Source: Amycolatopsis pithecellobii
GTDB lineage: Bacteria > Actinomycetota > Actinomycetes > Mycobacteriales > Pseudonocardiaceae
Assembly (NCBI RefSeq): GCF_009707865.1
Contig: NZ_WMBA01000046.1
Coordinates: 1-64,000, forward strand
DNA: 64,000 nt
Direction: 5' to 3'
This document shows, one piece after another, positions 1 through 64,000 of the stretch. Made by a program: the position numbers and the translations under genes. The number at the start of each line of letters is the position of its first letter. Within the stretch, counting starts at the first letter, position 1. The notes beneath the pieces were generated by a model. It worked only from the letters and a program-made list of their open reading frames with translations, did not search any database and had not been told where the DNA came from.

Positions 1-1
1 C

Positions 2-151
2 CCCGTAGAGAACGCCGTCCGGCCGCCGGTCCCCCTCGGACGACTCGGCGAACCCGACGACGTAGCACCCCTCGCCGCGTTCCTCGCCTCCGACGCCGCC
101 TCCTACATCACCGGCGCCGACTTCCTCATCGACGGCGGATTCACCCTCTAA
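2..151 (+). CDS. SDR family oxidoreductase, C-terminal fragment (5' end outside window)
   Basis: An open frame enters from the left edge and stops at 149-151. The translated end contains [20 protein letters not shown] followed by an ASYITG...DGG element, which is the standard C-terminal signature of classical short-chain dehydrogenases (substrate-loop exit and the final beta strand). The catalytic part lies outside the window, so the substrate cannot be judged. It ends 16 bases before the OsmC gene on the same strand, which suggests one transcript. Confidence 0.85.
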
Positions 152-167
152 CCCCGGAAAGGACACC

Positions 168-698
168 ATGACCGACACAGCCGAAACCACACCCGCCCCC
201 ACCACCAGCCATCACGGCCCCGGCGGCACCTACCGCATCGACATCGTCGGGCAACCACCGAACGCCTTCATCGAACGCCAGGCCACCATCCCCGAAGTCG
301 AACCCTTCATCATCGGTGTCCGCCCCTCCTACGAGGAGACCTACCAGGTCACCCCCGGCCAATTCACCCCCCGCGCCACGGCCACCGACGTGTTCATCTC
401 CGCCGTCGCCTCCTGCATGGTCGGCGCCTTCGCCCGCAGCATCGAAGCCCGCGGCATCGAAGTCCACGCCGGCCACGTCACCGCCACCATCGACTCCCAC
501 ATCGCCAAAGAACCCGGCGGCATCCGCTACGTCGACCGCATCCACCTCCAACTCCACACCCACTACAGCGCGGAGCACAAGGAAGCCCTCCAGCGTGCCT
601 TCCAGAACTTCGAACGACGCTGCTGGCTCTCCCAAACCCTCGTCGGCTCCCGCTGCGCCGTCACCTCCGAACTCGTCATCGGCGAACCCACCGAATAA
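168..698 (+). CDS. OsmC family protein
   Basis: A 176-residue OsmC-like protein. The family comprises thiol-dependent peroxidases acting on organic hydroperoxides and related proteins of unclear role. Cys83 in ASCMVGAF and Cys152 in RRCWLSQTL occupy the positions of the usual redox pair; an extra Cys163 follows closely. The N-terminal 20 residues are low complexity (TETTPAPTTS type) and probably disordered. The ATG is preceded by AAAGGA at good spacing. The upstream SDR end suggests co-transcription. The peroxide-reductase role is a family inference, not shown here. Confidence 0.85.
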   Translation: MTDTAETTPAPTTSHHGPGGTYRIDIVGQPPNAFIERQATIPEVEPFIIGVRPSYEETYQVTPGQFTPRATATDVFISAVASCMVGAFARSIEARGIEVHAGHVTATIDSHIAKEPGGIRYVDRIHLQLHTHYSAEHKEALQRAFQNFERRCWLSQTLVGSRCAVTSELVIGEPTE

Positions 699-754
699 CC
701 ACCGTCCGCCCGCACTGTGGTGCGGGCGGACGGACTCCACCTCCGCGCGGCAGG

Positions 755-1750
755 TCACGAACCACGCCCGGCGAGAGCGGAGGTGCCGGCCAAGCTGCCG
801 GCCCATTCGGTGACGGTGGCGACGTAGGTGGCCGGGTCGTAACCGTGCAGGGAGTGCGGCATTTCGGGAAATGGGCGGTAGGTGAAGGAGTTGCCAGTCG
901 CTTCGATCAGCTGCCGGACCCGCCCCACCTGCAGGTCGGTGAGCGCGCCGAGCACGTTCCCGGTGTCGGGGTCGACGTGGTGGAAGTGATGGGTGAACAG
1001 GACCGGCACCTTGACGTGGCGCAGCATGGTCTCGTGATCGCAGTTGATCGTGGCGCGCCCGGAGACGAACGCGTCACCCCACTCGGGGTCGTATTCCCGG
1101 AGATCCTGCGGCGGCGCGGCCGGAGCCCCGCCGGTGCCGGCCGGCGCCATCCGGCGCAGCGCGTCGAGCATCCAGCCGGGGATCTCCCGCCCCATGGCCT
1201 GTTGCATACCGGCGAAGTCCCCGATACTCCACTGTGGACCGAGCCACTTGTGCCACAGCCGGAACATCGGCCCGACGCCCTGCCGGATGGAGTGGCCGAC
1301 CGCGGGACCGGCCTGCGACGCGAACAGCGGGGCGTCCTCGTAGACGGCGGCGTGGACCTGGCCGGGTGCCGCGAAGGCGGACAACCAGGCCGCGATCACA
1401 CCGCCGGACGACAGCCCACAGACCACGACCGGCCGCTTGATGACCCGGTCGATGAAGCGCACCAGATCACCACCGAAGATGTCCACGCTGTAGCGCCCCG
1501 GCGTCCAGGTGGACCGGCCCTGCCCACGCAGGTCCACCGCATACACCTGATAGCGGTCGGCCAGCAGTCGCATGGCTTCCTCATAGCCCCACCACGACTC
1601 CGTCTGCGCCGGGATGAGCAGCATGGCCGGCAGTGCGGGATCACCGGCGACGGCGTAGTTCATCCGGATCTCGCCGAGGTCCACGATCTGTTCGGGATAG
1701 GTGTGCGGCACATAGATATCGGCGTGGTCAGCCGCCTCCAGGTACCTCAT
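755..1750 (-). CDS. Alpha/beta hydrolase
   Basis: An alpha/beta-fold hydrolase of about 331 residues. The nucleophile elbow GLSSGG puts Ser114 in the catalytic position, the strand before it is VVVCGLSS, and the catalytic His is in the EMPHSLHGYD segment near the C terminus. The DLRGQGRS motif near residue 73 is typical of the family. I chose the ATG at 1748-1750 over the longer frame because it overlaps the TGA of the upstream SDR gene as ATGA, implying translational coupling. Likely an esterase or C-C hydrolase acting with that SDR; the substrate is unknown. Confidence 0.8.
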   Translation of the reverse strand: MRYLEAADHADIYVPHTYPEQIVDLGEIRMNYAVAGDPALPAMLLIPAQTESWWGYEEAMRLLADRYQVYAVDLRGQGRSTWTPGRYSVDIFGGDLVRFIDRVIKRPVVVCGLSSGGVIAAWLSAFAAPGQVHAAVYEDAPLFASQAGPAVGHSIRQGVGPMFRLWHKWLGPQWSIGDFAGMQQAMGREIPGWMLDALRRMAPAGTGGAPAAPPQDLREYDPEWGDAFVSGRATINCDHETMLRHVKVPVLFTHHFHHVDPDTGNVLGALTDLQVGRVRQLIEATGNSFTYRPFPEMPHSLHGYDPATYVATVTEWAGSLAGTSALAGRGS

Positions 1751-2607
1751 CGGGCCACCGCCCCGACGAGTTCGGTCGTCGCTTTCCACAAATCGCCGGC
1801 CATGGCCGTGTCGAGACCGGCCTTGCCCTGCCGGCGAAGCGCCGGATAGCCCCGCAGGCCGCCCAGCCCATCGGGTCCGATGTAGGAGTTGCCGGGCACG
1901 TCCTGGGTGGCGGCGTAGAGCACCGACAGCGCGCCGAGCTCCGGGGCGTTGGTGAGGAACTTGAATCGGTTGATGACGTTCGACCGCGAATGAGCGGCCA
2001 GCGAGGTACGAGCGATACCCGGGCTGGCAAGCACCGAGCGAACCTCACTTCCAGTGGCGCTCAGCCGGCGCTGCAATTCCAGGGAGAACAGCACAACGGC
2101 AAGCTTCGAAGCCTCGTAAACGCTCATCCCGTTGTATTTGCGGGTGCGCCAGTCGAGGTCCTTCAGGTCGATCTTGCCTTGCCGGTGCAGTTGGCTGGTG
2201 ACGTGCACGACCCGATCGGTGACGTGCTCGAGCAGCAGGTTGGTCAGCAAGAACGGACCGGTGTAGTTCGTGGCCGTCTGCTGGTCCAGACCATCCACGG
2301 TGCGCGCGGCGGGGATGTCCATTACACCGGCATTGTTGATCAGGATGTCGAGATCCCTGGACCAGGAATCGGCGAACGCTCGCACCGACGACAAGTCCGC
2401 CACGTCGAGCGTCCGGATATCGAAGGCGCCCGGCAGGCTGACGACGGCGCGGCGGGCCTTGTCCGTGTCACGCACACCCAGCACGACATGGGCGCCGGCC
2501 CGCGCAAGCTCACGCGCCGTTATCAGGCCGAGGCCACGGCCGGCACCGGTGATCACCACCGTCCGCCCGTTCAGGTCCGGCAGATCGTTCGCTGTCCATT
2601 TGGTCAT
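1747..2607 (-). CDS. SDR family NAD(P)-dependent oxidoreductase
   Basis: A 286-residue classical/extended SDR. TGAGRGLG at residues 20-27 is the cofactor glycine motif, NNAGVMD follows, and YEASK holds the catalytic Tyr and Lys. Substrate-loop features resemble the retinol dehydrogenase/WW-oxidoreductase-like SDRs. The start MTKWTAND at 2607 gives the usual length; the longer frame upstream has no family similarity. It is the first gene of a two-gene unit (SDR then hydrolase, ATGA overlap) and is divergent from an MmyB-type XRE regulator, which probably controls it. Confidence 0.85.
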   Translation of the reverse strand: MTKWTANDLPDLNGRTVVITGAGRGLGLITARELARAGAHVVLGVRDTDKARRAVVSLPGAFDIRTLDVADLSSVRAFADSWSRDLDILINNAGVMDIPAARTVDGLDQQTATNYTGPFLLTNLLLEHVTDRVVHVTSQLHRQGKIDLKDLDWRTRKYNGMSVYEASKLAVVLFSLELQRRLSATGSEVRSVLASPGIARTSLAAHSRSNVINRFKFLTNAPELGALSVLYAATQDVPGNSYIGPDGLGGLRGYPALRRQGKAGLDTAMAGDLWKATTELVGAVAR

Positions 2608-2684
2608 GGGTCTTGACTCCGTTTGTGTGTGGTTCGAGGTCGTATTGACATTCAAGGGACCCCGTGAGGGCGGAGGAAGGACAC

Positions 2685-2717
2685 GCGCAACCACTGACTG
2701 ACAGGTCGTGGTTGCGC
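2685..2717. promoter_or_regulatory. Inverted repeat between the SDR and the XRE regulator
   Basis: Perfect 10-base arms GCGCAACCAC (2685-2694) and GTGGTTGCGC (2708-2717) are separated by 13 bases. It lies in the divergent intergenic region 13 bases before the regulator start, so an autoregulatory operator is the simplest reading. A hairpin in the 5' leader is the alternative. No experimental basis. Confidence 0.5.
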
Positions 2718-2730
2718 CAAGCCGGATGGG

Positions 2731-3606
2731 ATGAAGATGGTGACCATGGACCGGACCTTCGATCGCTCATCCCTGGGCGCCTTCCTGCGCGCTCGTCGTG
2801 CGGCGCTGCAACCGGAGGACGTCGGGCTGCGCAGAGGGCAGCGGCGGCGCGCGCCGGGCCTGCGGCGCGAGGAGGTCGCGGAACTGTGCACCATGTCCGC
2901 CGACTACTTCGCCCGGTTGGAACGGGGCGACGGGCCACAGCCGTCGGAGCAGATGGTCGCGGCCATCGCCCGCGGCCTGCGGCTGACCCCGGACGAACGA
3001 GACCACCTGTTCCTGCTGTCCGGCCACCGCACCGCTCGCCGCGAACTCCGCGCCCTGCACGTAAGCCCCGGGCTGATGCGCATCATGGACAGCCTGACCG
3101 GCTCCACCGCACAGGTCATGGGCCCGCTCGGCGAAACCCTGCTGCAGACACCGCCCGCGGTGGCACTGCTCGGCGACCAGACGCAATACACCGGCAACGC
3201 GCGCAGCGCACCGTATCGCTGGTTCACCGACCCGGCCGCCCGCGACCGATACCACCCCGACTATCACGACACCAACAGCCGGATCAACGTCGCGCTGCTA
3301 CGCGAAGCCGTGGCGCGCGACGGACCAGGCTCGCTCGCCGCGGGCCTCGTCGAAACCCTGCAACACACCAGCGACGAGTTCGCCCGGTTGTGGGAGCGCC
3401 ACGAGGTCGGCCTGCGGTGGAGCGACACGAAGCACTTCGTGCATCCCCAGATCGGGCGGCTCGACCTCTACTGCCAGCTCCTCCTCGAACCGGACCAAGG
3501 ACAATCGCTGCTGATCTTCACCGCAACCCCCGGCACGGAAAGCCACGAGAAACTCGCCCTGCTCACGGTCCTGGGCACCGACGAGTTCGCGATCCGCACC
3601 GAATGA
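2731..3606 (+). CDS. XRE/MmyB-like helix-turn-helix transcriptional regulator
   Basis: About 291 residues. The N-terminal XRE helix-turn-helix includes LGAFLRARRAALQPEDVGL and RREEVAELCTMSADYFARLE, and the LRREEVA...LERGD pattern is diagnostic of this actinobacterial subfamily. The C-terminal 190 residues match the MmyB ligand-binding (PAS-like) domain seen in regulators placed next to SDR genes. ATG candidates exist at 2731, 2737 and 2746 and no ribosome binding site clearly picks one. Divergent from the SDR-hydrolase pair; likely ligand-responsive control of it. Confidence 0.85.
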   Translation: MKMVTMDRTFDRSSLGAFLRARRAALQPEDVGLRRGQRRRAPGLRREEVAELCTMSADYFARLERGDGPQPSEQMVAAIARGLRLTPDERDHLFLLSGHRTARRELRALHVSPGLMRIMDSLTGSTAQVMGPLGETLLQTPPAVALLGDQTQYTGNARSAPYRWFTDPAARDRYHPDYHDTNSRINVALLREAVARDGPGSLAAGLVETLQHTSDEFARLWERHEVGLRWSDTKHFVHPQIGRLDLYCQLLLEPDQGQSLLIFTATPGTESHEKLALLTVLGTDEFAIRTE

Positions 3607-3637
3607 TGCCACGTGGTGAGCTCGAACGATCCGGCTG

Positions 3638-4363
3638 TCACGAGGGCGTCGTGGTCGGCTCGGTGGCTCGCTCATGCAGCCGTCGCCCGACGTCGACAAG
3701 GTAGCGATAGGTCTTCTCGAAGGGCTGGAAGACGGTGGTCCGCTTGGCGCGAACCTCCTCCTCGTCGGACCAGATCAACGGGCCACCCGCCGCGGCGGCC
3801 GTGAGCTGGACCCGGCACGCCCTGTCCAGCAACACCGCATGCATCACGGCCGTCGCCAGGTCCGGACCGACAGCCACGAGACCGTGGCGCACCATCAAAG
3901 CGGCCGGTGCGGACCCGAGCTCCGCGGCCAGTGCGTCGCCGAGTTCCGGTGTCCGGATCAGATCGCCGGTGAGGGTGAACCGGGGCAGGTTATCGGCGAA
4001 CAGCACCCCCTCGTGCGACAGCGGCCGCAGCGGCTGGTCCAGCGACGCGAACGCGGTGACAGAGGGCGTGTGGCAGTGCACAACGGCGTTGACGGCAGGC
4101 TGGGCGCGCATGATCTGGGTGTGGATGGGCACCTCGATGTGCACGTTCCCGGTACCACTGATGAGCTTGCCGTCCCAGGACACCTCGATCACCTTGCCGG
4201 CATCGATCTCCTCGAACGCCCACCCGCTCGACTTGGTCAGGACCCCGTCGCCGCTGGCCGCGCGCTGCGATGCGTGGCCCCAGATGAAGTCCGACAGGTC
4301 TCCAGCGGCCAGCGCCCAGTGGGCGCGCACCACGTCGTCGACTTCTCCGGTCGTGCTGACCAT
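3638..4363 (-). CDS. Class II aldolase/adducin family protein
   Basis: A 241-residue class II aldolase/adducin-fold protein, a zinc enzyme family that includes fuculose-phosphate aldolase and ribulose-5-phosphate epimerase. The zinc histidines are visible in VVHCHTPSV (HxH) and in LMVRHGLVAVG. KSSGWAFEEI and SGTGNVHIE fit the substrate phosphate/hydroxy-acid region. The start MVSTTGEVDD is preceded by GGAGGAG. It converges on the XRE gene and stands alone. Aldolase versus decarboxylase activity cannot be told from sequence. Confidence 0.8.
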   Translation of the reverse strand: MVSTTGEVDDVVRAHWALAAGDLSDFIWGHASQRAASGDGVLTKSSGWAFEEIDAGKVIEVSWDGKLISGTGNVHIEVPIHTQIMRAQPAVNAVVHCHTPSVTAFASLDQPLRPLSHEGVLFADNLPRFTLTGDLIRTPELGDALAAELGSAPAALMVRHGLVAVGPDLATAVMHAVLLDRACRVQLTAAAAGGPLIWSDEEEVRAKRTTVFQPFEKTYRYLVDVGRRLHERATEPTTTPS

Positions 4364-4482
4364 TTCTCCTCCTCGAGTGAGCCGTGGCAATGCCCTTGCC
4401 GTAGCCGATTCTGCTTGTCGACGCATGCGTGCTGGACCTCGGCTCGGGTGGCGGTATCGACGTGCCGCTCCGGCATGCCTGC

Positions 4483-4620
4483 TCAGCCTGCGCCGAGGGC
4501 AGCGAAGAACCTTTCGTGAGCGCCGGCTCGCTTGATCAGGTCGATGCGTGAATTGATGCCGAGTTTCTTGGTGCGACCGCGCTTCACCGCGCGTACGACG
4601 TCAACGCCGGTGAGCCAGCC
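4483..4620 (-). pseudogene. Remnant of a LuxR-type HTH regulator C terminus
   Basis: On the minus strand the open stretch ending at 4483 reads VVRAVKRGRTKKLGINSRIDLIKRAG in two overlapping pieces. The KLGINSRIDLI segment is the recognition-helix exit of LuxR/GerE domains (KLGVNSRIDLI in intact relatives). No N-terminal part or plausible start is found upstream. I read it as an isolated fragment of a lost regulator. The rest of 4364-4914 holds only the operator-like sites described separately. Confidence 0.35.
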
Positions 4621-4824
4621 GTGGTCGCTGCTGTCCGCATAAGCCAGCGCGCACGCGGCTCATCAGAAGCTGATATCGGCCGAGCCGCTAGGTATTCGTC
4701 GGGGCATCGGCGCTACTCAGGCGCGGCGCCTTGTCCAGATCATCGATCGCTCCGCCGCCGTGCAGGCGGCCACCATGTCGCGCGACTCGCCTGGCGGCTG
4801 TCACAGCGTGAAACCACGAGGCAA

Positions 4825-4838
4825 TAATGTCAACACTT
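4825..4838. promoter_or_regulatory. Half-conserved AAGTGTNNACACTT-type site (1 of 4)
   Basis: TAATGTCAACACTT keeps the right half and spacer of the palindrome found three more times up to 5556. About 80 bases upstream of the SnoaL-like gene. Confidence 0.35.
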
Positions 4839-4890
4839 TACGACAGCTGGATGACCCTTCGGTGCCGCGCTTACCGCGTACACTGCGGTC

Positions 4891-4904
4891 AAGTGTCAAC
4901 ACAA
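4891..4904. promoter_or_regulatory. AAGTGTNNACACTT-type palindrome (2 of 4)
   Basis: AAGTGTCAACACAA deviates from the palindrome only in the last two bases. It lies immediately before the AAGGAGG ribosome binding site of the SnoaL-like gene, where bound protein would block transcription. Confidence 0.45.
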
Positions 4905-4914
4905 GGAGGCAGTC

Positions 4915-5487
4915 ATGACGTCACACTTCCCTGCGTTCCTCGACGAACTGGAAGCGAGGACCCGGATCCACGACACCTTGCTGCGCTTCTGCCGGGGCAT
5001 CGACCGCAAGGACTGGGAGCTGCTGCTGTCCGCGTTCCACGACGACGCCGTCGACAACCACGGCTGGATCACCGGCAGCCCGCGACACGACCTGGTTCCC
5101 GGACTCCAGGCCCGGCACGAAACCGTCGAGCACTCCGCCCACATGTTGACCAACGTCGCCTGCACCTTCCTCTCGCCGACGGAAGCCAGGGTCGAGTCCT
5201 ACGTGACCGTCGCCCAGCGGGAACGCCCCGGCTCACAGGGACAGGTGCAGCGGACACAAGCCCTCGTGCGTTACGTCGACCTGTTCCAGCGCCGCGACGA
5301 CGGCGACTGGCTCATCGCCGACCGGACACTCGTATACGGCGACATGATCGTCACCTCCAGTGCCCCGCCATTCGACCTCCCCGCCGCCTTCACCGTGCAA
5401 CGGCGGGACGGAAACGACCCACTGGAGCAAGCAGAAGCAGCGCGGCCTCCGGCCAAGCTTCAACGACGACCAACGAGACAAGTGTAG
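4915..5487 (+). CDS. SnoaL-like / NTF2-fold protein
   Basis: 190 residues with an NTF2-like fold signature: FLDELEARTRIHDTLLRFCRGIDRKDW near the start, a HDDAVDNHG segment, and RRDDGDWLIADR as the final beta hairpin. These are typical of SnoaL_4 proteins and of ring-hydroxylating dioxygenase small subunits. The last 40 residues are basic and low complexity. ATG is preceded by an excellent AAGGAGG. No large subunit is adjacent, so a dehydratase/isomerase-like or accessory role is more likely than a dioxygenase subunit; the function is unknown. Confidence 0.7.
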   Translation: MTSHFPAFLDELEARTRIHDTLLRFCRGIDRKDWELLLSAFHDDAVDNHGWITGSPRHDLVPGLQARHETVEHSAHMLTNVACTFLSPTEARVESYVTVAQRERPGSQGQVQRTQALVRYVDLFQRRDDGDWLIADRTLVYGDMIVTSSAPPFDLPAAFTVQRRDGNDPLEQAEAARPPAKLQRRPTRQV

Positions 5488-5493
5488 ACACAT
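5480..5493. promoter_or_regulatory. AAGTGTNNACACTT-type palindrome (3 of 4)
   Basis: AAGTGTAGACACAT overlaps the 3' end of the SnoaL-like gene. Same spacing as the other copies. Confidence 0.4.
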
Positions 5494-5542
5494 AAGGACT
5501 TCGCCTCTATCGTTCACGGTGGCTGTCACACCCGACGCGACG

Positions 5543-5556
5543 AAGTGGCGACACTT
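5543..5556. promoter_or_regulatory. AAGTGTNNACACTT-type palindrome (4 of 4)
   Basis: AAGTGGCGACACTT has one mismatch to the full palindrome. It lies in the otherwise empty gap 5488-5745 between the SnoaL-like gene and the end of the O-demethylase operon. Confidence 0.45.
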
Positions 5557-5745
5557 GAGGGCTACCGAGACGCCATCCTTGAGCTGATGCGACCACCTGC
5601 TTCCGGGCACTCGCGCACCTGCAAGCCAAGCGCCCTGGGAGTCGCCCAGCTGAGGATCGATACCGGACACTCGCCGTGGCTGAGCAAACCGGCCGAGTTC
5701 GCCGTACTACTGATAGAGACGACGAAGACCCTCATCCCGACCTGT

Positions 5746-6591
5746 TCAGGCCAGCTCCGCCCCGTCCGCACTCGCCGCGATCCGACGCTGCCACCCGGCG
5801 GCGAGCGCGAGCTGGTTGAAGCTGAAGACGTGCAGTCCCTCGATTCCGGACGAGGTCACCGAGGTACCGTCGAAGATCCGTGCGAGCAATCGCTCGGGGC
5901 GGTAGGCACTGCCCCGGAACAGCTGTCCGAGCAGACCGTGCTGTTTGGTCAGATATCGCACCGAGGAGCCGACACCGATGCGCATTGAGAGCTCGATCAG
6001 CTTGCGCATCTGCACGGGCCCGGCCACCCCGATCCGGAGGGGCAGAGTCACGCCGGCGGCCCGGATCGACGAAATCCACCTGAGCAAAGCCGTTGCGTCG
6101 AAACAAAGCTGACTGACCATGTAGCCGGCGTATTTCTGTTTATGGAGCAAGTCCGCCAGCAGACGATCATCGGGAATTGCGGGATGTCCTTCGGGATAGC
6201 AGCCGACCCCGATACGGGAAATGCCGTGCGGCAGCCCGCTCATCGCCTCGAGCAGTTCGGCCGAGCCCGCATAGGTGCCGGCCGGCTCCGTGGCGTCACC
6301 GCCGATCACGAACAGTTCGGGTACGCCCGCGGCGCCGAGCCGGTCCAGGATCTCGCGCAGCATCGTCTCGTCGCGCACCTGACGAGCCGCGAGGTGAGGG
6401 ATGACCCGCCGGCCTGCCGCGGCAGCGATCTCGGTGAATAGCAGCGTGCGTTCGAGGCCGAACTTGGGCGAACAGGTGATGGTGATCGGCACTGCGGGCG
6501 GGGCCCCGAGCATTGCTTCCTCGCTGCCGAGCAGCGGGATGACTTCGATGTGGGCGGCCTGCACCAACTCGGCTACGGCATCGGTGATCAC
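5746..6591 (-). CDS. Methylenetetrahydrofolate reductase-like protein (one-carbon module)
   Basis: 281 residues of the MTHFR TIM-barrel family: TITCSPKFGLERTLLF, VIPHLAARQVRD, and ELFVIGGDATEPAG correspond to the folate/FAD-binding strands. Starts at GTG with GAGGAG upstream. It is the last gene of the operon containing two LigM-like O-demethylases and PurU. In that setting it would run in the oxidising direction, turning 5-methyl-THF made by demethylation into 5,10-methylene-THF. This parallels the metF gene beside ligM in Sphingobium (known precedent); direction is inferred. Confidence 0.8.
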   Translation of the reverse strand: MITDAVAELVQAAHIEVIPLLGSEEAMLGAPPAVPITITCSPKFGLERTLLFTEIAAAAGRRVIPHLAARQVRDETMLREILDRLGAAGVPELFVIGGDATEPAGTYAGSAELLEAMSGLPHGISRIGVGCYPEGHPAIPDDRLLADLLHKQKYAGYMVSQLCFDATALLRWISSIRAAGVTLPLRIGVAGPVQMRKLIELSMRIGVGSSVRYLTKQHGLLGQLFRGSAYRPERLLARIFDGTSVTSSGIEGLHVFSFNQLALAAGWQRRIAASADGAELA

Positions 6592-6609
6592 GGGCTTCTC
6601 CTCAGGATG

Positions 6610-7485
6610 TCACGTGAAAACAACGGTGCGGCGACCGTCGAGCAGCACGCGGTTCGTGATGTGCCAGAGCACAGCTCTGGCGAGGGCAAGGCATTCGGTG
6701 TCGCGGCCGCGCGCGGTGAACTGCGCGGCGGTCATCGAGTGGTCGACGCGGGCGACCTCCTGCTCGATGATCGGCCCCTCGTCGAGATCAGCGGTGACGT
6801 AATGCGCCGTGGCGCCGACGAGTTTCACGCCTCTGTCGTGGGCCTGGTGGTAGGGCCGCGAGCCCTTGAAGCTCGGCAGCATCGAGTGATGGATGTTGAT
6901 CGCGCGCCCCGTCAGCTGCTTGCACAGGTCGGCGGACAGGATCTGCATGTATCGCGCGAGCACGACGAGGTCCACGTCGAGCGTGTCGACCAGGTCCAGT
7001 AGGGCGGCCTCTGCCTCGGGCTTCGTGTCCGGCGACACCGGGATGTGATGGAACGGCACGTCGTAGTTGGCGGCCAGGTGGGCGAGGTCGGCGTGGTTGG
7101 ACACCACTGCGACCACGTCAACCGGCAGCGTGCCTGTGCTCGCGCGGAAGAGCAGGTCGTTGAGGCAGTGGCCGTATTTGCTGACCATGATCAGCACACG
7201 GGGCCGGTCAGCGGGATCGGTGAGCCGCCACGTCATCCCGAACTCGCCGGCGATATCGATGAAGTCACGGCGCAGCTGGTGCGGATCCAGTCCGGCCTCG
7301 GTGGCGGGTTCGAACTCGACTCGCATGAAGAATCGCCCGTTGCCTCGGTCGCCGAACTGCTTGCTTTCCACGACGTTGGCGCCGTGGTCGAAAAGGAATC
7401 CCGAGACGGTCCGGATAATGCCCGGCTGGTCGGCGCAGCTCAGCGTCAGCACGAGATCGGCCGCATGTGCGGCAGTGTCGTCCAT
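6610..7485 (-). CDS. purU: Formyltetrahydrofolate deformylase
   Basis: 291 residues. An N-terminal ACT domain (LVLTLSCADQPGIIRTVSGF) is followed by a formyltransferase-like hydrolase domain with INIHHSMLPSFKGSRPYHQA and VGATAHYVTADLDEGPII, the PurU hallmarks, including the catalytic Asn, His and Asp. It hydrolyses 10-formyl-THF to formate and THF. The true start is the ATG at 7483-7485; upstream codons are antisense to the demethylase gene. In this operon it would return free THF to the O-demethylases, replacing the formyl-THF ligase found in Sphingobium. Confidence 0.92.
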   Translation of the reverse strand: MDDTAAHAADLVLTLSCADQPGIIRTVSGFLFDHGANVVESKQFGDRGNGRFFMRVEFEPATEAGLDPHQLRRDFIDIAGEFGMTWRLTDPADRPRVLIMVSKYGHCLNDLLFRASTGTLPVDVVAVVSNHADLAHLAANYDVPFHHIPVSPDTKPEAEAALLDLVDTLDVDLVVLARYMQILSADLCKQLTGRAINIHHSMLPSFKGSRPYHQAHDRGVKLVGATAHYVTADLDEGPIIEQEVARVDHSMTAAQFTARGRDTECLALARAVLWHITNRVLLDGRRTVVFT

Positions 7486-7532
7486 TCGGTTTCTTCCTGC
7501 CCTCGCTTGTGGGTGCGGGAACGCTCGTTCGC

Positions 7533-8858
7533 TCAGACCAGGGGCTTCCGGCTGATCGTCGCCCGGACCACCTTCTCGGTGTTGTCCTCCACCGTCACCA
7601 GCGCGGACCCTTCGTCGCCCCACACCACCGACACATCCGATCCGTCGGGCAGCGCTTCGTCGACGAGCGCGAGGGACGACCAGGACCCGACGTTGACGCT
7701 GTACCCGGTGAACACCGACATCCCGACCCGACGGTCGTCGGCGAGGATGGTGTCGAACGGGAAGCTGCAGTACACGGAGTACGGGGCGGCCAGGTACTTC
7801 GCACGGCCGGTGTCGGCGAAGAAGGAGCTCGCCAGAAGCGAAACCACATCTTCGTCGTTCCACCGCAACCAGACCTGGCGAAGGTGAGGTTCATCGGCTC
7901 GCCGTTCCAGCGCGGCACGCCCGATGAAGTCGTGGTCGAACTTGATGAGCCGGCCGTAGCCCAGGTCCCACGGGGTGACGTAGTAGTCCTCGATGTTGTC
8001 GGACTTGAAGCTCCCCCCAATGGACCCCATCGCCTCGTAGGTATGGGCGGTGAGCCATTCTCGATAGGGCCGCATGGCCTCACCGGAATAGATCGCGGGA
8101 AGCTCCACACCCACCCAGCCGGACTCCAGGGCCGTCGTAGGCAGTGCCAGTGCGCCGCCCTGCGCGAGGCCGAAATCGGCTCCTGCCGCGAGCAACTCGG
8201 CGAGGACCGCCGGCCCGTCCTCCGCCGGGCCGAACACCTCCATGCCCGTCGTGCGGGACATGGTGTGGCTCAGGGCTCGCACCGGCCTGCCCGCGATCTC
8301 GAACTCTCCGATGTGGAAGAAGCTGATCGACGGCAGCGTCCCGGCCGATGCCTGTGCCACGATCCGCACCGCATTGGGTCCTTGCAGCTGGTACCGGAAC
8401 ACCCGCCGCCCAGCCGGGTTGAACGGCGTCGCCTCGTCGCGGGAGATCTCGACGTCGTACCCGCCATGCTCGGCCTGGAATGTGACCCAGTTGGAGACCA
8501 CCGGTGTCCCGACGATTGCGACGCGATCGGGTTCAAGACCGAACAGGATCGAGTCGCCGATGACGTATCCGTCCTCGTTGCACGTGACGATCTGCTTGGC
8601 CCGGTTCTTACCGAAGCCCGCGAAGGAGTTGATGCAGACGTCCGACAACAGCCGGTTGACGTCCGGACCCTCGAAGTACACATCGGTCATGTGGTGCGAC
8701 ATGTCGAACAGCACGGCCGAGTTTTTCCAGGCACGCTGCTCGTCACGCCAGTTCGTGTGCTCCAGCGGAATCGGCGGGGTGAAGCCACCCAGGCTCGAAG
8801 CCCGGAGCATCGGCAAGGGGCCACCGGCAAGATCGATCTGAGCTTGCAGTGTCGTCAT
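7533..8858 (-). CDS. LigM-like tetrahydrofolate-dependent aromatic O-demethylase, paralog A
   Basis: 441 residues of the GcvT/aminomethyltransferase fold, in the branch of LigM and DesA, which move an aryl methyl group to THF. Family blocks are NWRDEQRAWKNSAVLFD, GGSFKSDNIEDYYVTPWDLG and LIKFDHDFIGRAALE. Compared with paralog B and with LigM as I recall it, the segment before TLESGW-type residues reads ALALPTTALESGW, so the Tyr of the AY-S/P-TTALESGW element is Leu here. That may alter or abolish demethylation, or mark a different substrate. ATG at 8858 preferred over a TTG 11 codons upstream. Confidence 0.82.
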   Translation of the reverse strand: MTTLQAQIDLAGGPLPMLRASSLGGFTPPIPLEHTNWRDEQRAWKNSAVLFDMSHHMTDVYFEGPDVNRLLSDVCINSFAGFGKNRAKQIVTCNEDGYVIGDSILFGLEPDRVAIVGTPVVSNWVTFQAEHGGYDVEISRDEATPFNPAGRRVFRYQLQGPNAVRIVAQASAGTLPSISFFHIGEFEIAGRPVRALSHTMSRTTGMEVFGPAEDGPAVLAELLAAGADFGLAQGGALALPTTALESGWVGVELPAIYSGEAMRPYREWLTAHTYEAMGSIGGSFKSDNIEDYYVTPWDLGYGRLIKFDHDFIGRAALERRADEPHLRQVWLRWNDEDVVSLLASSFFADTGRAKYLAAPYSVYCSFPFDTILADDRRVGMSVFTGYSVNVGSWSSLALVDEALPDGSDVSVVWGDEGSALVTVEDNTEKVVRATISRKPLV

Positions 8859-8978
8859 TGATCCTGCATCCAATCGTTTCGAGGGGTCCAACAGACGGGT
8901 CCGGCATACGCGGGGGTCCCGCGCGGGAAAACTGTTGCGGCAGCACCGAGTGCCGCGGTATCTCGCGAACAGGCTTGA

Positions 8979-10322
8979 TCAGCCGAGTCTTGTCGTGCTG
9001 ACCACGGCTCGCACGGAGGTCTGAGCGTGCCGCTCGACGGCCGGCTTGCGGGTGCCGCCGTCTTCCTCACCCCACACGATCGTGACCTCGCGTCCATTTT
9101 GGACATAAGCCTCGTCGAGAATGCCGAGCGAGTACCAGGAGCCGACGTTGGTGGTGTAACCGGTGCGGATGGCGATTCCGGCGACCTTGCCGTCCACCAG
9201 CACCGAGTCCGCGGGCCACGTCGAGTACACCGCGTACGGTGCCTGCAGATACTTGGCTCGGTGGGCCTCGTCGTCGAGCAGGCCGCTCCGCATCACGCGC
9301 GCGGAGTCGTCCGCGTTCCAGCGGAACCAGACCTTGCGGCGGTGCGGTCGCCGTTGTGACTCCTCGAGCGCGGCGCGCCCGATGAAGTCGTGGTCGAACT
9401 TCACCAGCGCGCCGTATCCGAGATCCCACGGAGTCGTGTAGTAGTCCTCGATGCGGTCCGAGACGAAGCTGCCCCCGATCGACCCCATCGCCTCCGGGCC
9501 GGTGGCCGGGAGCCATTCCCGGTATCCCTTCATCGCGGCCCCGGTGTAGATCGCCGGCAGCTGCACACCGATCCACCCCGACTCCAATGCGGTGGTCGAA
9601 TACGCGATCGCACCGGCCTGGCGCAGCCCGTGGGGTGCGCCGGCCTCGAGCAGCGCGGTCAGCACTGCCGGGCCGTCGGCCACCGGTCCCCAGATCTCGA
9701 GTCCGGCCCGTTTGGACATCGAGTGGTTGAGTGCGCGGACCGGCCGTCCCGCGATCCTGAACTCACCGATGTGAAAAGGCTTGATGTCGGGCAGGCTGCC
9801 GCCCGCCGTGGCGGAGACGATCCCCATCGCGGCCGGGCCCTGAAGCTGGAAACGAAAGTTCTTGCGTCCCAGCGGATTGAGCGGTGTGGCATCGTCACGG
9901 GTCACCGTGACGTCCCAGCCACCGATCTCCGCCTGGTACTCGGCCCACCGCGATACGAAAGGCGGTCCGACGATACTGACCTCGTCGTCGTCGAGTCCGA
10001 ACAGCACCGCGTCGCCGATGACGTGACCATCCTCGGTGCATGCCACGAGCTGCTTGGCCTTGTTCTTGCCGAATGCCGCGAAGGAGTTGACCCCGATCCT
10101 CGACATGAGCCGGATGGCGTCGGGCCCCTTGAAGCTGACATCCGTCATGTGGTGGGACTGGTCGAACAGCACGGCCGAGGTTTTCCAGGCACGCTGCTCG
10201 TCACGCCAGTTGCTGTATTCGCTCCTCATCGGAAACGGGAAGGCGGCCATCGTGCCGTTCCGCAACATGTGAGCGACATTTCCACGCTCTTGGATCAGCT
10301 CTTCGAGACTTGCCGCGACCAT
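8979..10322 (-). CDS. LigM-like tetrahydrofolate-dependent aromatic O-demethylase, paralog B
   Basis: 447 residues, more LigM-like than its neighbour. VAHMLRNGTMAAFPFP, YSNWRDEQRAWKTSAVLFDQ, AIAYSTTALESGWIG, VQLPAIYTGAAMKGYREWLP and WGEEDGGTRKPAVE align along the whole length of LigM. The catalytic-region Tyr (AIAYSTT) is kept. The Arg that, from memory, binds the vanillate carboxylate in LigM (VGR) is Pro here, which hints at a substrate other than vanillate. The ATG overlaps the TAA of the upstream hydroxylase gene, so the two are translationally coupled. The gap 8859-8978 before paralog A holds nothing recognisable. Confidence 0.87.
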   Translation of the reverse strand: MVAASLEELIQERGNVAHMLRNGTMAAFPFPMRSEYSNWRDEQRAWKTSAVLFDQSHHMTDVSFKGPDAIRLMSRIGVNSFAAFGKNKAKQLVACTEDGHVIGDAVLFGLDDDEVSIVGPPFVSRWAEYQAEIGGWDVTVTRDDATPLNPLGRKNFRFQLQGPAAMGIVSATAGGSLPDIKPFHIGEFRIAGRPVRALNHSMSKRAGLEIWGPVADGPAVLTALLEAGAPHGLRQAGAIAYSTTALESGWIGVQLPAIYTGAAMKGYREWLPATGPEAMGSIGGSFVSDRIEDYYTTPWDLGYGALVKFDHDFIGRAALEESQRRPHRRKVWFRWNADDSARVMRSGLLDDEAHRAKYLQAPYAVYSTWPADSVLVDGKVAGIAIRTGYTTNVGSWYSLGILDEAYVQNGREVTIVWGEEDGGTRKPAVERHAQTSVRAVVSTTRLG

Positions 10323-11827
10323 TACGCTCCGTTCTCTCCTGCGAGGGCCGCGGCCATCGCCGCGGTCGCCCGTTCCAGGTCTGGAGTCCCGGACGTCGCC
10401 GAGTAGACGTAGTGGTCGGGCCGGACGAGCGCGGCGTCCACGCCATGGCGCTCCAGCCACTTCGTGACCGCCGGGCCCCCGCCTTCGATCACCGCCGCGC
10501 CGATGTGCTGCCAGCGCTCTCTGGTCGCCGGGGCCACCGCCCGCAGAGTTTCCGCGGTACCCACCACCGCGAACCGGTAGCCGACCTCGACGTCGAGCCC
10601 ACCCCCGTCCGGGCCGGTCGGCTGCGGCGCCAGCACGCCGGGGAGCCGGCCGCCGGCGTCGACGAAACCAGGGCCGATCGGAGCGTGCTCCCGATCGACG
10701 ACATCTCCATCCTGGCGCGGCGGCGGCTGCTTCGCCCGCCCGAGCGCGGCGATGAGGTTCGCCTGGCGTGCCGACTCCGCGATGAACCCGGCGACGTGCG
10801 GCCACCGCTCGGTCTCATAGGTGTCGAGGAGCTCCTCGCCGCTCCCGCCGGACACAACGGCGGCGAGCTTCCAGGCGAGGTTCGCCGCGTCACGGAACCC
10901 GGAACACATGCCCTGTCCCAGCATCGGCGGCATGAGATGAGCGGCGTCCCCGGCGATCATGATCCGGCCGGCCCGCCACCCCTCGACGAGGTGCGCGTTC
11001 CACTCGTACACATCCGTGCGCATGATGCGGTAACTGTCGGGTTCCAGCCAGCGGTTCAGCAGGTCGTAGATGACCACTGGATCCTCGAATCGGTCGAGGT
11101 CGTCCTCGTTCTCGAGCATGAACTGGAAACGGGCCACCGGCGGTACGAGCGGGACGTAGGTGATCGGGGTTTCCCCGCTCTGGATGAAGCCTCCGGTGGG
11201 CGACAGCCCGGCCGGTGGCGTGAAGTGATGGACGTCGACGATCAGCGAACGTTTCGTGCCCTCGAAGTCCCTCAGCCCCGTCATCGTGACCTTACGCAGC
11301 ATCGACCATGCGCCGTCGCAGCCGACCACGTACTTGGCCCTGAGCCGGTCCTCCGTTTCGAACTTGCGGTGTCTGATGTCGACGAGGACCTCCTCACCCA
11401 CCTCCTCGACACCGGCCACCTTCCAGCCGATGAAAAGATCGGCGGACTCCGTCATCATGAGCCGGCCACGCATTGTCGCCTCGAAGTCGGGCTGGAAGAA
11501 CATGTAGTCGGAATGCCAACCCTGATCGGTGCGGTCCGGGTCGATCTCCCATTTCATCAGCAGGTCCCCGCCCGGGGTGAAGATGTCGAACCCGGACTGC
11601 TTGATGAAGTTCTTCTCTTCCTCGCTGTAGCCCACGAGGTCGAGGATCCGCATGCACTCATCGTCCACATGGGACGCTCGCGGATGCTGGCACACGAGGC
11701 GGTTGGGATCGATGATCGCCACCCGTATGCCTTGCCCGGCCAGCAGATACGCCAGCACGAGCCCGGTGGTTCCGGCGCCGACGACCGCGACGTCGTACTC
11801 GCGGTCTGGTGTCGTGTCGTCCGCCAT
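10322..11827 (-). CDS. FAD-dependent aromatic monooxygenase (MhpA/PheA-like)
   Basis: 501 residues, group A flavin hydroxylase. GAGTTGLVLAYLLAG near residue 18 is the dinucleotide-binding motif, VVGCDGAWSMLR is the DG motif that contacts FAD and NAD(P)H, and GDAAHLMPPMLGQGMCSG is the GD motif. The C-terminal thioredoxin-like domain is present. Start ATG at 11827 has GAAGGAGAG upstream. Family members hydroxylate phenolic rings, often ortho to an OH, producing the catechol needed for the extradiol dioxygenase encoded three genes upstream in the same operon. Confidence 0.88.
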   Translation of the reverse strand: MADDTTPDREYDVAVVGAGTTGLVLAYLLAGQGIRVAIIDPNRLVCQHPRASHVDDECMRILDLVGYSEEEKNFIKQSGFDIFTPGGDLLMKWEIDPDRTDQGWHSDYMFFQPDFEATMRGRLMMTESADLFIGWKVAGVEEVGEEVLVDIRHRKFETEDRLRAKYVVGCDGAWSMLRKVTMTGLRDFEGTKRSLIVDVHHFTPPAGLSPTGGFIQSGETPITYVPLVPPVARFQFMLENEDDLDRFEDPVVIYDLLNRWLEPDSYRIMRTDVYEWNAHLVEGWRAGRIMIAGDAAHLMPPMLGQGMCSGFRDAANLAWKLAAVVSGGSGEELLDTYETERWPHVAGFIAESARQANLIAALGRAKQPPPRQDGDVVDREHAPIGPGFVDAGGRLPGVLAPQPTGPDGGGLDVEVGYRFAVVGTAETLRAVAPATRERWQHIGAAVIEGGGPAVTKWLERHGVDAALVRPDHYVYSATSGTPDLERATAAMAAALAGENGA

Positions 11828-11883
11828 CTTCAACTCTCCTTCGAGGACCGTCGGCCGTCACGAACTCGGCGACGAGCGGGGTG

Positions 11884-12285
11884 TCAGCTGATTTCGAAAC
11901 CGTCCGCGAACAGGCTGATCGACAGCCGCAGCCGCCCTTCGTTGAGCTGCCAGCCGTGGACTGTGTTGGTCCGCAGGCCTTCCCGGTGGAACGGCTCGGT
12001 CGCCGCGATGGCCTCGGCCTCCGCGAGGGAGCCGGCGCGCAGGATCGCGGTGCCGCTGCCGTCCCATCCCTCGGGGGCGGAGTTCGCTCCCGACAGGAAG
12101 AGCACGCCGGCCTTCTCCTGGGCCTCGAGCCAGAGGATGTGCTCGCGCAGGTGTGGCTTCAGGTAGTCCAGTGGTGATTCAACCGGTCCGGGCATGTCCA
12201 TCCGGACCATGTACAGCTGGAGCCCGTGCAGGCTTCCCATGAGTTCGTCGAGAGTGCGCGGGTCTTCCGATGGTGTGTCGGCCAT
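11884..12285 (-). CDS. YCII-related / muconolactone isomerase-like protein 1
   Basis: 133 residues with a ferredoxin-like YCII domain: LQLYMVRMDMPG, LKPHLREHILWLEAQEKAGVLFLSGA and GTAILRAGSLAEAEAIAATEPFHREG. YCII and muconolactone isomerase folds are related; several act in aromatic pathways. The conserved His pair of the domain (PHLREH) is visible. It lies between the hydroxylase and lactonase genes and is paralogous in plan to the gene at 14685-15083, so the two may work as a pair. The precise reaction is unknown. Confidence 0.75.
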   Translation of the reverse strand: MADTPSEDPRTLDELMGSLHGLQLYMVRMDMPGPVESPLDYLKPHLREHILWLEAQEKAGVLFLSGANSAPEGWDGSGTAILRAGSLAEAEAIAATEPFHREGLRTNTVHGWQLNEGRLRLSISLFADGFEIS

Positions 12286-12295
12286 TGGTCCTTCT

Positions 12296-13162
12296 TCAAT
12301 CGGTCTCGATCGGAGGGTCAGTTGGTGGGGCGGGGACGAGATCGACGACCTCGACCGTCGTCCGGACGGTCTTGTCCGCGACCGCATCCATCACCGGCCG
12401 GCCGTCGCTGTGGGCGAGGGTGACGAACAACCGCGAGTCGCCGTCGGTGCAGCAGGCGATGGGCGATGCGTCGTCCGTACCGATCACCGTCCGGACCCCG
12501 TCCGCGGTCACGAGTACGACCGCCTTCCCGGTCAGGGTGCAGGCCCAGACCCCGTCCGGGGCCGCACAGAGGCCGTCCGGCCGGGCCTCGGGACCGACCA
12601 GCTCCGCCAGGTCGGCGAACACCCGCCTGCCCGCCAGTCGACCGCCACCGAGGACGTCGTACGCGACGAGACGCTGCGCCGAGGTCTCGGCGACGACCAG
12701 CGTCCGGCCGCCGTCGATCAACGCCAAGCCGTTGGGGAACACCACGTCGTCTGCGGCGATCCGGGCCGTGCCGTCCGGCGCCACATAAATGATCCGGCCG
12801 GGCCGCGGCTTCTCGCCGAGATGCGGCGCGAAGCCAACGTCGTCGACATAGAGCCCGCCGTCCGCGTCACCGACCATGTCGCCGAGCGGCCCGGTGGCGA
12901 CCGGCTTCAGATCCGCGTACTCGGCGAAGCCCGAACCGTCCCAGACCCCGACCCGCCGTTCCCGGATGATCGCTCCGGTGAGCCTGCCGTCCGGCAGAAA
13001 CCAGAGACCGTTCGGCTGGGACGTCTGCGGGGATGCCGTCCAGGAGCCGGTGCTGTCGGTCCAGATGGTGCCGCCTTGCGGGTCCGACACCCACAGGGCT
13101 CCGTGGTGGAAGCGTGGTCCTTCACCCCAGGTAAGCCCGCGCGCATACGTTTTCATGTCCAT
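12296..13162 (-). CDS. SMP-30/gluconolactonase/LRE family lactonase
   Basis: 288-residue six-bladed beta-propeller of the SMP-30 family. GLTWGEGPRFHHGALWVSD holds the first metal-binding Glu, FPNGLALIDGGRTLVVAE the Asn-containing second site, and RPDGLCAAPDGVWACT the Asp site. Such enzymes hydrolyse lactones with a divalent metal. Two ATGs (13162, 13156) are possible; GGAAG is better spaced for the inner one. Ten bases separate it from the next gene. In this operon it could open a lactone formed after ring cleavage; this is inference. Confidence 0.85.
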   Translation of the reverse strand: MDMKTYARGLTWGEGPRFHHGALWVSDPQGGTIWTDSTGSWTASPQTSQPNGLWFLPDGRLTGAIIRERRVGVWDGSGFAEYADLKPVATGPLGDMVGDADGGLYVDDVGFAPHLGEKPRPGRIIYVAPDGTARIAADDVVFPNGLALIDGGRTLVVAETSAQRLVAYDVLGGGRLAGRRVFADLAELVGPEARPDGLCAAPDGVWACTLTGKAVVLVTADGVRTVIGTDDASPIACCTDGDSRLFVTLAHSDGRPVMDAVADKTVRTTVEVVDLVPAPPTDPPIETD

Positions 13163-13184
13163 GCTTCCGTTCGATCGAGCCAGG

Positions 13185-14108
13185 TCACGGTGTGCTGTGC
13201 GCGCCGGCCATGTGGGCGGCCAGGTCCTCCGGGTTCACGAAGGACGGCGGTGGTGGTGGCCCCCAGCTGTAGAGGCTCTTGTCCTCCTCCCAGAGCCTCG
13301 GTGTCCACAGCTCGTCGTCGACGATGCAGTCGAGGTCCGCGTAGTACTCGGAGAAGTTGCCCGCCGGATCGCGCAGATACCAGAAGAAGTTCGACCCGAT
13401 GTGGTGGCGCCCGAGCCCCCACACGTGGCGTTCCGGGTGCTCCTCCAGCATCGCCGTGGCGCCCCGTCCGATCTCGTCGATGTCGTCGACCTGCCAGGAG
13501 GTGTGGTGCAGGAAGTTCACCGGAGCCGACTGGACGAGCACGTTGTGATGGTCGGTGGAGCAGCGCAGGAACGAGGCGGCGTCCCGCACGCTGTCGCTGA
13601 CCTTCAGCCCGAAACCCGCGGTGAAGAAGTGCTGCGTGGCAACCTGGTCGGTCGACCCCAGCACCACGTGACCGAGTTTGCGTGGCCGGACGGTGTCGTG
13701 TCGCAGGACCGCCGGGGCCCGGCTGACTCCACGGTCAGGACGGCCGGGGCCGTTGTAGGCGACCGGCTCGGCGACGACCTGCTGCAGGTGCGGAGTGACA
13801 GAGGCCGTCACCACGGCGCCGGTGACGGGTTCCGTGGCGCGAACGTCGTGGTCGGATACCGCGGCCTCAACCCCGAGCGAGCGCAGCGACGCGGCGATCC
13901 GTGCGACGTCGTCCGGATCGTCGACGCCGATGTCGAGGCCGACCAGCCGCCGCGTCGGCGCCTTCACGAGCCGGAGCTGCGCACCACCGTCGGTGGTCTC
14001 GAGCCATCCGTCCGAGCTCGAACGGAGACCGAACTCCTCGTAGTACGCCGTCGTGGCCGAGACGTCCGGAACCCCGATGGTGACGGAGTTCATCCGGTGT
14101 AGTGGCAT
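13185..14108 (-). CDS. VOC-family extradiol ring-cleavage dioxygenase
   Basis: 307 residues, two vicinal-oxygen-chelate domains as in type I extradiol (catechol 2,3-type) dioxygenases. The iron ligands appear as His147 in KLGHVVLGS, His201 or 202 in NFLHHTSWQV, and Glu254 in NFSEYYAD; GRHHIGSNFFWYLRDPAGN is the family signature around the active site. The start has AGGAGAT upstream. It is expected to open a catecholic ring made by the hydroxylase and O-demethylases of the same operon. The C-terminal tail is Pro-rich and likely flexible. Confidence 0.9.
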   Translation of the reverse strand: MPLHRMNSVTIGVPDVSATTAYYEEFGLRSSSDGWLETTDGGAQLRLVKAPTRRLVGLDIGVDDPDDVARIAASLRSLGVEAAVSDHDVRATEPVTGAVVTASVTPHLQQVVAEPVAYNGPGRPDRGVSRAPAVLRHDTVRPRKLGHVVLGSTDQVATQHFFTAGFGLKVSDSVRDAASFLRCSTDHHNVLVQSAPVNFLHHTSWQVDDIDEIGRGATAMLEEHPERHVWGLGRHHIGSNFFWYLRDPAGNFSEYYADLDCIVDDELWTPRLWEEDKSLYSWGPPPPPSFVNPEDLAAHMAGAHSTP

Positions 14109-14133
14109 CAAGATCTCCTGTGCTCGTGGACAG

Positions 14134-14641
14134 TCAGTGCGGTCGGGTCTCGTGACGTGGCGCAGCGACGAACGAGTTGCGCAGCCTGCCGATGCCGGAG
14201 ATCCACGTCTCGAGTACGTCCCCGGGCACCAGATATCGCGGAGGGGTACGCGCGCGGCCGACACCGCCGGGAGTACTGCGGCACCGGCGGCACCAGCTGG
14301 CGGGTGCGTTCGGACAGATCCTGGCCGACCGTGAGTCCCGCGACGTGGTCCCTGGCCGCCGCACGATCGACGACTGGAACTTCGTGAACACGGAAGGCTC
14401 GGTCGGAGCCGCGGTGCCGCTCTCGTTCGCGTGCTCGGCATAGTTCAGCCCGATGGCCAGGACCTGCCCCGGACGGGGCACCGGCGACTCGAGGCGAGTC
14501 GCGTGGCTCGATCTCGTCCGGCCACACGGCGTAGCCGACCTGCGGGTCGGGGCCGAACGATCCGCCGCTGGCCCGTTCGACGTCGACCACACCGGACCCG
14601 GCCCGGAGGGCAAGCCTGCCGCCGACGTTGACGATGCGCAC
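14134..14641 (-). pseudogene. Fumarylacetoacetate hydrolase family gene, frameshifted and internally deleted
   Basis: The GTG at 14641 begins MRIVNVGGRLALRAGSG, the normal start of FAH-family hydrolases. Near 14500 the frame changes and the next element, PRPGQVLAIGLNYAEHANES, continues in another frame. After LTVGQDLSERTRQLVPP (third stretch, first frame again) about 100 residues are missing, and only the C-terminal element PPRYLVPGDVLETWISGIG is left. The metal-binding Glu/Asp region is in the deleted part, so no activity is possible. It sits where the C-C bond hydrolase of the aromatic pathway would be expected. Confidence 0.8.
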
Positions 14642-14684
14642 CTGGGCGCCCCTTTCCGATGGACTTGTTTCGGCGCCTCGGCGG

Positions 14685-15083
14685 CTAGAGGATCTCTGCC
14701 CTGCCGGTCGAATAGTTGACCTGAACGCGGAAGGAGCCCTCGTTCAGCAGCCACGTGCGCACCCGGAACGTGCGCGCGCCGCTGCTGTGCATCGGATCGG
14801 CTTCGGCGTAGCGGATCGCCTCAGCCTTGGATTCGGCGCGATACACGAAGAACCCCTCGCCTTCCCACTCGTCCTCGGCGTCGTTCGCGAACGGTCCCGC
14901 AGCCCACATGACGCCCTCTTGCTCGAGCTTCACCTGGTAAGCGGCGTGCTCGTCGAGCACGGCCAGGACCGGACCGAGGCCATTCGTGGGGACGGTGTTC
15001 ACGGCGTACAGGCGCTTGGTCAGAAATCCCCGGTCCCGGCCGTCCTTGATCAGCTGTTCCCAGTCCATGTGCGGTTCGGTCAT
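14685..15083 (-). CDS. YCII-related / muconolactone isomerase-like protein 2
   Basis: 132 residues, first gene of the long minus-strand operon. RLYAVNTVPTNGLGPVLAVLDEHAAYQ and LEQEGVMWAAGPFANDAE form the YCII ferredoxin-like core, with GFFVYRAESKAEAIRYAEADP as the second half. GAGGAAGG is spaced 7 bases from the ATG at 15083, which favours it over the ATG two codons earlier. Divergent from the GntR regulator. Reaction unknown; an isomerase or accessory role in ring-cleavage product processing is plausible. Confidence 0.75.
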   Translation of the reverse strand: MTEPHMDWEQLIKDGRDRGFLTKRLYAVNTVPTNGLGPVLAVLDEHAAYQVKLEQEGVMWAAGPFANDAEDEWEGEGFFVYRAESKAEAIRYAEADPMHSSGARTFRVRTWLLNEGSFRVQVNYSTGRAEIL

Positions 15084-15291
15084 CGCCATCCCTTCCTCTT
15101 GGTGTGCTGTGGGTTCATGACGTCACGGGTCGCGTCGGGACGGGCGCTACCGGACCATAAATATCGACTGCAACGCTAGATAGCGATAATTCCTGGGATA
15201 CTCCAATCAGTCAACCCAATCCAGGACAATCCGTCGAGCGAGCCATCTTCCAGTTATGAGGCGGACGATCGATACCTGTAGAGTTCGTCTG

Positions 15292-15996
15292 ATGGAGACG
15301 GATGCTGGACGGAAGAGCTCGAGTCGCGTTTCCGAGGTCTACGAGCAGATTCGATCGGACATCCTGGCCACGCGGCTGGCACCGGGCGAGAAGCTCAAGA
15401 TCCAGCCCCTCTGTGAGCGTTTCGAGGTGAGCCTGTCGGTCGTCCGGGAAGCCCTGACCCGCCTGACCGAACAGCGCCTGGTGCGATCCGTACCGCAGGT
15501 CGGCTTCACGGTCCGGCCGCTGGACAGGAGCGGCCTGCTGGACCTGACCAACGTCCGGGTACACCTCGAGACGCTGGCGTTGCGCTGGGCGATCCAGCGC
15601 GGCGACCTGGAGTGGGAGACGGCGCTGGTCGCCGCGCTCTACCGGCTGGGCAAGACACCACAGAACACCCCCGGGGCGAAGGACGAGCTCTCGGAGGCAT
15701 GGTCGATCGCACACGCGGAGTTCCACACCGCGCTGGCGGCCGGCTGTGGCAGCCCGCTACTCATGGAACTGCGCAGCGGGCCCTACGACGCCGCCGAGGT
15801 CTACCGCCGCTGGGCGGGACCGGCGGAGCGCGAGCCCCGCGATGTCCACTCGGAACACACGGCCATCGCAGATGCCGCCATCGCGCGCGATGACGAGCTC
15901 GCAGCCACTCTGCTGGAACGACACATCCGGCGCACAACGGAGATCCTCATGACAAGCCACCTGATGAGAGCAGACGAGACCACGAAACCCCGATGA
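15292..15996 (+). CDS. GntR family (FadR-type, FCD domain) transcriptional regulator
   Basis: 234 residues. The N-terminal winged helix is visible in VSEVYEQIRSDILATRLAPG and VSLSVVREALTRLTEQRLV; the C-terminal FCD domain has AHAEFHTALAAGCGSP and HTAIADAAIARDDELAATLLERHI, carrying the metal-binding Asp/His set of FCD proteins. Divergent from the O-demethylase operon (gap 15084-15291), so it is the obvious ligand-responsive controller. That gap holds an imperfect TATCG...CGATA pair at roughly 15163-15189 that could be its operator. Inner ATG at 15292 preferred to the one at 15256. Confidence 0.87.
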   Translation: METDAGRKSSSRVSEVYEQIRSDILATRLAPGEKLKIQPLCERFEVSLSVVREALTRLTEQRLVRSVPQVGFTVRPLDRSGLLDLTNVRVHLETLALRWAIQRGDLEWETALVAALYRLGKTPQNTPGAKDELSEAWSIAHAEFHTALAAGCGSPLLMELRSGPYDAAEVYRRWAGPAEREPRDVHSEHTAIADAAIARDDELAATLLERHIRRTTEILMTSHLMRADETTKPR

Positions 15997-16079
15997 GAGA
16001 CATCGGCGATGTACAACGGATCTGGCGACGACGACTCCTTCATCAGGAGCCGCGAAAACGCTGACGGCGGCGAGCGTGG

Positions 16080-16290
16080 CGCAGCCGTGAGCCCGACAGT
16101 GATCGGGTTCACCAAGTGCTGCGCCGTCGACCTCGCGTCGGGCATCCGGGTCAACGCGATCTGCCCGGGGTGGTGGACACCCGCATGCCGCGCGACCTGG
16201 TGTCGACACTGCCCGAGGATCGTCGACGGTGGCTTTGGACTCGCTCGAGTTCCCGGCAGCGGCGACGTTGTTATCGGGCAGGACGGAAAT
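16080..16290 (+). pseudogene. SDR family remnant
   Basis: The + strand reads VIGFTKCCAVDLASGIRVNA followed by ICPG, the YxxxK-to-C-terminal part of a classical SDR. After CPG near 16170 the sense continues in the next frame as VVDTRMPRDLVSTLPEDRRR. The Rossmann half and catalytic Tyr are absent. It lies just downstream of the GntR gene and points to past loss of a dehydrogenase from this operon region. Confidence 0.6.
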
Positions 16291-16394
16291 ATCACCTGAA
16301 TGTCGGTGTCGACGGATTATCGCTGGCGGTCAGCGACATCGCCGACTTCTGGTTCGAGGCAGAGGCCAGATTCTCCGCGTCGAGAAGTACTCCC

Positions 16395-16630
16395 CGGAAA
16401 GTGCGCATCTCACGGAGGTTCAACCACCTCATCGGCAACCACAACTGTGCGATCGATGGCGACAAGGCCCGGTCACGGGTGAACCTGATTGCTATCCACT
16501 GGCTGCTCAATCAGGCACCAGAGGACACCGCTCGACCTGCCGAGTGCATCCTCAGCTTGACCTACGATGACGAGCTCGTACGAACAGAGGCTGGTTGGCG
16601 GATCAAGCGCCGGCGACTGCATGCGTTCGG
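16395..16630 (+). pseudogene. SnoaL-like / NTF2-fold remnant
   Basis: Within a long non-genic frame, the stretch HLIGNHNCAIDGDKARSR...LTYDDELVRTEAGWRIKRRR matches the second half of SnoaL-like proteins, which end in the hairpin YDDELVRTEDGWRI-type sequence. No start or first half is present. The gap to the SDR at 16884 shows nothing else. Confidence 0.5.
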
Positions 16631-16883
16631 TTCCGCTGATCGGGCGGACAGGACTGCGATGGGACCTGGTTGGGTCAGCCTGCTACGAGATCACTGCCCA
16701 CCCGACCGGTCGTGGCAGCCACCGCCGAGTTCTCCGCAGTCCACACAACCGCTGAGACTTGACGGTGGCTGCTTGCTACCGACGGACCAAAACGGTCTCC
16801 CTGCTGGAGCACCAGTGCGGCGGTCTCAGCGCGCGGAGCAGCCGGGCGAGCACGACCATCCGGCTTGTTCTAGGTGGGAGGCG

Positions 16884-17636
16884 TCAGATCGCCTTCGCCA
16901 TGTGGCCGCCGTCCACGAGGATGGTCTGGCCGGTCAGGAAACTCGCGCGGTCGCTCGCGACGAAAACAACGACCTCGGCGATCTCCTCCGGCGTGCCGAG
17001 ACGGCCGAGCGGGCTGCTTTCGGACATTTCCTGGAACCTCTCGGCACCGATAAATTCGGTGACGTTCTCGCTCGACACGTTGCCCGGCGCGATACCGTTG
17101 ACCCGGACGTTGGCATGGCCCCACTCGGCGGCCCACGACCGGGTGTAGGCGTCGATTGCAGCCTTCTGCGCGCCATAGGTGGACATGTAAGGCATGTGGC
17201 GCGTTCCGGCTATGCTGCTGATGTTCACGACCGCGCCGCCGCCACGGGCGGCCATCCCTCGGGCGAAGCCTGTCGTCAGGGCGAAGGCTGCCCGAATGTT
17301 CACATCCCAGGACTCAACGTTCGCGGCGAGGTCCTGGTCCAGGCTTGGCCCGATGCTGGCCCGGTAGCTCGCCGCGTTGTTGACAAGGACGTCGACGTCA
17401 CCAGCCTCCTTGATGAGCCTATCGACGTCGGCGTGGTCGCTGAGGTCGGCGAGGATGAAGCGGGCCTCACCGCCCGCCGCGAGGATGTCGGCGACGACCT
17501 CGTCCCCGCGCTCCTGGTGCCGACCCGTGATCAGAACCGTGGCCCCATCGCGCGCGAACGTGTGCGCGATCGCGGCGCCAATTCCACCCCGCGATCCCGC
17601 CCCGGTGATCAAGACATTCTTCCTGTTCGAGCTCAT
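16884..17636 (-). CDS. SDR family oxidoreductase (FabG-like)
   Basis: 250-residue classical SDR. VLITGAGSRGGIGAAIAH is the cofactor loop, VLVNNAAS follows, Ser is in VVNISSIAG, Tyr and Lys in STYGAQKAA, and the C terminus has SFLTGQTILVDGGH. ATG at 17636. Divergent from a TetR regulator, with a perfect palindrome between them, so its expression is probably derepressed by a TetR ligand. Substrate unknown. Confidence 0.9.
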   Translation of the reverse strand: MSSNRKNVLITGAGSRGGIGAAIAHTFARDGATVLITGRHQERGDEVVADILAAGGEARFILADLSDHADVDRLIKEAGDVDVLVNNAASYRASIGPSLDQDLAANVESWDVNIRAAFALTTGFARGMAARGGGAVVNISSIAGTRHMPYMSTYGAQKAAIDAYTRSWAAEWGHANVRVNGIAPGNVSSENVTEFIGAERFQEMSESSPLGRLGTPEEIAEVVVFVASDRASFLTGQTILVDGGHMAKAI

Positions 17637-17663
17637 GCTGCCTCTCGGCCTCTCCAATGTAGT

Positions 17664-17683
17664 GAACGTTATATTTAACGTTC
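17664..17683. promoter_or_regulatory. TetR operator candidate
   Basis: Perfect 8-base arms GAACGTTA (17664-17671) and TAACGTTC (17676-17683) flank four bases. It lies 28 bases before the SDR start and 110 before the TetR start in the divergent spacer, in an AT-rich stretch suited to a promoter. Confidence 0.7.
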
Positions 17684-17792
17684 GATATAGATATCACGGG
17701 GATCTCAGGCATGCAAGCCGCCGACCGCCCCGCCGGGAAGTTCTGCCGGCCTGCGGCGGTTGCTAGGGTCAGATTCAGCAAAGGAGGCCAGA

Positions 17793-18407
17793 ATGCCCCG
17801 TGGCAGGCAGCGAGAGTTCGACGCTGACCAGGCGCTGGACCAGGCAACGGATGTGTTCTGGCGTCAGGGTTACGACGGGACGTCCATCACCGACCTGACC
17901 GCGAGCATGGGTATCAGCGCCCCCAGCCTCTATGCAGCATTCGGGAACAAGCGCCAGATCTTCGACAAAGTCATGGACCGTTACATGCAGACCAGGCTCG
18001 CCCGCCGGGCGGAGGCACTCTCCCTTGACGACCCCGTCGAAGCATCGCGAAAGTACCTGGAGGGAGTCGTCCTCGACGGAACTATGCCTGGCCATCCGAA
18101 GGGCTGTCTTATGGTCGGAGGCGCGCTGGTATGTAGCGACGCCAACCGCGACGTGGCCGATCAGCTCGCCGCCCTGCGAATGGATGTTCGGAAGGACCTT
18201 CAGCGCCTGTTCGCGCGGGCCATCAAGGCTGGCCGGCTGCCCGCCGACGCCGATGCCGCGTCACTCGGCGCCTACGTCGCAGCCGTCGCGCAAGGAATCT
18301 GCGTCGATGCCTCGGGCGGTGCGTCCAAACAGAGCCTCATGAAGGTTGTGGAAGTGGCCCTGTCAGCTTTGCCGGCGCCTGCCACCTACTCCGCGACCGT
18401 CCGGTAG
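17793..18407 (+). CDS. TetR/AcrR family transcriptional regulator
   Basis: 204 residues. The N-terminal TetR DNA-binding domain is visible in ALDQATDVFWRQGYDGTSIT and LTASMGISAPSLYAAFGNKR, with the YDGTSI...SLYAAFGNK pattern of the TetR_N group also seen in AcrR-like repressors of SDR genes. ATG at 17793 follows AAAGGAGG. The C-terminal ligand domain includes KGCLMVGGALVCS. It is divergent from the FabG-like SDR and very likely represses it through the palindrome at 17664-17683. Confidence 0.9.
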   Translation: MPRGRQREFDADQALDQATDVFWRQGYDGTSITDLTASMGISAPSLYAAFGNKRQIFDKVMDRYMQTRLARRAEALSLDDPVEASRKYLEGVVLDGTMPGHPKGCLMVGGALVCSDANRDVADQLAALRMDVRKDLQRLFARAIKAGRLPADADAASLGAYVAAVAQGICVDASGGASKQSLMKVVEVALSALPAPATYSATVR

Positions 18408-18499
18408 TGCTCGCCACTGCTGGATCCGTTGAGGGCGCCGCGCTGGACTGCGTCCCGAAGCGAAATCCGACCGTTGCGCAACGGACGACGTTAAGTGCC

Positions 18500-18651
18500 G
18501 ACGACGCTATACACCTCTACAAACTCTCGCCTGAGCCGGCGACCACCTCGGCGTCAACCACACCACCGCGCTGAACAAGCTCCGTGAACGCGGCATCCCC
18601 ACGCGGGACACCCACGGCCGTCCGCGCGTCGAAACAGGTGGTGCCCGATGA
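18500..18651 (+). pseudogene. Recombinase-type helix-turn-helix remnant
   Basis: The stretch GDHLGVNHTTALNKLRERGI then PTRDTHGRPR resembles the helix-turn-helix tail seen at the end of actinobacterial serine recombinase or excisionase-like proteins. The preceding LYKLS segment is in another frame, separated by a TGA. It is a fragment, not a gene. The surrounding 18408-19028 holds only this, the next remnant and unassigned sequence. Confidence 0.35.
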
Positions 18652-18830
18652 CACGGCGTGCAGCTATGTCGATTCGATCCGGTTCGGACCGGGCCGCCGT
18701 CGTGAGGCCGTCACCATGATCATGGGCGTCGTTGTCGGCCTCACATTCATGTTCGGCTTCGGCAACGTCCTCAACTCGCCCTCCGGGCACTCGGCACCTG
18801 GCGCTCGCCGGGTCGTCGGCTGCTGAAGAT
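18640..18830 (+). pseudogene. Membrane protein remnant of mobile-element type
   Basis: MGVVVGLTFMFGFGNVLN is a hydrophobic segment like that of DUF2637-type membrane proteins carried by actinobacterial integrative elements. A second piece, GTRHLALAG, follows in a different frame after a gap of lost residues. It supports a decayed integrative element here together with the HTH remnant just before it. Confidence 0.3.
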
Positions 18831-19028
18831 TGGCTGGGCGGAGGTCGGCCCCGGCTTTCAGCAGACACGCTTCGCATTCGGTTGGGTGTAGGTGCCGCGC
18901 AGGCGCGGCAGCCTGTCAAGTCCGTGCGCTCGGAGTTTCAGGCGCGGGCAGAAGGACGTCAGCAGCTCGCCAATGTTCCGCCGGATACGAAGCGTGCCAA
19001 AGTTCCAGGCTTTCCTGTCGATAATCGG

Positions 19029-19744
19029 TCAGCAGCAGTGCTCGCCCCGCCAGGCTTCGCGCCCTTCTTTGATCGCGACAGCGGCGATCACCAGCGCGAC
19101 GAGCGGGTCCGCCCACGACCAGCCGAACAGGGAGTTGAGCAGCAGTCCCACCAGCAGCACGCCGGACAGGTAGGTGCACAGCAGGGTCTGCTTGGAATCG
19201 GCCACCGCGCTGGCCGAGCCGAGTTCGCGACCGGCGCGCCGCTGGGCGTAGGACAGGAACGGCATGACCGCCAATGACACGGCCGCCAGCACGATCCCGA
19301 CAGTGGAATGCCCGGCGGACTCCGCGCCCAGCAGGCTCCGCACGGATTCGACGGTGACGTAGAGCGCCAGCGCGAAGAACGACACCGCGATCACCTTCAA
19401 CGCGGTCCGCTCGCGCGCCTCGGGGTCGCGGCCGGAGAACTGCCACGCCACCGCGGCGGCCGAGGCGACCTCGATGACCGAGTCCAGCCCGAACCCGATC
19501 AACGCGGTGGACGATGCCACCGACCCCGCGGAAATCGCGACGATCGCCTCGATGACGTTGTAGGTGATCGTCGCAGCGACCAGCAGCCGCACCCGATGGG
19601 ACAACACCGCACGCCGTTGCGCATCCACCAGGGCCGAGCCGGTCTTGGTGGTGGCAGCCGGCGCGCAACAGCCGTCGGCGCAGCCGTCCTGTTCTGCGTC
19701 CGAGGTCGTTGACAACAGGTCGAGCGGACGGCCGGTGTCCTTGC

Positions 19745-19748
<4 letters not shown>
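19029..19748 (-). CDS. Cation diffusion facilitator family metal transporter
   Basis: 239 residues with five or six membrane segments (LLVAATITYNVIEAIVAI, IGFGLDSVIEVASAAAVAW, VSFFALALYVTVESV and others). GFGLDSVIE carries the Asp of the CDF transport site. The ends are thiol rich: DGCADGCCAPA at the N terminus and EHCC at the C terminus, suited to soft metals. The GTG start at 19748 overlaps the TGA of cmtR as GTGA. Coupling to a CmtR sensor suggests export of Cd(II) or Pb(II); this is inferred from context. Confidence 0.85.
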
Positions 19749-21979
<2,231 letters not shown>

Positions 21980-21983
<4 letters not shown>

Positions 21984-23338
21984 TGCCCGGTCTCCAGGTT
22001 TCGGCCGGTCGCTGTGGCCCAGTCTTCGGGGCCGCCGGTCAGCACGGCGAGATCACGATGGCCGGCTTGTTCGAGCAGGCTGGCCGCGCCCATCGCGCGC
22101 TCCCCGTGGCCGCACATGACCACCAGCGGTTCGCCGGGTACCTCGTCGGCGCGGTCGGGAAGGTCACCGAGTTCGAGGTGGAGCGCGGCGGGCAGGTGCC
22201 CGGCGGCGAACTCGGGGGTCTGCCGGATATCGAGCACCCGGCCGTCGACTTGGTCGGGGCCGACCAGGCGGGTGCTGGTGGTGGGATGGCCGGCGGCGGT
22301 CCAGGCGTCGATGCCGCCGGTGAGTTCCCCGGCGAGGTCGGTGTAACCGATCTTCGTTGCCTGCCAAGCGATCTCCGCCCGATCCTGCCCGGAGCCGCGC
22401 ACGATGATCAGCGGCCGATCGTGCGGGGCGAGCCATCCGAGCCAGGAGGCGAACACCGGCCGCAACGGGATGGACAACGCGCCCGGCACATGCGCGCCGG
22501 CGAACTCCGTCACGGGCCGGACGTCCACAAGCCGGGCACCCTCGGCGAGCATCGCCCGCACAGTGGCGGCGTCCAGCCCGGCCAGGGCCGGGTCTTCGTT
22601 GAGGACAGCAGGTCCGCGGCGGTTGATCTCGCCCAGCCGCCGGAAGTAGGGCGGGTAAGTGCCCAACGAGCCGAGCAGCGCGGCGACGAAGCCGTCTTCG
22701 TCTTCCCTCTGCAGCAACGGATTCGTGGACTTCTCCCGGCCGATGGTGCTGACCCGTTCGGTACCGGGCGGGGCCGAGCAGAACGAGCCGGCGCCGTGCG
22801 TCGGCCACACGGCCACGTCGTCCGGCAGTTCCGCGAGCCGCCGGAGCGAGGCGTACTGGGCGCGAGCCAACGCCTCGGTCTGTTCCGGGGAGACAAGGTC
22901 GGTCCGGGCCGCAGAGCCCACGAGCAGGGAACCGCCCGTGAACACCCCGACCGGACGGTCACCGTCCAGCAGCAGGAACGACAAATGCTCCTGGGTATGG
23001 CCGGGTGTGCCCAACGCGCGCAGCCGCAAGCCACCGAGGTCGACCTCGTCGCCGTCGCGCAAGCCGCTGTGGGTGAACTCGCGGTGCCCGGCCGCCGAGG
23101 CCAGCACCCGCGTGCCCTCGGTCGCCGACAGCTGTCGGGCTCCGGACAGGAAGTCCGCGTGCAGGTGCGTGTCGGCGGCGAACGCGACCGTCAGCCCCCG
23201 GCGTCGCGCGGCAGCGGACGAGGCGCGCAGGTCGAGGCTCACGTCGACCACCATCGCCCGACCGTCGCCGAGATCGACCAGGTAGGCGGAGTTGCCCAGC
23301 CCCTCGTCGACGAGAGGAACCACTTCGACCGTGTTCAC
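21980..23338 (-). CDS. MBL-fold hydrolase fused to two rhodanese domains (persulfide dioxygenase-like)
   Basis: 452 residues. Domain 1 (about 1-240) is a metallo-beta-lactamase fold of the ETHE1 persulfide dioxygenase group: DTHLHADFLSG and GTPGHTQEHLSF hold histidine ligands. The usual TGD Asp is replaced (VFTGGSLLVG), which I recall as a variant in related actinobacterial proteins. Rhodanese domain 2 (about 260-355) lacks the active Cys (IIVRGSGQD); rhodanese domain 3 keeps it (VVMCGHGERA). GAGGAGG is well spaced for the GTG at 23338. Divergent from the ArsR-rhodanese regulator. Confidence 0.85.
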
Positions 23339-23423
23339 CGGCACCTCCTCGCCCCTGCTCCCACCGGGGCCGCAGCCCCGGCCGCCCCTTGTTCTACACT
23401 ATTCCACAGATGATTGGAGAAAC

Positions 23424-24077
23424 ATGGGTGACCGGGACGCGAAGACCGCGTTGTTCGACCTGTTCGCCCAAGTCGGCAAGGCAATGGGCAGCGGCAAGCG
23501 CCTGGAACTGCTCGACCTGCTGGCCCAGGGCGAGCGCACGGTCGAGGCGCTGGCGCGGGCCGCGGACCTCGGGCTGACCACCGCTTCGGCACATCTCCAG
23601 ACCCTGAAGCGGGCAAGCTTGGTGGCCACCCGCCGCGACGGCACCAAGATCTACTACCGGCTCGCCGGCGCCGACGTCGCCGCCCTGTACGCGCTGGTGC
23701 GCACGGTGGCCGGCGAGCACCTGGCCGAGGTGCCGGCTGCCCGTTCCGCTTACCTCGGACCGGACACCGACCACGTCAGCCGCGAGGAATTGCTGCGCCG
23801 CGTCGACTCGGGGCAGGCCACCGTGCTCGATGTGCGCCCCGCCGAGGAATTCGCCGCCGGGCACATCCCCGGCGCCGTGTCGATTCCCCTGGAGGAGCTC
23901 GCGGCCCGGCTGGCCGAACTCCCACCCGACCAGGAGATCGTCGCCTACTGCCGCGGCGCCTACTGCGTGCTCGCCCACGACGCCGTCCGCCTGCTCACCG
24001 CCCACGGACGCCCGGCCCGGCGGCTGGCCGACGGGATGCTGGAATGGCGCCTGGCCGACCTACCCATCGCCACCTGA
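23424..24077 (+). CDS. ArsR family regulator fused to a rhodanese domain
   Basis: 217 residues. The ArsR winged helix (LLDLLAQGERTVEALARAAD, TTASAHLQTLKRASLVATRR) is followed from about residue 115 by a rhodanese domain with the active-site loop AYCRGAYCVLAHD. Such fusions probably sense persulfide or polysulfide through the rhodanese Cys and control sulfur-detoxification genes. ATG follows GGAGAAAC. Divergent from the MBL-rhodanese/MFS unit; the AT-rich spacer has a short TCCA...TGGA dyad at about 23403-23417 as a possible operator. Confidence 0.88.
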   Translation: MGDRDAKTALFDLFAQVGKAMGSGKRLELLDLLAQGERTVEALARAADLGLTTASAHLQTLKRASLVATRRDGTKIYYRLAGADVAALYALVRTVAGEHLAEVPAARSAYLGPDTDHVSREELLRRVDSGQATVLDVRPAEEFAAGHIPGAVSIPLEELAARLAELPPDQEIVAYCRGAYCVLAHDAVRLLTAHGRPARRLADGMLEWRLADLPIAT

Positions 24078-24102
24078 CGACGCAGAGCAGGAGCCACCCG
24101 GC

Positions 24103-24392
24103 TCAGTCGGCTGGTTTGCGCGCGGCGACGCGTTCTACGGTGCCGACCTTGAGGCGTTCGGTCCGCTCCACGACGAACCCAGCTTCCTTGACGAGCGGCA
24201 GCGGGCGGCGGGTCTGGTAATCGCCCAGCATCCGCACGGTGAACCTCTCCAGCAGTCGCTGCCCCACCAGATCAGCTTGTGGTAACTGCCGACGTGATCG
24301 AGCAGCAGCAACCGCCCACCGGGACGCAACACCCGGTGCATCTCCCAAGATCCGCGGCGCGCCAGCTCCAGCATCGCCGGACTGAATTCGAG
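24103..24392 (-). pseudogene. Class I SAM-dependent methyltransferase remnant
   Basis: Minus strand: FSPAMLELARR then MHRVLRPGGRLLLLDHVGSY, the post-motif-II region of UbiE-type methyltransferases, ends in a frame that breaks near 24280. The C-terminal piece LLERFTVRMLGDYQTRRPLP through VERVAARKPAD continues in another frame to the stop at 24103. The SAM-binding N-terminal half is missing. The remaining part overlaps, antisense, the start of the MarR frame. Confidence 0.7.
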
Positions 24393-24809
24393 AAGGCGTT
24401 CGAGCTGGCCGCGCGCCTGGCGGAGGCGATGCGCCTGGCCCTGACCGAGCGCGGGCTCACCGCCAACCGCGCCGAGGTGATTTACCTGCTCGCCAGCGAG
24501 GGCACCCTCGTCCAACGCGAACTGGCGCACGCACTGGGCTGCAGTCTCCGCCACGTCACCGGCCTGATCGACACCTTGCAACACGACGGACTCGTCGAAC
24601 GGCGCCCGCACCCCTCCGACCGCCGCGCGATCTCCGTCGTACTGACCGGGCAAGGGGCCGACACCGCCAGCTGGATGGCCGACCGACGCCACGACTCCGC
24701 GCGGGCCACCCTCGGCGACCTGCCAGCCGCCGACCTGGCCGCGTTCATGCGCGTGGCCGATCGCATCCTGCATCGCGTCACCGTGCCACGAGGGGAGAAC
24801 GGTCCGTGA
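24279..24809 (+). CDS. MarR family regulator with a replaced N terminus
   Basis: From about residue 34 the protein is a good MarR winged helix: RTEFEKAFELAARLAEAMRL, TLVQRELAHALGCSLRHVTG and VERRPHPSDRRAISVVLT with the conserved DxRA wing. The first 33 residues are encoded antisense to a methyltransferase remnant and have no family match. The native start was probably lost in a rearrangement near 24380. GTG at 24279 would give 176 residues; an inner ATG at 24429 would remove part of helix 1. It may still bind DNA. It overlaps the next gene as GTGA. Confidence 0.6.
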   Translation: MVTADVIEQQQPPTGTQHPVHLPRSAARQLQHRRTEFEKAFELAARLAEAMRLALTERGLTANRAEVIYLLASEGTLVQRELAHALGCSLRHVTGLIDTLQHDGLVERRPHPSDRRAISVVLTGQGADTASWMADRRHDSARATLGDLPAADLAAFMRVADRILHRVTVPRGENGP

Positions 24810-25390
24810 CCGTGCTGGATGTGGCCGCGGTCGGTGGTGGGCAGGCCGGACTGACCCTCGGCATTGGCCTTCGAGATTCTCGACGCGGCCCCGGGTATCG
24901 GGCAGGTGTGGCGCAACCGATGGGACTCGCTGCGACTGTTCACCCCGGGGCAGTACGCCAGCCTCCCCGGACTTCCGTTCCCCGCACCGCGCGACACCTA
25001 CCCCACCAAAGACCAGGTGGCCGACTACCTCGCCTCTTACGCGGGTACCTTCGACCTACCGGCCCGCGTCACCGCGCTGGACCGCGGCCCTGACCACGAC
25101 AACTATCTGCTTACCGCCGGCAGCACAACGGTCCACGCCCGCAGCGTGGTCGTGGCCACCGGCCCGTTCCAACCCCGGAGATCCCCGCGCTGTCCACCGG
25201 GCTCGCCCACCAGGTGACCCAGCTGCACAGCTCGTCCCCCAACGCCCGCTCGGGCACGACCTCCCAAACCATCATCGGTCTGACCACCCGAGACCTTCGC
25301 CGAGCCGGCACCACCCTCCGGCCACGCCTGACCGGCACGCACGACAACCACGCCATGTTCGCCAGGTCCGCGGCCGCTGATTCAGCCACG
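24806..25390 (+). pseudogene. Flavin-dependent monooxygenase (FMO/ArsO-like), frameshifted
   Basis: The GTG at 24806 begins VTVLDVAAVGGGQAGL, a flavoprotein dinucleotide motif. A frameshift follows and the sense continues as FEILDAAPGIGQVWRNRWDS and YASLPGLPFPAPRDTYPTKD, ending in SVVVATGPFQ. Another frameshift leads to TPEIPALSTGLAHQVTQLHS. A last element, DLRRAGTTLRPRLTG, is separated by a deletion. Intact relatives are single-component flavoprotein oxidoreductases. With two frameshifts and a deletion it cannot be functional. Confidence 0.8.
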
Positions 25391-25422
25391 CCGGCTGCCC
25401 GGTTCGCGAGGACACTGAGAGC

Positions 25423-25941
25423 ATGGATCGGCAGGCGGTGCACGAGGAGATGGAACGGGCGCGGGCGAGCTTCCATGAGTTGCTCAACGGCGCGTCCGAT
25501 GCCGATCTCCGTCGACGGTCCGATGGCACCCGGTGGAACAACAAGCAACTGCTGTTCCACATGCTGCTCGGATACCTGCTCGTGCGGGCTCTCCGCGGAC
25601 TGGTCGTGACCTTCGACCGGCTGCCCGCCGCCGCGAATAGGCGCTTCGCACAGTTGCTCAACGCGGTGACCGTGCCCTTCGACGTGGTGAACTATGCGGG
25701 CGCCTGGCTGGCGGGCTCGGTGTTGCCCCGACGGATCCTCAACGCCCTCTTCGACCGGACCATCGCCGCCTTGCAGCGACGCTTGAATGCCGAGACCGAG
25801 GCAGAGCTCTCCCGGGCGATGCAGTTCCCCACCCGCTGGGATCCGTTCTTCCGCGAGAAAATGATCCTCGCGGACGTCTACCACTTCCCGACCCAGCACT
25901 TCGACTTCCACCGGGATCAGTTGACACTCAGCCAGGGCTGA
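25423..25941 (+). CDS. DinB superfamily protein
   Basis: 172 residues predicted all-helical. WNNKQLLFHMLLGYLLVRAL and the C-terminal YHFPTQHFDFHRDQLTL supply the His triad of the DinB/YfiT metal-binding four-helix bundle. The family includes thiol-dependent (bacillithiol or mycothiol) transferases and proteins of unknown role. It is intact among broken genes. No ribosome binding site stands out before the ATG at 25423. Stand-alone; the gap 25942-26125 after it shows nothing. Confidence 0.75.
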   Translation: MDRQAVHEEMERARASFHELLNGASDADLRRRSDGTRWNNKQLLFHMLLGYLLVRALRGLVVTFDRLPAAANRRFAQLLNAVTVPFDVVNYAGAWLAGSVLPRRILNALFDRTIAALQRRLNAETEAELSRAMQFPTRWDPFFREKMILADVYHFPTQHFDFHRDQLTLSQG

Positions 25942-26125
25942 GGAGCCGATCCAACCTCCGTCGGTCTCTCGCTGGAACCTGCATGGCTGCCTCGGGTTGA
26001 CCGCACAACTCACTTCGAGTGACGGCGGTCTGAGACAAGCGCACCTGCAGACGCGCCGTTCTCTCCTAAGTCGTCAAACGACGGGAAAAACCCAGGCATC
26101 GCCCACTACCGATTAGGAAGAGCTA

Positions 26126-26458
26126 GTGGTGATCGTGTCTCGCGATCACGCGTTGGCCGGACGGGACACCGCCAAGATCAGCGGCCTGGTCGACGAGCCG
26201 TTCATCACCTTCCATCGCGGCGCCAGCACCCACCAGGCGTTGCTCGACGCCTTCGCCGCGATCGACCGCGTCCCGCAGGCGAGCTTCGAAAGCGCTGACC
26301 TGTCCGCGGCATTCGCGCTCGTCAAGCGCCGGTTGGGAGTGGCTCTCGTGCCACGATCGGTCGCCGAACTAGACCCCCTGGTCAGCCACGTCTCGCTCGT
26401 GCCCTCCCAAGCCCAGACCGCCTTCAGCCGCCTCGCTCGCAGCTTGCTGACTCGCTGA
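26126..26458 (+). pseudogene. LysR-type regulator, substrate-binding domain fragment
   Basis: 110 residues: VIVSRDHALAGRD, FITFHRGASTHQALLDAFAA, and AFALVKRRLGVALVPRSVAE are the second half of a LysR effector domain. The DNA-binding N terminus and first effector half are absent upstream, where a TAG closes the frame at 26114. Truncated and very likely inactive. Confidence 0.75.
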
Positions 26459-26808
26459 CGAAGTCCGCCACTCTCGGCGGCTTCGAAGCTGCCCGCCGAC
26501 CGAGCTCGCAACACCGACCGGCCGCGCACACTGGCCACCGACTTCCGCGCCGCTCAATACCCGGCCCCGTAACCGAAAGAACCTTACCCAGACAGGTGAG
26601 CACCCTGGGACAGTTTTGGGTGACCCGTTTTCAAACGGGGTCACGGCTGCCCCACAAGAGACAAATTTCCGGCATAGCCAAAAAAAGCCCGACCTACGTA
26701 AACTCGCAGGTCGGGCGATCTTGAGAACTGTGGAAGTGTCGAGAGTACGTTCCAACCCTGCCCCCGATCGTAAAGTTCCTGGTCAGCGGGCTGTCCGCAG
26801 GAGCGTCG
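26459..26808. other. Gap without recognisable gene
   Basis: Apart from the minus-strand terminator at 26679-26716 and a short CCCGTTTTCAAACGGGG dyad at about 26625-26641, I see no coding signal on either strand. Confidence 0.5.
26679..26716 (-). terminator. Rho-independent terminator for minus-strand transcription
   Basis: A perfect 9-base stem, GCCCGACCT (26687-26695) and AGGTCGGGC (26708-26716), is flanked on the left by a run of seven A residues. Read on the minus strand this is a hairpin followed by a T run. No intact minus-strand gene ends just upstream of it (27030 upward is the AraC fragment on +, then the ADH gene ending at 27046), so it may be orphaned or serve the ADH transcript from 330 bases away. 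Confidence 0.75.
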
Positions 26809-27030
26809 GTGGTCGAGCAGGGGCCGCAATCTGTCACGCCCGGCCCGGTGCCGGGCACTCGGCAAGCGCAGAAGCGGCTCGACCCGGCCTCGGTCGAAAC
26901 GACCGACCACGCCGTCGACCGCATCGCCGGCGAGGTCGGATTCGGCTCAGCGACAGCGTTTCGGGACCGGTTCAAGCGCGTCGTCGGTACGACGCCGAAG
27001 TCCTATCGCGCCGCGTTCCGCGCCGGCTAG
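26809..27030 (+). pseudogene. AraC family (GlxA-like) C-terminal fragment
   Basis: The second AraC helix-turn-helix is intact: VETTDHAVDRIAGEVGFGSA then FRDRFKRVVGTTPKSYRAAF. The part before it is degraded (TPGPVPGTRQAQKRLDP in place of a W-L-RL-A-LLE helix), and the sensory domain is missing. It converges on the ADH gene, 15 bases away. Confidence 0.75.
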
Positions 27031-27045
27031 CTGGCGGAGCCCGGG

Positions 27046-28080
27046 TCAGGTCATGTCGACGACGAACCGGTAGCGGACGTCGCCTCGTTCCAGCCGATCC
27101 AGAGCAGTGTTGATCGCGGTGGCGGGAACGAGCTCGATCTGGGCGGTAATGCTGTGTTTCGCGCTGAAGTCGAGCATGTCGCGGACCAGGCGAGTGCCCT
27201 CGCCGCTGCCTCCGGTCAGCCGCTTGGCGCCGTACAGCAGGCTCGTCGGCTCGACCCGCCAGTCCTCGGGTGGGATGCCGAGCGTGCACAGGGTGCCGTC
27301 GAGTTTGAGGGCGCGGAGGTAGCCGTTGATGTCGTGCGGCACGCCGACGGTGTCGAGGATCAGATCGCAGCGCCACTTCGCCGCGTCGAGGTGCGCGGAG
27401 TCGGTGGACAGGATCGTTTCGTCCGCACCCAGTTCGAGCGCCTCGGCCGCCTTGGCGGCCGAGGTGGTGAAGGCGATGACGTGGGCCCCCAGTGCGTGGG
27501 CGAACTTCACCCCGAGGTGGCCGAGACCGCCGATCCCCACGATGCCGACCGTCTTGCCCGGACCCGCCTGCCAGTGCCGCAACGGACCGAACATGGTGGC
27601 GCCCGCGCACAACAGCGGCGCCGCGCCGGCCGGGTCGAGTCCGGGCGGCAGGTGGTAGACGAACGCCTCGCGGGCGACGTACTCGCTGGAGAAACCGCCC
27701 TGGGTCAGGGTTCCGTCCACGCGGTCGATGCCGCCGTAGGTGACGGTCGGGTACGCGAAACACCAGTTCTCGCGGTGCTCGACGCAGGCGGGACAGGTCC
27801 CGCAGGAGTCCACAACGTTGCCGACGGCGACGCGGTCGCCTGCCTTGAAGCCAGTGACGGCCGTGCCTACGGTGGTGACGGTTCCGGTCATCTCGTGGCC
27901 GGGCACGAGCGGCATGGCCGCGGCATCGCCGTGGCGGACGGCGTGCAGGTCCGAGCCACAGATGCCGGTGTACTCGATCCGTACGGCGACGTCATCCTCA
28001 CGCAGGTCGCGGCGCGGAAAGGCCCACGGGGCCAGTGCCGCCCCGGGTTCGTTGACGGCCCAACCAGTGGTCTGTCGCAT
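27046..28080 (-). CDS. Zinc-dependent alcohol dehydrogenase (CAD-like, MDR superfamily)
   Basis: 344 residues. GICGSDLHAVRHGD and PLVPGHEMTGTV hold the catalytic zinc ligands, CGTCPACVEHRENWC the four structural-zinc cysteines, and VGIVGIGGLGHLGVKFAHAL the NADP-binding loop. The pattern is that of cinnamyl alcohol dehydrogenase/YahK-type aldehyde reductases. ATG at 28080 is 5 bases after the stop of the patatin gene, so they form one operon. Aldehyde reduction is the likely activity. Confidence 0.9.
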   Translation of the reverse strand: MRQTTGWAVNEPGAALAPWAFPRRDLREDDVAVRIEYTGICGSDLHAVRHGDAAAMPLVPGHEMTGTVTTVGTAVTGFKAGDRVAVGNVVDSCGTCPACVEHRENWCFAYPTVTYGGIDRVDGTLTQGGFSSEYVAREAFVYHLPPGLDPAGAAPLLCAGATMFGPLRHWQAGPGKTVGIVGIGGLGHLGVKFAHALGAHVIAFTTSAAKAAEALELGADETILSTDSAHLDAAKWRCDLILDTVGVPHDINGYLRALKLDGTLCTLGIPPEDWRVEPTSLLYGAKRLTGGSGEGTRLVRDMLDFSAKHSITAQIELVPATAINTALDRLERGDVRYRFVVDMT

Positions 28081-28085
28081 GCCGT

Positions 28086-28967
28086 TCACGCCGTCCACAT
28101 CTCGCTCACGCGCTGCGCCGCCCCCAGCGCCTGACGCAGACCTGCTTCGAAGGCGGGCTGGACGTTGGCGCGAACCATGTAGTTGCGCCCGCCGTCGGTG
28201 ACGTCCAGGAACTCCGGGCCGGGTTCGATCAGCTCGACCTGGCTACCGGCCGCGCGCCGCTCCTCGAGTTCCGCGGCCACCTGGGCGGCCATGGAGTCGG
28301 CCATCGGCCCGGCATCCGGTACCGGCGTGGTGACGGGAAGGCAGGACACGGCCAGGATGCGCCCGAACTCGCGCGCGAGTTCGGAATTGAGGTTGCTGTT
28401 GAGCCCACCGTCGAGGTAGCGCCGGCCATCGATGTCCACCGCCGGGAAGACCAGCGGTGCCGCGCAGCTGGACGCGACCGCCCGGAACAACGGGACGTTC
28501 GAACCGGACGCCCAGGCCTGGAAGGCGCCCGACGTGGCCTCGACGGCCGTGCAAACGAATCCGTCCGGCCACTTCTCGCCGAGGAACGAGAACTTCGGAC
28601 CGAAATCGGCCTCGGCGATGGTCTCGGCCTCAAGTGCGGCCTGGCCGATCCGCCGGCGCCCCGCCTCGGGTGAGTCCTCGGCGGCTGCCTGCGCCATGAT
28701 CTCGAACATCCGGCCGAATCGTTCCGGGGTCACGAACGACTCGACAGACGCCACTGCCTGATCCAGGATGCGCAGCAACTCCTGCGGATCTCCGCCCATG
28801 GTGAACGAGGCACCGGAGAGGGAACCCGCCGAGGTGCCGATCACCGTGTCGGCACCGGCGAGGTCGACCCCAGCCTCAGTCAGCCCACGCAGGAGCCCCG
28901 CCTGCCACGCGGCACCGAGAAGGCCACCCCCGCTGAGTACCACCGCACGTCGCGAACTATCGGTCAT
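28086..28967 (-). CDS. Patatin-like phospholipase family protein
   Basis: 293 residues. AVVLSGGGLLGAAWQAGLL is the oxyanion glycine loop, VIGTSAGSLSG holds the nucleophile Ser in GTSAG, and RRYLDGGLNSN the catalytic Asp in DGG. These define a Ser-Asp dyad acyl hydrolase. No signal peptide, so cytoplasmic. First gene of the patatin-ADH unit and divergent from a TetR regulator. A lipid or acyl ester would be cleaved and the product possibly handled by the ADH. Confidence 0.9.
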   Translation of the reverse strand: MTDSSRRAVVLSGGGLLGAAWQAGLLRGLTEAGVDLAGADTVIGTSAGSLSGASFTMGGDPQELLRILDQAVASVESFVTPERFGRMFEIMAQAAAEDSPEAGRRRIGQAALEAETIAEADFGPKFSFLGEKWPDGFVCTAVEATSGAFQAWASGSNVPLFRAVASSCAAPLVFPAVDIDGRRYLDGGLNSNLNSELAREFGRILAVSCLPVTTPVPDAGPMADSMAAQVAAELEERRAAGSQVELIEPGPEFLDVTDGGRNYMVRANVQPAFEAGLRQALGAAQRVSEMWTA

Positions 28968-28985
28968 GCTTTCCCTCCAATAAGA

Positions 28986-29021
28986 GACCAGTGTTTCGTA
29001 ATTTACATTATCGGACCAGTG
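28986..29021. promoter_or_regulatory. Direct repeat GACCAGTG in divergent promoter region
   Basis: GACCAGTG occurs at 28986-28993 and 29014-29021, 28 bases apart, in the AT-rich spacer between the patatin and TetR genes. Candidate TetR binding or promoter elements. Confidence 0.4.
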
Positions 29022-29062
29022 GGCTCTTAAGCAAAGGGGGGTGGGTCGATAACCTTGAGCAC

Positions 29063-29776
29063 ATGGAGGCCGGATTCCAACGTGCGCGCCGACCCGAGCA
29101 GGTCGCGGAGCGGCGAACCGCGATCCTCGCCGTCGCCAGGGATCTCCTCGCCCAGCGGCGCGTCACCGAGATCAGCCTCCGCGACCTCAGCGCCGAGGTG
29201 GGCCTCGCGAAGTCGAATGTGCTGCGCTACTTCGACAGCCGGGAGGGGATCTTCCTCGAACTGCTGAAGGTCGAGTGGTCCGCCTGGCTCGAAGCCCTCG
29301 AGGAACCGCCGCCGGCGCCGAACGGCGGCTCACCGGCTGACGGGCTGGTGCCGCCGCTCGCCGTCGCCGGCACGTTGGCCCGTTCGCTGGCCGACCGGCC
29401 CCTGCTGTGCGAACTCTTCAGCAGTCTCGGTGTGGTACTGGAGCAGAACATCTCCATCGAGTACGCCCTCGAGTTCAAGACCTGGTCGCGCGAGCTCCAG
29501 CTCAAGCTCCGGAGCTGGCTGATCGACCGCCTGTCCGGACTGGACGACCGATCGGCGCTGACCTTCGCCACGGCGGTCGTGATCCTCGCCGGTAGCCTCT
29601 GGCCCTTCGCGCGCCCCTCCGACAACCTCGTGGAAGCCGCTCGGCAGCTGGGTGAACAGGACAAGGAGTCCTTTGAGGAGTATCTCCGCATGAGCCTCAG
29701 CGCCCACCTCGTCGGCACCATGGTCCTCGCGGACTCCGCACAGGGTGAAAACTCGAGTCAGGTCAATCCGCCATGA
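29063..29776 (+). CDS. TetR/AcrR family transcriptional regulator
   Basis: 237 residues. RRTAILAVARDLLAQRRVTE and LSAEVGLAKSNVLRYFDSRE form the TetR DNA-binding domain. The C-terminal domain resembles TetR_C regulators of lipid genes (LRSWLIDRLSGLDDRSALTF). The ATG at 29063 starts the family-like sequence. Divergent from the patatin-ADH operon, which it probably represses. Confidence 0.9.
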   Translation: MEAGFQRARRPEQVAERRTAILAVARDLLAQRRVTEISLRDLSAEVGLAKSNVLRYFDSREGIFLELLKVEWSAWLEALEEPPPAPNGGSPADGLVPPLAVAGTLARSLADRPLLCELFSSLGVVLEQNISIEYALEFKTWSRELQLKLRSWLIDRLSGLDDRSALTFATAVVILAGSLWPFARPSDNLVEAARQLGEQDKESFEEYLRMSLSAHLVGTMVLADSAQGENSSQVNPP

Positions 29777-29960
29777 CCATCGCATCGTCCTCGGTGTGCC
29801 GGCGGGTCGGGCTCTGCCACCGCCGCTCGACGATCGCGATCGCCAGCGTCAGCACGACATCGCGTAACAGCACGCCCAGCCCGATCGTGCCGAGCGACAG
29901 GTCGTCCGCCACGGTAGCGCCAGCAGCAGCACGACCACCGGCAACTTTGCGCAGGTTCAC
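29763..29960 (-). CDS. Small hydrophobic ORF, unrecognised
   Basis: 65 codons with one hydrophobic stretch (LGTIGLGVLLRDVVLTLAIA) and a basic Arg-rich segment after it. It overlaps the end of an SDR remnant by four bases and converges on the TetR gene, overlapping its 3' end. It could be a fragment of a larger lost membrane protein or a small membrane protein. No family recognised. Confidence 0.25.
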   Translation of the reverse strand: MNLRKVAGGRAAAGATVADDLSLGTIGLGVLLRDVVLTLAIAIVERRWQSPTRRHTEDDAMVMAD

Positions 29961-30150
29961 CAGGGGAGGATCCCGGACCGGTCGATGAACTGTCCGGTCG
30001 GCCCGTCCGGGCCGATCGTCGCAAGGGCGACGATGGACCTGGCACCCTCGGCGACGGTGTGCCCGAGGCCGCCCGGATGAGGGAGTTGAGCCCCGCTTTC
30101 GCGGCGCTGTACGCCACGCTTCCGATATGCGGCAGGAATCCCGCGCCCAC
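29957..30150 (-). pseudogene. SDR family remnant
   Basis: GSVAYSAAKAGLNSLIRAA contains the YxxxK catalytic pair of an SDR. After a frameshift near 30060 the sense continues as TVAEGARSIVALATIGPDGP and ends with DRSGILPW, the typical C terminus of carbonyl-reductase-like SDRs. About 100 residues between are missing and the Rossmann half is absent. Confidence 0.65.
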
Positions 30151-30239
30151 GCTCGGCGAAAGCGACTTCCTGCAGACCTACGTCGCCTCCCAACCTGAGT
30201 GGCGCATCACTCTTCGCAGCAGCGACGACAGCAGCCCGA

Positions 30240-30440
30240 TCCGGCGACATCGACGTGCTCGTCGTCAAGCACATGTACAGCCTGTCCCGCACAACTCGGC
30301 AACTCGCCGACTTGCTCGACGAGTTGACGTCGCTAGGTGTGCGGTTGGTCTCGGCCGCGGATCCCGGCCTCGATACCGGGTCCCCGTTCGGCCTCTTTCT
30401 CGTACGCGTGGTGAGTGCCGTTGCCGAGATCGAGTACACG
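30240..30440 (+). pseudogene. Serine recombinase catalytic-domain fragment 1
   Basis: GDIDVLVVKHMYSLSRTTRQ followed by LADLLDELTSLGVRLVSA and LFLVRVVSAVAEIE is the middle of a resolvase catalytic domain. In intact enzymes the second residue group reads D-RLSR; the Asp/Arg of that motif is already altered (HMYSLSR). Neither the catalytic Ser region nor the C-terminal part is attached. Confidence 0.7.
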
Positions 30441-30492
30441 GGCGCGCTCGCAGACCGGCGTGATCGCCTCCGTCACAAGACAGCGAGGTGTC

Positions 30493-31337
30493 ATGAACAA
30501 CGCCTATGCCCAACCGGAAAACGAACTACAGCAGGGCAGCCCTGTCCGCGCCAAGCGGCGGTCGGAAGCTCCTGAGCCCGACGACCGCGTAGTGATCTAC
30601 CGGCGTGCGTCCTCGCCGGGACGGCGCGAGACCGAGTCCAGCGCGAGGCATGCCTGAACATGGCCAAGGAACTTGGCTTCTCGCTCATCGACCCGTATGT
30701 CGACCTGTACTTCTTCTGCCGCGGCCGGCAAAAGGGGCTGTGCCAAGCACCCCACATCAACGTCACGCTCGTCGAAGACGCGGTCGAGCGCCACTACGCC
30801 ACGATTCGCTTCAGCCAGCCGTTCATCACAGAAATGCGCGACCAGGTCGATGCTGTGCTCGGCGAACAGGAAAAATCCGCACGCCTGCTGCGCAAGCAGA
30901 TCACCGCACAACTCAAAGAACTCGACACAAACGAGGAAAACTTGATCGACCTCGCAGCAGACAGCACCCTCCCGCGGGCCAAGGTCAAGGAAAAGCTACT
31001 CGACATCCCACGCAAGCGCCGCCTGGAGGCTCGCCTGGACACAGCCAACGCCGACCTCACCGACAGCGCCCAACTCATCAACGCCAGCCTTGCCCTGCTC
31101 GCACAGCCCGACAAACTGTACCGACGTTGCAACGACCAGCAACGGCGTCTACTCAACCAAGCGATCTTCCACGCCCTCTACAGCGAAGACAGCGGACCGC
31201 AGCAACCAGCGCAGAGGACACAAACAAAAGGACCACCCGCAATGCAGGTGGTCCTTGCACGCCGTCAGGCGTCGCAGTCCTACTCCGTGGCCTTCATTCA
31301 GGCACTTGTTCTCGTAAGACCTCTAGGGTGGAGCTGA
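30493..31337 (+). pseudogene. Large serine recombinase, internally deleted and frameshifted
   Basis: The ATG at 30493 leads into DDRVVIYRRASSPGR, the N-terminal strand of a serine recombinase, where the catalytic Ser would be in YRR-SS. The frame breaks near 30650 and continues as ACLNMAKELGFSLIDPYVD, then jumps to YFFCRGRQKGLCQAPHINVT, part of the zinc-ribbon domain. A coiled-coil segment follows (QEKSARLLRKQITAQLKELD onward). The reading frame ends inside the tRNA-Ala 3' end, consistent with an integrase that used this tRNA as its attachment site. Confidence 0.75.
31221..31256 (-). terminator. Rho-independent terminator of the tRNA-Ala transcript
   Basis: Stem AAGGACCACC (31228-31237) and GGTGGTCCTT (31247-31256), loop of nine bases. 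On the minus strand the hairpin is followed by TTTTGTTTGTGT. It lies 73 bases after the 3' end of the minus-strand tRNA-Ala and overlaps the recombinase remnant. Confidence 0.8.
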
Positions 31338-31401
31338 GGGGAATCGAACCCCTGACCTTCTCGATGCGAACGAGACGCGCTACCAACTGCGCTACAGCCC
31401 C
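31329..31401 (-). tRNA. tRNA-Ala (anticodon CGC)
   Basis: Minus strand begins GGGGCTGTAGCGCAGTTGG and folds into a full cloverleaf: the acceptor stem GGGGCTG pairs with CAGCTCC (one G-T), anticodon stem TCTCG/CGAGA encloses loop TTCGCAT with anticodon CGC (reads GCG, alanine), and the T arm has GGTTCGATTCC. 73 bases including discriminator A; CCA is not encoded. A decayed serine recombinase abuts its 3' end. Confidence 0.95.
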
Positions 31402-31454
31402 TCGGTGAAGCTTGGAAAGCATAGCAACCGCCCGGCGGCGGGCAGCGAGGGGGG

Positions 31455-32231
31455 TTACTCGCCGACCGCCCGCCGGAAGGGGAGTTGGCCTGGGTCGTCC
31501 AGTTCATGGAACGCCGGGTCCTCGTCGTCCACGTCAACGACGACCGCCTGGCTGCGGAGCTGGGACGTGGGTGACGACCGGCGCTCGATGCTGACCAGTT
31601 CACGCCGCGGCTCTTCCGGTGGCTCCTCGCGCTCTTCCCTTGGCGCACGGCGCGGCATGGGACGGCGGCGTGCCCGGGCCAGCCGCGCCAGGCGCCGCTG
31701 CCGGATCTCGTCCTCGATCCGGACCTGCCGCCGCAGGTACGCGAGGTACCCGACGAGCGCGATGTCGACCACACCGTGGACCGACCACAGCATTCCCGAG
31801 ACGAAACCCGCGGCAACAGCCGTCACCACGGCGAGCAACAGCAGCGCCACCACGACACGCTGCCGCACCGCGTACCTGGCGCGAGCTGCAATTTCCGCCG
31901 CTTCCGGGTCGAATCCGCCGCGGCCAGGCCTATAACGACGGCCTTCATCAGCCTCGGTGAAATCCCCGCGCGAGCGGTATGTCTCTTCGGAATCAGCCTC
32001 GGCGCGAGCCTGTCGGTACTCGCGCTCGTCCTCCTCAGGCTCCTCCGGTTCGGGATCGGCGACGTCCGGCGAGGTGTCAGCCTCATCCGTGCCGCTGCCG
32101 CTCCGAACGACACGCGCTGCGAGGGCGGCGTCCGTCGTCTGAACCACAGCCTGACGCTTCCGCGCGACCATGGGCACGAGCACGACTAGCCACGCCGCCG
32201 CAAGGGCAACAATGATCAGCGAGCTGGGCAT
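31455..32231 (-). CDS. sepX: Divisome membrane protein SepX/GlpR
   Basis: 258 residues. A membrane segment at residues 4-23 (LIIVALAAAWLVVLVPMVAR) is followed by an acidic linker (EPEEPEEDEREYRQA) and a second hydrophobic region near 125-165 (VVVALLLLAVVTAVAAGFVS). The C terminus is Arg/Glu-rich and ends in a conserved DEDPAFHELDD block. This is the SepX protein of Streptomyces and GlpR of Corynebacterium, a membrane partner of the gephyrin-like Glp and of the FtsZ divisome. The glp gene lies two genes upstream, as in M. tuberculosis Rv0994-Rv0996. Confidence 0.85.
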   Translation of the reverse strand: MPSSLIIVALAAAWLVVLVPMVARKRQAVVQTTDAALAARVVRSGSGTDEADTSPDVADPEPEEPEEDEREYRQARAEADSEETYRSRGDFTEADEGRRYRPGRGGFDPEAAEIAARARYAVRQRVVVALLLLAVVTAVAAGFVSGMLWSVHGVVDIALVGYLAYLRRQVRIEDEIRQRRLARLARARRRPMPRRAPREEREEPPEEPRRELVSIERRSSPTSQLRSQAVVVDVDDEDPAFHELDDPGQLPFRRAVGE

Positions 32232-32374
32232 CTCCCTCTGTCACCTCCCCCGACTCCTGCTACATACCGTCACGCTAGTCACAGGAGTAACAGATTGTGG
32301 GGAGCCACGCCGCTGCGGCGGCGAAAAGTAGCCACCGGATCCGGTGAAACGGAGCCGATGTGGTAACGCCGATC

Positions 32375-33034
32375 TCACACGCGTTCGGCGCGTCCCTCCT
32401 GGACGAGCCGCGCAACGAGCCCGGGCCCGGTCTCCTCGGCGGTGATGGCGAAGCACAGATGGTCCCGCCAATCTCCGGCGACATCGAGATATCGCTGGAA
32501 AAGGCCTTCTTGACGAAAGCCGGTCTTGGTGAGTACCCGGATACTCGGCTCGTTCTCCGGGCGCACGGTCGCCTCGATCCGGTGCAGCCCGGCCGGGCCG
32601 AACGCGTGGTCCACAAGCAGGGACACCGCAGCCGTCGCGACGCCGCCGTCGACCGACGTCGACGACACCCAGTAGCCGATCCAAGCGGAGCGGAGTGAGG
32701 CCCGGATCACGTTACCGAGCGTGATTTGGCCGGCGTAGTCGCCGTCGGCCGTGATCACAAACGGCAGGGATTGGCCCCGCCGCGCCAGCCCGCGCAACGC
32801 CATCCACTGCGGCGGCCACGACCAGAACCCGTTGCGATCGGCCCACGAGCCGGGCGCCGTTGGCTCCCACCGCTCGAGATGTTGCTGGTCCCGCTGCCGG
32901 ATCTGGGACCAGTCCCCCGCGTCCCGCAGCCGGATCGGCCGTAGCGCGACCACGCCTGCCCGCACCTTGAGCGGCCCGAGTCGCGCCGGCCAGCCGGGAT
33001 GCCGGGCTTCGAGGTCGTAAGTCCCTGCCTGCAC
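32375..33034 (-). CDS. GNAT family N-acetyltransferase (RimJ/RimL type)
   Basis: 219 residues. HPGWPARLGPLKVRAGVVAL and LRPIRLRDAGDWSQIRQRD are the usual start of actinobacterial RimJ-like proteins; WIGYWVSSTSVDGGVATAAV and ENEPSIRVLTKTGFRQEGLF carry the acetyl-CoA-binding and C-terminal motifs. Likely acetylates protein N termini or a small amine. GTG start at 33034. Sits between glp and sepX; the same gene order occurs in mycobacteria. Confidence 0.87.
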   Translation of the reverse strand: MQAGTYDLEARHPGWPARLGPLKVRAGVVALRPIRLRDAGDWSQIRQRDQQHLERWEPTAPGSWADRNGFWSWPPQWMALRGLARRGQSLPFVITADGDYAGQITLGNVIRASLRSAWIGYWVSSTSVDGGVATAAVSLLVDHAFGPAGLHRIEATVRPENEPSIRVLTKTGFRQEGLFQRYLDVAGDWRDHLCFAITAEETGPGLVARLVQEGRAERV

Positions 33035-33049
33035 CGGCGTATTTAACCG

Positions 33050-34318
33050 TTACACCCGTTGCGCGAGGAAGGTCACCCGTACCTGTTCTCCCGCGGGCAC
33101 CTCGGTGAGATCCTCGTCCACGTTGATCAGACAGTTGGCCTCGGCGAGCGAAGCCAGCAGATGCGCGCCGGACGTACCGAGCGGCTGCACCAGGTACTCG
33201 CTGGTGCTCTCGTCGCGCAGCAGCTGCCCGCGCAGGAAACCCCGGCGTCCCTTGGCGGACGTGAGCGGTGAAAGCAGCCGCGCGCTCACCACGCGGCGAT
33301 GGGGATTTCGCGTGCCCCGAGCTGCTCTGATCAATGGGCGGATGAGCACCTCGAACACGACGAGCGCACTCATCGGGTTGGCGGGCAACAGAAAAGTCGG
33401 CACCGAGTCCGGACCGAGACGTCCGAAACCCTGGGCGGATCCCGGGTGCATCGCCACGCGGGTCATGTCGACGTGCCCGAGATCGGACAGCGCGGCGTGT
33501 ACCTCGTCGCCCGAGTTGCCGCCGGCACCACCGGCGACCACGACGACCTCGGACATCAACAGCCGGCCCTCGACCACTTCCCGCAGGCGCTTCGGCTCGC
33601 TCGACACGATCCCGACGCGGCTGACCTCCGCGCCCGCGTCACGCGCGGCCGCCGCCAGCGCATAGGAGTTCACGTCGTACACCTGGCCCACAGAGGGCGT
33701 GCGATCGATGTCGACCAGCTCATCGCCGACGGACACGATCGACACCCGCGGCCGCGGGTAGACCAGCACCTTGGACCTGCCGACCGCGGCGAGGAGCCCC
33801 ACCTGTGCCGAGCCGATCGTGTCGCCCTGGCGGACCGCGACGTCGCCGATCTGCACGTCCTCCCCGGTGCGGCGGACATATCCGGCCGACGGCACCGAGC
33901 GGTGCACCGTGACGTTGGCCGGATGCCCATCGGTGAACGCGGTCGGCACGACGGCGTCGGCCAGTGTCGGCAGCGGCGCGCCGGTCACGACGCGGACAGC
34001 CTGGCCAGGCTGCAACCGACGCGGCTGACGTGAGCCGGCCGGAATCTCACCGACCACGGGTAGCTGCACCGGCTCGTCCTCGACCGGGCGCACATCCACG
34101 CTACGCACCGCATACCCATCCACGGCAGCCTGGTCGAAACCGGGCAGGGCGTGTTCCGCGACGACCTCTTCGGCGCAGAGCAACCCCTGCGCCTCGGAGA
34201 TCGCGACGCGCACCGGACGCGGGCGCACTGCCGAGTCCAGCACGAGCGCGATCTGCTCGTCGACGGGACGGAACTCCTGATCAGCGGGCTCGGGCGGCTC
34301 CGGGATGGGAGGGGTCAT
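33050..34318 (-). CDS. glp: Gephyrin-like molybdotransferase Glp (MoeA family)
   Basis: 422 residues with the MoeA domain order. ALPGFDQAAVDGYAVRSVDV is the hallmark N-terminal motif (normally PPFDNSAMDGYA). RPRVSIVSVGDELVDIDRTP is the MPT-binding start and VVAGGAGGNSGDEVHAALSD stands where the TGG-S-G-D loop lies; the C-terminal beta domain follows. It would insert molybdate into molybdopterin, but in Corynebacterium the homologue Glp also bridges FtsZ and GlpR in cell division (published work). ATG overlaps the galU stop (TGATG). The sepX neighbour supports the divisome variant. Confidence 0.85.
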   Translation of the reverse strand: MTPPIPEPPEPADQEFRPVDEQIALVLDSAVRPRPVRVAISEAQGLLCAEEVVAEHALPGFDQAAVDGYAVRSVDVRPVEDEPVQLPVVGEIPAGSRQPRRLQPGQAVRVVTGAPLPTLADAVVPTAFTDGHPANVTVHRSVPSAGYVRRTGEDVQIGDVAVRQGDTIGSAQVGLLAAVGRSKVLVYPRPRVSIVSVGDELVDIDRTPSVGQVYDVNSYALAAAARDAGAEVSRVGIVSSEPKRLREVVEGRLLMSEVVVVAGGAGGNSGDEVHAALSDLGHVDMTRVAMHPGSAQGFGRLGPDSVPTFLLPANPMSALVVFEVLIRPLIRAARGTRNPHRRVVSARLLSPLTSAKGRRGFLRGQLLRDESTSEYLVQPLGTSGAHLLASLAEANCLINVDEDLTEVPAGEQVRVTFLAQRV

Positions 34319-35220
34319 CAGCCTTCGTTCTCGATTCGCTCGGCGAGCCAGGTGCGCAGCGACGGGCCGTAGTCGGGATGGTCGAGCGCGAAGTCCACCG
34401 CGGCCCGCAGGAACCCGCCGGGGGTGCCCAGGTCATGCCGACCGCCCCGGTGCACCACGATATGTACCGGGTGCCCCTCTTCGATCAGCAGTGCCACCGC
34501 GTCGGTGAGCTGGAGTTCGCCGCCCGAACCGGGCTTGATCCGCCGCAACGCGTCGAAGATCGCCCGGTCAAGGAGATAACGGCCGGCCGCCGCGTAGGTC
34601 GAAGGCGCGTCTTCGGGCTTCGGCTTCTCCACCATTCCGTGCACACGCTTGACGTCTTCGTCCTCCGTCTCGGTGACGTCAAACACGCCATAGGGTGAGA
34701 TCTGCTCCTTCGGGATATCGAACGCGCAGAGCACGCTGCCCCCGTGTTTCCCCCGGACCTCCGCCATTCGCTCGAGGACGCCTGTCGGCAACACGAGATC
34801 GTCGGGCAGCAGGACCGCGACGGCACGGTCCTCATCGGTCAGGTTCGGCTCCGCTTGCGCGACGGCATGTCCGAGGCCGAGCGCCTCTTCCTGGATCGCG
34901 ACCTCGACGTCGAGCAGCCCCGGCCCCCGGCGCACCTTTTCCAGCAACGCGGTCTTGCCCTTGCGTTCGAGGTTGTCCTCGAGCTCCGGCGCGGACCGGA
35001 AGTAGTTGACGACCGCTTCCTTGCCGGGCGAGGTCACGATCACCAGACGTTTCGCACCGGCCTGCGCCGCTTCCGCGGCGACCATCTCGATGCCCGGCGT
35101 GTCGACCACCGGCAGCAGCTCTTTGGGGACCGATTTCGTCGCAGGTAGGAAGCGTGTCCCGAGCCCTGCGGCGGGGACGATCGCGGTGCGGAAGGAACTG
35201 TCGTGGAAGGCGCCCGTCAT
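34318..35220 (-). CDS. galU: UTP-glucose-1-phosphate uridylyltransferase
   Basis: 300 residues. PAAGLGTRFLPATKSVPKEL is the nucleotide-binding loop with the catalytic Arg and Lys, VLLPDDLVLP the metal/UTP site, and GMVEKPKPEDAP the glucose-1-phosphate lysine region. Makes UDP-glucose for cell wall and trehalose. First gene of a four-gene minus-strand unit (galU, glp, GNAT, sepX) and divergent from the folate cyclo-ligase gene. Confidence 0.96.
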   Translation of the reverse strand: MTGAFHDSSFRTAIVPAAGLGTRFLPATKSVPKELLPVVDTPGIEMVAAEAAQAGAKRLVIVTSPGKEAVVNYFRSAPELEDNLERKGKTALLEKVRRGPGLLDVEVAIQEEALGLGHAVAQAEPNLTDEDRAVAVLLPDDLVLPTGVLERMAEVRGKHGGSVLCAFDIPKEQISPYGVFDVTETEDEDVKRVHGMVEKPKPEDAPSTYAAAGRYLLDRAIFDALRRIKPGSGGELQLTDAVALLIEEGHPVHIVVHRGGRHDLGTPGGFLRAAVDFALDHPDYGPSLRTWLAERIENEG

Positions 35221-35244
35221 GGAGGTAAAGCCTAACCTGCAGAT

Positions 35245-35841
35245 ATGGGTGACGGGCGGAATGGCGAGCTGGGCAAGACGGAGTGGCGGGCCCGGTTGAA
35301 GGCCGCTCGCCGGGACCTTTCCCAGGCCGAGCGCGTGTCGGAGGCCAGCGCGCTGGTCAACTCGGTCGCCTCGATGTCCTTGCCGGACACCGTGTGTTGC
35401 TACGTCCCCTTCGGCACCGAGCCGGGTTCATTCGCGTGGCTCGACGTCATCCGCAGCACGGGTGCACGCGTGCTGCTACCGGTGATCCCAGCAGGCGCCG
35501 CCGCACTCGACTGGGCGGAATACACCGGTCCGCAAACGCTTTCACCAGGCCGCGTCCGGGGAATTCTTGAGCCTTCCGGCCCCCGGCTCGGGCCGGCGGC
35601 GTTGCGCGACGCCGGCCTCGTGCTGGTGCCCGCACTGGCCGTCGACCGCAGCGGCGCACGCCTCGGTCGCGGCGCGGGGCACTACGACCGTTCCCTGGTG
35701 CATGCCGCCGACGACGCGGCTCTCATCGCGGTGGTCCGGGACACGGAACTCGTCGAGCGGCTGCCCGCCGAAGCGCATGATATCCGGATGACGGGGGCCC
35801 TGACTCCGCGGCAGGGGCTAGTTCCGCTGCCGATTCCGTGA
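35245..35841 (+). CDS. 5-formyltetrahydrofolate cyclo-ligase
   Basis: 198 residues. KTEWRARLKAARRDLSQAER is the ATP/folate N-terminal helix, TVCCYVPFGTEPGSFAW the folate site, and ARLGRGAGHYDRSLVHA the diagnostic GRGxGxYDR motif. Converts 5-formyl-THF to methenyl-THF with ATP. Equivalent to Rv0992c, next to galU in mycobacteria. It may also add to one-carbon folate recycling for the O-demethylase operon, but nothing here shows that. Confidence 0.92.
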   Translation: MGDGRNGELGKTEWRARLKAARRDLSQAERVSEASALVNSVASMSLPDTVCCYVPFGTEPGSFAWLDVIRSTGARVLLPVIPAGAAALDWAEYTGPQTLSPGRVRGILEPSGPRLGPAALRDAGLVLVPALAVDRSGARLGRGAGHYDRSLVHAADDAALIAVVRDTELVERLPAEAHDIRMTGALTPRQGLVPLPIP

Positions 35842-35973
35842 CTGGTGAGCAATATCTCACGCCGTTCGGATCGTCGATGCGGCGACGGAGCAAACAAGCA
35901 GGCCATCGACACCGGGGGCGCGGCTGATCACCGAGGGACGCGGGGTCTCGGTTCGAGTCTGTGAAAACCCCGT

Positions 35974-36003
35974 TTGACCTGCGTGGGAATGGGCCAGTAT
36001 CGT
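35974..36003 (+). promoter_or_regulatory. SigA-type promoter of the zinc-ribbon chaperone gene
   Basis: TTGACC at 35974-35979 and an AT-rich -10 candidate, AGTATC (35996-36001) or TATCGT (35998-36003), at 16-18 base spacing. It lies directly upstream of the CIRCE operator. Confidence 0.55.
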
Positions 36004-36009
36004 TCAGCG

Positions 36010-36036
36010 TTAGCACTCTCGCGGATCGAGTGCCAA
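36010..36036. promoter_or_regulatory. CIRCE element (HrcA operator)
   Basis: TTAGCACTC (36010-36018), nine bases, GAGTGCCAA (36028-36036). The consensus is TTAGCACTC-N9-GAGTGCTAA, so only one base differs. It lies 17 bases before the GTG start of the zinc-ribbon gene and overlaps the expected transcription start, so HrcA should repress the gene until heat or protein-folding stress. Confidence 0.9.
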
Positions 36037-36053
36037 TGCGCGAAGGAGCACCA

Positions 36054-36422
36054 GTGCCCACGTACCAGTACGCCTGCAAGGAGTGCGGCCACCAGTTCGA
36101 GGTCGTGCAGTCGTTCTCCGACGCCAGCCTGACCGAGTGCCCGCAGTGCACCGGCCCGCTGCGTAAGCTTTACGGCGCCGTCGGCGTGATCTTCAAGGGC
36201 AGCGGCTTCTACCGCACCGACTCGCGGTCCGACTCGAAGTCCTCGTCCGGGTCGAGCAAGTCCTCGTCTTCGTCGTCGGCGAGCGGTTCCAACGGCGACA
36301 GCGGTTCGAGCGGCAATGGGTCCAGCAGCAACGGGTCGAGCAGCAAGTCCGACTCGTCGTCCGGCTCTTCTTCGTCGTCTTCGTCGAGCACTTCGTCCAC
36401 CAAAGCTGCGGCAGCCTCCTGA
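36054..36422 (+). CDS. ruc: FmdB-type zinc-ribbon protein, Ruc-like redox-regulated chaperone
   Basis: 122 residues. The N-terminal zinc ribbon has two CxxC pairs, YACKECGHQF and ECPQCTGPLRK. From about residue 60 the protein is a disordered Ser/Gly/Lys/Asn-rich tail. M. tuberculosis Rv0991c (Ruc), with the same layout and neighbours, is an HrcA-controlled chaperone that is activated when oxidation releases zinc. GTG start follows GAAGGAG. The CIRCE element upstream agrees with that control. Chaperone function here is inferred from synteny and layout. Confidence 0.85.
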   Translation: MPTYQYACKECGHQFEVVQSFSDASLTECPQCTGPLRKLYGAVGVIFKGSGFYRTDSRSDSKSSSGSSKSSSSSSASGSNGDSGSSGNGSSSNGSSSKSDSSSGSSSSSSSSTSSTKAAAAS

Positions 36423-36430
36423 CTTATCCA

Positions 36431-36466
36431 CAGGCACCCAGTTGTCCACAGGTGCCTGAATTTTTT
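36431..36466 (+). terminator. Rho-independent terminator after the zinc-ribbon gene
   Basis: CAGGCACC (36431-36438) and GGTGCCTG (36451-36458) form a perfect stem followed by AATTTTTT, nine bases after the stop codon. Confidence 0.9.
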
Positions 36467-36554
36467 CTGTTCTTCCCAGCGGGTGCACTCCTAACGTCGA
36501 GGTGTCGGCGGCGAACCAGCGCCGCCGCACCGAAGCCCACGGAGTGTGCTCGCT

Positions 36555-37031
36555 ATGCGTTTTCCGCTGTCTTCCTTACGTGACCGCCTGCGTTCTCTGG
36601 TGCGCAGTAAGCGCTTTCTCCTCGCCCGGCGGGCGTTGGCCGTAGCCCTGCTCCTCGTTGCGGCAGTCCTTGCGACGCGGCCTGCCTCCGCGCCCCCAAC
36701 GTCGGCCGAGCCCGCGCGAGCACGAGCGAGTCCCACTGCGCCCGCAGGGTTGTCCACAGTTCCCGTGCACCTGGCGGACGCCAGCGTGGCGGAGTTGCTC
36801 GCGCCCGGTACCCGAGTGGACGTTGTCGCCACCGACAATGGTTACGCGGCAAGGGAAGTCCTGGCGAGCATGGCCACTGTCGTCGACATCCGCCCGCCGC
36901 CGGACGGTGGCAGCAGGTTCATGGGCAGCGAGTCCAAGGGGCCGCTGGTGCTGATCGCCGTACCCACCGATATCGCGACACAAGTGGCGGCAGTGTCACT
37001 ACGGAATCCAGTAGCAGTTACCCTCCGTTAG
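36555..37031 (+). CDS. SAF/RcpC (CpaB-like) domain protein
   Basis: 158 residues. One membrane segment (LARRALAVALLLVAAVLATR) after a basic start, a Pro/Ala-rich linker (PPTSAEPARARASPTAPAG), then an extracytoplasmic RcpC/CpaB-like domain: VAELLAPGTRVDVVATDN and GPLVLIAVPTDIATQVAAVS. Relatives take part in Flp/Tad pilus assembly, but no pilus genes are near. Equivalents sit next to mscL in related genomes. ATG at 36555 with GGAG ten bases upstream; a GTG three codons earlier is possible. Confidence 0.75.
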   Translation: MRFPLSSLRDRLRSLVRSKRFLLARRALAVALLLVAAVLATRPASAPPTSAEPARARASPTAPAGLSTVPVHLADASVAELLAPGTRVDVVATDNGYAAREVLASMATVVDIRPPPDGGSRFMGSESKGPLVLIAVPTDIATQVAAVSLRNPVAVTLR

Positions 37032-37057
37032 CCAGATCCGGTGAGGAAGGAGTACAC

Positions 37058-37483
37058 ATGCTGAAGGGCTTCAAAGATTTTCTGATGCGCGGCAACGTCG
37101 TCGACCTCGCTGTCGCGGTCGTCATCGGTACTGCGTTCACGGCGATCGTCACGGCATTCACCAACGGTTTGATCAAGCCGCTGATCAACACCATCGGCGG
37201 CACCGAGGCTGCGAAAGGCCTGGGGTTCAATGTCTTGAGCGACAATGACTCCACGTTCCTCGACTTCGGTGGCGTCATCAATTCCGCGATCAACTTCGTA
37301 TTGATCGCCGGCGTCGTGTACTTCGCGATCGTGCTGCCGGTTCAGAAGATCCAGGAGCGCCGGAAGAAGGGCAAGGAGGCGGGTCCCTCGGAGCCAACAG
37401 ACGTCGAACTACTCATCGAGATCCGGGACCTGTTGCGTGAGCAGTCGGGCCGCGAACGAAGTGAGGAGAGCGTCGGGTCGTAA
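37058..37483 (+). CDS. mscL: Large-conductance mechanosensitive channel
   Basis: 141 residues. MLKGFKDFLMRGNVVDLAVA is the amphipathic N-terminal helix running into TM1 (VVIGTAFTAIVTAFTNGLIK); TM2 is INFVLIAGVVYFAIVLPV, followed by the charged cytoplasmic bundle (TDVELLIEIRDLLREQ). Opens under membrane tension to release solutes in hypo-osmotic shock. GGAAGG precedes the ATG. The gap after it (37484-37772) starts with a short AGCCAC/GTGGCT hairpin and otherwise shows nothing. Confidence 0.96.
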   Translation: MLKGFKDFLMRGNVVDLAVAVVIGTAFTAIVTAFTNGLIKPLINTIGGTEAAKGLGFNVLSDNDSTFLDFGGVINSAINFVLIAGVVYFAIVLPVQKIQERRKKGKEAGPSEPTDVELLIEIRDLLREQSGRERSEESVGS

Positions 37484-37772
37484 CCCGGCCAAGCCACCGC
37501 GGTGTGGCTAACCCCGCCGCAGCACCGTGGCCGCGCACGCCACGGCAACATGCCCGCAGACCGCAACTGCAACGTGGCCGCCCACGAAGCCGCAACCGCG
37601 GCTCAGCGGACGCGCAAACGACCCGTCAGCCCCCTCCCGGTGGGGGTTCGTGCCGTGCGACCGCCTCGGCCATACATGCGGGCCCGTACCGGTGCGCCCA
37701 CACGCGCAGTCGCCCGGCCGCGATGGCGAGGGGTACCGGTCCAACGACCGCAGCTAGCTCTACTGCGTGGGG

Positions 37773-37955
37773 CTACCGGTCGTGGTGTGGAGGGCGGTTC
37801 TCGCGGTACCAGGCCTCGCGGTCGCTGCTCGGTGACGCTGGTTCGCGCTCGTCGGAGGTGGTCTCCGGCAGGACGTCCCCGAAGATCGCGTCCAGCTCGC
37901 GGCGGTCGCGTTTCGGGGCGGGTCGCTCCGGGCGATGGCTGTCGTCGCCGGGCAA
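37773..37955 (-). CDS. Small conserved hydrophilic protein
   Basis: 60 residues, highly charged: RRELDAIFGDVLPETTSDER in the middle and EAWYRENRPPHH at the end. I recall similar short proteins after moaB2 in related actinobacteria. The TTG start at 37955 is three bases after the moaB2 stop, so it would be the second gene of that unit. No domain or function recognised. Confidence 0.5.
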   Translation of the reverse strand: MPGDDSHRPERPAPKRDRRELDAIFGDVLPETTSDEREPASPSSDREAWYRENRPPHHDR

Positions 37956-37958
37956 GGG

Positions 37959-38459
37959 TCAGGACTCTCCGACGCCGGAGAGTTCGTCGATGACGTGCGG
38001 CACCAGCGAGGACAGCGTCGCCATGCCGTCACGCACCGCCGCGCGGGAGCCGGCCAGGTTGACCACGAGGGTGCTACCGGACACGCCGACCAAGCCCCGC
38101 GAAATCCCCGCGTCGACCGCGCCTGCCGCCAAGCCGGAGGAGCGCAGTGCCTCGCCGATACCGGGGATCGGACGGTCCAGCACACCGGCTGTCGCGTCGG
38201 GAGTGACGTCACGGGGCGACACGCCGGTGCCGCCGACAGTGATCACCAAGTCGACGCCACCGATGACCGCGGTGTTGAGCGCATTGCGGATCGCGACGGT
38301 GTCCGCGTGCACGACAACCACGCCGTCCACGATGAACCCGGCTTCCTCCAGTAGCTCCGTGACCAAGGGCCCGGAGGTGTCGTCGTGCTCACCATGTGCC
38401 GCGCGGTCGTCGACAATCACGACAAGGGCCCGGCCAAGCCGCTGTGCACTGCGTTCCAT
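37959..38459 (-). CDS. moaB2: MogA/MoaB family molybdenum cofactor protein (MoaB2-like)
   Basis: 166 residues. RALVVIVDDRAAHGEHDDTS and VDLVITVGGTGVSPRDVTPD are the MPT-binding motifs of MogA/MoaB, with GGTGVSPRDVTP diagnostic. It adenylates molybdopterin or binds it. In mycobacteria moaB2 follows mprA-mprB-pepD, the same context as here. A GTG three codons upstream is an alternative start. Confidence 0.9.
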   Translation of the reverse strand: MERSAQRLGRALVVIVDDRAAHGEHDDTSGPLVTELLEEAGFIVDGVVVVHADTVAIRNALNTAVIGGVDLVITVGGTGVSPRDVTPDATAGVLDRPIPGIGEALRSSGLAAGAVDAGISRGLVGVSGSTLVVNLAGSRAAVRDGMATLSSLVPHVIDELSGVGES

Positions 38460-38751
38460 GGAAGACACGTTAGCCCGTTGTTACCCAAGCCTGACGGCCA
38501 CGTCCAGCTACCGACAGCGCCACCCCCGACGACACTTGGGTTCGCCCAATCGGCCACCGCAAGGCGCCCAAAACCCCACCTGGCAGACGCCCAAGTACCG
38601 CTGCCGGGGGATTCCACAGTCGACAGCGCGCGAATGCGCGGGGCTGGCGCAGACCGGGTCCCACTGCGGCTGACACTAGGGCCGGCGCGGGGTGCGTGGG
38701 CGCGGGGGAACAGGCTTACCTGGGCGCCGGAAACGGAATGCGCCAACCACC

Positions 38752-38979
38752 GGCCACGCGCCTGCCGGGTGCGAAAACGCGGCGGCTACCGGGCCACGCG
38801 CCTGGCAGGGCCGGGCCACGCGCCTCGGGTGCGGCCCACTCGCTTGGGGGCGGGCCACTCGGCGGGGATGCGTGGCGGCCATGTGCCTCCAGGAACAGCG
38901 GAATGCGGCGGGCGCCAGGGAAAAGCTGCATGCGGAGGTGCCGGGCCACGCGCCTGGCGGTGTGCGGACCACGCGCCTG
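38752..38979. repeat. Intergenic array of GGCCACGCGCCTG repeats
   Basis: Five copies of GGCCACGCGCCTG or one-base variants at 38752, 38792, 38814, 38944 and 38967, plus a weaker GGCCACTCG at about 38853. Spacing is irregular (40, 22, 130, 23). They occupy the middle of the 860-base gap 38460-39316 between moaB2 and pepD, where no frame on either strand resembles a protein. Function unknown. Confidence 0.65.
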
Positions 38980-39316
38980 CGGAGATACCGGATGCGGCGC
39001 CTGCCTCGACACCGCAGACACCGGGAGGCGGCGTGTGCCACGGCCCGGCGCACAGGGCGTGCCGGGGCCCCGAAGTATGGGCCGGGGCCGGGAAGCGCGG
39101 GCCGAGACACCACGCCGCATGACGACCCGCACCCGACTGTCCTCTGTGGACAACACCGCCACATCCGCCGAGCCCGAGCCCCAGAGAGCCAGCTCGTGCC
39201 TGCGGTCACCGGCGACGCGGAAACGCCGCCTGAAAACAACGCGGCTCCCGGGCGGGGGATGCGCCGGGAGCTCGGGTTGGTCTCGACCGCACCTTGACGG
39301 CCGAGGGTTTCGACGC

Positions 39317-40675
39317 TCAGTTCACCTGTACCGGCTGCCCGCCGAGGGTGACCTGCACCGTGCGGTTGTCGCTCAACGTGAAAGTCACCTTGTCGTTCGG
39401 CGCGCGGGTGCGGATCGCCGCGATCAGGCCGTCCGCGTCGTTGATCACCTGGTTGTCCACTTTGGTCACCACGTCGCCGCCCTTGAGGCCGGCCTGTGCG
39501 GCGGGGCTGCCCTGCGCCACATCCTGGATCTGCGCACCACCGGACTGTGCGTCGCTGACCGTCGCGCCGATGTACGTCTGCGTCGCCTTCCCCGTATTGA
39601 TGATCTCCTGCGCCGTCCGCCGCGCCTGGTTGATCGGGATCGCGAACCCGATGCCGGCGTTGGTGGCCTCGGTCTGCTGCTGGCCGAGTCCGCCCGAAGA
39701 CTGCGGGCTGTAGATCGCCGAGTTGATACCGATCACCTGGCCGGCCAGATTCACCAGCGGGCCACCGGAGTTACCCGGGTTGATCGCCGCGTCGGTTTGG
39801 ATCGCGCTCATCACCGTCGCCTGGTCGCCGCTGCTGCCCCCGGCACGCACCGGCCGGTGCAGCGCGCTCACGATGCCCGACGTCACCGTGCCGGTCAGCT
39901 CGAACGGCGAACCGAACGCCACCACCGACTGGCCCACCTGCATCTGATCGGAATTGCCCAGCGACACCGGAGTCAAATTCGGCACGCCCTGCACCTTGAC
40001 CACGGCGACATCCGTCGTCGGATCGCGGCCCACGATCGAGGCGCCCGTCTTCGTCCCGTCCTGGAACACCGCCTGGATGGTGCCGCCGTTCGCGGCCACC
40101 TCCACCACGTGGTTGTTCGTCAGGATGTAGCCATCGGTCGAAAGCACGAACCCGGAACCCTCGCCCTGCCCCTGCCGACCCGACACCACGAGCTCGACGA
40201 CGCTCGGGGAAACCTTCTGCGCCACCGATTCGACACTGCCCGCCGGCGCGGTGCTCGTCTGCTGGCTGGGCACCGGCTGGCTGAGCGCGTTATAGGAACT
40301 GCCCGCGCCCGAGTTCCCCGAGGCGAGATAACCACCGAGCCCACCGGCCGCCCCGCCCACGACCAGCGCGAGCACGGCGACCCCCGCGACCAGCCGGCCC
40401 GAACCCCGGCGTTGCTGCGGGACCGCCGGCTGCTGCGCAGGGAAAGTCGCGGTGCCGTAGGGCGCCTGCTGAGACGGCGACGTCCACGGATAGGCCTGCT
40501 GCCCGTGTCCCGCCTGCTGCCCCTGAGCCGACCACGGACTCGGCTGCTGCGCCCCACCCACCGGGGTGCCGCGCGGCGGCGTGCTGTCGTCCTGCTCCGG
40601 CGGCTGCGGCTCCGGCTGTTGCCGCTCCTGCGGGGCATCGCTGCCATGGGACGCGCTGGGGTCGTTCTCGGTCAT
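39317..40675 (-). CDS. pepD: HtrA/PepD-like membrane-anchored serine protease
   Basis: 452 residues. A Pro/Gln-rich cytoplasmic region (1-90) precedes one membrane helix (LVAGVAVLALVVGGAAGGLG, about 95-118). The trypsin-like domain shows His in LTNNHVVEVA, Asp in PTTDVAVVKV and Ser in NPGNSGGPLVNLAG; a PDZ domain follows (QDVAQGSPAAQAGLKGGDVV). PepD degrades or refolds misfolded envelope proteins under the MprAB system in mycobacteria. Three 11-base-spaced CTCAG repeats lie before the ATG. Confidence 0.92.
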   Translation of the reverse strand: MTENDPSASHGSDAPQERQQPEPQPPEQDDSTPPRGTPVGGAQQPSPWSAQGQQAGHGQQAYPWTSPSQQAPYGTATFPAQQPAVPQQRRGSGRLVAGVAVLALVVGGAAGGLGGYLASGNSGAGSSYNALSQPVPSQQTSTAPAGSVESVAQKVSPSVVELVVSGRQGQGEGSGFVLSTDGYILTNNHVVEVAANGGTIQAVFQDGTKTGASIVGRDPTTDVAVVKVQGVPNLTPVSLGNSDQMQVGQSVVAFGSPFELTGTVTSGIVSALHRPVRAGGSSGDQATVMSAIQTDAAINPGNSGGPLVNLAGQVIGINSAIYSPQSSGGLGQQQTEATNAGIGFAIPINQARRTAQEIINTGKATQTYIGATVSDAQSGGAQIQDVAQGSPAAQAGLKGGDVVTKVDNQVINDADGLIAAIRTRAPNDKVTFTLSDNRTVQVTLGGQPVQVN

Positions 40676-40697
40676 GTCCTCACCATGCTGGTCGGTC

Positions 40698-40724
40698 CTG
40701 AGAGCTGGCTGAGCCCAGCCTGAG
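40698..40724 (-). promoter_or_regulatory. Three CTCAG direct repeats, MprA-box-like
   Basis: CTGAG on the + strand (CTCAG in the direction of pepD) starts at 40698, 40709 and 40720, exactly one helical turn (11 bases) apart, 23 to 49 bases before the pepD start. MprA of mycobacteria binds loosely conserved direct repeats containing CTCAG (family knowledge), and the matching regulator is encoded 4 kb away. Confidence 0.6.
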
Positions 40725-40750
40725 GCTCCGACATGAGTATGCCGCTAGTG

Positions 40751-41830
40751 CTACCGGACGGCCCGGAGACGGTCCGCGATCTGCTCCGGCGTGGCGTCAT
40801 TGATCCACACCGCCATCCCGGACTCCGAACCCGCGAGGTACTTCAACTTGTCCTTGGCGCGCAGGATGGAGAACAGCTCGAGGTGCAGCCAGCCCAGCTC
40901 ACGGTCGATCTGCACGGGCGCCTGGTTCCACGCCGCGATGTAGGGCAACGGCCTGTCGTACAACGCATCGCACCGACGGAGAACCTCGAGGTACACCTCG
41001 GCGAAGTCATCGCGCTCGGCTCCGCTGAGCGCCGGGATGTCCGGCACCTGACGACGGGGAACCAGCAGTACCTGAACCGGCCAGCGTGCCGCCGGCGGCA
41101 CGAACGCCGTCCAGTGCGTGCTGTCCACGATGACGCGGGCGCCGGACTTCCGTTCCGCGTCGAGCACATCGCCGAGCACCGGCCGGCCGTGTTCGGCCCG
41201 GTAAGCGCGGGCGACGTCGAGCATGCGCTGCGTTTTCGGCGTGACAAAAGGATAGGCGTAGATCTGCCCGTGCGGGTGCGACAACGTCACGCCGATCTCC
41301 TCGCCCCGATTCTCGAACGGGAAGACCTGGGCCACACCCTCCAAAGTGGACATCGACTCGGTGCGATCCGCCCAGGCGTCCACCACTGTGCGGACCCGCC
41401 GCGGGCCCAACGTCGCGAAGGAACCGTTGTGATCACTGGTGAAGCACACGACATCGCACCGGCCACGCCCGGGCGCCGTCGGCACGAGACCCATCCCGTC
41501 GACGCTGCCCGACTCGCCCGTCACGTGCTGCGAGAAAGACGGGAACCGGTTCTCGAACACCACCACGTCGTAGTCGGATTCGGGAATCTCGCTGGGTTTT
41601 CCCGGTTTGGTGGGACACAGTGGACACAGGTCGGCCGGCGGCTTGTAGGTACGGGTCTGCCGGTGCGCGGCCATCGCGACCCACTCACCGCTGAGCGGGT
41701 CACGCCGGATTTCCGAACTCGCCGCGACCGACGGAAGATCACGCGTGTCGGTCGCTCTGCGCTCGTGCGGCGCCTCGTCGTAGTAGATGATCTCGCGGCC
41801 ATCCGCCAGCTGCCGCACGGTCCGAATCAA
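40751..41830 (-). CDS. galT: Galactose-1-phosphate uridylyltransferase
   Basis: 359 residues. ADLCPLCPTKPG is the first zinc site, and VTLSHPHGQIYAYPF holds the HPHGQ active site with the uridylylated His. Leloir pathway: UDP-glucose and galactose-1-phosphate to UDP-galactose and glucose-1-phosphate. A TTG start at 41830 (GGAGGA upstream) overlaps the stop of the DeoR gene; an inner GTG at 41818 is the alternative. No galK or galE nearby. It sits inside what is a contiguous mprAB-pepD block in mycobacteria. Confidence 0.93.
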   Translation of the reverse strand: MIRTVRQLADGREIIYYDEAPHERRATDTRDLPSVAASSEIRRDPLSGEWVAMAAHRQTRTYKPPADLCPLCPTKPGKPSEIPESDYDVVVFENRFPSFSQHVTGESGSVDGMGLVPTAPGRGRCDVVCFTSDHNGSFATLGPRRVRTVVDAWADRTESMSTLEGVAQVFPFENRGEEIGVTLSHPHGQIYAYPFVTPKTQRMLDVARAYRAEHGRPVLGDVLDAERKSGARVIVDSTHWTAFVPPAARWPVQVLLVPRRQVPDIPALSGAERDDFAEVYLEVLRRCDALYDRPLPYIAAWNQAPVQIDRELGWLHLELFSILRAKDKLKYLAGSESGMAVWINDATPEQIADRLRAVR

Positions 41831-42618
41831 CTTTCCTCCGCCTCGTCCACCTCGGCGATCTTCAGCTCACCGACGTGCTCGGACAGCGTTTCCCTGGCAG
41901 CCGCCGGTAATTCGTCGTCGGTCACCACGGCGTCCGCCTCTTCGAGATCGGCGATCGTGGAGATACCGACAATCCCCCATTTCGTGTGGTCGGCGAGCAC
42001 GATGAGGCTGCGTCCCGCCTCGACCAGGGCCCGGTTGGTCTCGCTCTCGTCGAGGTTCGGTGTGGTGAATCCCGGCCCGGCAGCCATCCCGTGCACACCG
42101 AGGAAAACCTGGTCCAAATGCAGCCGCCGCAGGCTGGCGACGGCGACCCCACCGACCAGCGCATCCGACGGCGTGCGGACCCCGCCGGTGAGCACCACCG
42201 TGCGCTCGGTCTGAGCTGACTCACGCAGCACGTCGGCCACCCGGATCGAGTTCGTCACGATCGTCAGGCCCGGCACCGCGTCCAGCGCACGAGCGAAGGT
42301 CCACGTCGTGGTGCCGGCGGAAATCCCGATCGCGGTGCCCGGCCGGACGAGACCGGCCGCGACCTTCGCGATCGCTTCCTTCTGTGCCTGCTGCTGTTCG
42401 GACTTCGCCTCGAAACCGGGTTCGTCCGTGCTCTTGCCGACGTTCGCCGTGGCGCCGCCGTAGACCTTTTCGACGAGACCATGACTTGCCAGCGCATCGA
42501 GGTCGCGGCGGATCGTCATGTCCGAAACACCAAGCCTGGCAACGAGATCGCTGACCCGGACGGCGCCCACCCGCCGGGCCTCCTCCAAGATCATCGCTTG
42601 CCGTTGCCGCGCCAGCAC
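41827..42618 (-). CDS. DeoR family transcriptional regulator
   Basis: 263 residues. N-terminal DeoR helix-turn-helix: RRVGAVRVSDLVARLGVSDM and TIRRDLDALASHGLVEKVYG. The C-terminal DeoR sugar-phosphate sensor domain has the GTTTWTFAR (family: GTT-) loop, TIVTNSIRVADVL and LVGGVAVASLRRLHLDQVFL. Co-transcribed with and overlapping galT, so it probably senses a galactose-related sugar phosphate and controls galT. GTG start. Confidence 0.9.
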   Translation of the reverse strand: MLARQRQAMILEEARRVGAVRVSDLVARLGVSDMTIRRDLDALASHGLVEKVYGGATANVGKSTDEPGFEAKSEQQQAQKEAIAKVAAGLVRPGTAIGISAGTTTWTFARALDAVPGLTIVTNSIRVADVLRESAQTERTVVLTGGVRTPSDALVGGVAVASLRRLHLDQVFLGVHGMAAGPGFTTPNLDESETNRALVEAGRSLIVLADHTKWGIVGISTIADLEEADAVVTDDELPAAARETLSEHVGELKIAEVDEAEES

Positions 42619-42689
42619 TGCCGCTCCCCATCCTCAACTACCCGCAACCACACAAAATCCTACACGATCAAACATCGGCAGGGACTCGC

Positions 42690-44111
42690 TCAGGCGGGTG
42701 CCCCGGGTAGGCGGATCGTCAGCAGTGCGCCACCTTCGGGCGCCCGGCCGGCGTAGGCATCACCGCCGTGCCGTTGCGCGGCCTGCTTCACGATCGACAG
42801 TCCGAGCCCCGAACCGGGCAGCGTGCGCGCTTCCGACGAACGGTAGAACCGGTCGAACACCCTGGGGAGATCGGCTTCGGCGATGCCCGGCCCCGAATCC
42901 GCGACCTCGACGACCGCGCTGCCGTCGCCAAGCGGGCGCATCCGGACCCGGACCGTCGAGCCGGGCGGCGAGAACTTCACCGCGTTGTCCAGCAGGTTCA
43001 GCACGGCGCGTTCGAGTGCGCTGTGATCTCCGGTCAGCACCCAGGGTTGCAGCGCCACATCGAACTCGATGTCGCTTGTGCGGCGCCGCGCCCGGTCCAG
43101 CGCCCGCTCGACGACCTCCACCATCTCGACCCGCTCATACTCGGTGCGGGGCTCGTCTTCCCGTGCGAGCTCGACCAGGTCACCGATCAGCTGGGTCAGC
43201 TCGTCCAGCTGCGCCGTGATGTCCGCCTCGATCTCGACTCTGTCCTTTTCGGACAGTGAGGGCGCACCGGCACGATTGGCCGAGAGCAGCAGTTCCAGGT
43301 TGGTACGCAACGAAGTCAGCGGGGTGCGCAGTTCGTGGCCGGCGTCCGCGACGAGCTGCCGCTGGCGTTCCTGCGATTCCGCGACCGTGCCGAGCATGGT
43401 ATTGAAGCTCGTCGTCAGCCGGGCGAGTTCGTCGTCACCGCTGACCGGGATCGGGCGCAGATCACCGGTGCGGGTCACGTATTCCGTCGCCGCGGTCAGC
43501 CTTTCCACGGGCCTCAGGCCGGTGCGTGCGACGGCCGTGCCGGCGAGCGCGGCGACGATGATCCCGCCGCCGCCGATCAGTGCGAGCACGATCGCGAGCT
43601 GGTTGAGCGTCTGCTTCGTCGGGGTGAGCGACTGGGCGAGCACCAGTGCCTGGCCCGGTCCGTAGTGCAGCGCGACCACCCGCATGTCGGTCTTGCTGTC
43701 CGTGCGGATCGACGAGGACACGCTGCCCTGGCTGACGGCGAGTTCAGCCTGGCTGATGGGTGGCTGCATTCCCGCTTTCGGCAACGTGACCGCGCCGCTG
43801 GAGTCGAGCAGGCAGATCTGGATGTCGGTGCTGCTCAGGATCGCGCCGGGGAACTCCTGGAGCCCTTGCCGGACCTGCGGGGTCTGCGCCGCTGCGATGG
43901 CGCGGACCTGCAGGTTGTCGTCCACCTGCTGGTAGAGGTTGTTGTAGACGGTCACGTACGCGCCGATCGACACCAGTGCCATCACCACGGCGACGCAGGC
44001 CGCGGCCAGCAGGGTGACCCTGGCACGAAGCGACATGCGGCGGCGGGGTTTGCGCTCCGTACCTTCGCCGACATCGACGACGGCCACCGGTTCGGTCATG
44101 GTCTGACTCAC
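42690..44111 (-). CDS. mprB: Sensor histidine kinase, MprB-like
   Basis: 473 residues. Two membrane helices ([20 protein letters not shown] and a second near [20 protein letters not shown]) enclose an extracytoplasmic sensor domain of about 110 residues. HAMP follows, then HisKA with [20 protein letters not shown] (phospho-acceptor His) and HATPase with [12 protein letters not shown] and [23 protein letters not shown] start overlaps the response regulator stop as GTGA. Envelope-stress sensor paired with the MprA-like regulator. Confidence 0.9.
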
Positions 44112-44800
44112 GGTGGGGTTTCCCGCAGGACGTAGCCGACCCCGCGAACGGTGTGGATCAGCCGAGGCTCCCCGCCGGCCTCGGTCTTGCGCCGCAGGTA
44201 CCCGACATACACCTCGAGCGCGTTGCCGGAGGTCGGGAAGTCGTAGCCCCAGACTTCCTCCAGAATGCGGCTGCGGGTCAGCACGTGCTTCGGGTACGAC
44301 AGGAACAGTTCGAGTAGCGCGAACTCGGTGCGGGTGAGGCTGATGTCACGCTCACCACGGCGGACCTCGCGCGTGCCGGGGTCCAACGTCAGGTCGGCGA
44401 AAGTGAGCTGCTCGGCGTTGGGACCGGGCTGGTTGTCCGGCGCGGCGCGGCGCAGCAGCGCGCGCAGGCGAGCGAGAAGCTCCTCCAGCGCGAAGGGTTT
44501 CGGCAGGTAGTCGTCGGCGCCGGCGTCGAGACCGGACACCCGGTCGGACACCGTGTCGCGGGCGGTCAGGACCAGAATCGGCAGGTCATCGCCGGTGCTG
44601 CGCAGCCGGCGAGCGACCTCGAGACCGTCGAGCCGGGGCATCATGACGTCGAGGATCATCGCGTCGGGCCGGTCGGCGATGACGCGTTCCAGTGCCTGCG
44701 CGCCGTCACCGGCGAGTTCCACCTCGTAGCCGTTGAACTCCAGAGAGCGGCGCAGGGACTCCCTGACCGCCCGATCGTCGTCGACAACGAGAATGCGCAT
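44108..44800 (-). CDS. mprA: OmpR-family response regulator, MprA-like
   Basis: 230 residues. Receiver domain with Asp51 in [14 protein letters not shown], Thr/Lys in LTARDT and YLPKPF; winged-helix output domain with [20 protein letters not shown] and [20 protein letters not shown]. The sequence is strongly MprA-like. It would control pepD and its own operon in envelope stress. In the 41-base leader to the NarL gene, minus strand, TCTCAG and GTCAG repeats may be an autoregulatory box. First gene of the unit. Confidence 0.92.
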
Positions 44801-44841
44801 GTGGACAGTGTTACTGACCGTGCTGAGACTCGCCTAAGAAC

Positions 44842-45498
44842 TCAGAGTTGATCGAGCAGCCCACCCCGGTAGGCGAGCAACGCGGCTTGCACCCGGTTCG
44901 CGGCTCCGATCTTGGACAGGACCGCGGAAACGTAGCCTTTGACCGTCGCTTCGGACAGGTGGAGTTTGCCCCCGATCTCGGCGTTGGACAGACCCTGCCC
45001 GATGAGCGCGACGACCTCGCGTTCACGCTCCGAGAGGCTGGCCAGGAGCTTGCGGGCAGGCTGGGCGGCGCGCTGGCCCTCACGGTGCGCGCGCACCATG
45101 CGGGCGGCGACGCCGGGGTCGAGCACCGCCCCGCCGCGCGCGAGGTCGCGGACCGCGCGCAGGAGGGCGGCGGGCTCGATGTCCTTGAGCAGGAACCCGT
45201 TGGCACCGAGACGCAGGGCGAGACTGACGTACTCGTCCATGTCGAATGTGGTGAGCATCGCCACCGTCGGCGGCGACGGAAGGGCGAGGATGCCGCGGAG
45301 CGCGCGGATCCCGTCGTCGGGGCCGCGCATCTTGATGTCGAGCAGCACCACGTCGGGATGCACCCGGCGCGCGGTTTCCACCGCCGAGCGCCCGTCACTG
45401 GCCTCGCCGACGACCTCGATGTCCGGCGCGCCCCCCATCATCCCGCGCAGACTCGATCGAACCAGCTCTTCGTCGTCCGCGAACACCAGCTTGATCAA
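44842..45498 (-). CDS. NarL/FixJ-family response regulator
   Basis: 218 residues. Receiver domain with Asp54 in DVVLLDIKMRGPDDG, and a C-terminal LuxR helix-turn-helix: LSEREREVVALIGQGLSNAE and LSEATVKGYVSAVLSKIGAA. TTG start with CGGAGGG upstream; a GTG at codon 5 is possible. No partner histidine kinase is encoded within the window, so its signal is unknown. Situated between mprA and tRNA-Arg. Confidence 0.88.
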   Translation of the reverse strand: MIKLVFADDEELVRSSLRGMMGGAPDIEVVGEASDGRSAVETARRVHPDVVLLDIKMRGPDDGIRALRGILALPSPPTVAMLTTFDMDEYVSLALRLGANGFLLKDIEPAALLRAVRDLARGGAVLDPGVAARMVRAHREGQRAAQPARKLLASLSEREREVVALIGQGLSNAEIGGKLHLSEATVKGYVSAVLSKIGAANRVQAALLAYRGGLLDQL

Positions 45499-45644
45499 CG
45501 GGCCCTCCGGAGTTCGGTGGAGCGGGGTTTCCGCATCCCATTACGGAATGTTACCCACTGGTAGCGGTAGAGTCGACAAAGTTGGCCCGTTTGTCCACCT
45601 TGCCTTCCGAGCCACATCGGGCAACCGATAGGCTGTGCATGCCA

Positions 45645-45717
45645 GCCCTCGTAGCTCAGGGGATAGAGCACCGCTCTCCTAAAGCGGGTGTCGCAAGTTC
45701 GAATCTTGCCGGGGGCA
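45645..45717 (+). tRNA. tRNA-Arg (anticodon CCT)
   Basis: Begins GCCCTCGTAGCTCAGGGGAT. Acceptor GCCCTCG pairs with CGGGGGC, anticodon stem CCGCT/AGCGG with loop CTCCTAA gives anticodon CCT (reads AGG, arginine), T arm AAGTTCGAATCTT. 73 bases including discriminator A; no encoded CCA. It marks the end of the conserved core and the start of accessory genes. Confidence 0.95.
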
Positions 45718-45884
45718 CATTGATGATCCATATGTGCTCGTTGAACAATTCGGTCAGCCAGCGCGGTCGTCGATGGCTTCTCCGGCATGACGTGTCGTCT
45801 CCTCCACGGTCACTCCAGACGCTCCGCCCCGTTGACGCCCTTGTCGGAGAGATGGAGACTGGCGGAGAGTGCCAGGAGGGTCCA

Positions 45885-46487
45885 ATGGCTTGGAACTTGG
45901 CCGGTAGTTACAGCGAAACCTGCTCGTGCGAGCTCATGTGCCCATGCAACATGTCATTCGACCATGGGGCCACCTACGACTACTGCCGCGTGACTCTCGC
46001 CTTCAACATTCGTGAAGGAAAGGTCGAGGGCACGGACATCGCCGGGCGCAAGGTCGTGCTTATCGCCGATACCCCGAAGGTGATGACCGAGGGCAACTGG
46101 CGGGTCGGGGTGTTCATCGACGACGGCGCCACGGACGCGCAGTTCGACCAACTTGTCCAGGTCTTCAGTGGCCAGTTGGGTGGACCCATGGCCGGGCTGG
46201 CCCCACTCATCGGTGAGATGCTGGGCGTTCAGCGCGCGGCAATCGATCTCCGGGATGACGGCTTGCTCCACAGCGTCCACGTGGACGACGTGATCGACTT
46301 CGAGATCGAGGACATCGTTCCGTTCGGTGTGGAGTCCGGTGAGCCGGTGAGGTTCTCGGGGATGTTCCACCCGGTGGGGTCGGATCTGACCATGGCCGAG
46401 GCGAAGAGGACCCGGATCAGCGCCTTCGGCATCGAGTACGAGGGGAAGACGGGCTTGTCGAAGTCGGACTTCTCGTGGGCCGCCTGA
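45885..46487 (+). CDS. DUF1326 domain-containing protein
   Basis: 200 residues. SYSETCSCELMCPCNMSFDH carries four cysteines (CxC and CPC) that suggest metal or cofactor binding, as described for DUF1326. GRKVVLIADTPKVMTEGNWR and the C-terminal ISAFGIEYEGKTGLSKSDFS are also family-like. ATG at 45885 follows CAGGAGGG. It overlaps the next gene by 13 bases. DUF1326 and DUF2182 genes are often paired; their joint function is unknown. Confidence 0.85.
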   Translation: MAWNLAGSYSETCSCELMCPCNMSFDHGATYDYCRVTLAFNIREGKVEGTDIAGRKVVLIADTPKVMTEGNWRVGVFIDDGATDAQFDQLVQVFSGQLGGPMAGLAPLIGEMLGVQRAAIDLRDDGLLHSVHVDDVIDFEIEDIVPFGVESGEPVRFSGMFHPVGSDLTMAEAKRTRISAFGIEYEGKTGLSKSDFSWAA

Positions 46488-47305
46488 GGGGAATCACCGA
46501 CGTCGAGTCGCCTCCCGGCTCGGGTCCAGGTCCCGCTTTCGCCGCTAGCCGCACCCGGTTGGGCTTGGTCGTCGTCCTCCTCGCGCTCGCTGCTGTCGGA
46601 TGGTGGTGGACGGTCCGGGAGACGCGCGGCATGGACAACGGGCCGTGGTCGAGCCCGGGGACATTCGGCTGGTTCCTCGGGGTCTGGGTCGTAATGATGG
46701 CGGCGATGATGTTCCCGTCGGTCTCTCCGACAGTTGCGTTGTACTCGCGCATGAGCAACTCGCGGTGGCTGCCCTTGGCCTTCACCACCGGATACCTCAC
46801 CACGTGGACCGGCGCCGGCGTCATTGCCTTCATGATCGGTGTAGCCGGGCGACATGCAGCGGGCAAAGACCTCGCCTGGGACCACGCCGGGCGCTACATC
46901 GCCGGAGCAACACTCATCGCCGCCGCCGTCTACGAGTTGACCCCCCTCAAGAACGCCTGCCTGGGCAGGTGCCGAAGTCCGCTCGGCACGCTTCTCGGGT
47001 CGTGGCGCGACGGATGGACCGGGGCACTTCGAATGGGAGCCGTCAACGGCGCGTGGTGTGTCGGCTGCTGCTGGGCTCTGATGGCGTCGCTCTTCGCGTT
47101 GGGCGTCATGAGTGTCACCTGGATGGCAGTCGTCGCTGGACTCATCGCGCTCGAGAAGGTCATTCCGTGGCGCAGCGCGGCGATCTATGGAACGACACTC
47201 ATCCTCGTCGTACTGGGCGTGCTCGTACTCGCCGCCCCAGAGGCACTACCCGGTTTTAACGTTCCGGGTGACCCTCAGATGGTGATGACAACGATGGGGT
47301 CCTGA
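46475..47305 (+). CDS. DUF2182 integral membrane protein, predicted metal-binding
   Basis: 276 residues, about seven membrane segments. WVVMMAAMMFPSVSPTVALY is the signature Met-rich helix and KNACLGRCRSPLG plus VNGAWCVGCCWALMASLFAL hold the Cys pairs expected of DUF2182, which suggest copper or other soft-metal binding. GTG start inside the end of the DUF1326 gene implies translational coupling. The two probably form a membrane complex. No signal-specific evidence for substrate. Confidence 0.85.
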   Translation: MGRLRGITDVESPPGSGPGPAFAASRTRLGLVVVLLALAAVGWWWTVRETRGMDNGPWSSPGTFGWFLGVWVVMMAAMMFPSVSPTVALYSRMSNSRWLPLAFTTGYLTTWTGAGVIAFMIGVAGRHAAGKDLAWDHAGRYIAGATLIAAAVYELTPLKNACLGRCRSPLGTLLGSWRDGWTGALRMGAVNGAWCVGCCWALMASLFALGVMSVTWMAVVAGLIALEKVIPWRSAAIYGTTLILVVLGVLVLAAPEALPGFNVPGDPQMVMTTMGS

Positions 47306-47450
47306 GGAATCCAGACTTGGCGTGGAAACGACCGTGAGGCGGGCCCACGTGGCGTCGGTTGGCGCGACCCTGCTGGCCGCGCGGACGTGTCAAGCGAGAA
47401 GCCTTGGCACCCGCTCGTTGGCAGCGGCGGCGTCTCGGAGAGGCGAAGGT

Positions 47451-48974
47451 TCAGTTCACTTGCTTGGTGCGACCTGCCCAGAAGGGCTCACGCAGCAGGA
47501 ACTTCTGGAGCTTCCCAGTTGCGGTGCGTTCCAGGTTCTCCCGAAACTCGATGCGCTTCGGGCACTTGTACCCAGCGAGTCGTTCACGACAGTGCCGCAT
47601 CAGTTCTCCTTCGCCCGCGGCGTTGTCGGCAACGACGAGCGCCATCACCAGCTCGCCCCAGGTCTGGTCGGGAATTCCGATGACTGCCGCTTCGCGGACA
47701 GACGGATGTGACAGGAGCACATCCTCCACTTCGATCGACGAGACATTTTCGCCGCCTGAGACGATGACGTCCTTCTTGCGATCGATGATCGTCAGGTACC
47801 CATCCTCGATCAGACCTCCGTCGCCGGAGTGAAACCAACCACCCTCCTGCGCCGCCGCCGTCTCCTCCTCCATCTCCCAATAGCCGGCCATGCATTGGTT
47901 GGCTTGAGCAAGTACCTCCCCGGAGGCGTCGGTGCGCAGACGAACTCCCAAGGCCGGAGCGCCCTGCCGGCCGAGCAGCCGCGCCTGTTCATCGCGCGGC
48001 TTGTCGCACCACTCGGCTCGCATACGGTTGACGGTCAGTAGCGGTGAGGTCTCCGTCAGCCCGTAGATCTGGATGAACTCCCACCCCAATTCGTCCCTGA
48101 TGCGCTCGATGAGTCTGGTCGGTGGCGGTGCCCCAGCCACGACAGCTCGCACCCGGTCGCGTCCGGGAACGACTCCCTCCCAGTCTTGCGCTGCATCGAG
48201 AACGGCCGACAGGACCGTGGGCGCGGCACACAGGAGCGTCACTCTGTGGGTGTCGATTCTTCGCAGGATCTCCGCGCCATCGACCTTCCGGAGGACTACT
48301 TGCTTCACGCCCATCGCGCTGGTCGCGTATGGCATCCCCCAGCCGTTCGCGTGGAACATGGGGAGTGTGTGCAGATAAACGTCGTCGTCGTTCACGCCAA
48401 CGTGCCACCCGAATGTGGTGGCGTTGAGCCAGAGGTTGCGATGTGTCAGTACGACCCCCTTGGGCTTGGATGTCGTACCGGATGTGTAATTCACCGTTGC
48501 GGCCGCGGATTCGTCGGCTGCCCAGGGATTCGGCTCACCTGTCCTGTTCCATATGTCGTCGTCGTTTTCGCCAAAGACGACGGTGCGCTCTGACATTTCG
48601 GAACTGACGAGATGTGCCAGCTCCGGGTCTACGAAGACCAATTCAGCACCGGACTGCTCGAGGATGTAGTCGACCTCAGGACGAGCAAGGCGAAAGTTGA
48701 CCGGAACCAGGACCCGCCCCCAACACGACACTCCGAAGAAGGAGATGAGGAGCCGAGCTGAGTTCTGAGAGAGGACGGCCACACGAGCTCCGACTGGAAT
48801 GCCCATGTCATCGAGCGCGATTGCCTGGGAGCGGGCGAGCCGATCGACATCCCGATACGTCAGGGTGCCCAGCGATGGTGCGGGTTGGTCAGGTTCATCG
48901 ACAACCGCGACGCGCTCGGGGTAGACCGTGACGGCGCGATCGAGGAAGTCCTTGACCGTAAGCGGGAACTCCAT
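47451..48974 (-). CDS. Acyl-CoA synthetase (AMP-forming)
   Basis: 507 residues of the ANL superfamily. NYTSGTTSKPKGVVLTHRNL is the P-loop A3 motif, QIYGLTETSPL A5, GWFHSGDGGLIEDGYLTIID A7, and RTATGKLQKFLLRE the A10 catalytic Lys region. It activates a carboxylic acid as CoA thioester. The substrate may be medium-chain or aromatic. Last gene of the ABC importer operon, 48 bases after the FAH gene. It would feed the pathway product to beta-oxidation. Confidence 0.9.
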   Translation of the reverse strand: MEFPLTVKDFLDRAVTVYPERVAVVDEPDQPAPSLGTLTYRDVDRLARSQAIALDDMGIPVGARVAVLSQNSARLLISFFGVSCWGRVLVPVNFRLARPEVDYILEQSGAELVFVDPELAHLVSSEMSERTVVFGENDDDIWNRTGEPNPWAADESAAATVNYTSGTTSKPKGVVLTHRNLWLNATTFGWHVGVNDDDVYLHTLPMFHANGWGMPYATSAMGVKQVVLRKVDGAEILRRIDTHRVTLLCAAPTVLSAVLDAAQDWEGVVPGRDRVRAVVAGAPPPTRLIERIRDELGWEFIQIYGLTETSPLLTVNRMRAEWCDKPRDEQARLLGRQGAPALGVRLRTDASGEVLAQANQCMAGYWEMEEETAAAQEGGWFHSGDGGLIEDGYLTIIDRKKDVIVSGGENVSSIEVEDVLLSHPSVREAAVIGIPDQTWGELVMALVVADNAAGEGELMRHCRERLAGYKCPKRIEFRENLERTATGKLQKFLLREPFWAGRTKQVN

Positions 48975-49022
48975 GTTCGTACTCCTGGTTCGTACCTGCG
49001 AGGAACCTCGTGATGCCGCTGT

Positions 49023-49982
49023 TTACGCTGGGGTCCGAGCTTGGTAGATGTCAGCGTCCTGGGCGGGCTGGTACCTGTCGACGACCGTTGATCGCTGCGT
49101 CCCCAGTCCGGTGACTTCCAGGGTGACGACGTCGCCGGGCTTGAGAGGCGAGTGGGCCTCGAGACCCTCGTTGCCCCACGCCTCGGCCAGGCAGCCGCCA
49201 CCGGCCGTGCCGGAGCCGAAGACGTCGCCAGGGCGAACCTCGGTCCCTCGCGAGGCGTAGGCGATCATCTGCCCGTAGCTGAACGCCATATTGGACCAGG
49301 TGTCGCTACCGATGAGTTCGTCATTCACGTAAGCCCGCATGGGAAGGTTGAATGCGTTTCCGCGACGAAAGGGTTCCAGCTCGTCGGGCGTCACGAACCA
49401 GGGACCCATGGTGGTGGCCGAGTCCTTGCCCTTCGACGGCCCCAGACGCACGGTCATCTCCTTGAACTGGACGGAGCGGGCAGACCAGTCGTTCAAGATC
49501 ATGTAGCCGGCGATGAGTTCTTCGGCTTCGGCGACGCTCAGGTCGCGTCCTGCTCCCCCGATCACCGCTGCGACCTCGAGCTCGAAGTCGAACATCGTCT
49601 CGCCGGGCGGGATCTGCACGTCGTCGTAGGCGCCCAAGGTGGCGTACGGGTTGGTGAAGTAGAAGATGGGCGCGGCGTACCAGCGCTCCGGCACCCCGGC
49701 CTCGGGGTCGGCCAGCCGGATCGCGCCCTGGACGTGCTGCTCGAAGGTCATGTAGTCGCGAACAGTCGGTGGCGTCGGGATAGGCGCCAGGACTTCAAGC
49801 CCCTCGACGGCCAGTTCCTCGTCCAATCTCGTCAAGGCGTCCTCACCGGCTCGGCGAAGCGCGACCCCGCCTTCCTGGAGAAGACCCAATAGCGTGACGC
49901 CTTCAGGAAGGGTGTACACCTTGTCGCCGGCGGCGACGGTCAGTCGCTCTATGCCGTTGTGCAAGACGGTCATGAATCGCAT
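49023..49982 (-). CDS. Fumarylacetoacetate hydrolase family protein
   Basis: 319 residues. FDFELEVAAVIGGAGRDLSV gives the Glu metal ligands and MILNDWSARSVQFKEM the Asp; GKDSATTMGPWFVTPDEL and SGTAGGGCLAEAWG are substrate-site loops of FAH-type C-C hydrolases/decarboxylases. Acts on beta-diketo acids with Mg or Ca. ATG at 49982. Between the MBL and acyl-CoA ligase genes. It is intact, unlike the FAH gene of the O-demethylase operon 35 kb away, and might in principle cover for it. Confidence 0.9.
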   Translation of the reverse strand: MRFMTVLHNGIERLTVAAGDKVYTLPEGVTLLGLLQEGGVALRRAGEDALTRLDEELAVEGLEVLAPIPTPPTVRDYMTFEQHVQGAIRLADPEAGVPERWYAAPIFYFTNPYATLGAYDDVQIPPGETMFDFELEVAAVIGGAGRDLSVAEAEELIAGYMILNDWSARSVQFKEMTVRLGPSKGKDSATTMGPWFVTPDELEPFRRGNAFNLPMRAYVNDELIGSDTWSNMAFSYGQMIAYASRGTEVRPGDVFGSGTAGGGCLAEAWGNEGLEAHSPLKPGDVVTLEVTGLGTQRSTVVDRYQPAQDADIYQARTPA

Positions 49983-50007
49983 GTGGTGTCCTAGTCGATC
50001 GAGTCGG

Positions 50008-50943
50008 TCAAACTGAGGTCGCGAGGAGCGCCTGGTTGTACTGCACTGCGTCTTCGAACGCCGCGAAAAGGTCGAACTTCCAATCCGAGATCTCTGCGTA
50101 GGCACGGTGCAGGTTGAGCACGACACGCTCGGCATCAGGGAGCGTCGCGAAGTCGCCGAGCTCGGTGCGCTTGGCCGCCTCGAGCGGCGAGAGTCCTGAT
50201 GCGATTCCGCTCTCGGCTGCGGATTGGATCAGCCGGTAGTAGTTGCGGTGCGACTCCAGAACCGTCTGGAGTTCTTGGCGCTCGAGTACCTCTCCGTGGC
50301 CAGGGACGATCACGCTTGCGTCGAACTCAGCCATCCAGTCCAGGCAGCGAAGCGCGCCGTCGAGTGACCCCATGAAGACCAAGGGCGTCACATCGTGAAA
50401 CAGCAGGTCACCTGTAAACAGCACCCCGGCTGTCGGGACGAATGCAACCGAGTCGCCGGTGGTGTGTGCGGCATAGCCGGGATGAACGACATGTACTTCG
50501 GTGCTTCCGCTGTGAAGGACCAGTCGGTCCTCGTAGGTGACCGAAGGAAGCCGCTTCGTGACGTTTCCCCAGTCCGGAGGCGGGCTCCAGAATGGCGGGC
50601 ACGCGTCAATAATGGTGTCCTCCGCCAACCCGGCCCGCATCTGCGAGTGGCCGACGATGCTCGTAGTGCTCGGGAGCAGGCTGTTGCCGTGCGTGTGGTC
50701 CCCGTGCAAGTGGGTGTTCACGGCGAATCGAATCGGTGATTCGGGCCGCACAGCGTTTACCTGTTCCAGGAGCCGGCGGGTGCGCACTTCGGTGGCGCAG
50801 GTGTCGATGAGTATGTCGCCGTCGTCACCCGCGACCAGACCAGCGTTGTTGATCCACCACGAACCGTCACCCTGCGTCCAAGCCCACACCCTCGGCGCAA
50901 CCTCGGAAAGGGCGCCATCCCCAATTTCGGATTGAGTGCTCAA
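50008..50943 (-). CDS. MBL-fold metallo-hydrolase
   Basis: 311 residues. NTHLHGDHTHGNSL contains the complete HxHxDH metal motif, HPGYAAHTTGDSVAF the third His, LFTGDLLFHDV the bridging Asp and VIVPGHGEVLE the last His: a binuclear zinc hydrolase. TTG start with GAAGGAAA upstream. Groups with cytoplasmic lactonases and alkylsulfatase-like hydrolases. Possibly opens a lactone or thioester. Downstream of the ABC permease by 54 bases. Confidence 0.87.
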   Translation of the reverse strand: MSTQSEIGDGALSEVAPRVWAWTQGDGSWWINNAGLVAGDDGDILIDTCATEVRTRRLLEQVNAVRPESPIRFAVNTHLHGDHTHGNSLLPSTTSIVGHSQMRAGLAEDTIIDACPPFWSPPPDWGNVTKRLPSVTYEDRLVLHSGSTEVHVVHPGYAAHTTGDSVAFVPTAGVLFTGDLLFHDVTPLVFMGSLDGALRCLDWMAEFDASVIVPGHGEVLERQELQTVLESHRNYYRLIQSAAESGIASGLSPLEAAKRTELGDFATLPDAERVVLNLHRAYAEISDWKFDLFAAFEDAVQYNQALLATSV

Positions 50944-50997
50944 TTGCGTTTCCTTCGTTTCGTCACGACTGCCGGCGATTCCCGAACGGCGTGGCCC

Positions 50998-51984
50998 TCA
51001 ACCGCTGCGCCGTGCTTGCACGTCGATTGCCGCGGCGATCAGGATGATGCTGCCGTAGACGATGTTTCCGTAGAGCGGATCCAGGTCGAGGAGGTTGAAC
51101 CCGTTCTCGATAAGCGCAAGGAAGAGAACACCGACAACGGTTCTCCATACCGCTCCGTCACCGCCCCGGATACTGGTTCCGCCTACCACGACAGCCGCGA
51201 TGCTGATCAGCACGAGGTTCGATCCGGCCGTGACCGGTACGCTGCCTGACTGTGACGCCGACAGAATTCCGGCGATTGCCGCTCCGAGTCCGCTGATGAC
51301 GAACGTCGCCATCCGAATTCCGGTGACCGAGACACCTGAGAGTTGAGCAGCGAGGGCGTTGCCGCCGGCCGCGTACATGTATCGGCCGTAGATCGTCCGC
51401 GCCAGCAGGTAGCCGAGCAAGACTACCCAGCCGATGAACACCCAGGTCATCAGATCGAGCCCGAGAAATTGTCGAGCTGACAGGGTGATGAAATCGACGT
51501 TGGTGGTGTTGGAAGTCCGCCCACCGGTGACGACGAGAATGACGCCGCCCATGACCAAGCTCGAGGCGAGCGTTGCGATGAAGGAGTTCACTCCGAACTT
51601 CGTGACAATAACGCCGTTCACCGTGCCCAGCAGCATTCCGGTGAGCATGCCGGCGGCAATTCCCAGTATCAGCGGATGATTCTCGACCACCCTCACCGTC
51701 ACGATTGCCGAGGCGGCGAACATCGCTCCCACCGATAGGTCGAAGTTGCCCGCCACGATCAGGAGCGTTGCCGCGCATGCCATGATGCCCAAGATTGCTG
51801 ACTGGCTGGCAACATTCCGCAGGTTGAGGACCGTGAGGAAGTTGTCGGCGGCGATGGACAGGTAGACGAAGAGCGCGACCGCCAACAGGAGGACGGCGTA
51901 CTCACGGACTACCTTGGCCAGCGAGCCACTTCGTGACCCGGTCCGGCCGGTCGACGCGATGTCGATCTCCTGACTAGTCGTCAC
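50998..51984 (-). CDS. ABC transporter permease (RbsC-like)
   Basis: 328 residues, eight to ten membrane helices. GVIVTKFGVNSFIATLASSL and GGTSIRGGDGAVWRTVVGVL are the conserved loops of the ribose/autoinducer-2 permease family. It pairs with the RbsA-type ATPase, whose stop overlaps its GTG start (GTGA). Carries a pentose, sugar-like or small hydrophilic solute. Also a candidate for importing a glycoside or other nutrient of the catabolic cluster. Confidence 0.92.
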   Translation of the reverse strand: MTTSQEIDIASTGRTGSRSGSLAKVVREYAVLLLAVALFVYLSIAADNFLTVLNLRNVASQSAILGIMACAATLLIVAGNFDLSVGAMFAASAIVTVRVVENHPLILGIAAGMLTGMLLGTVNGVIVTKFGVNSFIATLASSLVMGGVILVVTGGRTSNTTNVDFITLSARQFLGLDLMTWVFIGWVVLLGYLLARTIYGRYMYAAGGNALAAQLSGVSVTGIRMATFVISGLGAAIAGILSASQSGSVPVTAGSNLVLISIAAVVVGGTSIRGGDGAVWRTVVGVLFLALIENGFNLLDLDPLYGNIVYGSIILIAAAIDVQARRSG

Positions 51985-53531
51985 GATGCCACCGCCGTTC
52001 CGAACGCGTGTCCGAGGATCACGTCCGCGGACAGCGATCCGTCTGCATCTGCAACCTCACCCACTATCTGACCCCTTCTCATGACCAAAACGCGGTTCGC
52101 CAACCCGATGACCTCTTCGAGTTCTGACGAGATGATCAGGACGGCCATGCCCTGCCGCGCCATTTCGGATATGAGCTCGTAAATTCGTGCCCTCGCGCCA
52201 ACATCGACACCCTGACTCGGCTCGTCCGCGATGAAGATCTTCGGCGAGGTCATGAGCCATTTCGCGAACATGACCTTCTGCTGATTCCCACCGGAAAGTG
52301 TTCCCACGGCTGCGTTCGCGGCCGATGCTCGTACGCCGACCTTCGCCAGCATTTCGTTGGCGGAGTCCCGCTCCTCGCGTCTGCGAACTCGCGTCAGGGC
52401 AGCAAGGCGGCGCAACCGCGGAAGACTGACGTTCTCGGTCACCGAGCGTTCCAGCATGAGTCCGAGCTCCTTGCGGTTCTCGGGAAGCATGGCGATACCA
52501 GCGTTGATTGCTCGTCGCACCGAGTTGATTCGAATGGTCTCACCATTGATCTGGATGGTGCCATCGTGGGGGTCAGCGCCAAAGATCGCGCGGGCCAGCT
52601 CACTGCGGCCACTCCCGACAAGACCGGCGACACCGAGGATCTCGCCTGGCCAGATCTCGAGGCTGATGCTTTCAAGACCCGACGCGGAACCGAGATCCAA
52701 GACGCGCAATGCGGGCGTCCCCCTGCGGTCCGGCGTGATCTTTGCCGGGTATTCCGAGGCAAGGCTCTGTCCCGTCATCGAGGTGACGAGGGAATCGGGT
52801 GTCTCGTTTCCCGCGGAACCGGTTCGCACGTATCTCCCATCGCGGAGAACCGTGATGTTGTCGCAGACCGCCAAGACTTCGTCGAGATGATGCGACACGA
52901 ACACAATCGTTCGACCCTCCGCGGCCAGACGGCGGGTCGCGGCGACAAGCTGCCGTGCCTCGTCGGAACTCAGTGCGGCCGTCGGTTCGTCCATGACGAT
53001 GAGTCGTGCGTCGCGGGCGACTGCCCGGAGAATCTCTGCCTTCTGCTGTTCACTCTTGCGGAGCGCCCCCAGCCGAGCGTTCGGGTCGAGCGAAAACCCG
53101 ACTTGCTCACTCAACTCGAGGAATCGCTTCCGCAACTGCTTCCGGTTTACTGCAATTCCACGCCGGGGCTCCTGCCCGAGCATTACGTTCTCGGCGACTG
53201 TCAGGTAGGGCACTACAGCGAGTTCCTGCGCCACGATCGAGATGCCGTGCGCCAGAGCTTCTGCGGTGCTTCGAAGCCGGATCGGCTTGCCATCGACCAT
53301 TATCTCGCCGGCGTCCGGGGCAACCACGCCGGCGATGATCTTGCCCAACGTCGACTTGCCGGCGCCGTTCTCGCCACACAGGCCGCGAATCTCCCCCGGC
53401 TCAACGGTGAGCGATACGCCTTTGAGTGCATGGATCGCGCCGTACCGCTTCTCGACCTCGTTGACGGTGAGAGCCAACCCCCGGCCCGTAGCTGAGGGCT
53501 GGCTGCTCGCAGTTCCGACGAACGTGTTCAC
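51981..53531 (-). CDS. Sugar-type ABC transporter ATP-binding protein (RbsA-like, two ABC domains)
   Basis: 516 residues with two nucleotide-binding domains. Domain 1: GLCGENGAGKSTLGKI Walker A, LRKSEQQKAEI signature, LIVMDEPTAAL Walker B. Domain 2: GVAGLVGSGRSELARA (degenerate Walker A as in RbsA), LSGGNQQKVMFA, IFIADEPSQG. GTG start overlaps the binding-protein gene stop, and it is coupled to the permease downstream. Energises uptake with the neighbours. Confidence 0.93.
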   Translation of the reverse strand: MNTFVGTASSQPSATGRGLALTVNEVEKRYGAIHALKGVSLTVEPGEIRGLCGENGAGKSTLGKIIAGVVAPDAGEIMVDGKPIRLRSTAEALAHGISIVAQELAVVPYLTVAENVMLGQEPRRGIAVNRKQLRKRFLELSEQVGFSLDPNARLGALRKSEQQKAEILRAVARDARLIVMDEPTAALSSDEARQLVAATRRLAAEGRTIVFVSHHLDEVLAVCDNITVLRDGRYVRTGSAGNETPDSLVTSMTGQSLASEYPAKITPDRRGTPALRVLDLGSASGLESISLEIWPGEILGVAGLVGSGRSELARAIFGADPHDGTIQINGETIRINSVRRAINAGIAMLPENRKELGLMLERSVTENVSLPRLRRLAALTRVRRREERDSANEMLAKVGVRASAANAAVGTLSGGNQQKVMFAKWLMTSPKIFIADEPSQGVDVGARARIYELISEMARQGMAVLIISSELEEVIGLANRVLVMRRGQIVGEVADADGSLSADVILGHAFGTAVAS

Positions 53532-54574
53532 TGCGTGTACTCACCCTTGAAGCCCGGGAAGTCCTGGAGGTTCTTCTGGGTCATGGCGAGCGGAAGGCCC
53601 GCCGCCTGCAGGGGATTGACCGAGGTGGGAATCTGCTTCCCGTGCACGGCATCCGCCGTGAGGCCCAGCGCGATCTTCATCTCCGTGGCGGGCAGATTGA
53701 TCGTCGAACCGTAAATCTCACCGCGCCGCATAGCCGCCATGACTTCCTCACTGCCTCCGGCCGTCGCGATCAGGACGTCCTTGCCGGGCACCAGTCCCTG
53801 CGCCTTCAGCGCGGTGATCGCTCCCGACGTTCCCTGCGTCGCGTACGACAGGATGAGGTCGAGCCCGGGGCTCTTTTGGAGGAAGGTCTTTGTAGCCGCT
53901 ACGGCCGCTCCGGTATCGGTCTCACTCGAGATCTCCCCAACGATCCTCATGTTGGGGTTCGTTTTGATCGCCGCGCTCAGCTTTTCGTCGATGATCGCGT
54001 CGCCCTGGGGGAGGCTGTTCGTGGTCCGCAGCCACCCGATCTCACACGGGTGCCTGTCGGCGCATGCCGGGATCACGATGTCGTTGATGAGGGTGTCGAT
54101 CTGCGTGTCGAGCGGGACGAGGACCTGCGACAGAACACCGGGAGTCGTGGGCGCAGCGGTAGAGGTGTCGGTCCCGATAGGACCGAACATGCCGAGCACA
54201 GGAATACCTGCAGCCTTGGCCGCCGTTGCGCAAGCCACGCTCGCGGAGGGGATCGCGGAGTTCACCAAGATCGCGTTGTACTTGCCCGAAGCGATCGCGT
54301 CCTTGCACGAGGAGACGGTCTTGGCCGGGTCGAACACGGCGTCGAACATCGTCGCCTTGATCCCGAGCTTGGCCGCCTCGCTCTCCATCGCGTCATTCCC
54401 CGCGACGCAGTACGGCGCAGCGGTGCAGTTGAGTACCGCGACACTGACCTCAGCGGCAGCGTTGCCCTTGGGCGTCTTCGAATCGGGTGCACACCCGGCC
54501 AGGGCAATCGTGGACGCGAATGCCGCAATGACCACGAACTTCTTGGTCCACTGATTGATTGAGAAGTAGCTCAC
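53528..54574 (-). CDS. Periplasmic-type sugar-binding lipoprotein
   Basis: 348 residues. A lipobox LAGC puts the lipidated Cys at 28, after the hydrophobic segment FVVIAAFASTIA. The body is a type I periplasmic-binding fold: AILVNSAIPSASVACATAAK, VLGMFGPIGTDTS, IVGEISSETDTGAAVAATKT and VLIATAGGSEEVMAAM. GTG start with AGGAGC. First gene of the six-gene unit to 47451, with the 23-bp motif 103 bases upstream. Ligand unknown, probably a sugar or polyol-like solute. Confidence 0.92.
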   Translation of the reverse strand: MSYFSINQWTKKFVVIAAFASTIALAGCAPDSKTPKGNAAAEVSVAVLNCTAAPYCVAGNDAMESEAAKLGIKATMFDAVFDPAKTVSSCKDAIASGKYNAILVNSAIPSASVACATAAKAAGIPVLGMFGPIGTDTSTAAPTTPGVLSQVLVPLDTQIDTLINDIVIPACADRHPCEIGWLRTTNSLPQGDAIIDEKLSAAIKTNPNMRIVGEISSETDTGAAVAATKTFLQKSPGLDLILSYATQGTSGAITALKAQGLVPGKDVLIATAGGSEEVMAAMRRGEIYGSTINLPATEMKIALGLTADAVHGKQIPTSVNPLQAAGLPLAMTQKNLQDFPGFKGEYTQ

Positions 54575-54676
54575 TGTTGCTCCTATGCATGGCGGCTATC
54601 CCCAGATCCACCCTCGCGAAAGTCGGACTGTTGTTGCATCGGTCACCGGACGCTAAGCCGGCTCTGTGACGGCAAC

Positions 54677-54699
54677 CACACCCTGCTGGAGCCACCCAC
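54677..54699 (-). promoter_or_regulatory. 23-bp regulon motif, copy B
   Basis: CACACCCTGCTGG then AGCCACCCAC. Matches copies A (60670) and C (56717) at 18 or more of 23 positions. It stands 103 bases upstream of the binding-protein start, in the same orientation to the gene as the other copies. Confidence 0.75.
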
Positions 54700-54741
54700 C
54701 GACCACATGCGGGTCACATAGACAGCCCCGACAGGGAGGGA

Positions 54742-56544
54742 TCAGGCAGGAGGGACGATAGGAAGCAGCAGGTAGGAGGCATGCTGCCCGCCAGAGTGCA
54801 GGGTCACGGGCTGTCCGTATACGGCCGCTGATCGCGCGACGGGATCGTCGTGAACATTCACACCCGATCCCCGCATCTCTACGCCGTAGGCCGTCGGAAG
54901 TCCCTGACCACCGTGGTCGTAGTCGCGTCCCAGGACGCTAAGGCCGATTCGGTACCCAGCCGGGACAACGATGCATGTAGGCCAGATCTCGACGTCTACC
55001 TCGTACACCTGCCCGGGCACCAGCGGCGCCACCTTGTCGTGCGAGTGCGCCGGCCTGTGAGCGAGCGTCCGCGCCAGGTCCAGCTCCCGGTGGGACGCGC
55101 GGAGCCAGCCTTGAGATAGCGGATGCCTCGGCTCGCTGGCGCCCTCGAAAAGCACCTCGATTCCGTCAAAGTCGTAGAGATGCATCACGAGAAAGAGATC
55201 GGCGTCCTCGCTCGCAGAGGAGATGAACAACTTTGCCGCGATCGGCCCGGTGATCTCCGTTGCCTCCTGGAACGGCGGTGACATCAGCGTCACGCCTGCG
55301 CCGAAAGGCTGGTAGGAGATCGTGGACGCCTCATCCGCAGGCTCGAGCGACAGAGCATGGTCGGCAACGTCCAGGTAGTACTTGGTCCAACTGGTTCGAG
55401 CCAGCGGCCACTCGCCCTCGCCCCGAAGTTCGAAGACCTCGCCCGGGTAGCGAATGTTCAGCGACACTGCCGGCTGCTCATCGGGCCAGTCTCCTTCGCC
55501 CTTGAGGAAGTAGTCGAAGAATCGCTTCTGCAGGTCGACACCATAGGCCGAGTAGTACAGCGTCCAGTGCGCTTCTCCGTGCACCTCCAGCCACTTGTGC
55601 TCCGAGGCCGACTCGGTGAAGCCGTCGATGTTGCCCCTTAGATGCAGGGCCTGCCCACCCCAGTTGCCAGCCGACAGCACCGGCACCTCGACGCTCGAAA
55701 GATCCGCACTTCGGTCCTGCCAGTAGGAGTCGAACAGAGGGTGCTGACGAAGCTCCTCAGCCACGTCGGCACGGTTCGCCATGAGCTCGTTCTCGTCGAG
55801 ATCGACATCGCCCGCTGCGAGCACTCCGAAGTGCGGGTGCCGACGGCCACGGCTGCCGACGCCGTGCTGCACCGACTCGATCTGCACCCCATAGAGGCGT
55901 GGGAAGAACGAACTTGGGATGCCGCCATGGTAGTTGGCGTCCCGGTACCAGTCCGCCACACCTTCCCAAGGACAGATCGCGGCCAGGTGCGGTGGTCGAA
56001 GGGCCGCAACCTGCCACTGATTGATGGCGTAGTAGGAGATCCCGCTGAGTCCGACCTTGCCATTGGACCAAGGCCGGCTTCCGGCCCATTCGATGCACTC
56101 GTAGTAGTCCCGGGCTTGTTGTGGCGAGAAGCAGTCAACGAAGCCGGGAGAGCGGCCAGATCCTCGGGAATCGACGCGGACCAAAACGTAGCCGAAGGGT
56201 ACCCAACGTTCGGGGTCGGCAACTTCCCAGGCCAGGTGCTTGCCGGTCGTTCCTTCAAGGATCTCTGGATGTGCCTCCACCATTGCAGCGAACTGCACGG
56301 GGTAGGCCTCCTGGAAGCTCAGGTCCTTTCCGTAAGGCCCGTAGCTCATGAGCACCGGATACTGGCCTCCGCCGAGCGGACGGTAGACGTTGGCTCGCAG
56401 AACCGTTCCGTCAGACATCGCCAGGGGCACATCTCGCTCGACCCACATGCCGTCGGACTGCGAAATCTGCGCCTCTGCCTCACCGCTTCCGGCTGGGAGC
56501 GGCGGATGAGCAGTCGGGCGAGCCGGCCGAGCGGATGAAACCAT
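54742..56544 (-). CDS. CocE/NonD family hydrolase
   Basis: 600 residues. VDSRGSGRSPGFVDCFSPQQ and NGKVGLSGISYYAINQWQ (nucleophile Ser167 in GxSxxS) are the alpha/beta hydrolase core of the X-Pro dipeptidyl-peptidase/CocE group. The C-terminal jelly-roll domain (X-Pro_dipase C) covers about 390-600. It hydrolyses esters or amides. No signal peptide, so cytoplasmic. Its own copy of the 23-bp motif lies 172 bases upstream. In this cluster it would cleave an imported ester or amide. Confidence 0.9.
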   Translation of the reverse strand: MVSSARPARPTAHPPLPAGSGEAEAQISQSDGMWVERDVPLAMSDGTVLRANVYRPLGGGQYPVLMSYGPYGKDLSFQEAYPVQFAAMVEAHPEILEGTTGKHLAWEVADPERWVPFGYVLVRVDSRGSGRSPGFVDCFSPQQARDYYECIEWAGSRPWSNGKVGLSGISYYAINQWQVAALRPPHLAAICPWEGVADWYRDANYHGGIPSSFFPRLYGVQIESVQHGVGSRGRRHPHFGVLAAGDVDLDENELMANRADVAEELRQHPLFDSYWQDRSADLSSVEVPVLSAGNWGGQALHLRGNIDGFTESASEHKWLEVHGEAHWTLYYSAYGVDLQKRFFDYFLKGEGDWPDEQPAVSLNIRYPGEVFELRGEGEWPLARTSWTKYYLDVADHALSLEPADEASTISYQPFGAGVTLMSPPFQEATEITGPIAAKLFISSASEDADLFLVMHLYDFDGIEVLFEGASEPRHPLSQGWLRASHRELDLARTLAHRPAHSHDKVAPLVPGQVYEVDVEIWPTCIVVPAGYRIGLSVLGRDYDHGGQGLPTAYGVEMRGSGVNVHDDPVARSAAVYGQPVTLHSGGQHASYLLLPIVPPA

Positions 56545-56716
56545 GGTGACCTGTCCTTAGAGTGTGCCGAGAAAGTCGCGACGGGTCTGAAGCCGCAGAT
56601 TGCGGGCTCGCATCAGCCGCCCACGCTTGTGGACCAACATCGGATCGAAAATGGAAATGCTGGGAAAAGAATCGTTTTCGACCCTGCGCAACGTAGTTCT
56701 TCATTGAGAGGGCAGC

Positions 56717-56739
56717 CACGCCCTGATGAGGCCACCCGC
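56717..56739 (-). promoter_or_regulatory. 23-bp regulon motif, copy C
   Basis: CACGCCCTGATGA then GGCCACCCGC. 173 bases upstream of the CocE start and just after the XRE regulator stop, so it can serve only the hydrolase. Confidence 0.7.
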
Positions 56740-56751
56740 ACTACTCCGCCG

Positions 56752-57627
56752 CTACAGGCCGCCCTGACGGCGCGGGGGAGTCTCTTGCTGCCGTCTCGCC
56801 TCGCAGAGGGATCTCAACACGCCTAGCGCCTGTTCTGCGACAGCGTTACGCGCCGAGTAAACCGTGAGGTGGCGGTCGAACGGACCCGGAAGGTGGACCG
56901 CGTCATAGAGGAGCTCGATCTGACCAGCAATGGGGTGTTCGAAGATTCGCGTGCCGAAATTTCGCCCGAGGACGTCGTGGGACGCCCATAGCCGGGCGAA
57001 GGAGTTGCTCCGCAGCGACAGATCGCCGACCAATTGCACCATCCGCTGGTCGTTCGGGTGCCGGCCGGCTCCACCCCTGAGGACCGCGACATTCTGGCGG
57101 GCGACATCGCCCCACTGCACGCACCGGGATCTGACCTGGGGATTGGTGAACACCAGCCACGAGAGATTGCGGTGGTGCGGAGGAAGCGATGCGAAGTCGA
57201 TCAGCATCTCGGCCGCCATATCGTTCCAAGAAGTGATGTCCAGTCGATGGTCGACCACCAGTGCCGGGCGGTCGTTGATGGCATCGACCAGTCGCGCACC
57301 GACGCTGTCCGGCGCTCCGTCCAGGTCCGGGCTATCCGCAACACTCCCACCCCGCAGCAGCGCCGCCAGATCTTGCACGTACATCGCCTCATCGCTCGAG
57401 AGCAGAAGCGCTGAGGCGACCGACTCAAGCACCTCCAGTGACGGGTTGAGCGCCCGCCCCTGCTCGAGCTTCGTGTAGTACTCCCGGCTCACCGCAGCCT
57501 TCTCCGCAACCTCCTCACGGCGTAGGCCCTGGGTTCGCCGGCTGCCGGCGTCGCCGATGGGGCCCAGACGTTCGCGACGGGTGCGCAGGAAGTGCCCCAG
57601 CTCCTTCGCGACATCCGTTCGCTCCAT
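56752..57627 (-). CDS. XRE/MmyB-like transcriptional regulator
   Basis: 291 residues from the ATG at 57627. LGHFLRTRRERLGPIGDAGS and RREEVAEKAAVSREYYTKLE form the XRE helix-turn-helix, and WLVFTNPQVRSRCVQWGDVA is part of the MmyB-type C-terminal ligand domain. Same architecture as the regulator at 2731-3606. It is in the SDR-ADH-isomerase unit, so it would be autoregulated through the 23-bp copy A. The best candidate to bind all three motif copies. Confidence 0.88.
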   Translation of the reverse strand: MERTDVAKELGHFLRTRRERLGPIGDAGSRRTQGLRREEVAEKAAVSREYYTKLEQGRALNPSLEVLESVASALLLSSDEAMYVQDLAALLRGGSVADSPDLDGAPDSVGARLVDAINDRPALVVDHRLDITSWNDMAAEMLIDFASLPPHHRNLSWLVFTNPQVRSRCVQWGDVARQNVAVLRGGAGRHPNDQRMVQLVGDLSLRSNSFARLWASHDVLGRNFGTRIFEHPIAGQIELLYDAVHLPGPFDRHLTVYSARNAVAEQALGVLRSLCEARRQQETPPRRQGGL

Positions 57628-57674
57628 CCAGTCAGTATGCACCTGACAAAACGGGTCAACCTGGGAGTTCAAGC

Positions 57675-58553
57675 TCATCGCGAACGCTTCTGCCACAGCC
57701 GATCGAACCCCTCCTGGCTACGCTCCAGCAGTTCCGCAGGCCGCAGTTTCCAGAGCGAGTCTGGGAAGTCATGTCCCCAGCGCCCATCGTCGGAGAAGAT
57801 CTCGAGCTCGTACCAACCGGCGTACCCGCCGCGCTGCAGCGCCCCGAATATCGCGGGAAGGTCGATAACCCCTTCGCCAGGAATTCGGCGGTCGGCGAGT
57901 GAGCGAGGCGGATCCGGCCAGTCGCAAACCTGGACGAGGTAGGTCCGTCCGGCCAACTGCTCCGTGAAATGCAGAACGTCAGGAGAGTCCCAGACGTGAT
58001 AGACGTCGTAACACAATCCGACATTCGGTTCGTCGACAAGGTCAATGAACTGACCTGCTTCGGACAGCGTCCGAATGAACGACGCGTCGAATCCCAGATC
58101 TCCGCGCACTACTTCGACGGCGATCCTCGTCCCCAGGTCGGCAGCAAGCCGTGCAGCATCCCGGATACCCTCGGCAGCGATGCTCCACGACTCGTCTTTC
58201 GAGTACCCGGCGTCCGATCCGGTAGTCATGACGATGCAGGCTGGCTTGAAGGCTGCGAGTCGTTCGACCGACTCACGCATCAGGCCAATACGAACGGACG
58301 GATCGTCAGGCCCCGGGTACATGACCGGGGGCCGCAGCGGCAGCGGTGCAAGGTTGGCCGGGATCCCGCCGGCGACCTTGAGGCCACTTGTCTTCAGTCG
58401 TGCCAACTGCGCCTCGTCTTCGCCCGGGCGCAGCTTTCCCTCTGCGATTCCGATACCTGATGCACCCGACGCGAGAACCAAGTCGAGGTCTTCCTCAAAA
58501 CTCGTGTCGGGCATCGTCAACGGGCAGACGGAGTAGAGCGGGGTGTTGGTCAT
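57675..58553 (-). CDS. Sugar phosphate isomerase/epimerase-like TIM-barrel protein
   Basis: 292 residues. The xylose-isomerase-like AP endonuclease 2 fold: IAVEVVRGDLGFDASFIRTL, NVGLCYDVYHVWDSPDVLHF (Asp and His metal ligands), LVQVCDWPDPPRSLADRRIP and AGWYELEIFSDDGRWGHDFP (last Glu). Likely a metal-dependent sugar, inositol or ketose isomerase/dehydratase. AAGGAG is upstream, though distant. In one unit with the dehydrogenases. Relatives include inosose dehydratase and hydroxypyruvate isomerase. Confidence 0.85.
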   Translation of the reverse strand: MTNTPLYSVCPLTMPDTSFEEDLDLVLASGASGIGIAEGKLRPGEDEAQLARLKTSGLKVAGGIPANLAPLPLRPPVMYPGPDDPSVRIGLMRESVERLAAFKPACIVMTTGSDAGYSKDESWSIAAEGIRDAARLAADLGTRIAVEVVRGDLGFDASFIRTLSEAGQFIDLVDEPNVGLCYDVYHVWDSPDVLHFTEQLAGRTYLVQVCDWPDPPRSLADRRIPGEGVIDLPAIFGALQRGGYAGWYELEIFSDDGRWGHDFPDSLWKLRPAELLERSQEGFDRLWQKRSR

Positions 58554-58628
58554 GATTCGTGGTACTCCTTGGAACGAACAACAGCACAGAAATTGATTTG
58601 AGGGCATCCGGTCAGGTGCGAAACGTCC

Positions 58629-59672
58629 TCAGTTGGAGTAGTCGAGCAGCACCGCAAGAGTCTCGTCGGCATGCTCGTCGATCAGCCGGTACGCGTCCGG
58701 AGCATCCCCGAACCGGACTCGGTGCGACACCAGCCGGTCGACGTCGAAGTTCGCAAGTCGATCAGTGGCGTGGACGTACCGGCGCTCCCAATCCCAGCGC
58801 GGCTGCAGCCCTGACCCGATCGAACTGACCTGGCTGCTCACGATCCGCTGACGACGGAAATGGAACTGCAAGCCGAGCTGAAGAGTCACGGGCTTGGCTC
58901 CGTAGAAGGACAGGACAGTGATCGTCCCCTCCTGGCCGGTGTTGTCGATGGCTGACTGCAGCGCGGCCGGCGCCCCGCTTGCTTCGAACCAGATGTCGTT
59001 GCCTCGCCCGCCGGAGAGCTCAGCGACCGCAGCCGCGGCCTCGTCCGGAGAAACGACCGCATCTGCACCGATCCAAGACGCGCGCTCACGGCGATTGGGC
59101 ATCGGGTCGACGAGGATGAGCTTGCCGGCGGATTCACGGCACAGATGCGCAACGAAGGTGCCGATGACGCCGAGGCCCGAGACGACGACCACGTCGCCAA
59201 CCCGTACCGGCGTGTCCAGAAGGGCCGTATACGCCACGCTGAACAGGTTGGTGAAAGCCGCCTGCTCCGAGCTGGCATCGCGATGGACTGGGAAAACGAG
59301 CCCCGAGGAGACTCCGCCCATGACAAACCGCGCCTGGTGGGGGTGGTACGCGAACACGCGGTCGCCGACCGAGAAGCCCGACTGGTCACCAGCCGCTTCA
59401 ACCTCGCCCACGATCTGGTAGCCGAACTTGAGTGGGAACGGAAAGGTACCCCCGGTCGTGGGGAGGTCGACTGCGTCGGCCGAACCTGCATTCCCGTGGT
59501 AGACGTTCATCTCAGTGCCGGAACTCACCAGGGAAGTAACGGCGCGGACACTGATCTCCGCCGGCCCTGGCGATCCAATTCGTTCGCTGCGGAGCTCGAC
59601 CGTCTGAGGGGCGACGAACCAAACGGCTCGAGCACCGTCGCCATCAGCTCCGCCAGGCACACTGGTGTTCAT
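58629..59672 (-). CDS. Zinc-type medium-chain dehydrogenase/reductase
   Basis: 347 residues of the MDR superfamily. VVVVSGLGVIGTFVAHLCRE is the Rossmann glycine loop, LVDPMPNRRERASWIGADAV the cofactor specificity region. It lacks the four-Cys structural zinc loop of classical ADHs, and the N-terminal catalytic zinc ligands are not obvious (SLVSSGTEMNVYHGNAG), as in the BchC/sorbitol-like subgroup. Oxidises a sugar-like alcohol or a cyclitol. Co-transcribed with the SDR and TIM-barrel isomerase. Confidence 0.85.
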   Translation of the reverse strand: MNTSVPGGADGDGARAVWFVAPQTVELRSERIGSPGPAEISVRAVTSLVSSGTEMNVYHGNAGSADAVDLPTTGGTFPFPLKFGYQIVGEVEAAGDQSGFSVGDRVFAYHPHQARFVMGGVSSGLVFPVHRDASSEQAAFTNLFSVAYTALLDTPVRVGDVVVVSGLGVIGTFVAHLCRESAGKLILVDPMPNRRERASWIGADAVVSPDEAAAAVAELSGGRGNDIWFEASGAPAALQSAIDNTGQEGTITVLSFYGAKPVTLQLGLQFHFRRQRIVSSQVSSIGSGLQPRWDWERRYVHATDRLANFDVDRLVSHRVRFGDAPDAYRLIDEHADETLAVLLDYSN

Positions 59673-59745
59673 GTCGTAGTTCCTCTACTCGTCAGTGAGC
59701 TTCTCTCGTCTGCATACCGATTTCCTGCCGCTTTGCTGGGGATGG

Positions 59746-60588
59746 CTATTTGCCCGAGAGCCCGGCGTCAATGATGAGGGCCGTGCCAGTGACCCGTCGG
59801 GACTCGTCGGAGGCCAGGTAGAGGGCACCGTCGGCGAGATCCTCGGACTCGATCCACGGCACGCCGAGGGGGTGCGTCTTCGCGAGGATGTCGAGCATTC
59901 CCTTCCGTCGCACCTCCGGAGGCGCGTCCTCTTGTCCGGGTGTGAACAGGGCCCACATGACCTCGTTGTCCATCATCAGCGTGTTGACCGCCGTGGGCTG
60001 CAGGGTGTTGACACGGATACCGTGGGGTCCGAGTTCGAGCGCGAGTTCCTTGCACATGCCAATCAGGCCGTGCTTGGTGGCCGAGTAGTGGGCCATGTTC
60101 CCGACTCCGCCGGCGACCACACCGGAGGTGGTGAAGATGAGGGAGCCACCCTTGCCGGCCTCGATCATGGACGGAATGACTGCCTTCGCTACGCGCCAGG
60201 TTCCCGTCAGGTTGATGTCGATCTGCGTCTGCCAGTCCGCCTCGGTGATCTCCCACCCAGGCGCCAGCAACGTCACTCCGGCGTTGCCTACCAGCACATC
60301 GATATGGCCGAATGCTTGCAACCCATCGGCGATGATCTTGTCGACGTCGTCGCTGTTGCGCACGTCGCCCTGGTGTGCGACGACACGACGACCGATGCGC
60401 GAGACCATCTCGATTGTCTCGGCGAAATCCTCTTCCGTTGCCCCTGGGTACCGCACGCCCGGGATCGGTCGACAGATGTCGAGCATGATGATGTCGGCAC
60501 CCTCCTCGGCCAGTCGCTTCGCGTGCGCTCGCCCCTGACCACGTGCCGCACCGGTGATCAGTGCTACCTTGCCGTCCACTCGTCCCAT
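59746..60588 (-). CDS. Mycofactocin-coupled SDR family oxidoreductase
   Basis: 280 residues. VALITGAARGQGRAHAKRLA gives the cofactor loop; the insertion DICRPIPGVRYPGATEEDFA after strand 2 is diagnostic of mycofactocin-coupled SDRs, which hold NAD tightly and pass electrons to mycofactocin. VLVGNAGVTLL, TTSGVVAG and HYSATKHGLIG carry the Asn, Ser, Tyr and Lys. ATG at 60588. First gene of the unit with copy A of the 23-bp motif. No mycofactocin biosynthesis genes are in the window. Confidence 0.85.
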   Translation of the reverse strand: MGRVDGKVALITGAARGQGRAHAKRLAEEGADIIMLDICRPIPGVRYPGATEEDFAETIEMVSRIGRRVVAHQGDVRNSDDVDKIIADGLQAFGHIDVLVGNAGVTLLAPGWEITEADWQTQIDINLTGTWRVAKAVIPSMIEAGKGGSLIFTTSGVVAGGVGNMAHYSATKHGLIGMCKELALELGPHGIRVNTLQPTAVNTLMMDNEVMWALFTPGQEDAPPEVRRKGMLDILAKTHPLGVPWIESEDLADGALYLASDESRRVTGTALIIDAGLSGK

Positions 60589-60669
60589 GAACACAGACCT
60601 TTCGTCGGGCCGCGCCGTCGGCCCCTCGTGATGTTGGGCATGAGCCTATGAGCGAGGTGTGACGCCAGG

Positions 60670-60692
60670 CACACCCTGTTAGAGCCACCCAC
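60670..60692 (-). promoter_or_regulatory. 23-bp regulon motif, copy A
   Basis: CACACCCTGTTAG then AGCCACCCAC. 82 bases upstream of the SDR start. The same sequence with few changes stands before the ABC importer operon and the CocE gene. Confidence 0.75.
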
Positions 60693-60740
60693 AACCAACA
60701 GGTCTGTGGTCGACGAAGGTCCAGGCTTCCGCTCAGGCGA

Positions 60741-61235
60741 TCAGAGGACGAGCACGAGTTTGCCGCCGGGCCGGCGGGACTGGCTGAGCTTGGCCGCCTC
60801 CTGGATCTGGTCGAGCGGGTAGGTGCGCGCGACCGCTACGGCCAGGATCCCTTGCCGGCCGCCGGGCGAACTCGTCCATCTGGTCGTAGCGCATCCCGAT
60901 TTGGGTGACCCGGGTACCCAGCTCGGCCGCGGCGGCGAAGTCGGAGACGGTGAGGACGTGGTCCGGGTCCCCGGTCAGCTCGACCAGCGTCGGTAGCGAG
61001 CCGCCCGCGGGGCCGGCCTGGTCGGCGCGGTCGATCCGGCCGCCGGTCGGGGCCGTGCCCAAGCCGCCATCAATGCGTACTCGGCGGCCCCGGCCGTTGG
61101 CCCGTCCCAGGTCGCCGGGCCGAACACACGTTCGCCGATTTCGATGCCGGTAACGCCCTCCGGCGCCGGTTTCGGGACATCGCGGAGCACGATCACGTCC
61201 GGGGAGCCGAACCGGTCGAACTGAAGGGCCTTCAT
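60741..61235 (-). pseudogene. Quinone oxidoreductase-type MDR gene, internally deleted and frameshifted
   Basis: ATG at 61235 with AGGAGATC upstream begins MKALQFDRFGSPDVIVLRDV, the usual start of NADPH:quinone reductase-like MDRs. About 45 residues are lost before VTGIEIGERVFGPATW. After a frameshift the sense resumes as VELTGDPDHVLTVSDFAAAA, and the C terminus ARTYPLDQIQEAAKLSQSRR through GGKLVLVL is in a further frame. The Rossmann glycine loop is missing. Divergent from a TetR gene that is also broken. Confidence 0.85.
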
Positions 61236-61252
61236 GACGATCTCCTGGAATG

Positions 61253-61272
61253 ATGACAGCATCTGTTGTCAT
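61253..61272. promoter_or_regulatory. TetR operator candidate
   Basis: ATGACA (61253-61258) and TGTCAT (61267-61272) in the short divergent spacer between the broken oxidoreductase and TetR genes. Confidence 0.5.
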
Positions 61273-61284
61273 ATCCTCGCGGGT

Positions 61285-61854
61285 ATGCCGAGATGGGAGT
61301 CCGACGCACAAGGCCGGCTCGAGCGCGCGGCGCTTGAGCTGTTCGAGACGCAGGGGTTCGAACGCACCACGGTCGCGCAGGTCGCGCGGACCGCCGGTCT
61401 GACCGAGCGCTCCTTCTACCGCTACTTCCCCGACAAACGGGAAGTCCTCCACGCCGACCAGGAGCTCGAGGCCCACCTCGTCGCCGGCGTCGAGGCGGCC
61501 GACCCGGGCCTCACACCGATCGAGGCACTGCTGACCGCACTCGGGACCGCTGACGAGGTCTTTCGCTCTCGGGAGATCCTGCTGCGCCGGGTCAAGGTGA
61601 TCGCCGCCAGCCCGGCACTGGCGAGCGTGACCTGATCAAGCTCGCCAACCTCGCCGACGCGCTGACGCGGGCCCTCGAGGGCCGCGGCGTCGAGACCGGC
61701 CAGGCACGTTTCATCGTCGGCGTGGTGATAGCGATCTCGCGGCGCGCCATGTCGCGCTGGCTGGCCGACCCGGACGCGCCCTTCACCGAGCTCGTCGCCC
61801 AGGCCGCCGCCGAGCTACACGAGGGGGTCGCGCCGCTAGCGGCGGTGCGCTGAT
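61285..61854 (+). pseudogene. TetR family regulator with a single frameshift
   Basis: MPRWESDAQGRLERAALELF through RTAGLTERSFYRYFPDKREV is a normal TetR DNA-binding domain. The first frame ends with TGA at 61633-61635 after ASPALASV. One base out, the next frame supplies DLIKLANLADALTRALEGRG through WLADPDAPFTELVAQAAAEL to the TGA at 61852-61854. A single indel near 61620 separates them, so this may be a recent mutation or a sequencing error. The divergent partner is broken too. Confidence 0.8.
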
Positions 61855-61890
61855 TCCGCCGCAAAAGTCGGATCGAAGTGCCCCATCCGA

Positions 61891-62634
61891 TCAACTGGAC
61901 TTCTGTGCGCGGGCTTGTGTCCGTGGTGCGGGCTCCCGGGTGAGGGCGGCCATGGCGCGCTGGGCGTGCCGGACCATCAGGGCTTCGGCGGTGTCCGCAT
62001 CGTGGGCGCGCAGGGCTTTGACCAGTTGCCGGTGTTGTCCGTAGCGCTCGTGCGCCCGGAAGGCCGGGTCGTCGAGGCGGTCGATGGTGCGGCGGACCCG
62101 TTCGTGGTGGTCGAGGGTGCGGACCTGGGGCAGCAGCCTGGTCAGTGCGGGGTTTCCGCAGGCGTGTTCCAGTTCCGCGTCGAAGGTCCGCAGCTTGCCG
62201 AGCAGTGCCTCGACGAGATCGTCGATCGGCCGGCCGTCTTCACGACGTTGCAAGAGCCGCACGACGAGGTCATCGGCCTCATCCAGGATCGCGTCCAGGG
62301 TGTCGAGTTGTTCATCGGTGGCGCGTTCGGCGGCGTAACGCGCGACGAGGCCCCGTAGCGCCGACTCGACTTCGGCTTGTTGGGTGGGGGTGGGGGCCGG
62401 ACCTTCGGCCACCAGCAGGGTGCGCGGGCCGGACCGCTGCACAAGCCCATCGTGCTCGAGGCGATGGAGCGCCTCGCGGACCGGGGTCGCGCTGACCGCC
62501 AGCGCCGTCGCGAGCCCGCGTTCAGTGACGCGCATGCCAGGTGCGAGTTCGCCGAGAGCGATCGCTTCGCGGAGCCGTTCGTAAGCCTGGTCCGCCAGCG
62601 AGGTCTGCCTCAATTCTCCCAACTTGCCCACCAT
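61891..62634 (-). CDS. GntR family transcriptional regulator (FCD type)
   Basis: 247 residues. The N-terminal winged helix shows LADQAYERLREAIALGELAP and VSATPVREALHRLEHDGLVQ; the C-terminal FCD domain has AHERYGQHRQLVKALRAHDA and TAEALMVRHAQRAM with the expected His/Asp ligands. Divergent from the MFS transporter and probably its regulator. The last ten residues are Arg/Gln/Lys-rich. Confidence 0.9.
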   Translation of the reverse strand: MVGKLGELRQTSLADQAYERLREAIALGELAPGMRVTERGLATALAVSATPVREALHRLEHDGLVQRSGPRTLLVAEGPAPTPTQQAEVESALRGLVARYAAERATDEQLDTLDAILDEADDLVVRLLQRREDGRPIDDLVEALLGKLRTFDAELEHACGNPALTRLLPQVRTLDHHERVRRTIDRLDDPAFRAHERYGQHRQLVKALRAHDADTAEALMVRHAQRAMAALTREPAPRTQARAQKSS

Positions 62635-62659
62635 AAGGACATCCTAGCTGGCCATAGCG

Positions 62660-62686
62660 AGTTGCGTAGTGCGTCATTTTGCAACT
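62660..62686. promoter_or_regulatory. GntR operator candidate
   Basis: AGTTGC (62660-62665) and GCAACT (62681-62686), 15 bases apart, in the spacer between the GntR and MFS genes. Confidence 0.4.
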
Positions 62687-62726
62687 TTGGATAGCATCCG
62701 GTGAATCTTGCTCAAGGGAGTCATCG

Positions 62727-64000
62727 ATGTCACGACGTGCCCCCGTCCCGCCGGGGCCCATCTCGCCTACCGCCACCCCGGCTTTCAACTGGCGGGTACC
62801 CGCCCTCATCTCCCTGGCGGTGTTCGCCCAGGAGTCGACCTGGAACTTCTATGACGCCCAGGTGCCACCGCTGATACAGCACTACGTGTCGAACGCGGCC
62901 CTCATCGGCCTGCTGATGGGACTGGACAACCTGGTCGGGGTCTTCGTGCAGCCGTGGATGGGCAGCCGCTCGGACCGGACCCGGACCCGCTGGGGCCGCC
63001 GGATTCCCTACCTCGTCGTCGGTGCGCCGATCGCCGCGGTGCTGTTCTCCCTGGTGCCGTTCGCGACATCGCTGCCGGTGCTGCTGCTGACGATGTTCTC
63101 CTACGGCCTGGTCGCCAACACCTACAAGCCGGTGGCCGAGGCGCTCATGCCCGACTTCGTCGCGGCCGAGCACCGCAGCAAGGCCAACGCGATCACCCGG
63201 ATCGGCACCAGCCTCACGATCATCGTCTCCGCGTTGGTGAGCCTGCTGTTCGTCGACAAGAACATCAAGATCGCCTTCGCGATCCCGGCGACGATGATGG
63301 TGGTGTGCGTCGCGGTCGTCGCCCTGACCGTGAAGGAACGGGACTCGCCGGGATATCGCCAGGCGCTGGCCGACCGGGTCGACAACAAGGATGAAGCCGA
63401 CCAGCTGGAAAGCCTCCGCGGGGTACTGAAAGAACTGCTGCGGGACCCCGACCGCCGTCGCCTGTGGATGATCGCAGGGGTCTTCCTGATGGCCGGGGCA
63501 TGGGGCGCGTCGCGGGCGCTGATGACGACCTACGGCATCAACGTGCTCGGCATGACCGCCGGCTCCGCGGGTGGGATCGCCTTGCCCGGCGGGCTTGCAG
63601 TCATCGGCGCGGCCCTGCCGCTGGCCCTGCTGTCCGACCGGATCGGCCGGCTGCGCGTGATCCGGTGGGGCATGGTCGTGTTCATCGTCGCAATGCTGCT
63701 GGGCGCGGTCATCCGGACCCCGGCGGGCGTGATCGCCGCGACGTTGCTGGGTTCGGCGGGCTACGCGGCCTACACCGTCAACGCCGTCGTCGTCATGTGG
63801 GACCTCGCGCCCTCCCACCGCGCGATCGGCGCCTACACCGCGCTCTACGGGGTCGCCAACGCCACCGGCAACTCGCTCGGCCCCACCATCGTCGGCTCGC
63901 TGGTCACCTTCACCGGCTGGCCGTTCTTCCTGCTCGACGTCGCGGTGGTCGCCTTCATCGCATTCCTCGCCCTCACCAGGGTTTCCCGCACATCCGCCGT
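62727..64000 (+). CDS. MFS transporter, SLC45-like (3' end outside window)
   Basis: 424 codons to the right edge without a stop. LIGLLMGLDNLVGVFVQPWM and GSRSDRTRTRWGRRIPYLVV are the first-half motifs of glycoside/SLC45-type MFS carriers, where the RTRTRWGRR loop is typical. At least 10 membrane segments are complete. CAAGGGAG precedes the ATG. Divergent from the GntR regulator. Substrate probably a sugar or sugar-like molecule by family; no catabolic gene is visible before the edge. Confidence 0.9.
   Translation, partial: MSRRAPVPPGPISPTATPAFNWRVPALISLAVFAQESTWNFYDAQVPPLIQHYVSNAALIGLLMGLDNLVGVFVQPWMGSRSDRTRTRWGRRIPYLVVGAPIAAVLFSLVPFATSLPVLLLTMFSYGLVANTYKPVAEALMPDFVAAEHRSKANAITRIGTSLTIIVSALVSLLFVDKNIKIAFAIPATMMVVCVAVVALTVKERDSPGYRQALADRVDNKDEADQLESLRGVLKELLRDPDRRRLWMIAGVFLMAGAWGASRALMTTYGINVLGMTAGSAGGIALPGGLAVIGAALPLALLSDRIGRLRVIRWGMVVFIVAMLLGAVIRTPAGVIAATLLGSAGYAAYTVNAVVVMWDLAPSHRAIGAYTALYGVANATGNSLGPTIVGSLVTFTGWPFFLLDVAVVAFIAFLALTRVSRTSA

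Follow-up and report, generated by a model that had tools for sequence, protein, structure and literature searches.

The window, a stretch of 64,000 nt comprising positions 1–64,000 of contig NZ_WMBA01000046.1 of Amycolatopsis pithecellobii (GCF_009707865.1), contains a cluster of 11 genes in three minus-strand units, with one copy of a shared motif upstream of each unit (Table 1). The genes following the motif copies start at 54574 (solute-binding protein, SBP), 56544 (CocE hydrolase) and 60594 or 60588 (SDR); for the SDR gene the ATG at 60588 is the more likely start. The reading frame of the MmyB-like regulator is open up to 57696. A preliminary description of this DNA had missed the metallo-beta-lactamase-fold (MBL) gene as well as an unlinked amidohydrolase–CocE operon described below. 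The second tRNA-like match of L057 (6833–6922) overlaps coding sequence and was taken as false.

Table 1. Genes and shared promoter elements of the cluster (positions in the 64,000-nt window)
Feature	Position	Strand	Characteristics
Acyl-CoA ligase	47451–48974	minus	AMP-binding
FAH-superfamily hydrolase	49023–49982	minus	PF01557
MBL hydrolase	50008–50943	minus	HLHGDH present; TTG start
CUT2-type permease	50998–51984	minus	BPD_transp_2
CUT2-type ABC ATPase	51981–53531	minus	double-domain
SBP	53528–54574	minus	Peripla_BP_4; without sugar-type Asp-Gly
Element copy 3 (transport and catabolic operon)	54677–54698	minus	-10-like TAGCGT 54650–54655
CocE/NonD-family alpha/beta hydrolase	54742–56544	minus	TIGR00976; Peptidase_S15 and PepX_C
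Element copy 2 (CocE)	56717–56738	minus	-10-like TACGTT 56690–56695
MmyB-like regulator	56752–57627	minus	HTH_31 and MLTR_LBD; last gene of the SDR operon
Xylose-isomerase-like TIM-barrel protein	57675–58607	minus	AP_endonuc_2
MDR-family dehydrogenase	58629–59672	minus	without GHE zinc motif
Mycofactocin-coupled SDR	59746–60594	minus	TIGR03971 343.8 bits (cut-off 300)
Element copy 1 (SDR operon)	60670–60691	minus	-10-like TAGGCT 60643–60648

All three window copies read CACRCCCTG-N-T-RRR-GCCACCC on the plus strand, as first described for positions 54677, 56717 and 60670; they occupy 54677–54697, 56717–56737 and 60670–60690 and are part of a 35-nt similarity (77% and 86% to the reference copy). 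The distance of 82–173 bases to the three units, also described before, holds when the SDR gene starts at ATG 60588. Two features of this pattern, its T and its strict purine run, are not preserved in every other copy. Over four promoters the consensus is TGGGTGGCTC-N3-CAGGGTGTGG-YTG-N-C-N-TC-N-CA, and a TA-N3-T box comes after it at constant spacing. Eight copies from two genomes align without gaps over 54 nt, and the box is found at one fixed distance in seven of them; in the Ae_CocE copy of Aeromicrobium it reads TACGGT and lies one base further. Ahead of the box, at a distance of 17 nt, stand hexamers (e.g., TGGTTG, TGGCTG, and TGCCTG, as read by eye) that make poor -35 boxes. The element contains a weak dyad, TGTG-N8-CACA (84.4% of the cells paired, no covariation or compensatory change), and a direct repeat, GGGTG-N9-GGGTG. 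Two other readings were set aside by eye: an alternative sigma factor site, because the core is too far from the box, and an RNA element, because transcription is inferred to start only downstream of the core.

A fourth copy with one mismatch is located on another contig (C55), 57 bases before an amidohydrolase gene; a second CocE-type hydrolase gene comes next. By its Amidohydro_1 domain, its PRK08204 score (422.9 versus 391 bits) and an HxH motif at residue 66, this amidohydrolase is classified as ATZ/TRZ-type.

The 11 genes of the cluster are all syntenic in Aeromicrobium endophyticum, with protein identities of 75–85%. The Aeromicrobium cluster carries the motif four times: three copies precede the same genes as in the window, and the fourth lies before the MBL gene, where the window has none. 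Only 0.05 sites would be expected where this cluster has four, a number found in 0 of 100 shuffles, and the rest of the genome has no site with fewer than two mismatches. Between the two genomes the orthologous promoters are identical at 30/36, 26/36, and 30/36 positions, whereas the identity at fourfold-degenerate sites is 41% for CocE, 48% for the CoA ligase, and 48% for the ATPase. Since the promoters are more alike than these sites, we conclude that the element is under selection; on this comparison, the motif is a promoter element and not a chance repeat. Together with the motif upstream of each unit, the same arrangement in Aeromicrobium supports, on the level of sequence, the earlier proposal of one regulon over three units. 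The cluster is bounded by the same genes in both genomes and the flanks differ; the regulon was probably acquired as one unit, presumably by transfer. The unlinked amidohydrolase does not belong to the core, because Aeromicrobium has no orthologue of it (best match 34%).

The gene content suggests how the pathway might be organized. Promoter 1 would drive the SDR, the MDR, the TIM-barrel protein and the regulator, promoter 2 the CocE hydrolase, promoter 3 the ABC importer, the MBL and FAH hydrolases and the CoA ligase, and promoter 4, on the other contig, the ATZ/TRZ-type amidohydrolase and the second CocE hydrolase. The importer would take up a non-sugar compound, CocE (TIGR00976, 249.5 versus 66.3 bits) and the amidohydrolase would cleave its ester or amide bonds, and the mycofactocin SDR and the MDR would oxidize alcohols. 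The MBL and FAH hydrolases would then hydrolyze the product, the latter at a C–C bond, and the ligase would form a CoA ester. Although the FAH protein matches the family model (PF01557, 169.7 versus 23.9 bits), all seven NCBIfam models listed for specific FAH enzymes stay below their cut-offs. By its model score the SDR is of the mycofactocin-coupled type, and the mycofactocin synthesis gene mftC is found in A. pithecellobii (TIGR03962, 653.9 versus 265 bits); it is above the cut-off in both cluster-bearing genomes and in none of 14 controls. The order of the steps and the substrate class are what we infer from these sequences. We consider it probable that the four promoters with their single element form a catabolic regulon comprising an MmyB-like activator candidate, a non-sugar importer, hydrolases and a mycofactocin SDR. 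More tentatively, the regulon may possibly encode an undescribed, horizontally moving pathway for non-sugar esters or amides, with a CUT2 branch of new ligand, mycofactocin-dependent oxidation and an MmyB-like activator whose operator is predicted in two genomes.

The MmyB-like protein (PF17765, 154.5 bits, cut-off 26.3; PF13560, 42.9 bits, cut-off 27) is the only transcription factor recognized in the 11-gene unit, and its gene is in the same gene run as the SDR and MDR genes. In Aeromicrobium, a distant genome which keeps the motif too, the homologue is 79% identical over 283 residues. As had already been proposed for this XRE/MmyB protein, it is most likely the regulator, that is, the best candidate for reading the element. 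It would bind beside the poor -35 box, roughly between -54 and -22 relative to the inferred start, and, on sensing a pathway compound, would presumably turn the promoters on. As its gene is part of operon 1, it would therefore control its own synthesis. The position of the element would suit a repressor as well. We regard it as rather unlikely that within the same regulon the protein represses by covering -54 to -22, with the compound releasing the block to RNA polymerase. The conservation does extend past the -35 box into the spacer, but a core upstream of a poor -35 box at a fixed distance is the usual position of an activator. XRE proteins can be repressors or activators (PMC12565409). PMC3406030 describes MmyB as turning a gene cluster on and places its relatives beside SDR and MDR genes.

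Concerning the imported compound, the importer has the CUT2 architecture of binding protein, double ATPase and BPD_transp_2 permease, and the preliminary description had assumed a sugar-like solute. In the SBP and its Aeromicrobium orthologue, however, the Asp-Gly of the aligned sugar-binding proteins is replaced by Gly-Gly, and the Asp of this motif is presumably part of the sugar pocket in CUT2-type binding proteins. Among 13 plasmid relatives the Asp is absent from six, which are the six best-scoring ones and with which the SBP groups; the other seven keep it, and six of these also have L-D-R. Hydantoinase or oxoprolinase genes are near in all four Asp-less relatives with annotated neighbors, but near neither of the two Asp-Gly relatives with wide flanks, one of which lies near genes for an aldose epimerase and an FGGY kinase. 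Among the 25 listed, no sugar model reaches its cut-off with the ATPase (best 477.3 versus 689 bits, AraG), and the best sugar-model score of the SBP is 37.9 versus 510 bits (YtfQ). The sugar-like solute is thus not supported, and as the predicted substrate we favor a non-sugar compound that contains ester or amide bonds. An ordinary sugar or cyclitol utilization cluster, to which the CUT2 architecture and a weak resemblance of the TIM-barrel protein and the MDR to sugar or inositol enzymes would point, is unlikely. The fold search with the SBP model (mean pLDDT 62) also returns sugar-binding proteins, but it informs on the fold and not on the ligand. The SBP was found only in its own genome, both in 150 family genomes at 1e-40 (up to 14 candidates scored per genome) and in 396 phylum genomes at 1e-30 (up to five candidates scored per genome).

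It is improbable that a regulator encoded elsewhere reads the element and that the MmyB-like protein controls something else. In favor of such a regulator, an XRE dimer is expected to read a clear pseudo-palindrome, and a direct repeat of the GGGTG type is atypical of XRE dimers. Regulator and motif, on the other hand, are both present in the same two units. The regulator is found in none of 396 other genomes of the order (1e-80, five candidates scored per genome), and under strict filters the promoter model matches none of 395 other genomes of the phylum, apart from one partial match of 30 nt (E 6e-4) which by eye was taken as chance. Nine of 19 congeners, own genome included, match the regulator at 1e-50; as the other listed matches are only 41–43% identical, we see no orthologue among the congeners. 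Co-occurrence cannot single out the regulator, because the two genomes with regulator and motif share the whole cluster.

In the 7.9 Mb assembly the window consensus has 29 matches with up to three mismatches (reversed control 67). Three are exact and all within the window, one with a single mismatch is the unlinked site, and two with two mismatches appear by eye to be intragenic. The genome scan proposed earlier as a check thus yields four near-perfect sites only and no frequent repeat. Scored with a matrix built only on the three window sites, the unlinked site has p = 3.2e-15 (E about 5e-8, simple base-composition background); the promoter model, trained on all four sites, finds these at E<1e-9 and the next best at E=1.9. 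A relaxed exact pattern matches 12 of 390 family genomes, with four sites here and one in each of 11 others, and its reversed control matches scattered genomes but not A. pithecellobii. Although these 11 of 389 other family genomes carry a copy, a chance or repeat-derived similarity is practically dismissed by these counts and scores, the promoter conservation relative to fourfold-degenerate sites and the independent copies in Aeromicrobium.

In the open-licence literature searched we found no description of this regulon; it is new, its parts are known. MmyB-like regulators are numerous in actinomycetes. From the eight copies found in nature and the matched pair of proteins an operator can be proposed here, which makes binding, inducer and direction of control testable at once. 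In addition, a branch of CUT2-type binding proteins annotated as sugar transporters may not bind sugars.

The regulator resembles the MmyB/MltR family (MmyB of Streptomyces; MltR of Chloroflexus, PDB 3pxp) in its HTH and MLTR_LBD domains and in its SDR and MDR neighbors, but it lies inside a catabolic operon and is tied to a 34-bp element with a weak dyad. The importer shares Peripla_BP_4, double ATPase and BPD_transp_2 permease with ribose/YtfQRT-type CUT2 importers and differs in the lost Asp-Gly, the single permease gene and the neighboring hydrolases and CoA ligase. Hydantoinase-linked CUT2-type importers on plasmids of Devosia, Paenarthrobacter, Rhodococcus qingshengii, and Agrobacterium vitis have likewise lost the Asp and have one permease; their binding proteins are, however, distant (24–29% identical to the SBP), and our unit has no hydantoinase or oxoprolinase gene. 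Amidohydrolase, MBL, FAH, ligase, and SDR or MDR genes recur on the Rhodococcus opacus VOC-14 plasmid (FAH 56%, ligase 65%, SDR 42%, MBL 33%, amidohydrolases 34% and 30% identical) and, within A. pithecellobii itself, in an MmyB-linked cluster on contig C78 (MmyB 36%, FAH 51%, MBL 38%, amidohydrolase 27%). The promoter model has no match in either set, and the C78 cluster has no convincing direct repeats. Both sets differ in that an MFS transporter takes the place of the ABC importer, and C78 adds a P450 and a reductase. The regulon points to a module of amidohydrolase, CocE, MBL, FAH, CoA ligase, and mycofactocin SDR that recurs with different importers. CocE–FAH clusters on Variovorax and Rhodococcus ruber plasmids have a CocE 50–52% identical to ours and, in three of five records, an annotated FAH-family gene nearby, but they combine these with cyclase or beta-keto acid cleavage genes and with other transporters and regulators.

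We regard as real a regulon of four promoters in the Amycolatopsis genome; promoters and genes alike are conserved in two lineages of actinobacteria. The three motif copies lie at the positions and in the orientation given in the preliminary description, and read on the minus strand as GGGTGGCTCCAGCAGGGTGTG, GGGTGGCCTCATCAGGGCGTG and GGGTGGCTCTAACAGGGTGTG. In a repeat search of positions 45500–62000 they form the top direct-repeat family (35 nt), and each is located upstream of one minus-strand unit: solute-binding protein (SBP), ATPase, permease, metallo-beta-lactamase-fold protein (MBL), FAH-superfamily hydrolase (FAH) and CoA ligase; CocE; and SDR, MDR, xylose-isomerase-like TIM-barrel protein and regulator. 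The motif is not a frequent genomic repeat, as the 7.9-Mb assembly contains three exact matches to the window consensus, all in the window, and one match with a single mismatch. With up to three mismatches 29 matches were found versus 67 for the reversed control, and thus the weak matches are background. A sequence-only profile from all eight sites (three in the window, one on contig C55 of the same genome and four in Aeromicrobium) finds four sites at E < 1e-9 in the Amycolatopsis genome, followed by E = 1.9. Since the scored sites had trained this profile, a further matrix was built on the window sites alone for independent scores; it gives the unlinked C55 site p = 3.2e-15 (E about 5e-8) and the Aeromicrobium sites E values from 1e-10 to 0.005. 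A relaxed exact pattern occurs in 12 of 390 family genomes, with four sites in the Amycolatopsis genome and one in each of the 11 others.

The second lineage is represented by Aeromicrobium endophyticum M2KJ-4, whose locus (L057) was the only one recovered by a binding-protein scan of the genome collection that detects close relatives only. All 11 genes are present with order and orientation kept, and their best segments are 75–85% identical. The window-only pattern finds four copies versus 0.05 expected, a number reached in none of 100 shuffles. Three copies stand before the same genes as in the window (SDR, CocE and SBP), and an additional one precedes MBL, where the window has none; all sites elsewhere in the Aeromicrobium genome have two or more mismatches. 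The Aeromicrobium flanks differ from those of the window and encode a threonine dehydratase and a protein of transketolase/PDH-E1 type. About 150 bases separate the end of a tRNA-Met gene from the first Aeromicrobium promoter block, a common location for inserted units, and tRNA-Arg lies 1.7 kb past the opposite end of the window unit. Beside the SDR promoter of the window are remains of an MDR and a TetR gene, both apparently disrupted by frame changes or stops, which are possibly a scar next to the presumably acquired unit. Past the end of the window unit lie a DUF1326 frame and, after it, a gene of family PF09948 (PpoB2, copper chaperone); as tRNA-Arg overlaps the start of this long frame, its true start lies further on.

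Coordinates of the features discussed
Feature	Window	Strand	Other locus
Conserved unit, SDR to CoA ligase	47451–60594	minus	
SBP	53528–54574	minus	L057:10001–11056
CocE leader after promoter block	56545–56685	minus	L057:7879–8019
MmyB-like regulator	56752–57627	minus	
MDR and TetR remains	60733–61850	minus (MDR), plus (TetR)	
DUF1326 frame, then PF09948 gene	45582–47305		
tRNA-Arg	45645–45718		
tRNA-Met			L057:3709–3785
Stretch resembling regulator	2746–3468		
Second MmyB-linked cluster			C78:1–24000 (L024, L089)

The ungapped alignment of the eight copies spans 54 positions with 18 invariant columns. A TA-N3-T box follows at fixed distance (T45 invariant, A46 and T50 each in seven of eight), shifted one base further in the Aeromicrobium CocE promoter. 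Taken as the −10 box, it would place the core at about −54 to −34, with conservation to −22 and a poor −35 hexamer. Orthologous promoters are identical at 30, 26 and 30 of positions 1–36. Fourfold-degenerate codon sites agree at 41% (CocE), 48% (CoA ligase) and 48% (ATPase), and the leaders past the block are 55–70% alike versus 49–52% for shuffled sequence. We conclude that selection maintains the block. Within the element, GGGTG-N9-GGGTG forms a direct repeat and TGTG-N8-CACA a weak dyad; the dyad shows no compensatory change, and any symmetry is therefore tentative. The CocE leader, 141 nt in both genomes, has conserved blocks such as TCGATCCGANGTTGGTCC and is a possible second control element.

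The importer is of the CUT2 type, and its SBP has TAGG where 2fn8, 2ioy and YtfQ have D-G, the Asp of which we take to hold the sugar in binding proteins of this kind. Among all 13 plasmid records found with relatives, the Asp is absent in the six best-scoring (Streptomyces, Devosia, Nonomuraea, Paenarthrobacter, Rhodococcus qingshengii, Agrobacterium vitis); the other seven keep D-G, six of them also with L-D-R at a second site. Hydantoinase/oxoprolinase genes lie near all four Asp-less relatives with annotated neighbours in the stretches examined, and in the unannotated Streptomyces record an amidohydrolase and an SDR precede the ABC genes. The wide neighbourhoods of two D-G relatives contain no hydantoinase gene; genes for an aldose epimerase and for a sugar kinase lie in one, no telling gene in the other. 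The window SBP thus falls into a class associated with the degradation of cyclic amides or ureides; identities of 24–34% are too low for naming a ligand. Import of a sugar-like solute, as originally proposed, is thus unlikely. Six SBP cysteines (50, 56, 90, 115, 171 and 177) are conserved in both orthologues besides a lipobox-like one and may form disulfides.

CocE is above the TIGR00976 cut-off (nearest solved relative 3ib3), the SDR is above the cut-off for the mycofactocin-coupled type, with mftC in both genomes, and the MDR is devoid of the GHE zinc motif. FAH membership of its superfamily is certain, with all seven specific NCBIfam models listed for it below cut-off. A 467-aa amidohydrolase frame starts 57 bases past the end of the C55 site; it is above the PRK08204 subfamily cut-off and best matches 7ww2 (8-oxoguanine deaminase/hydroxydechloroatrazine ethylaminohydrolase) among solved structures; Aeromicrobium has no orthologue (best 34%). 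Overlapping this frame by 4 bases is a second gene of the CocE type, which shares 53% identity with the CocE of the window; past an SDR and a TetR gene on the opposite strand comes a third CocE-like gene.

The enzymes recur elsewhere as a loose module. A Rhodococcus opacus plasmid groups MFS and CoA-transferase genes with counterparts of FAH, CoA ligase, SDR and MBL and with two amidohydrolase homologues (one frame short). On contig C78 the Amycolatopsis genome has another MmyB-linked cluster of catabolic genes, which combines an MmyB-like gene with an amidohydrolase, two MBL, FAH, AMP-ligase, MDR, P450, Fer2 reductase and MFS genes. The promoter element is absent from both sets. CocE relatives occur in 383 plasmid records. 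Of five that were examined, three have an FAH-family gene annotated nearby; the Shinella and Aminobacter plasmids have none within the stretch examined.

The XRE/MmyB protein, already named as the likely regulator, has an XRE HTH and an MmyB-type ligand domain (best PDB relative MltR, 3pxp). As the sole transcription factor recognised in the unit, and 79% identical in Aeromicrobium, this candidate is very probably the regulator of the regulon. Searches for an orthologue gave none in 18 congeners and, with five candidates scored per genome at 1e-80, none in 396 further sampled genomes of the order. Under strict filters, 395 other genomes sampled from the phylum likewise lack a convincing match to the promoter model. 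Another window stretch is 34% identical to the regulator. Because of the position of the element, we favour activation over repression. In Streptomyces coelicolor the 16 paralogues are reported to adjoin antibiotic-related or SDR/MDR genes; MmyB is described as turning on its cluster, and pseudo-palindromic B-boxes are its suggested target (PMC3406030).
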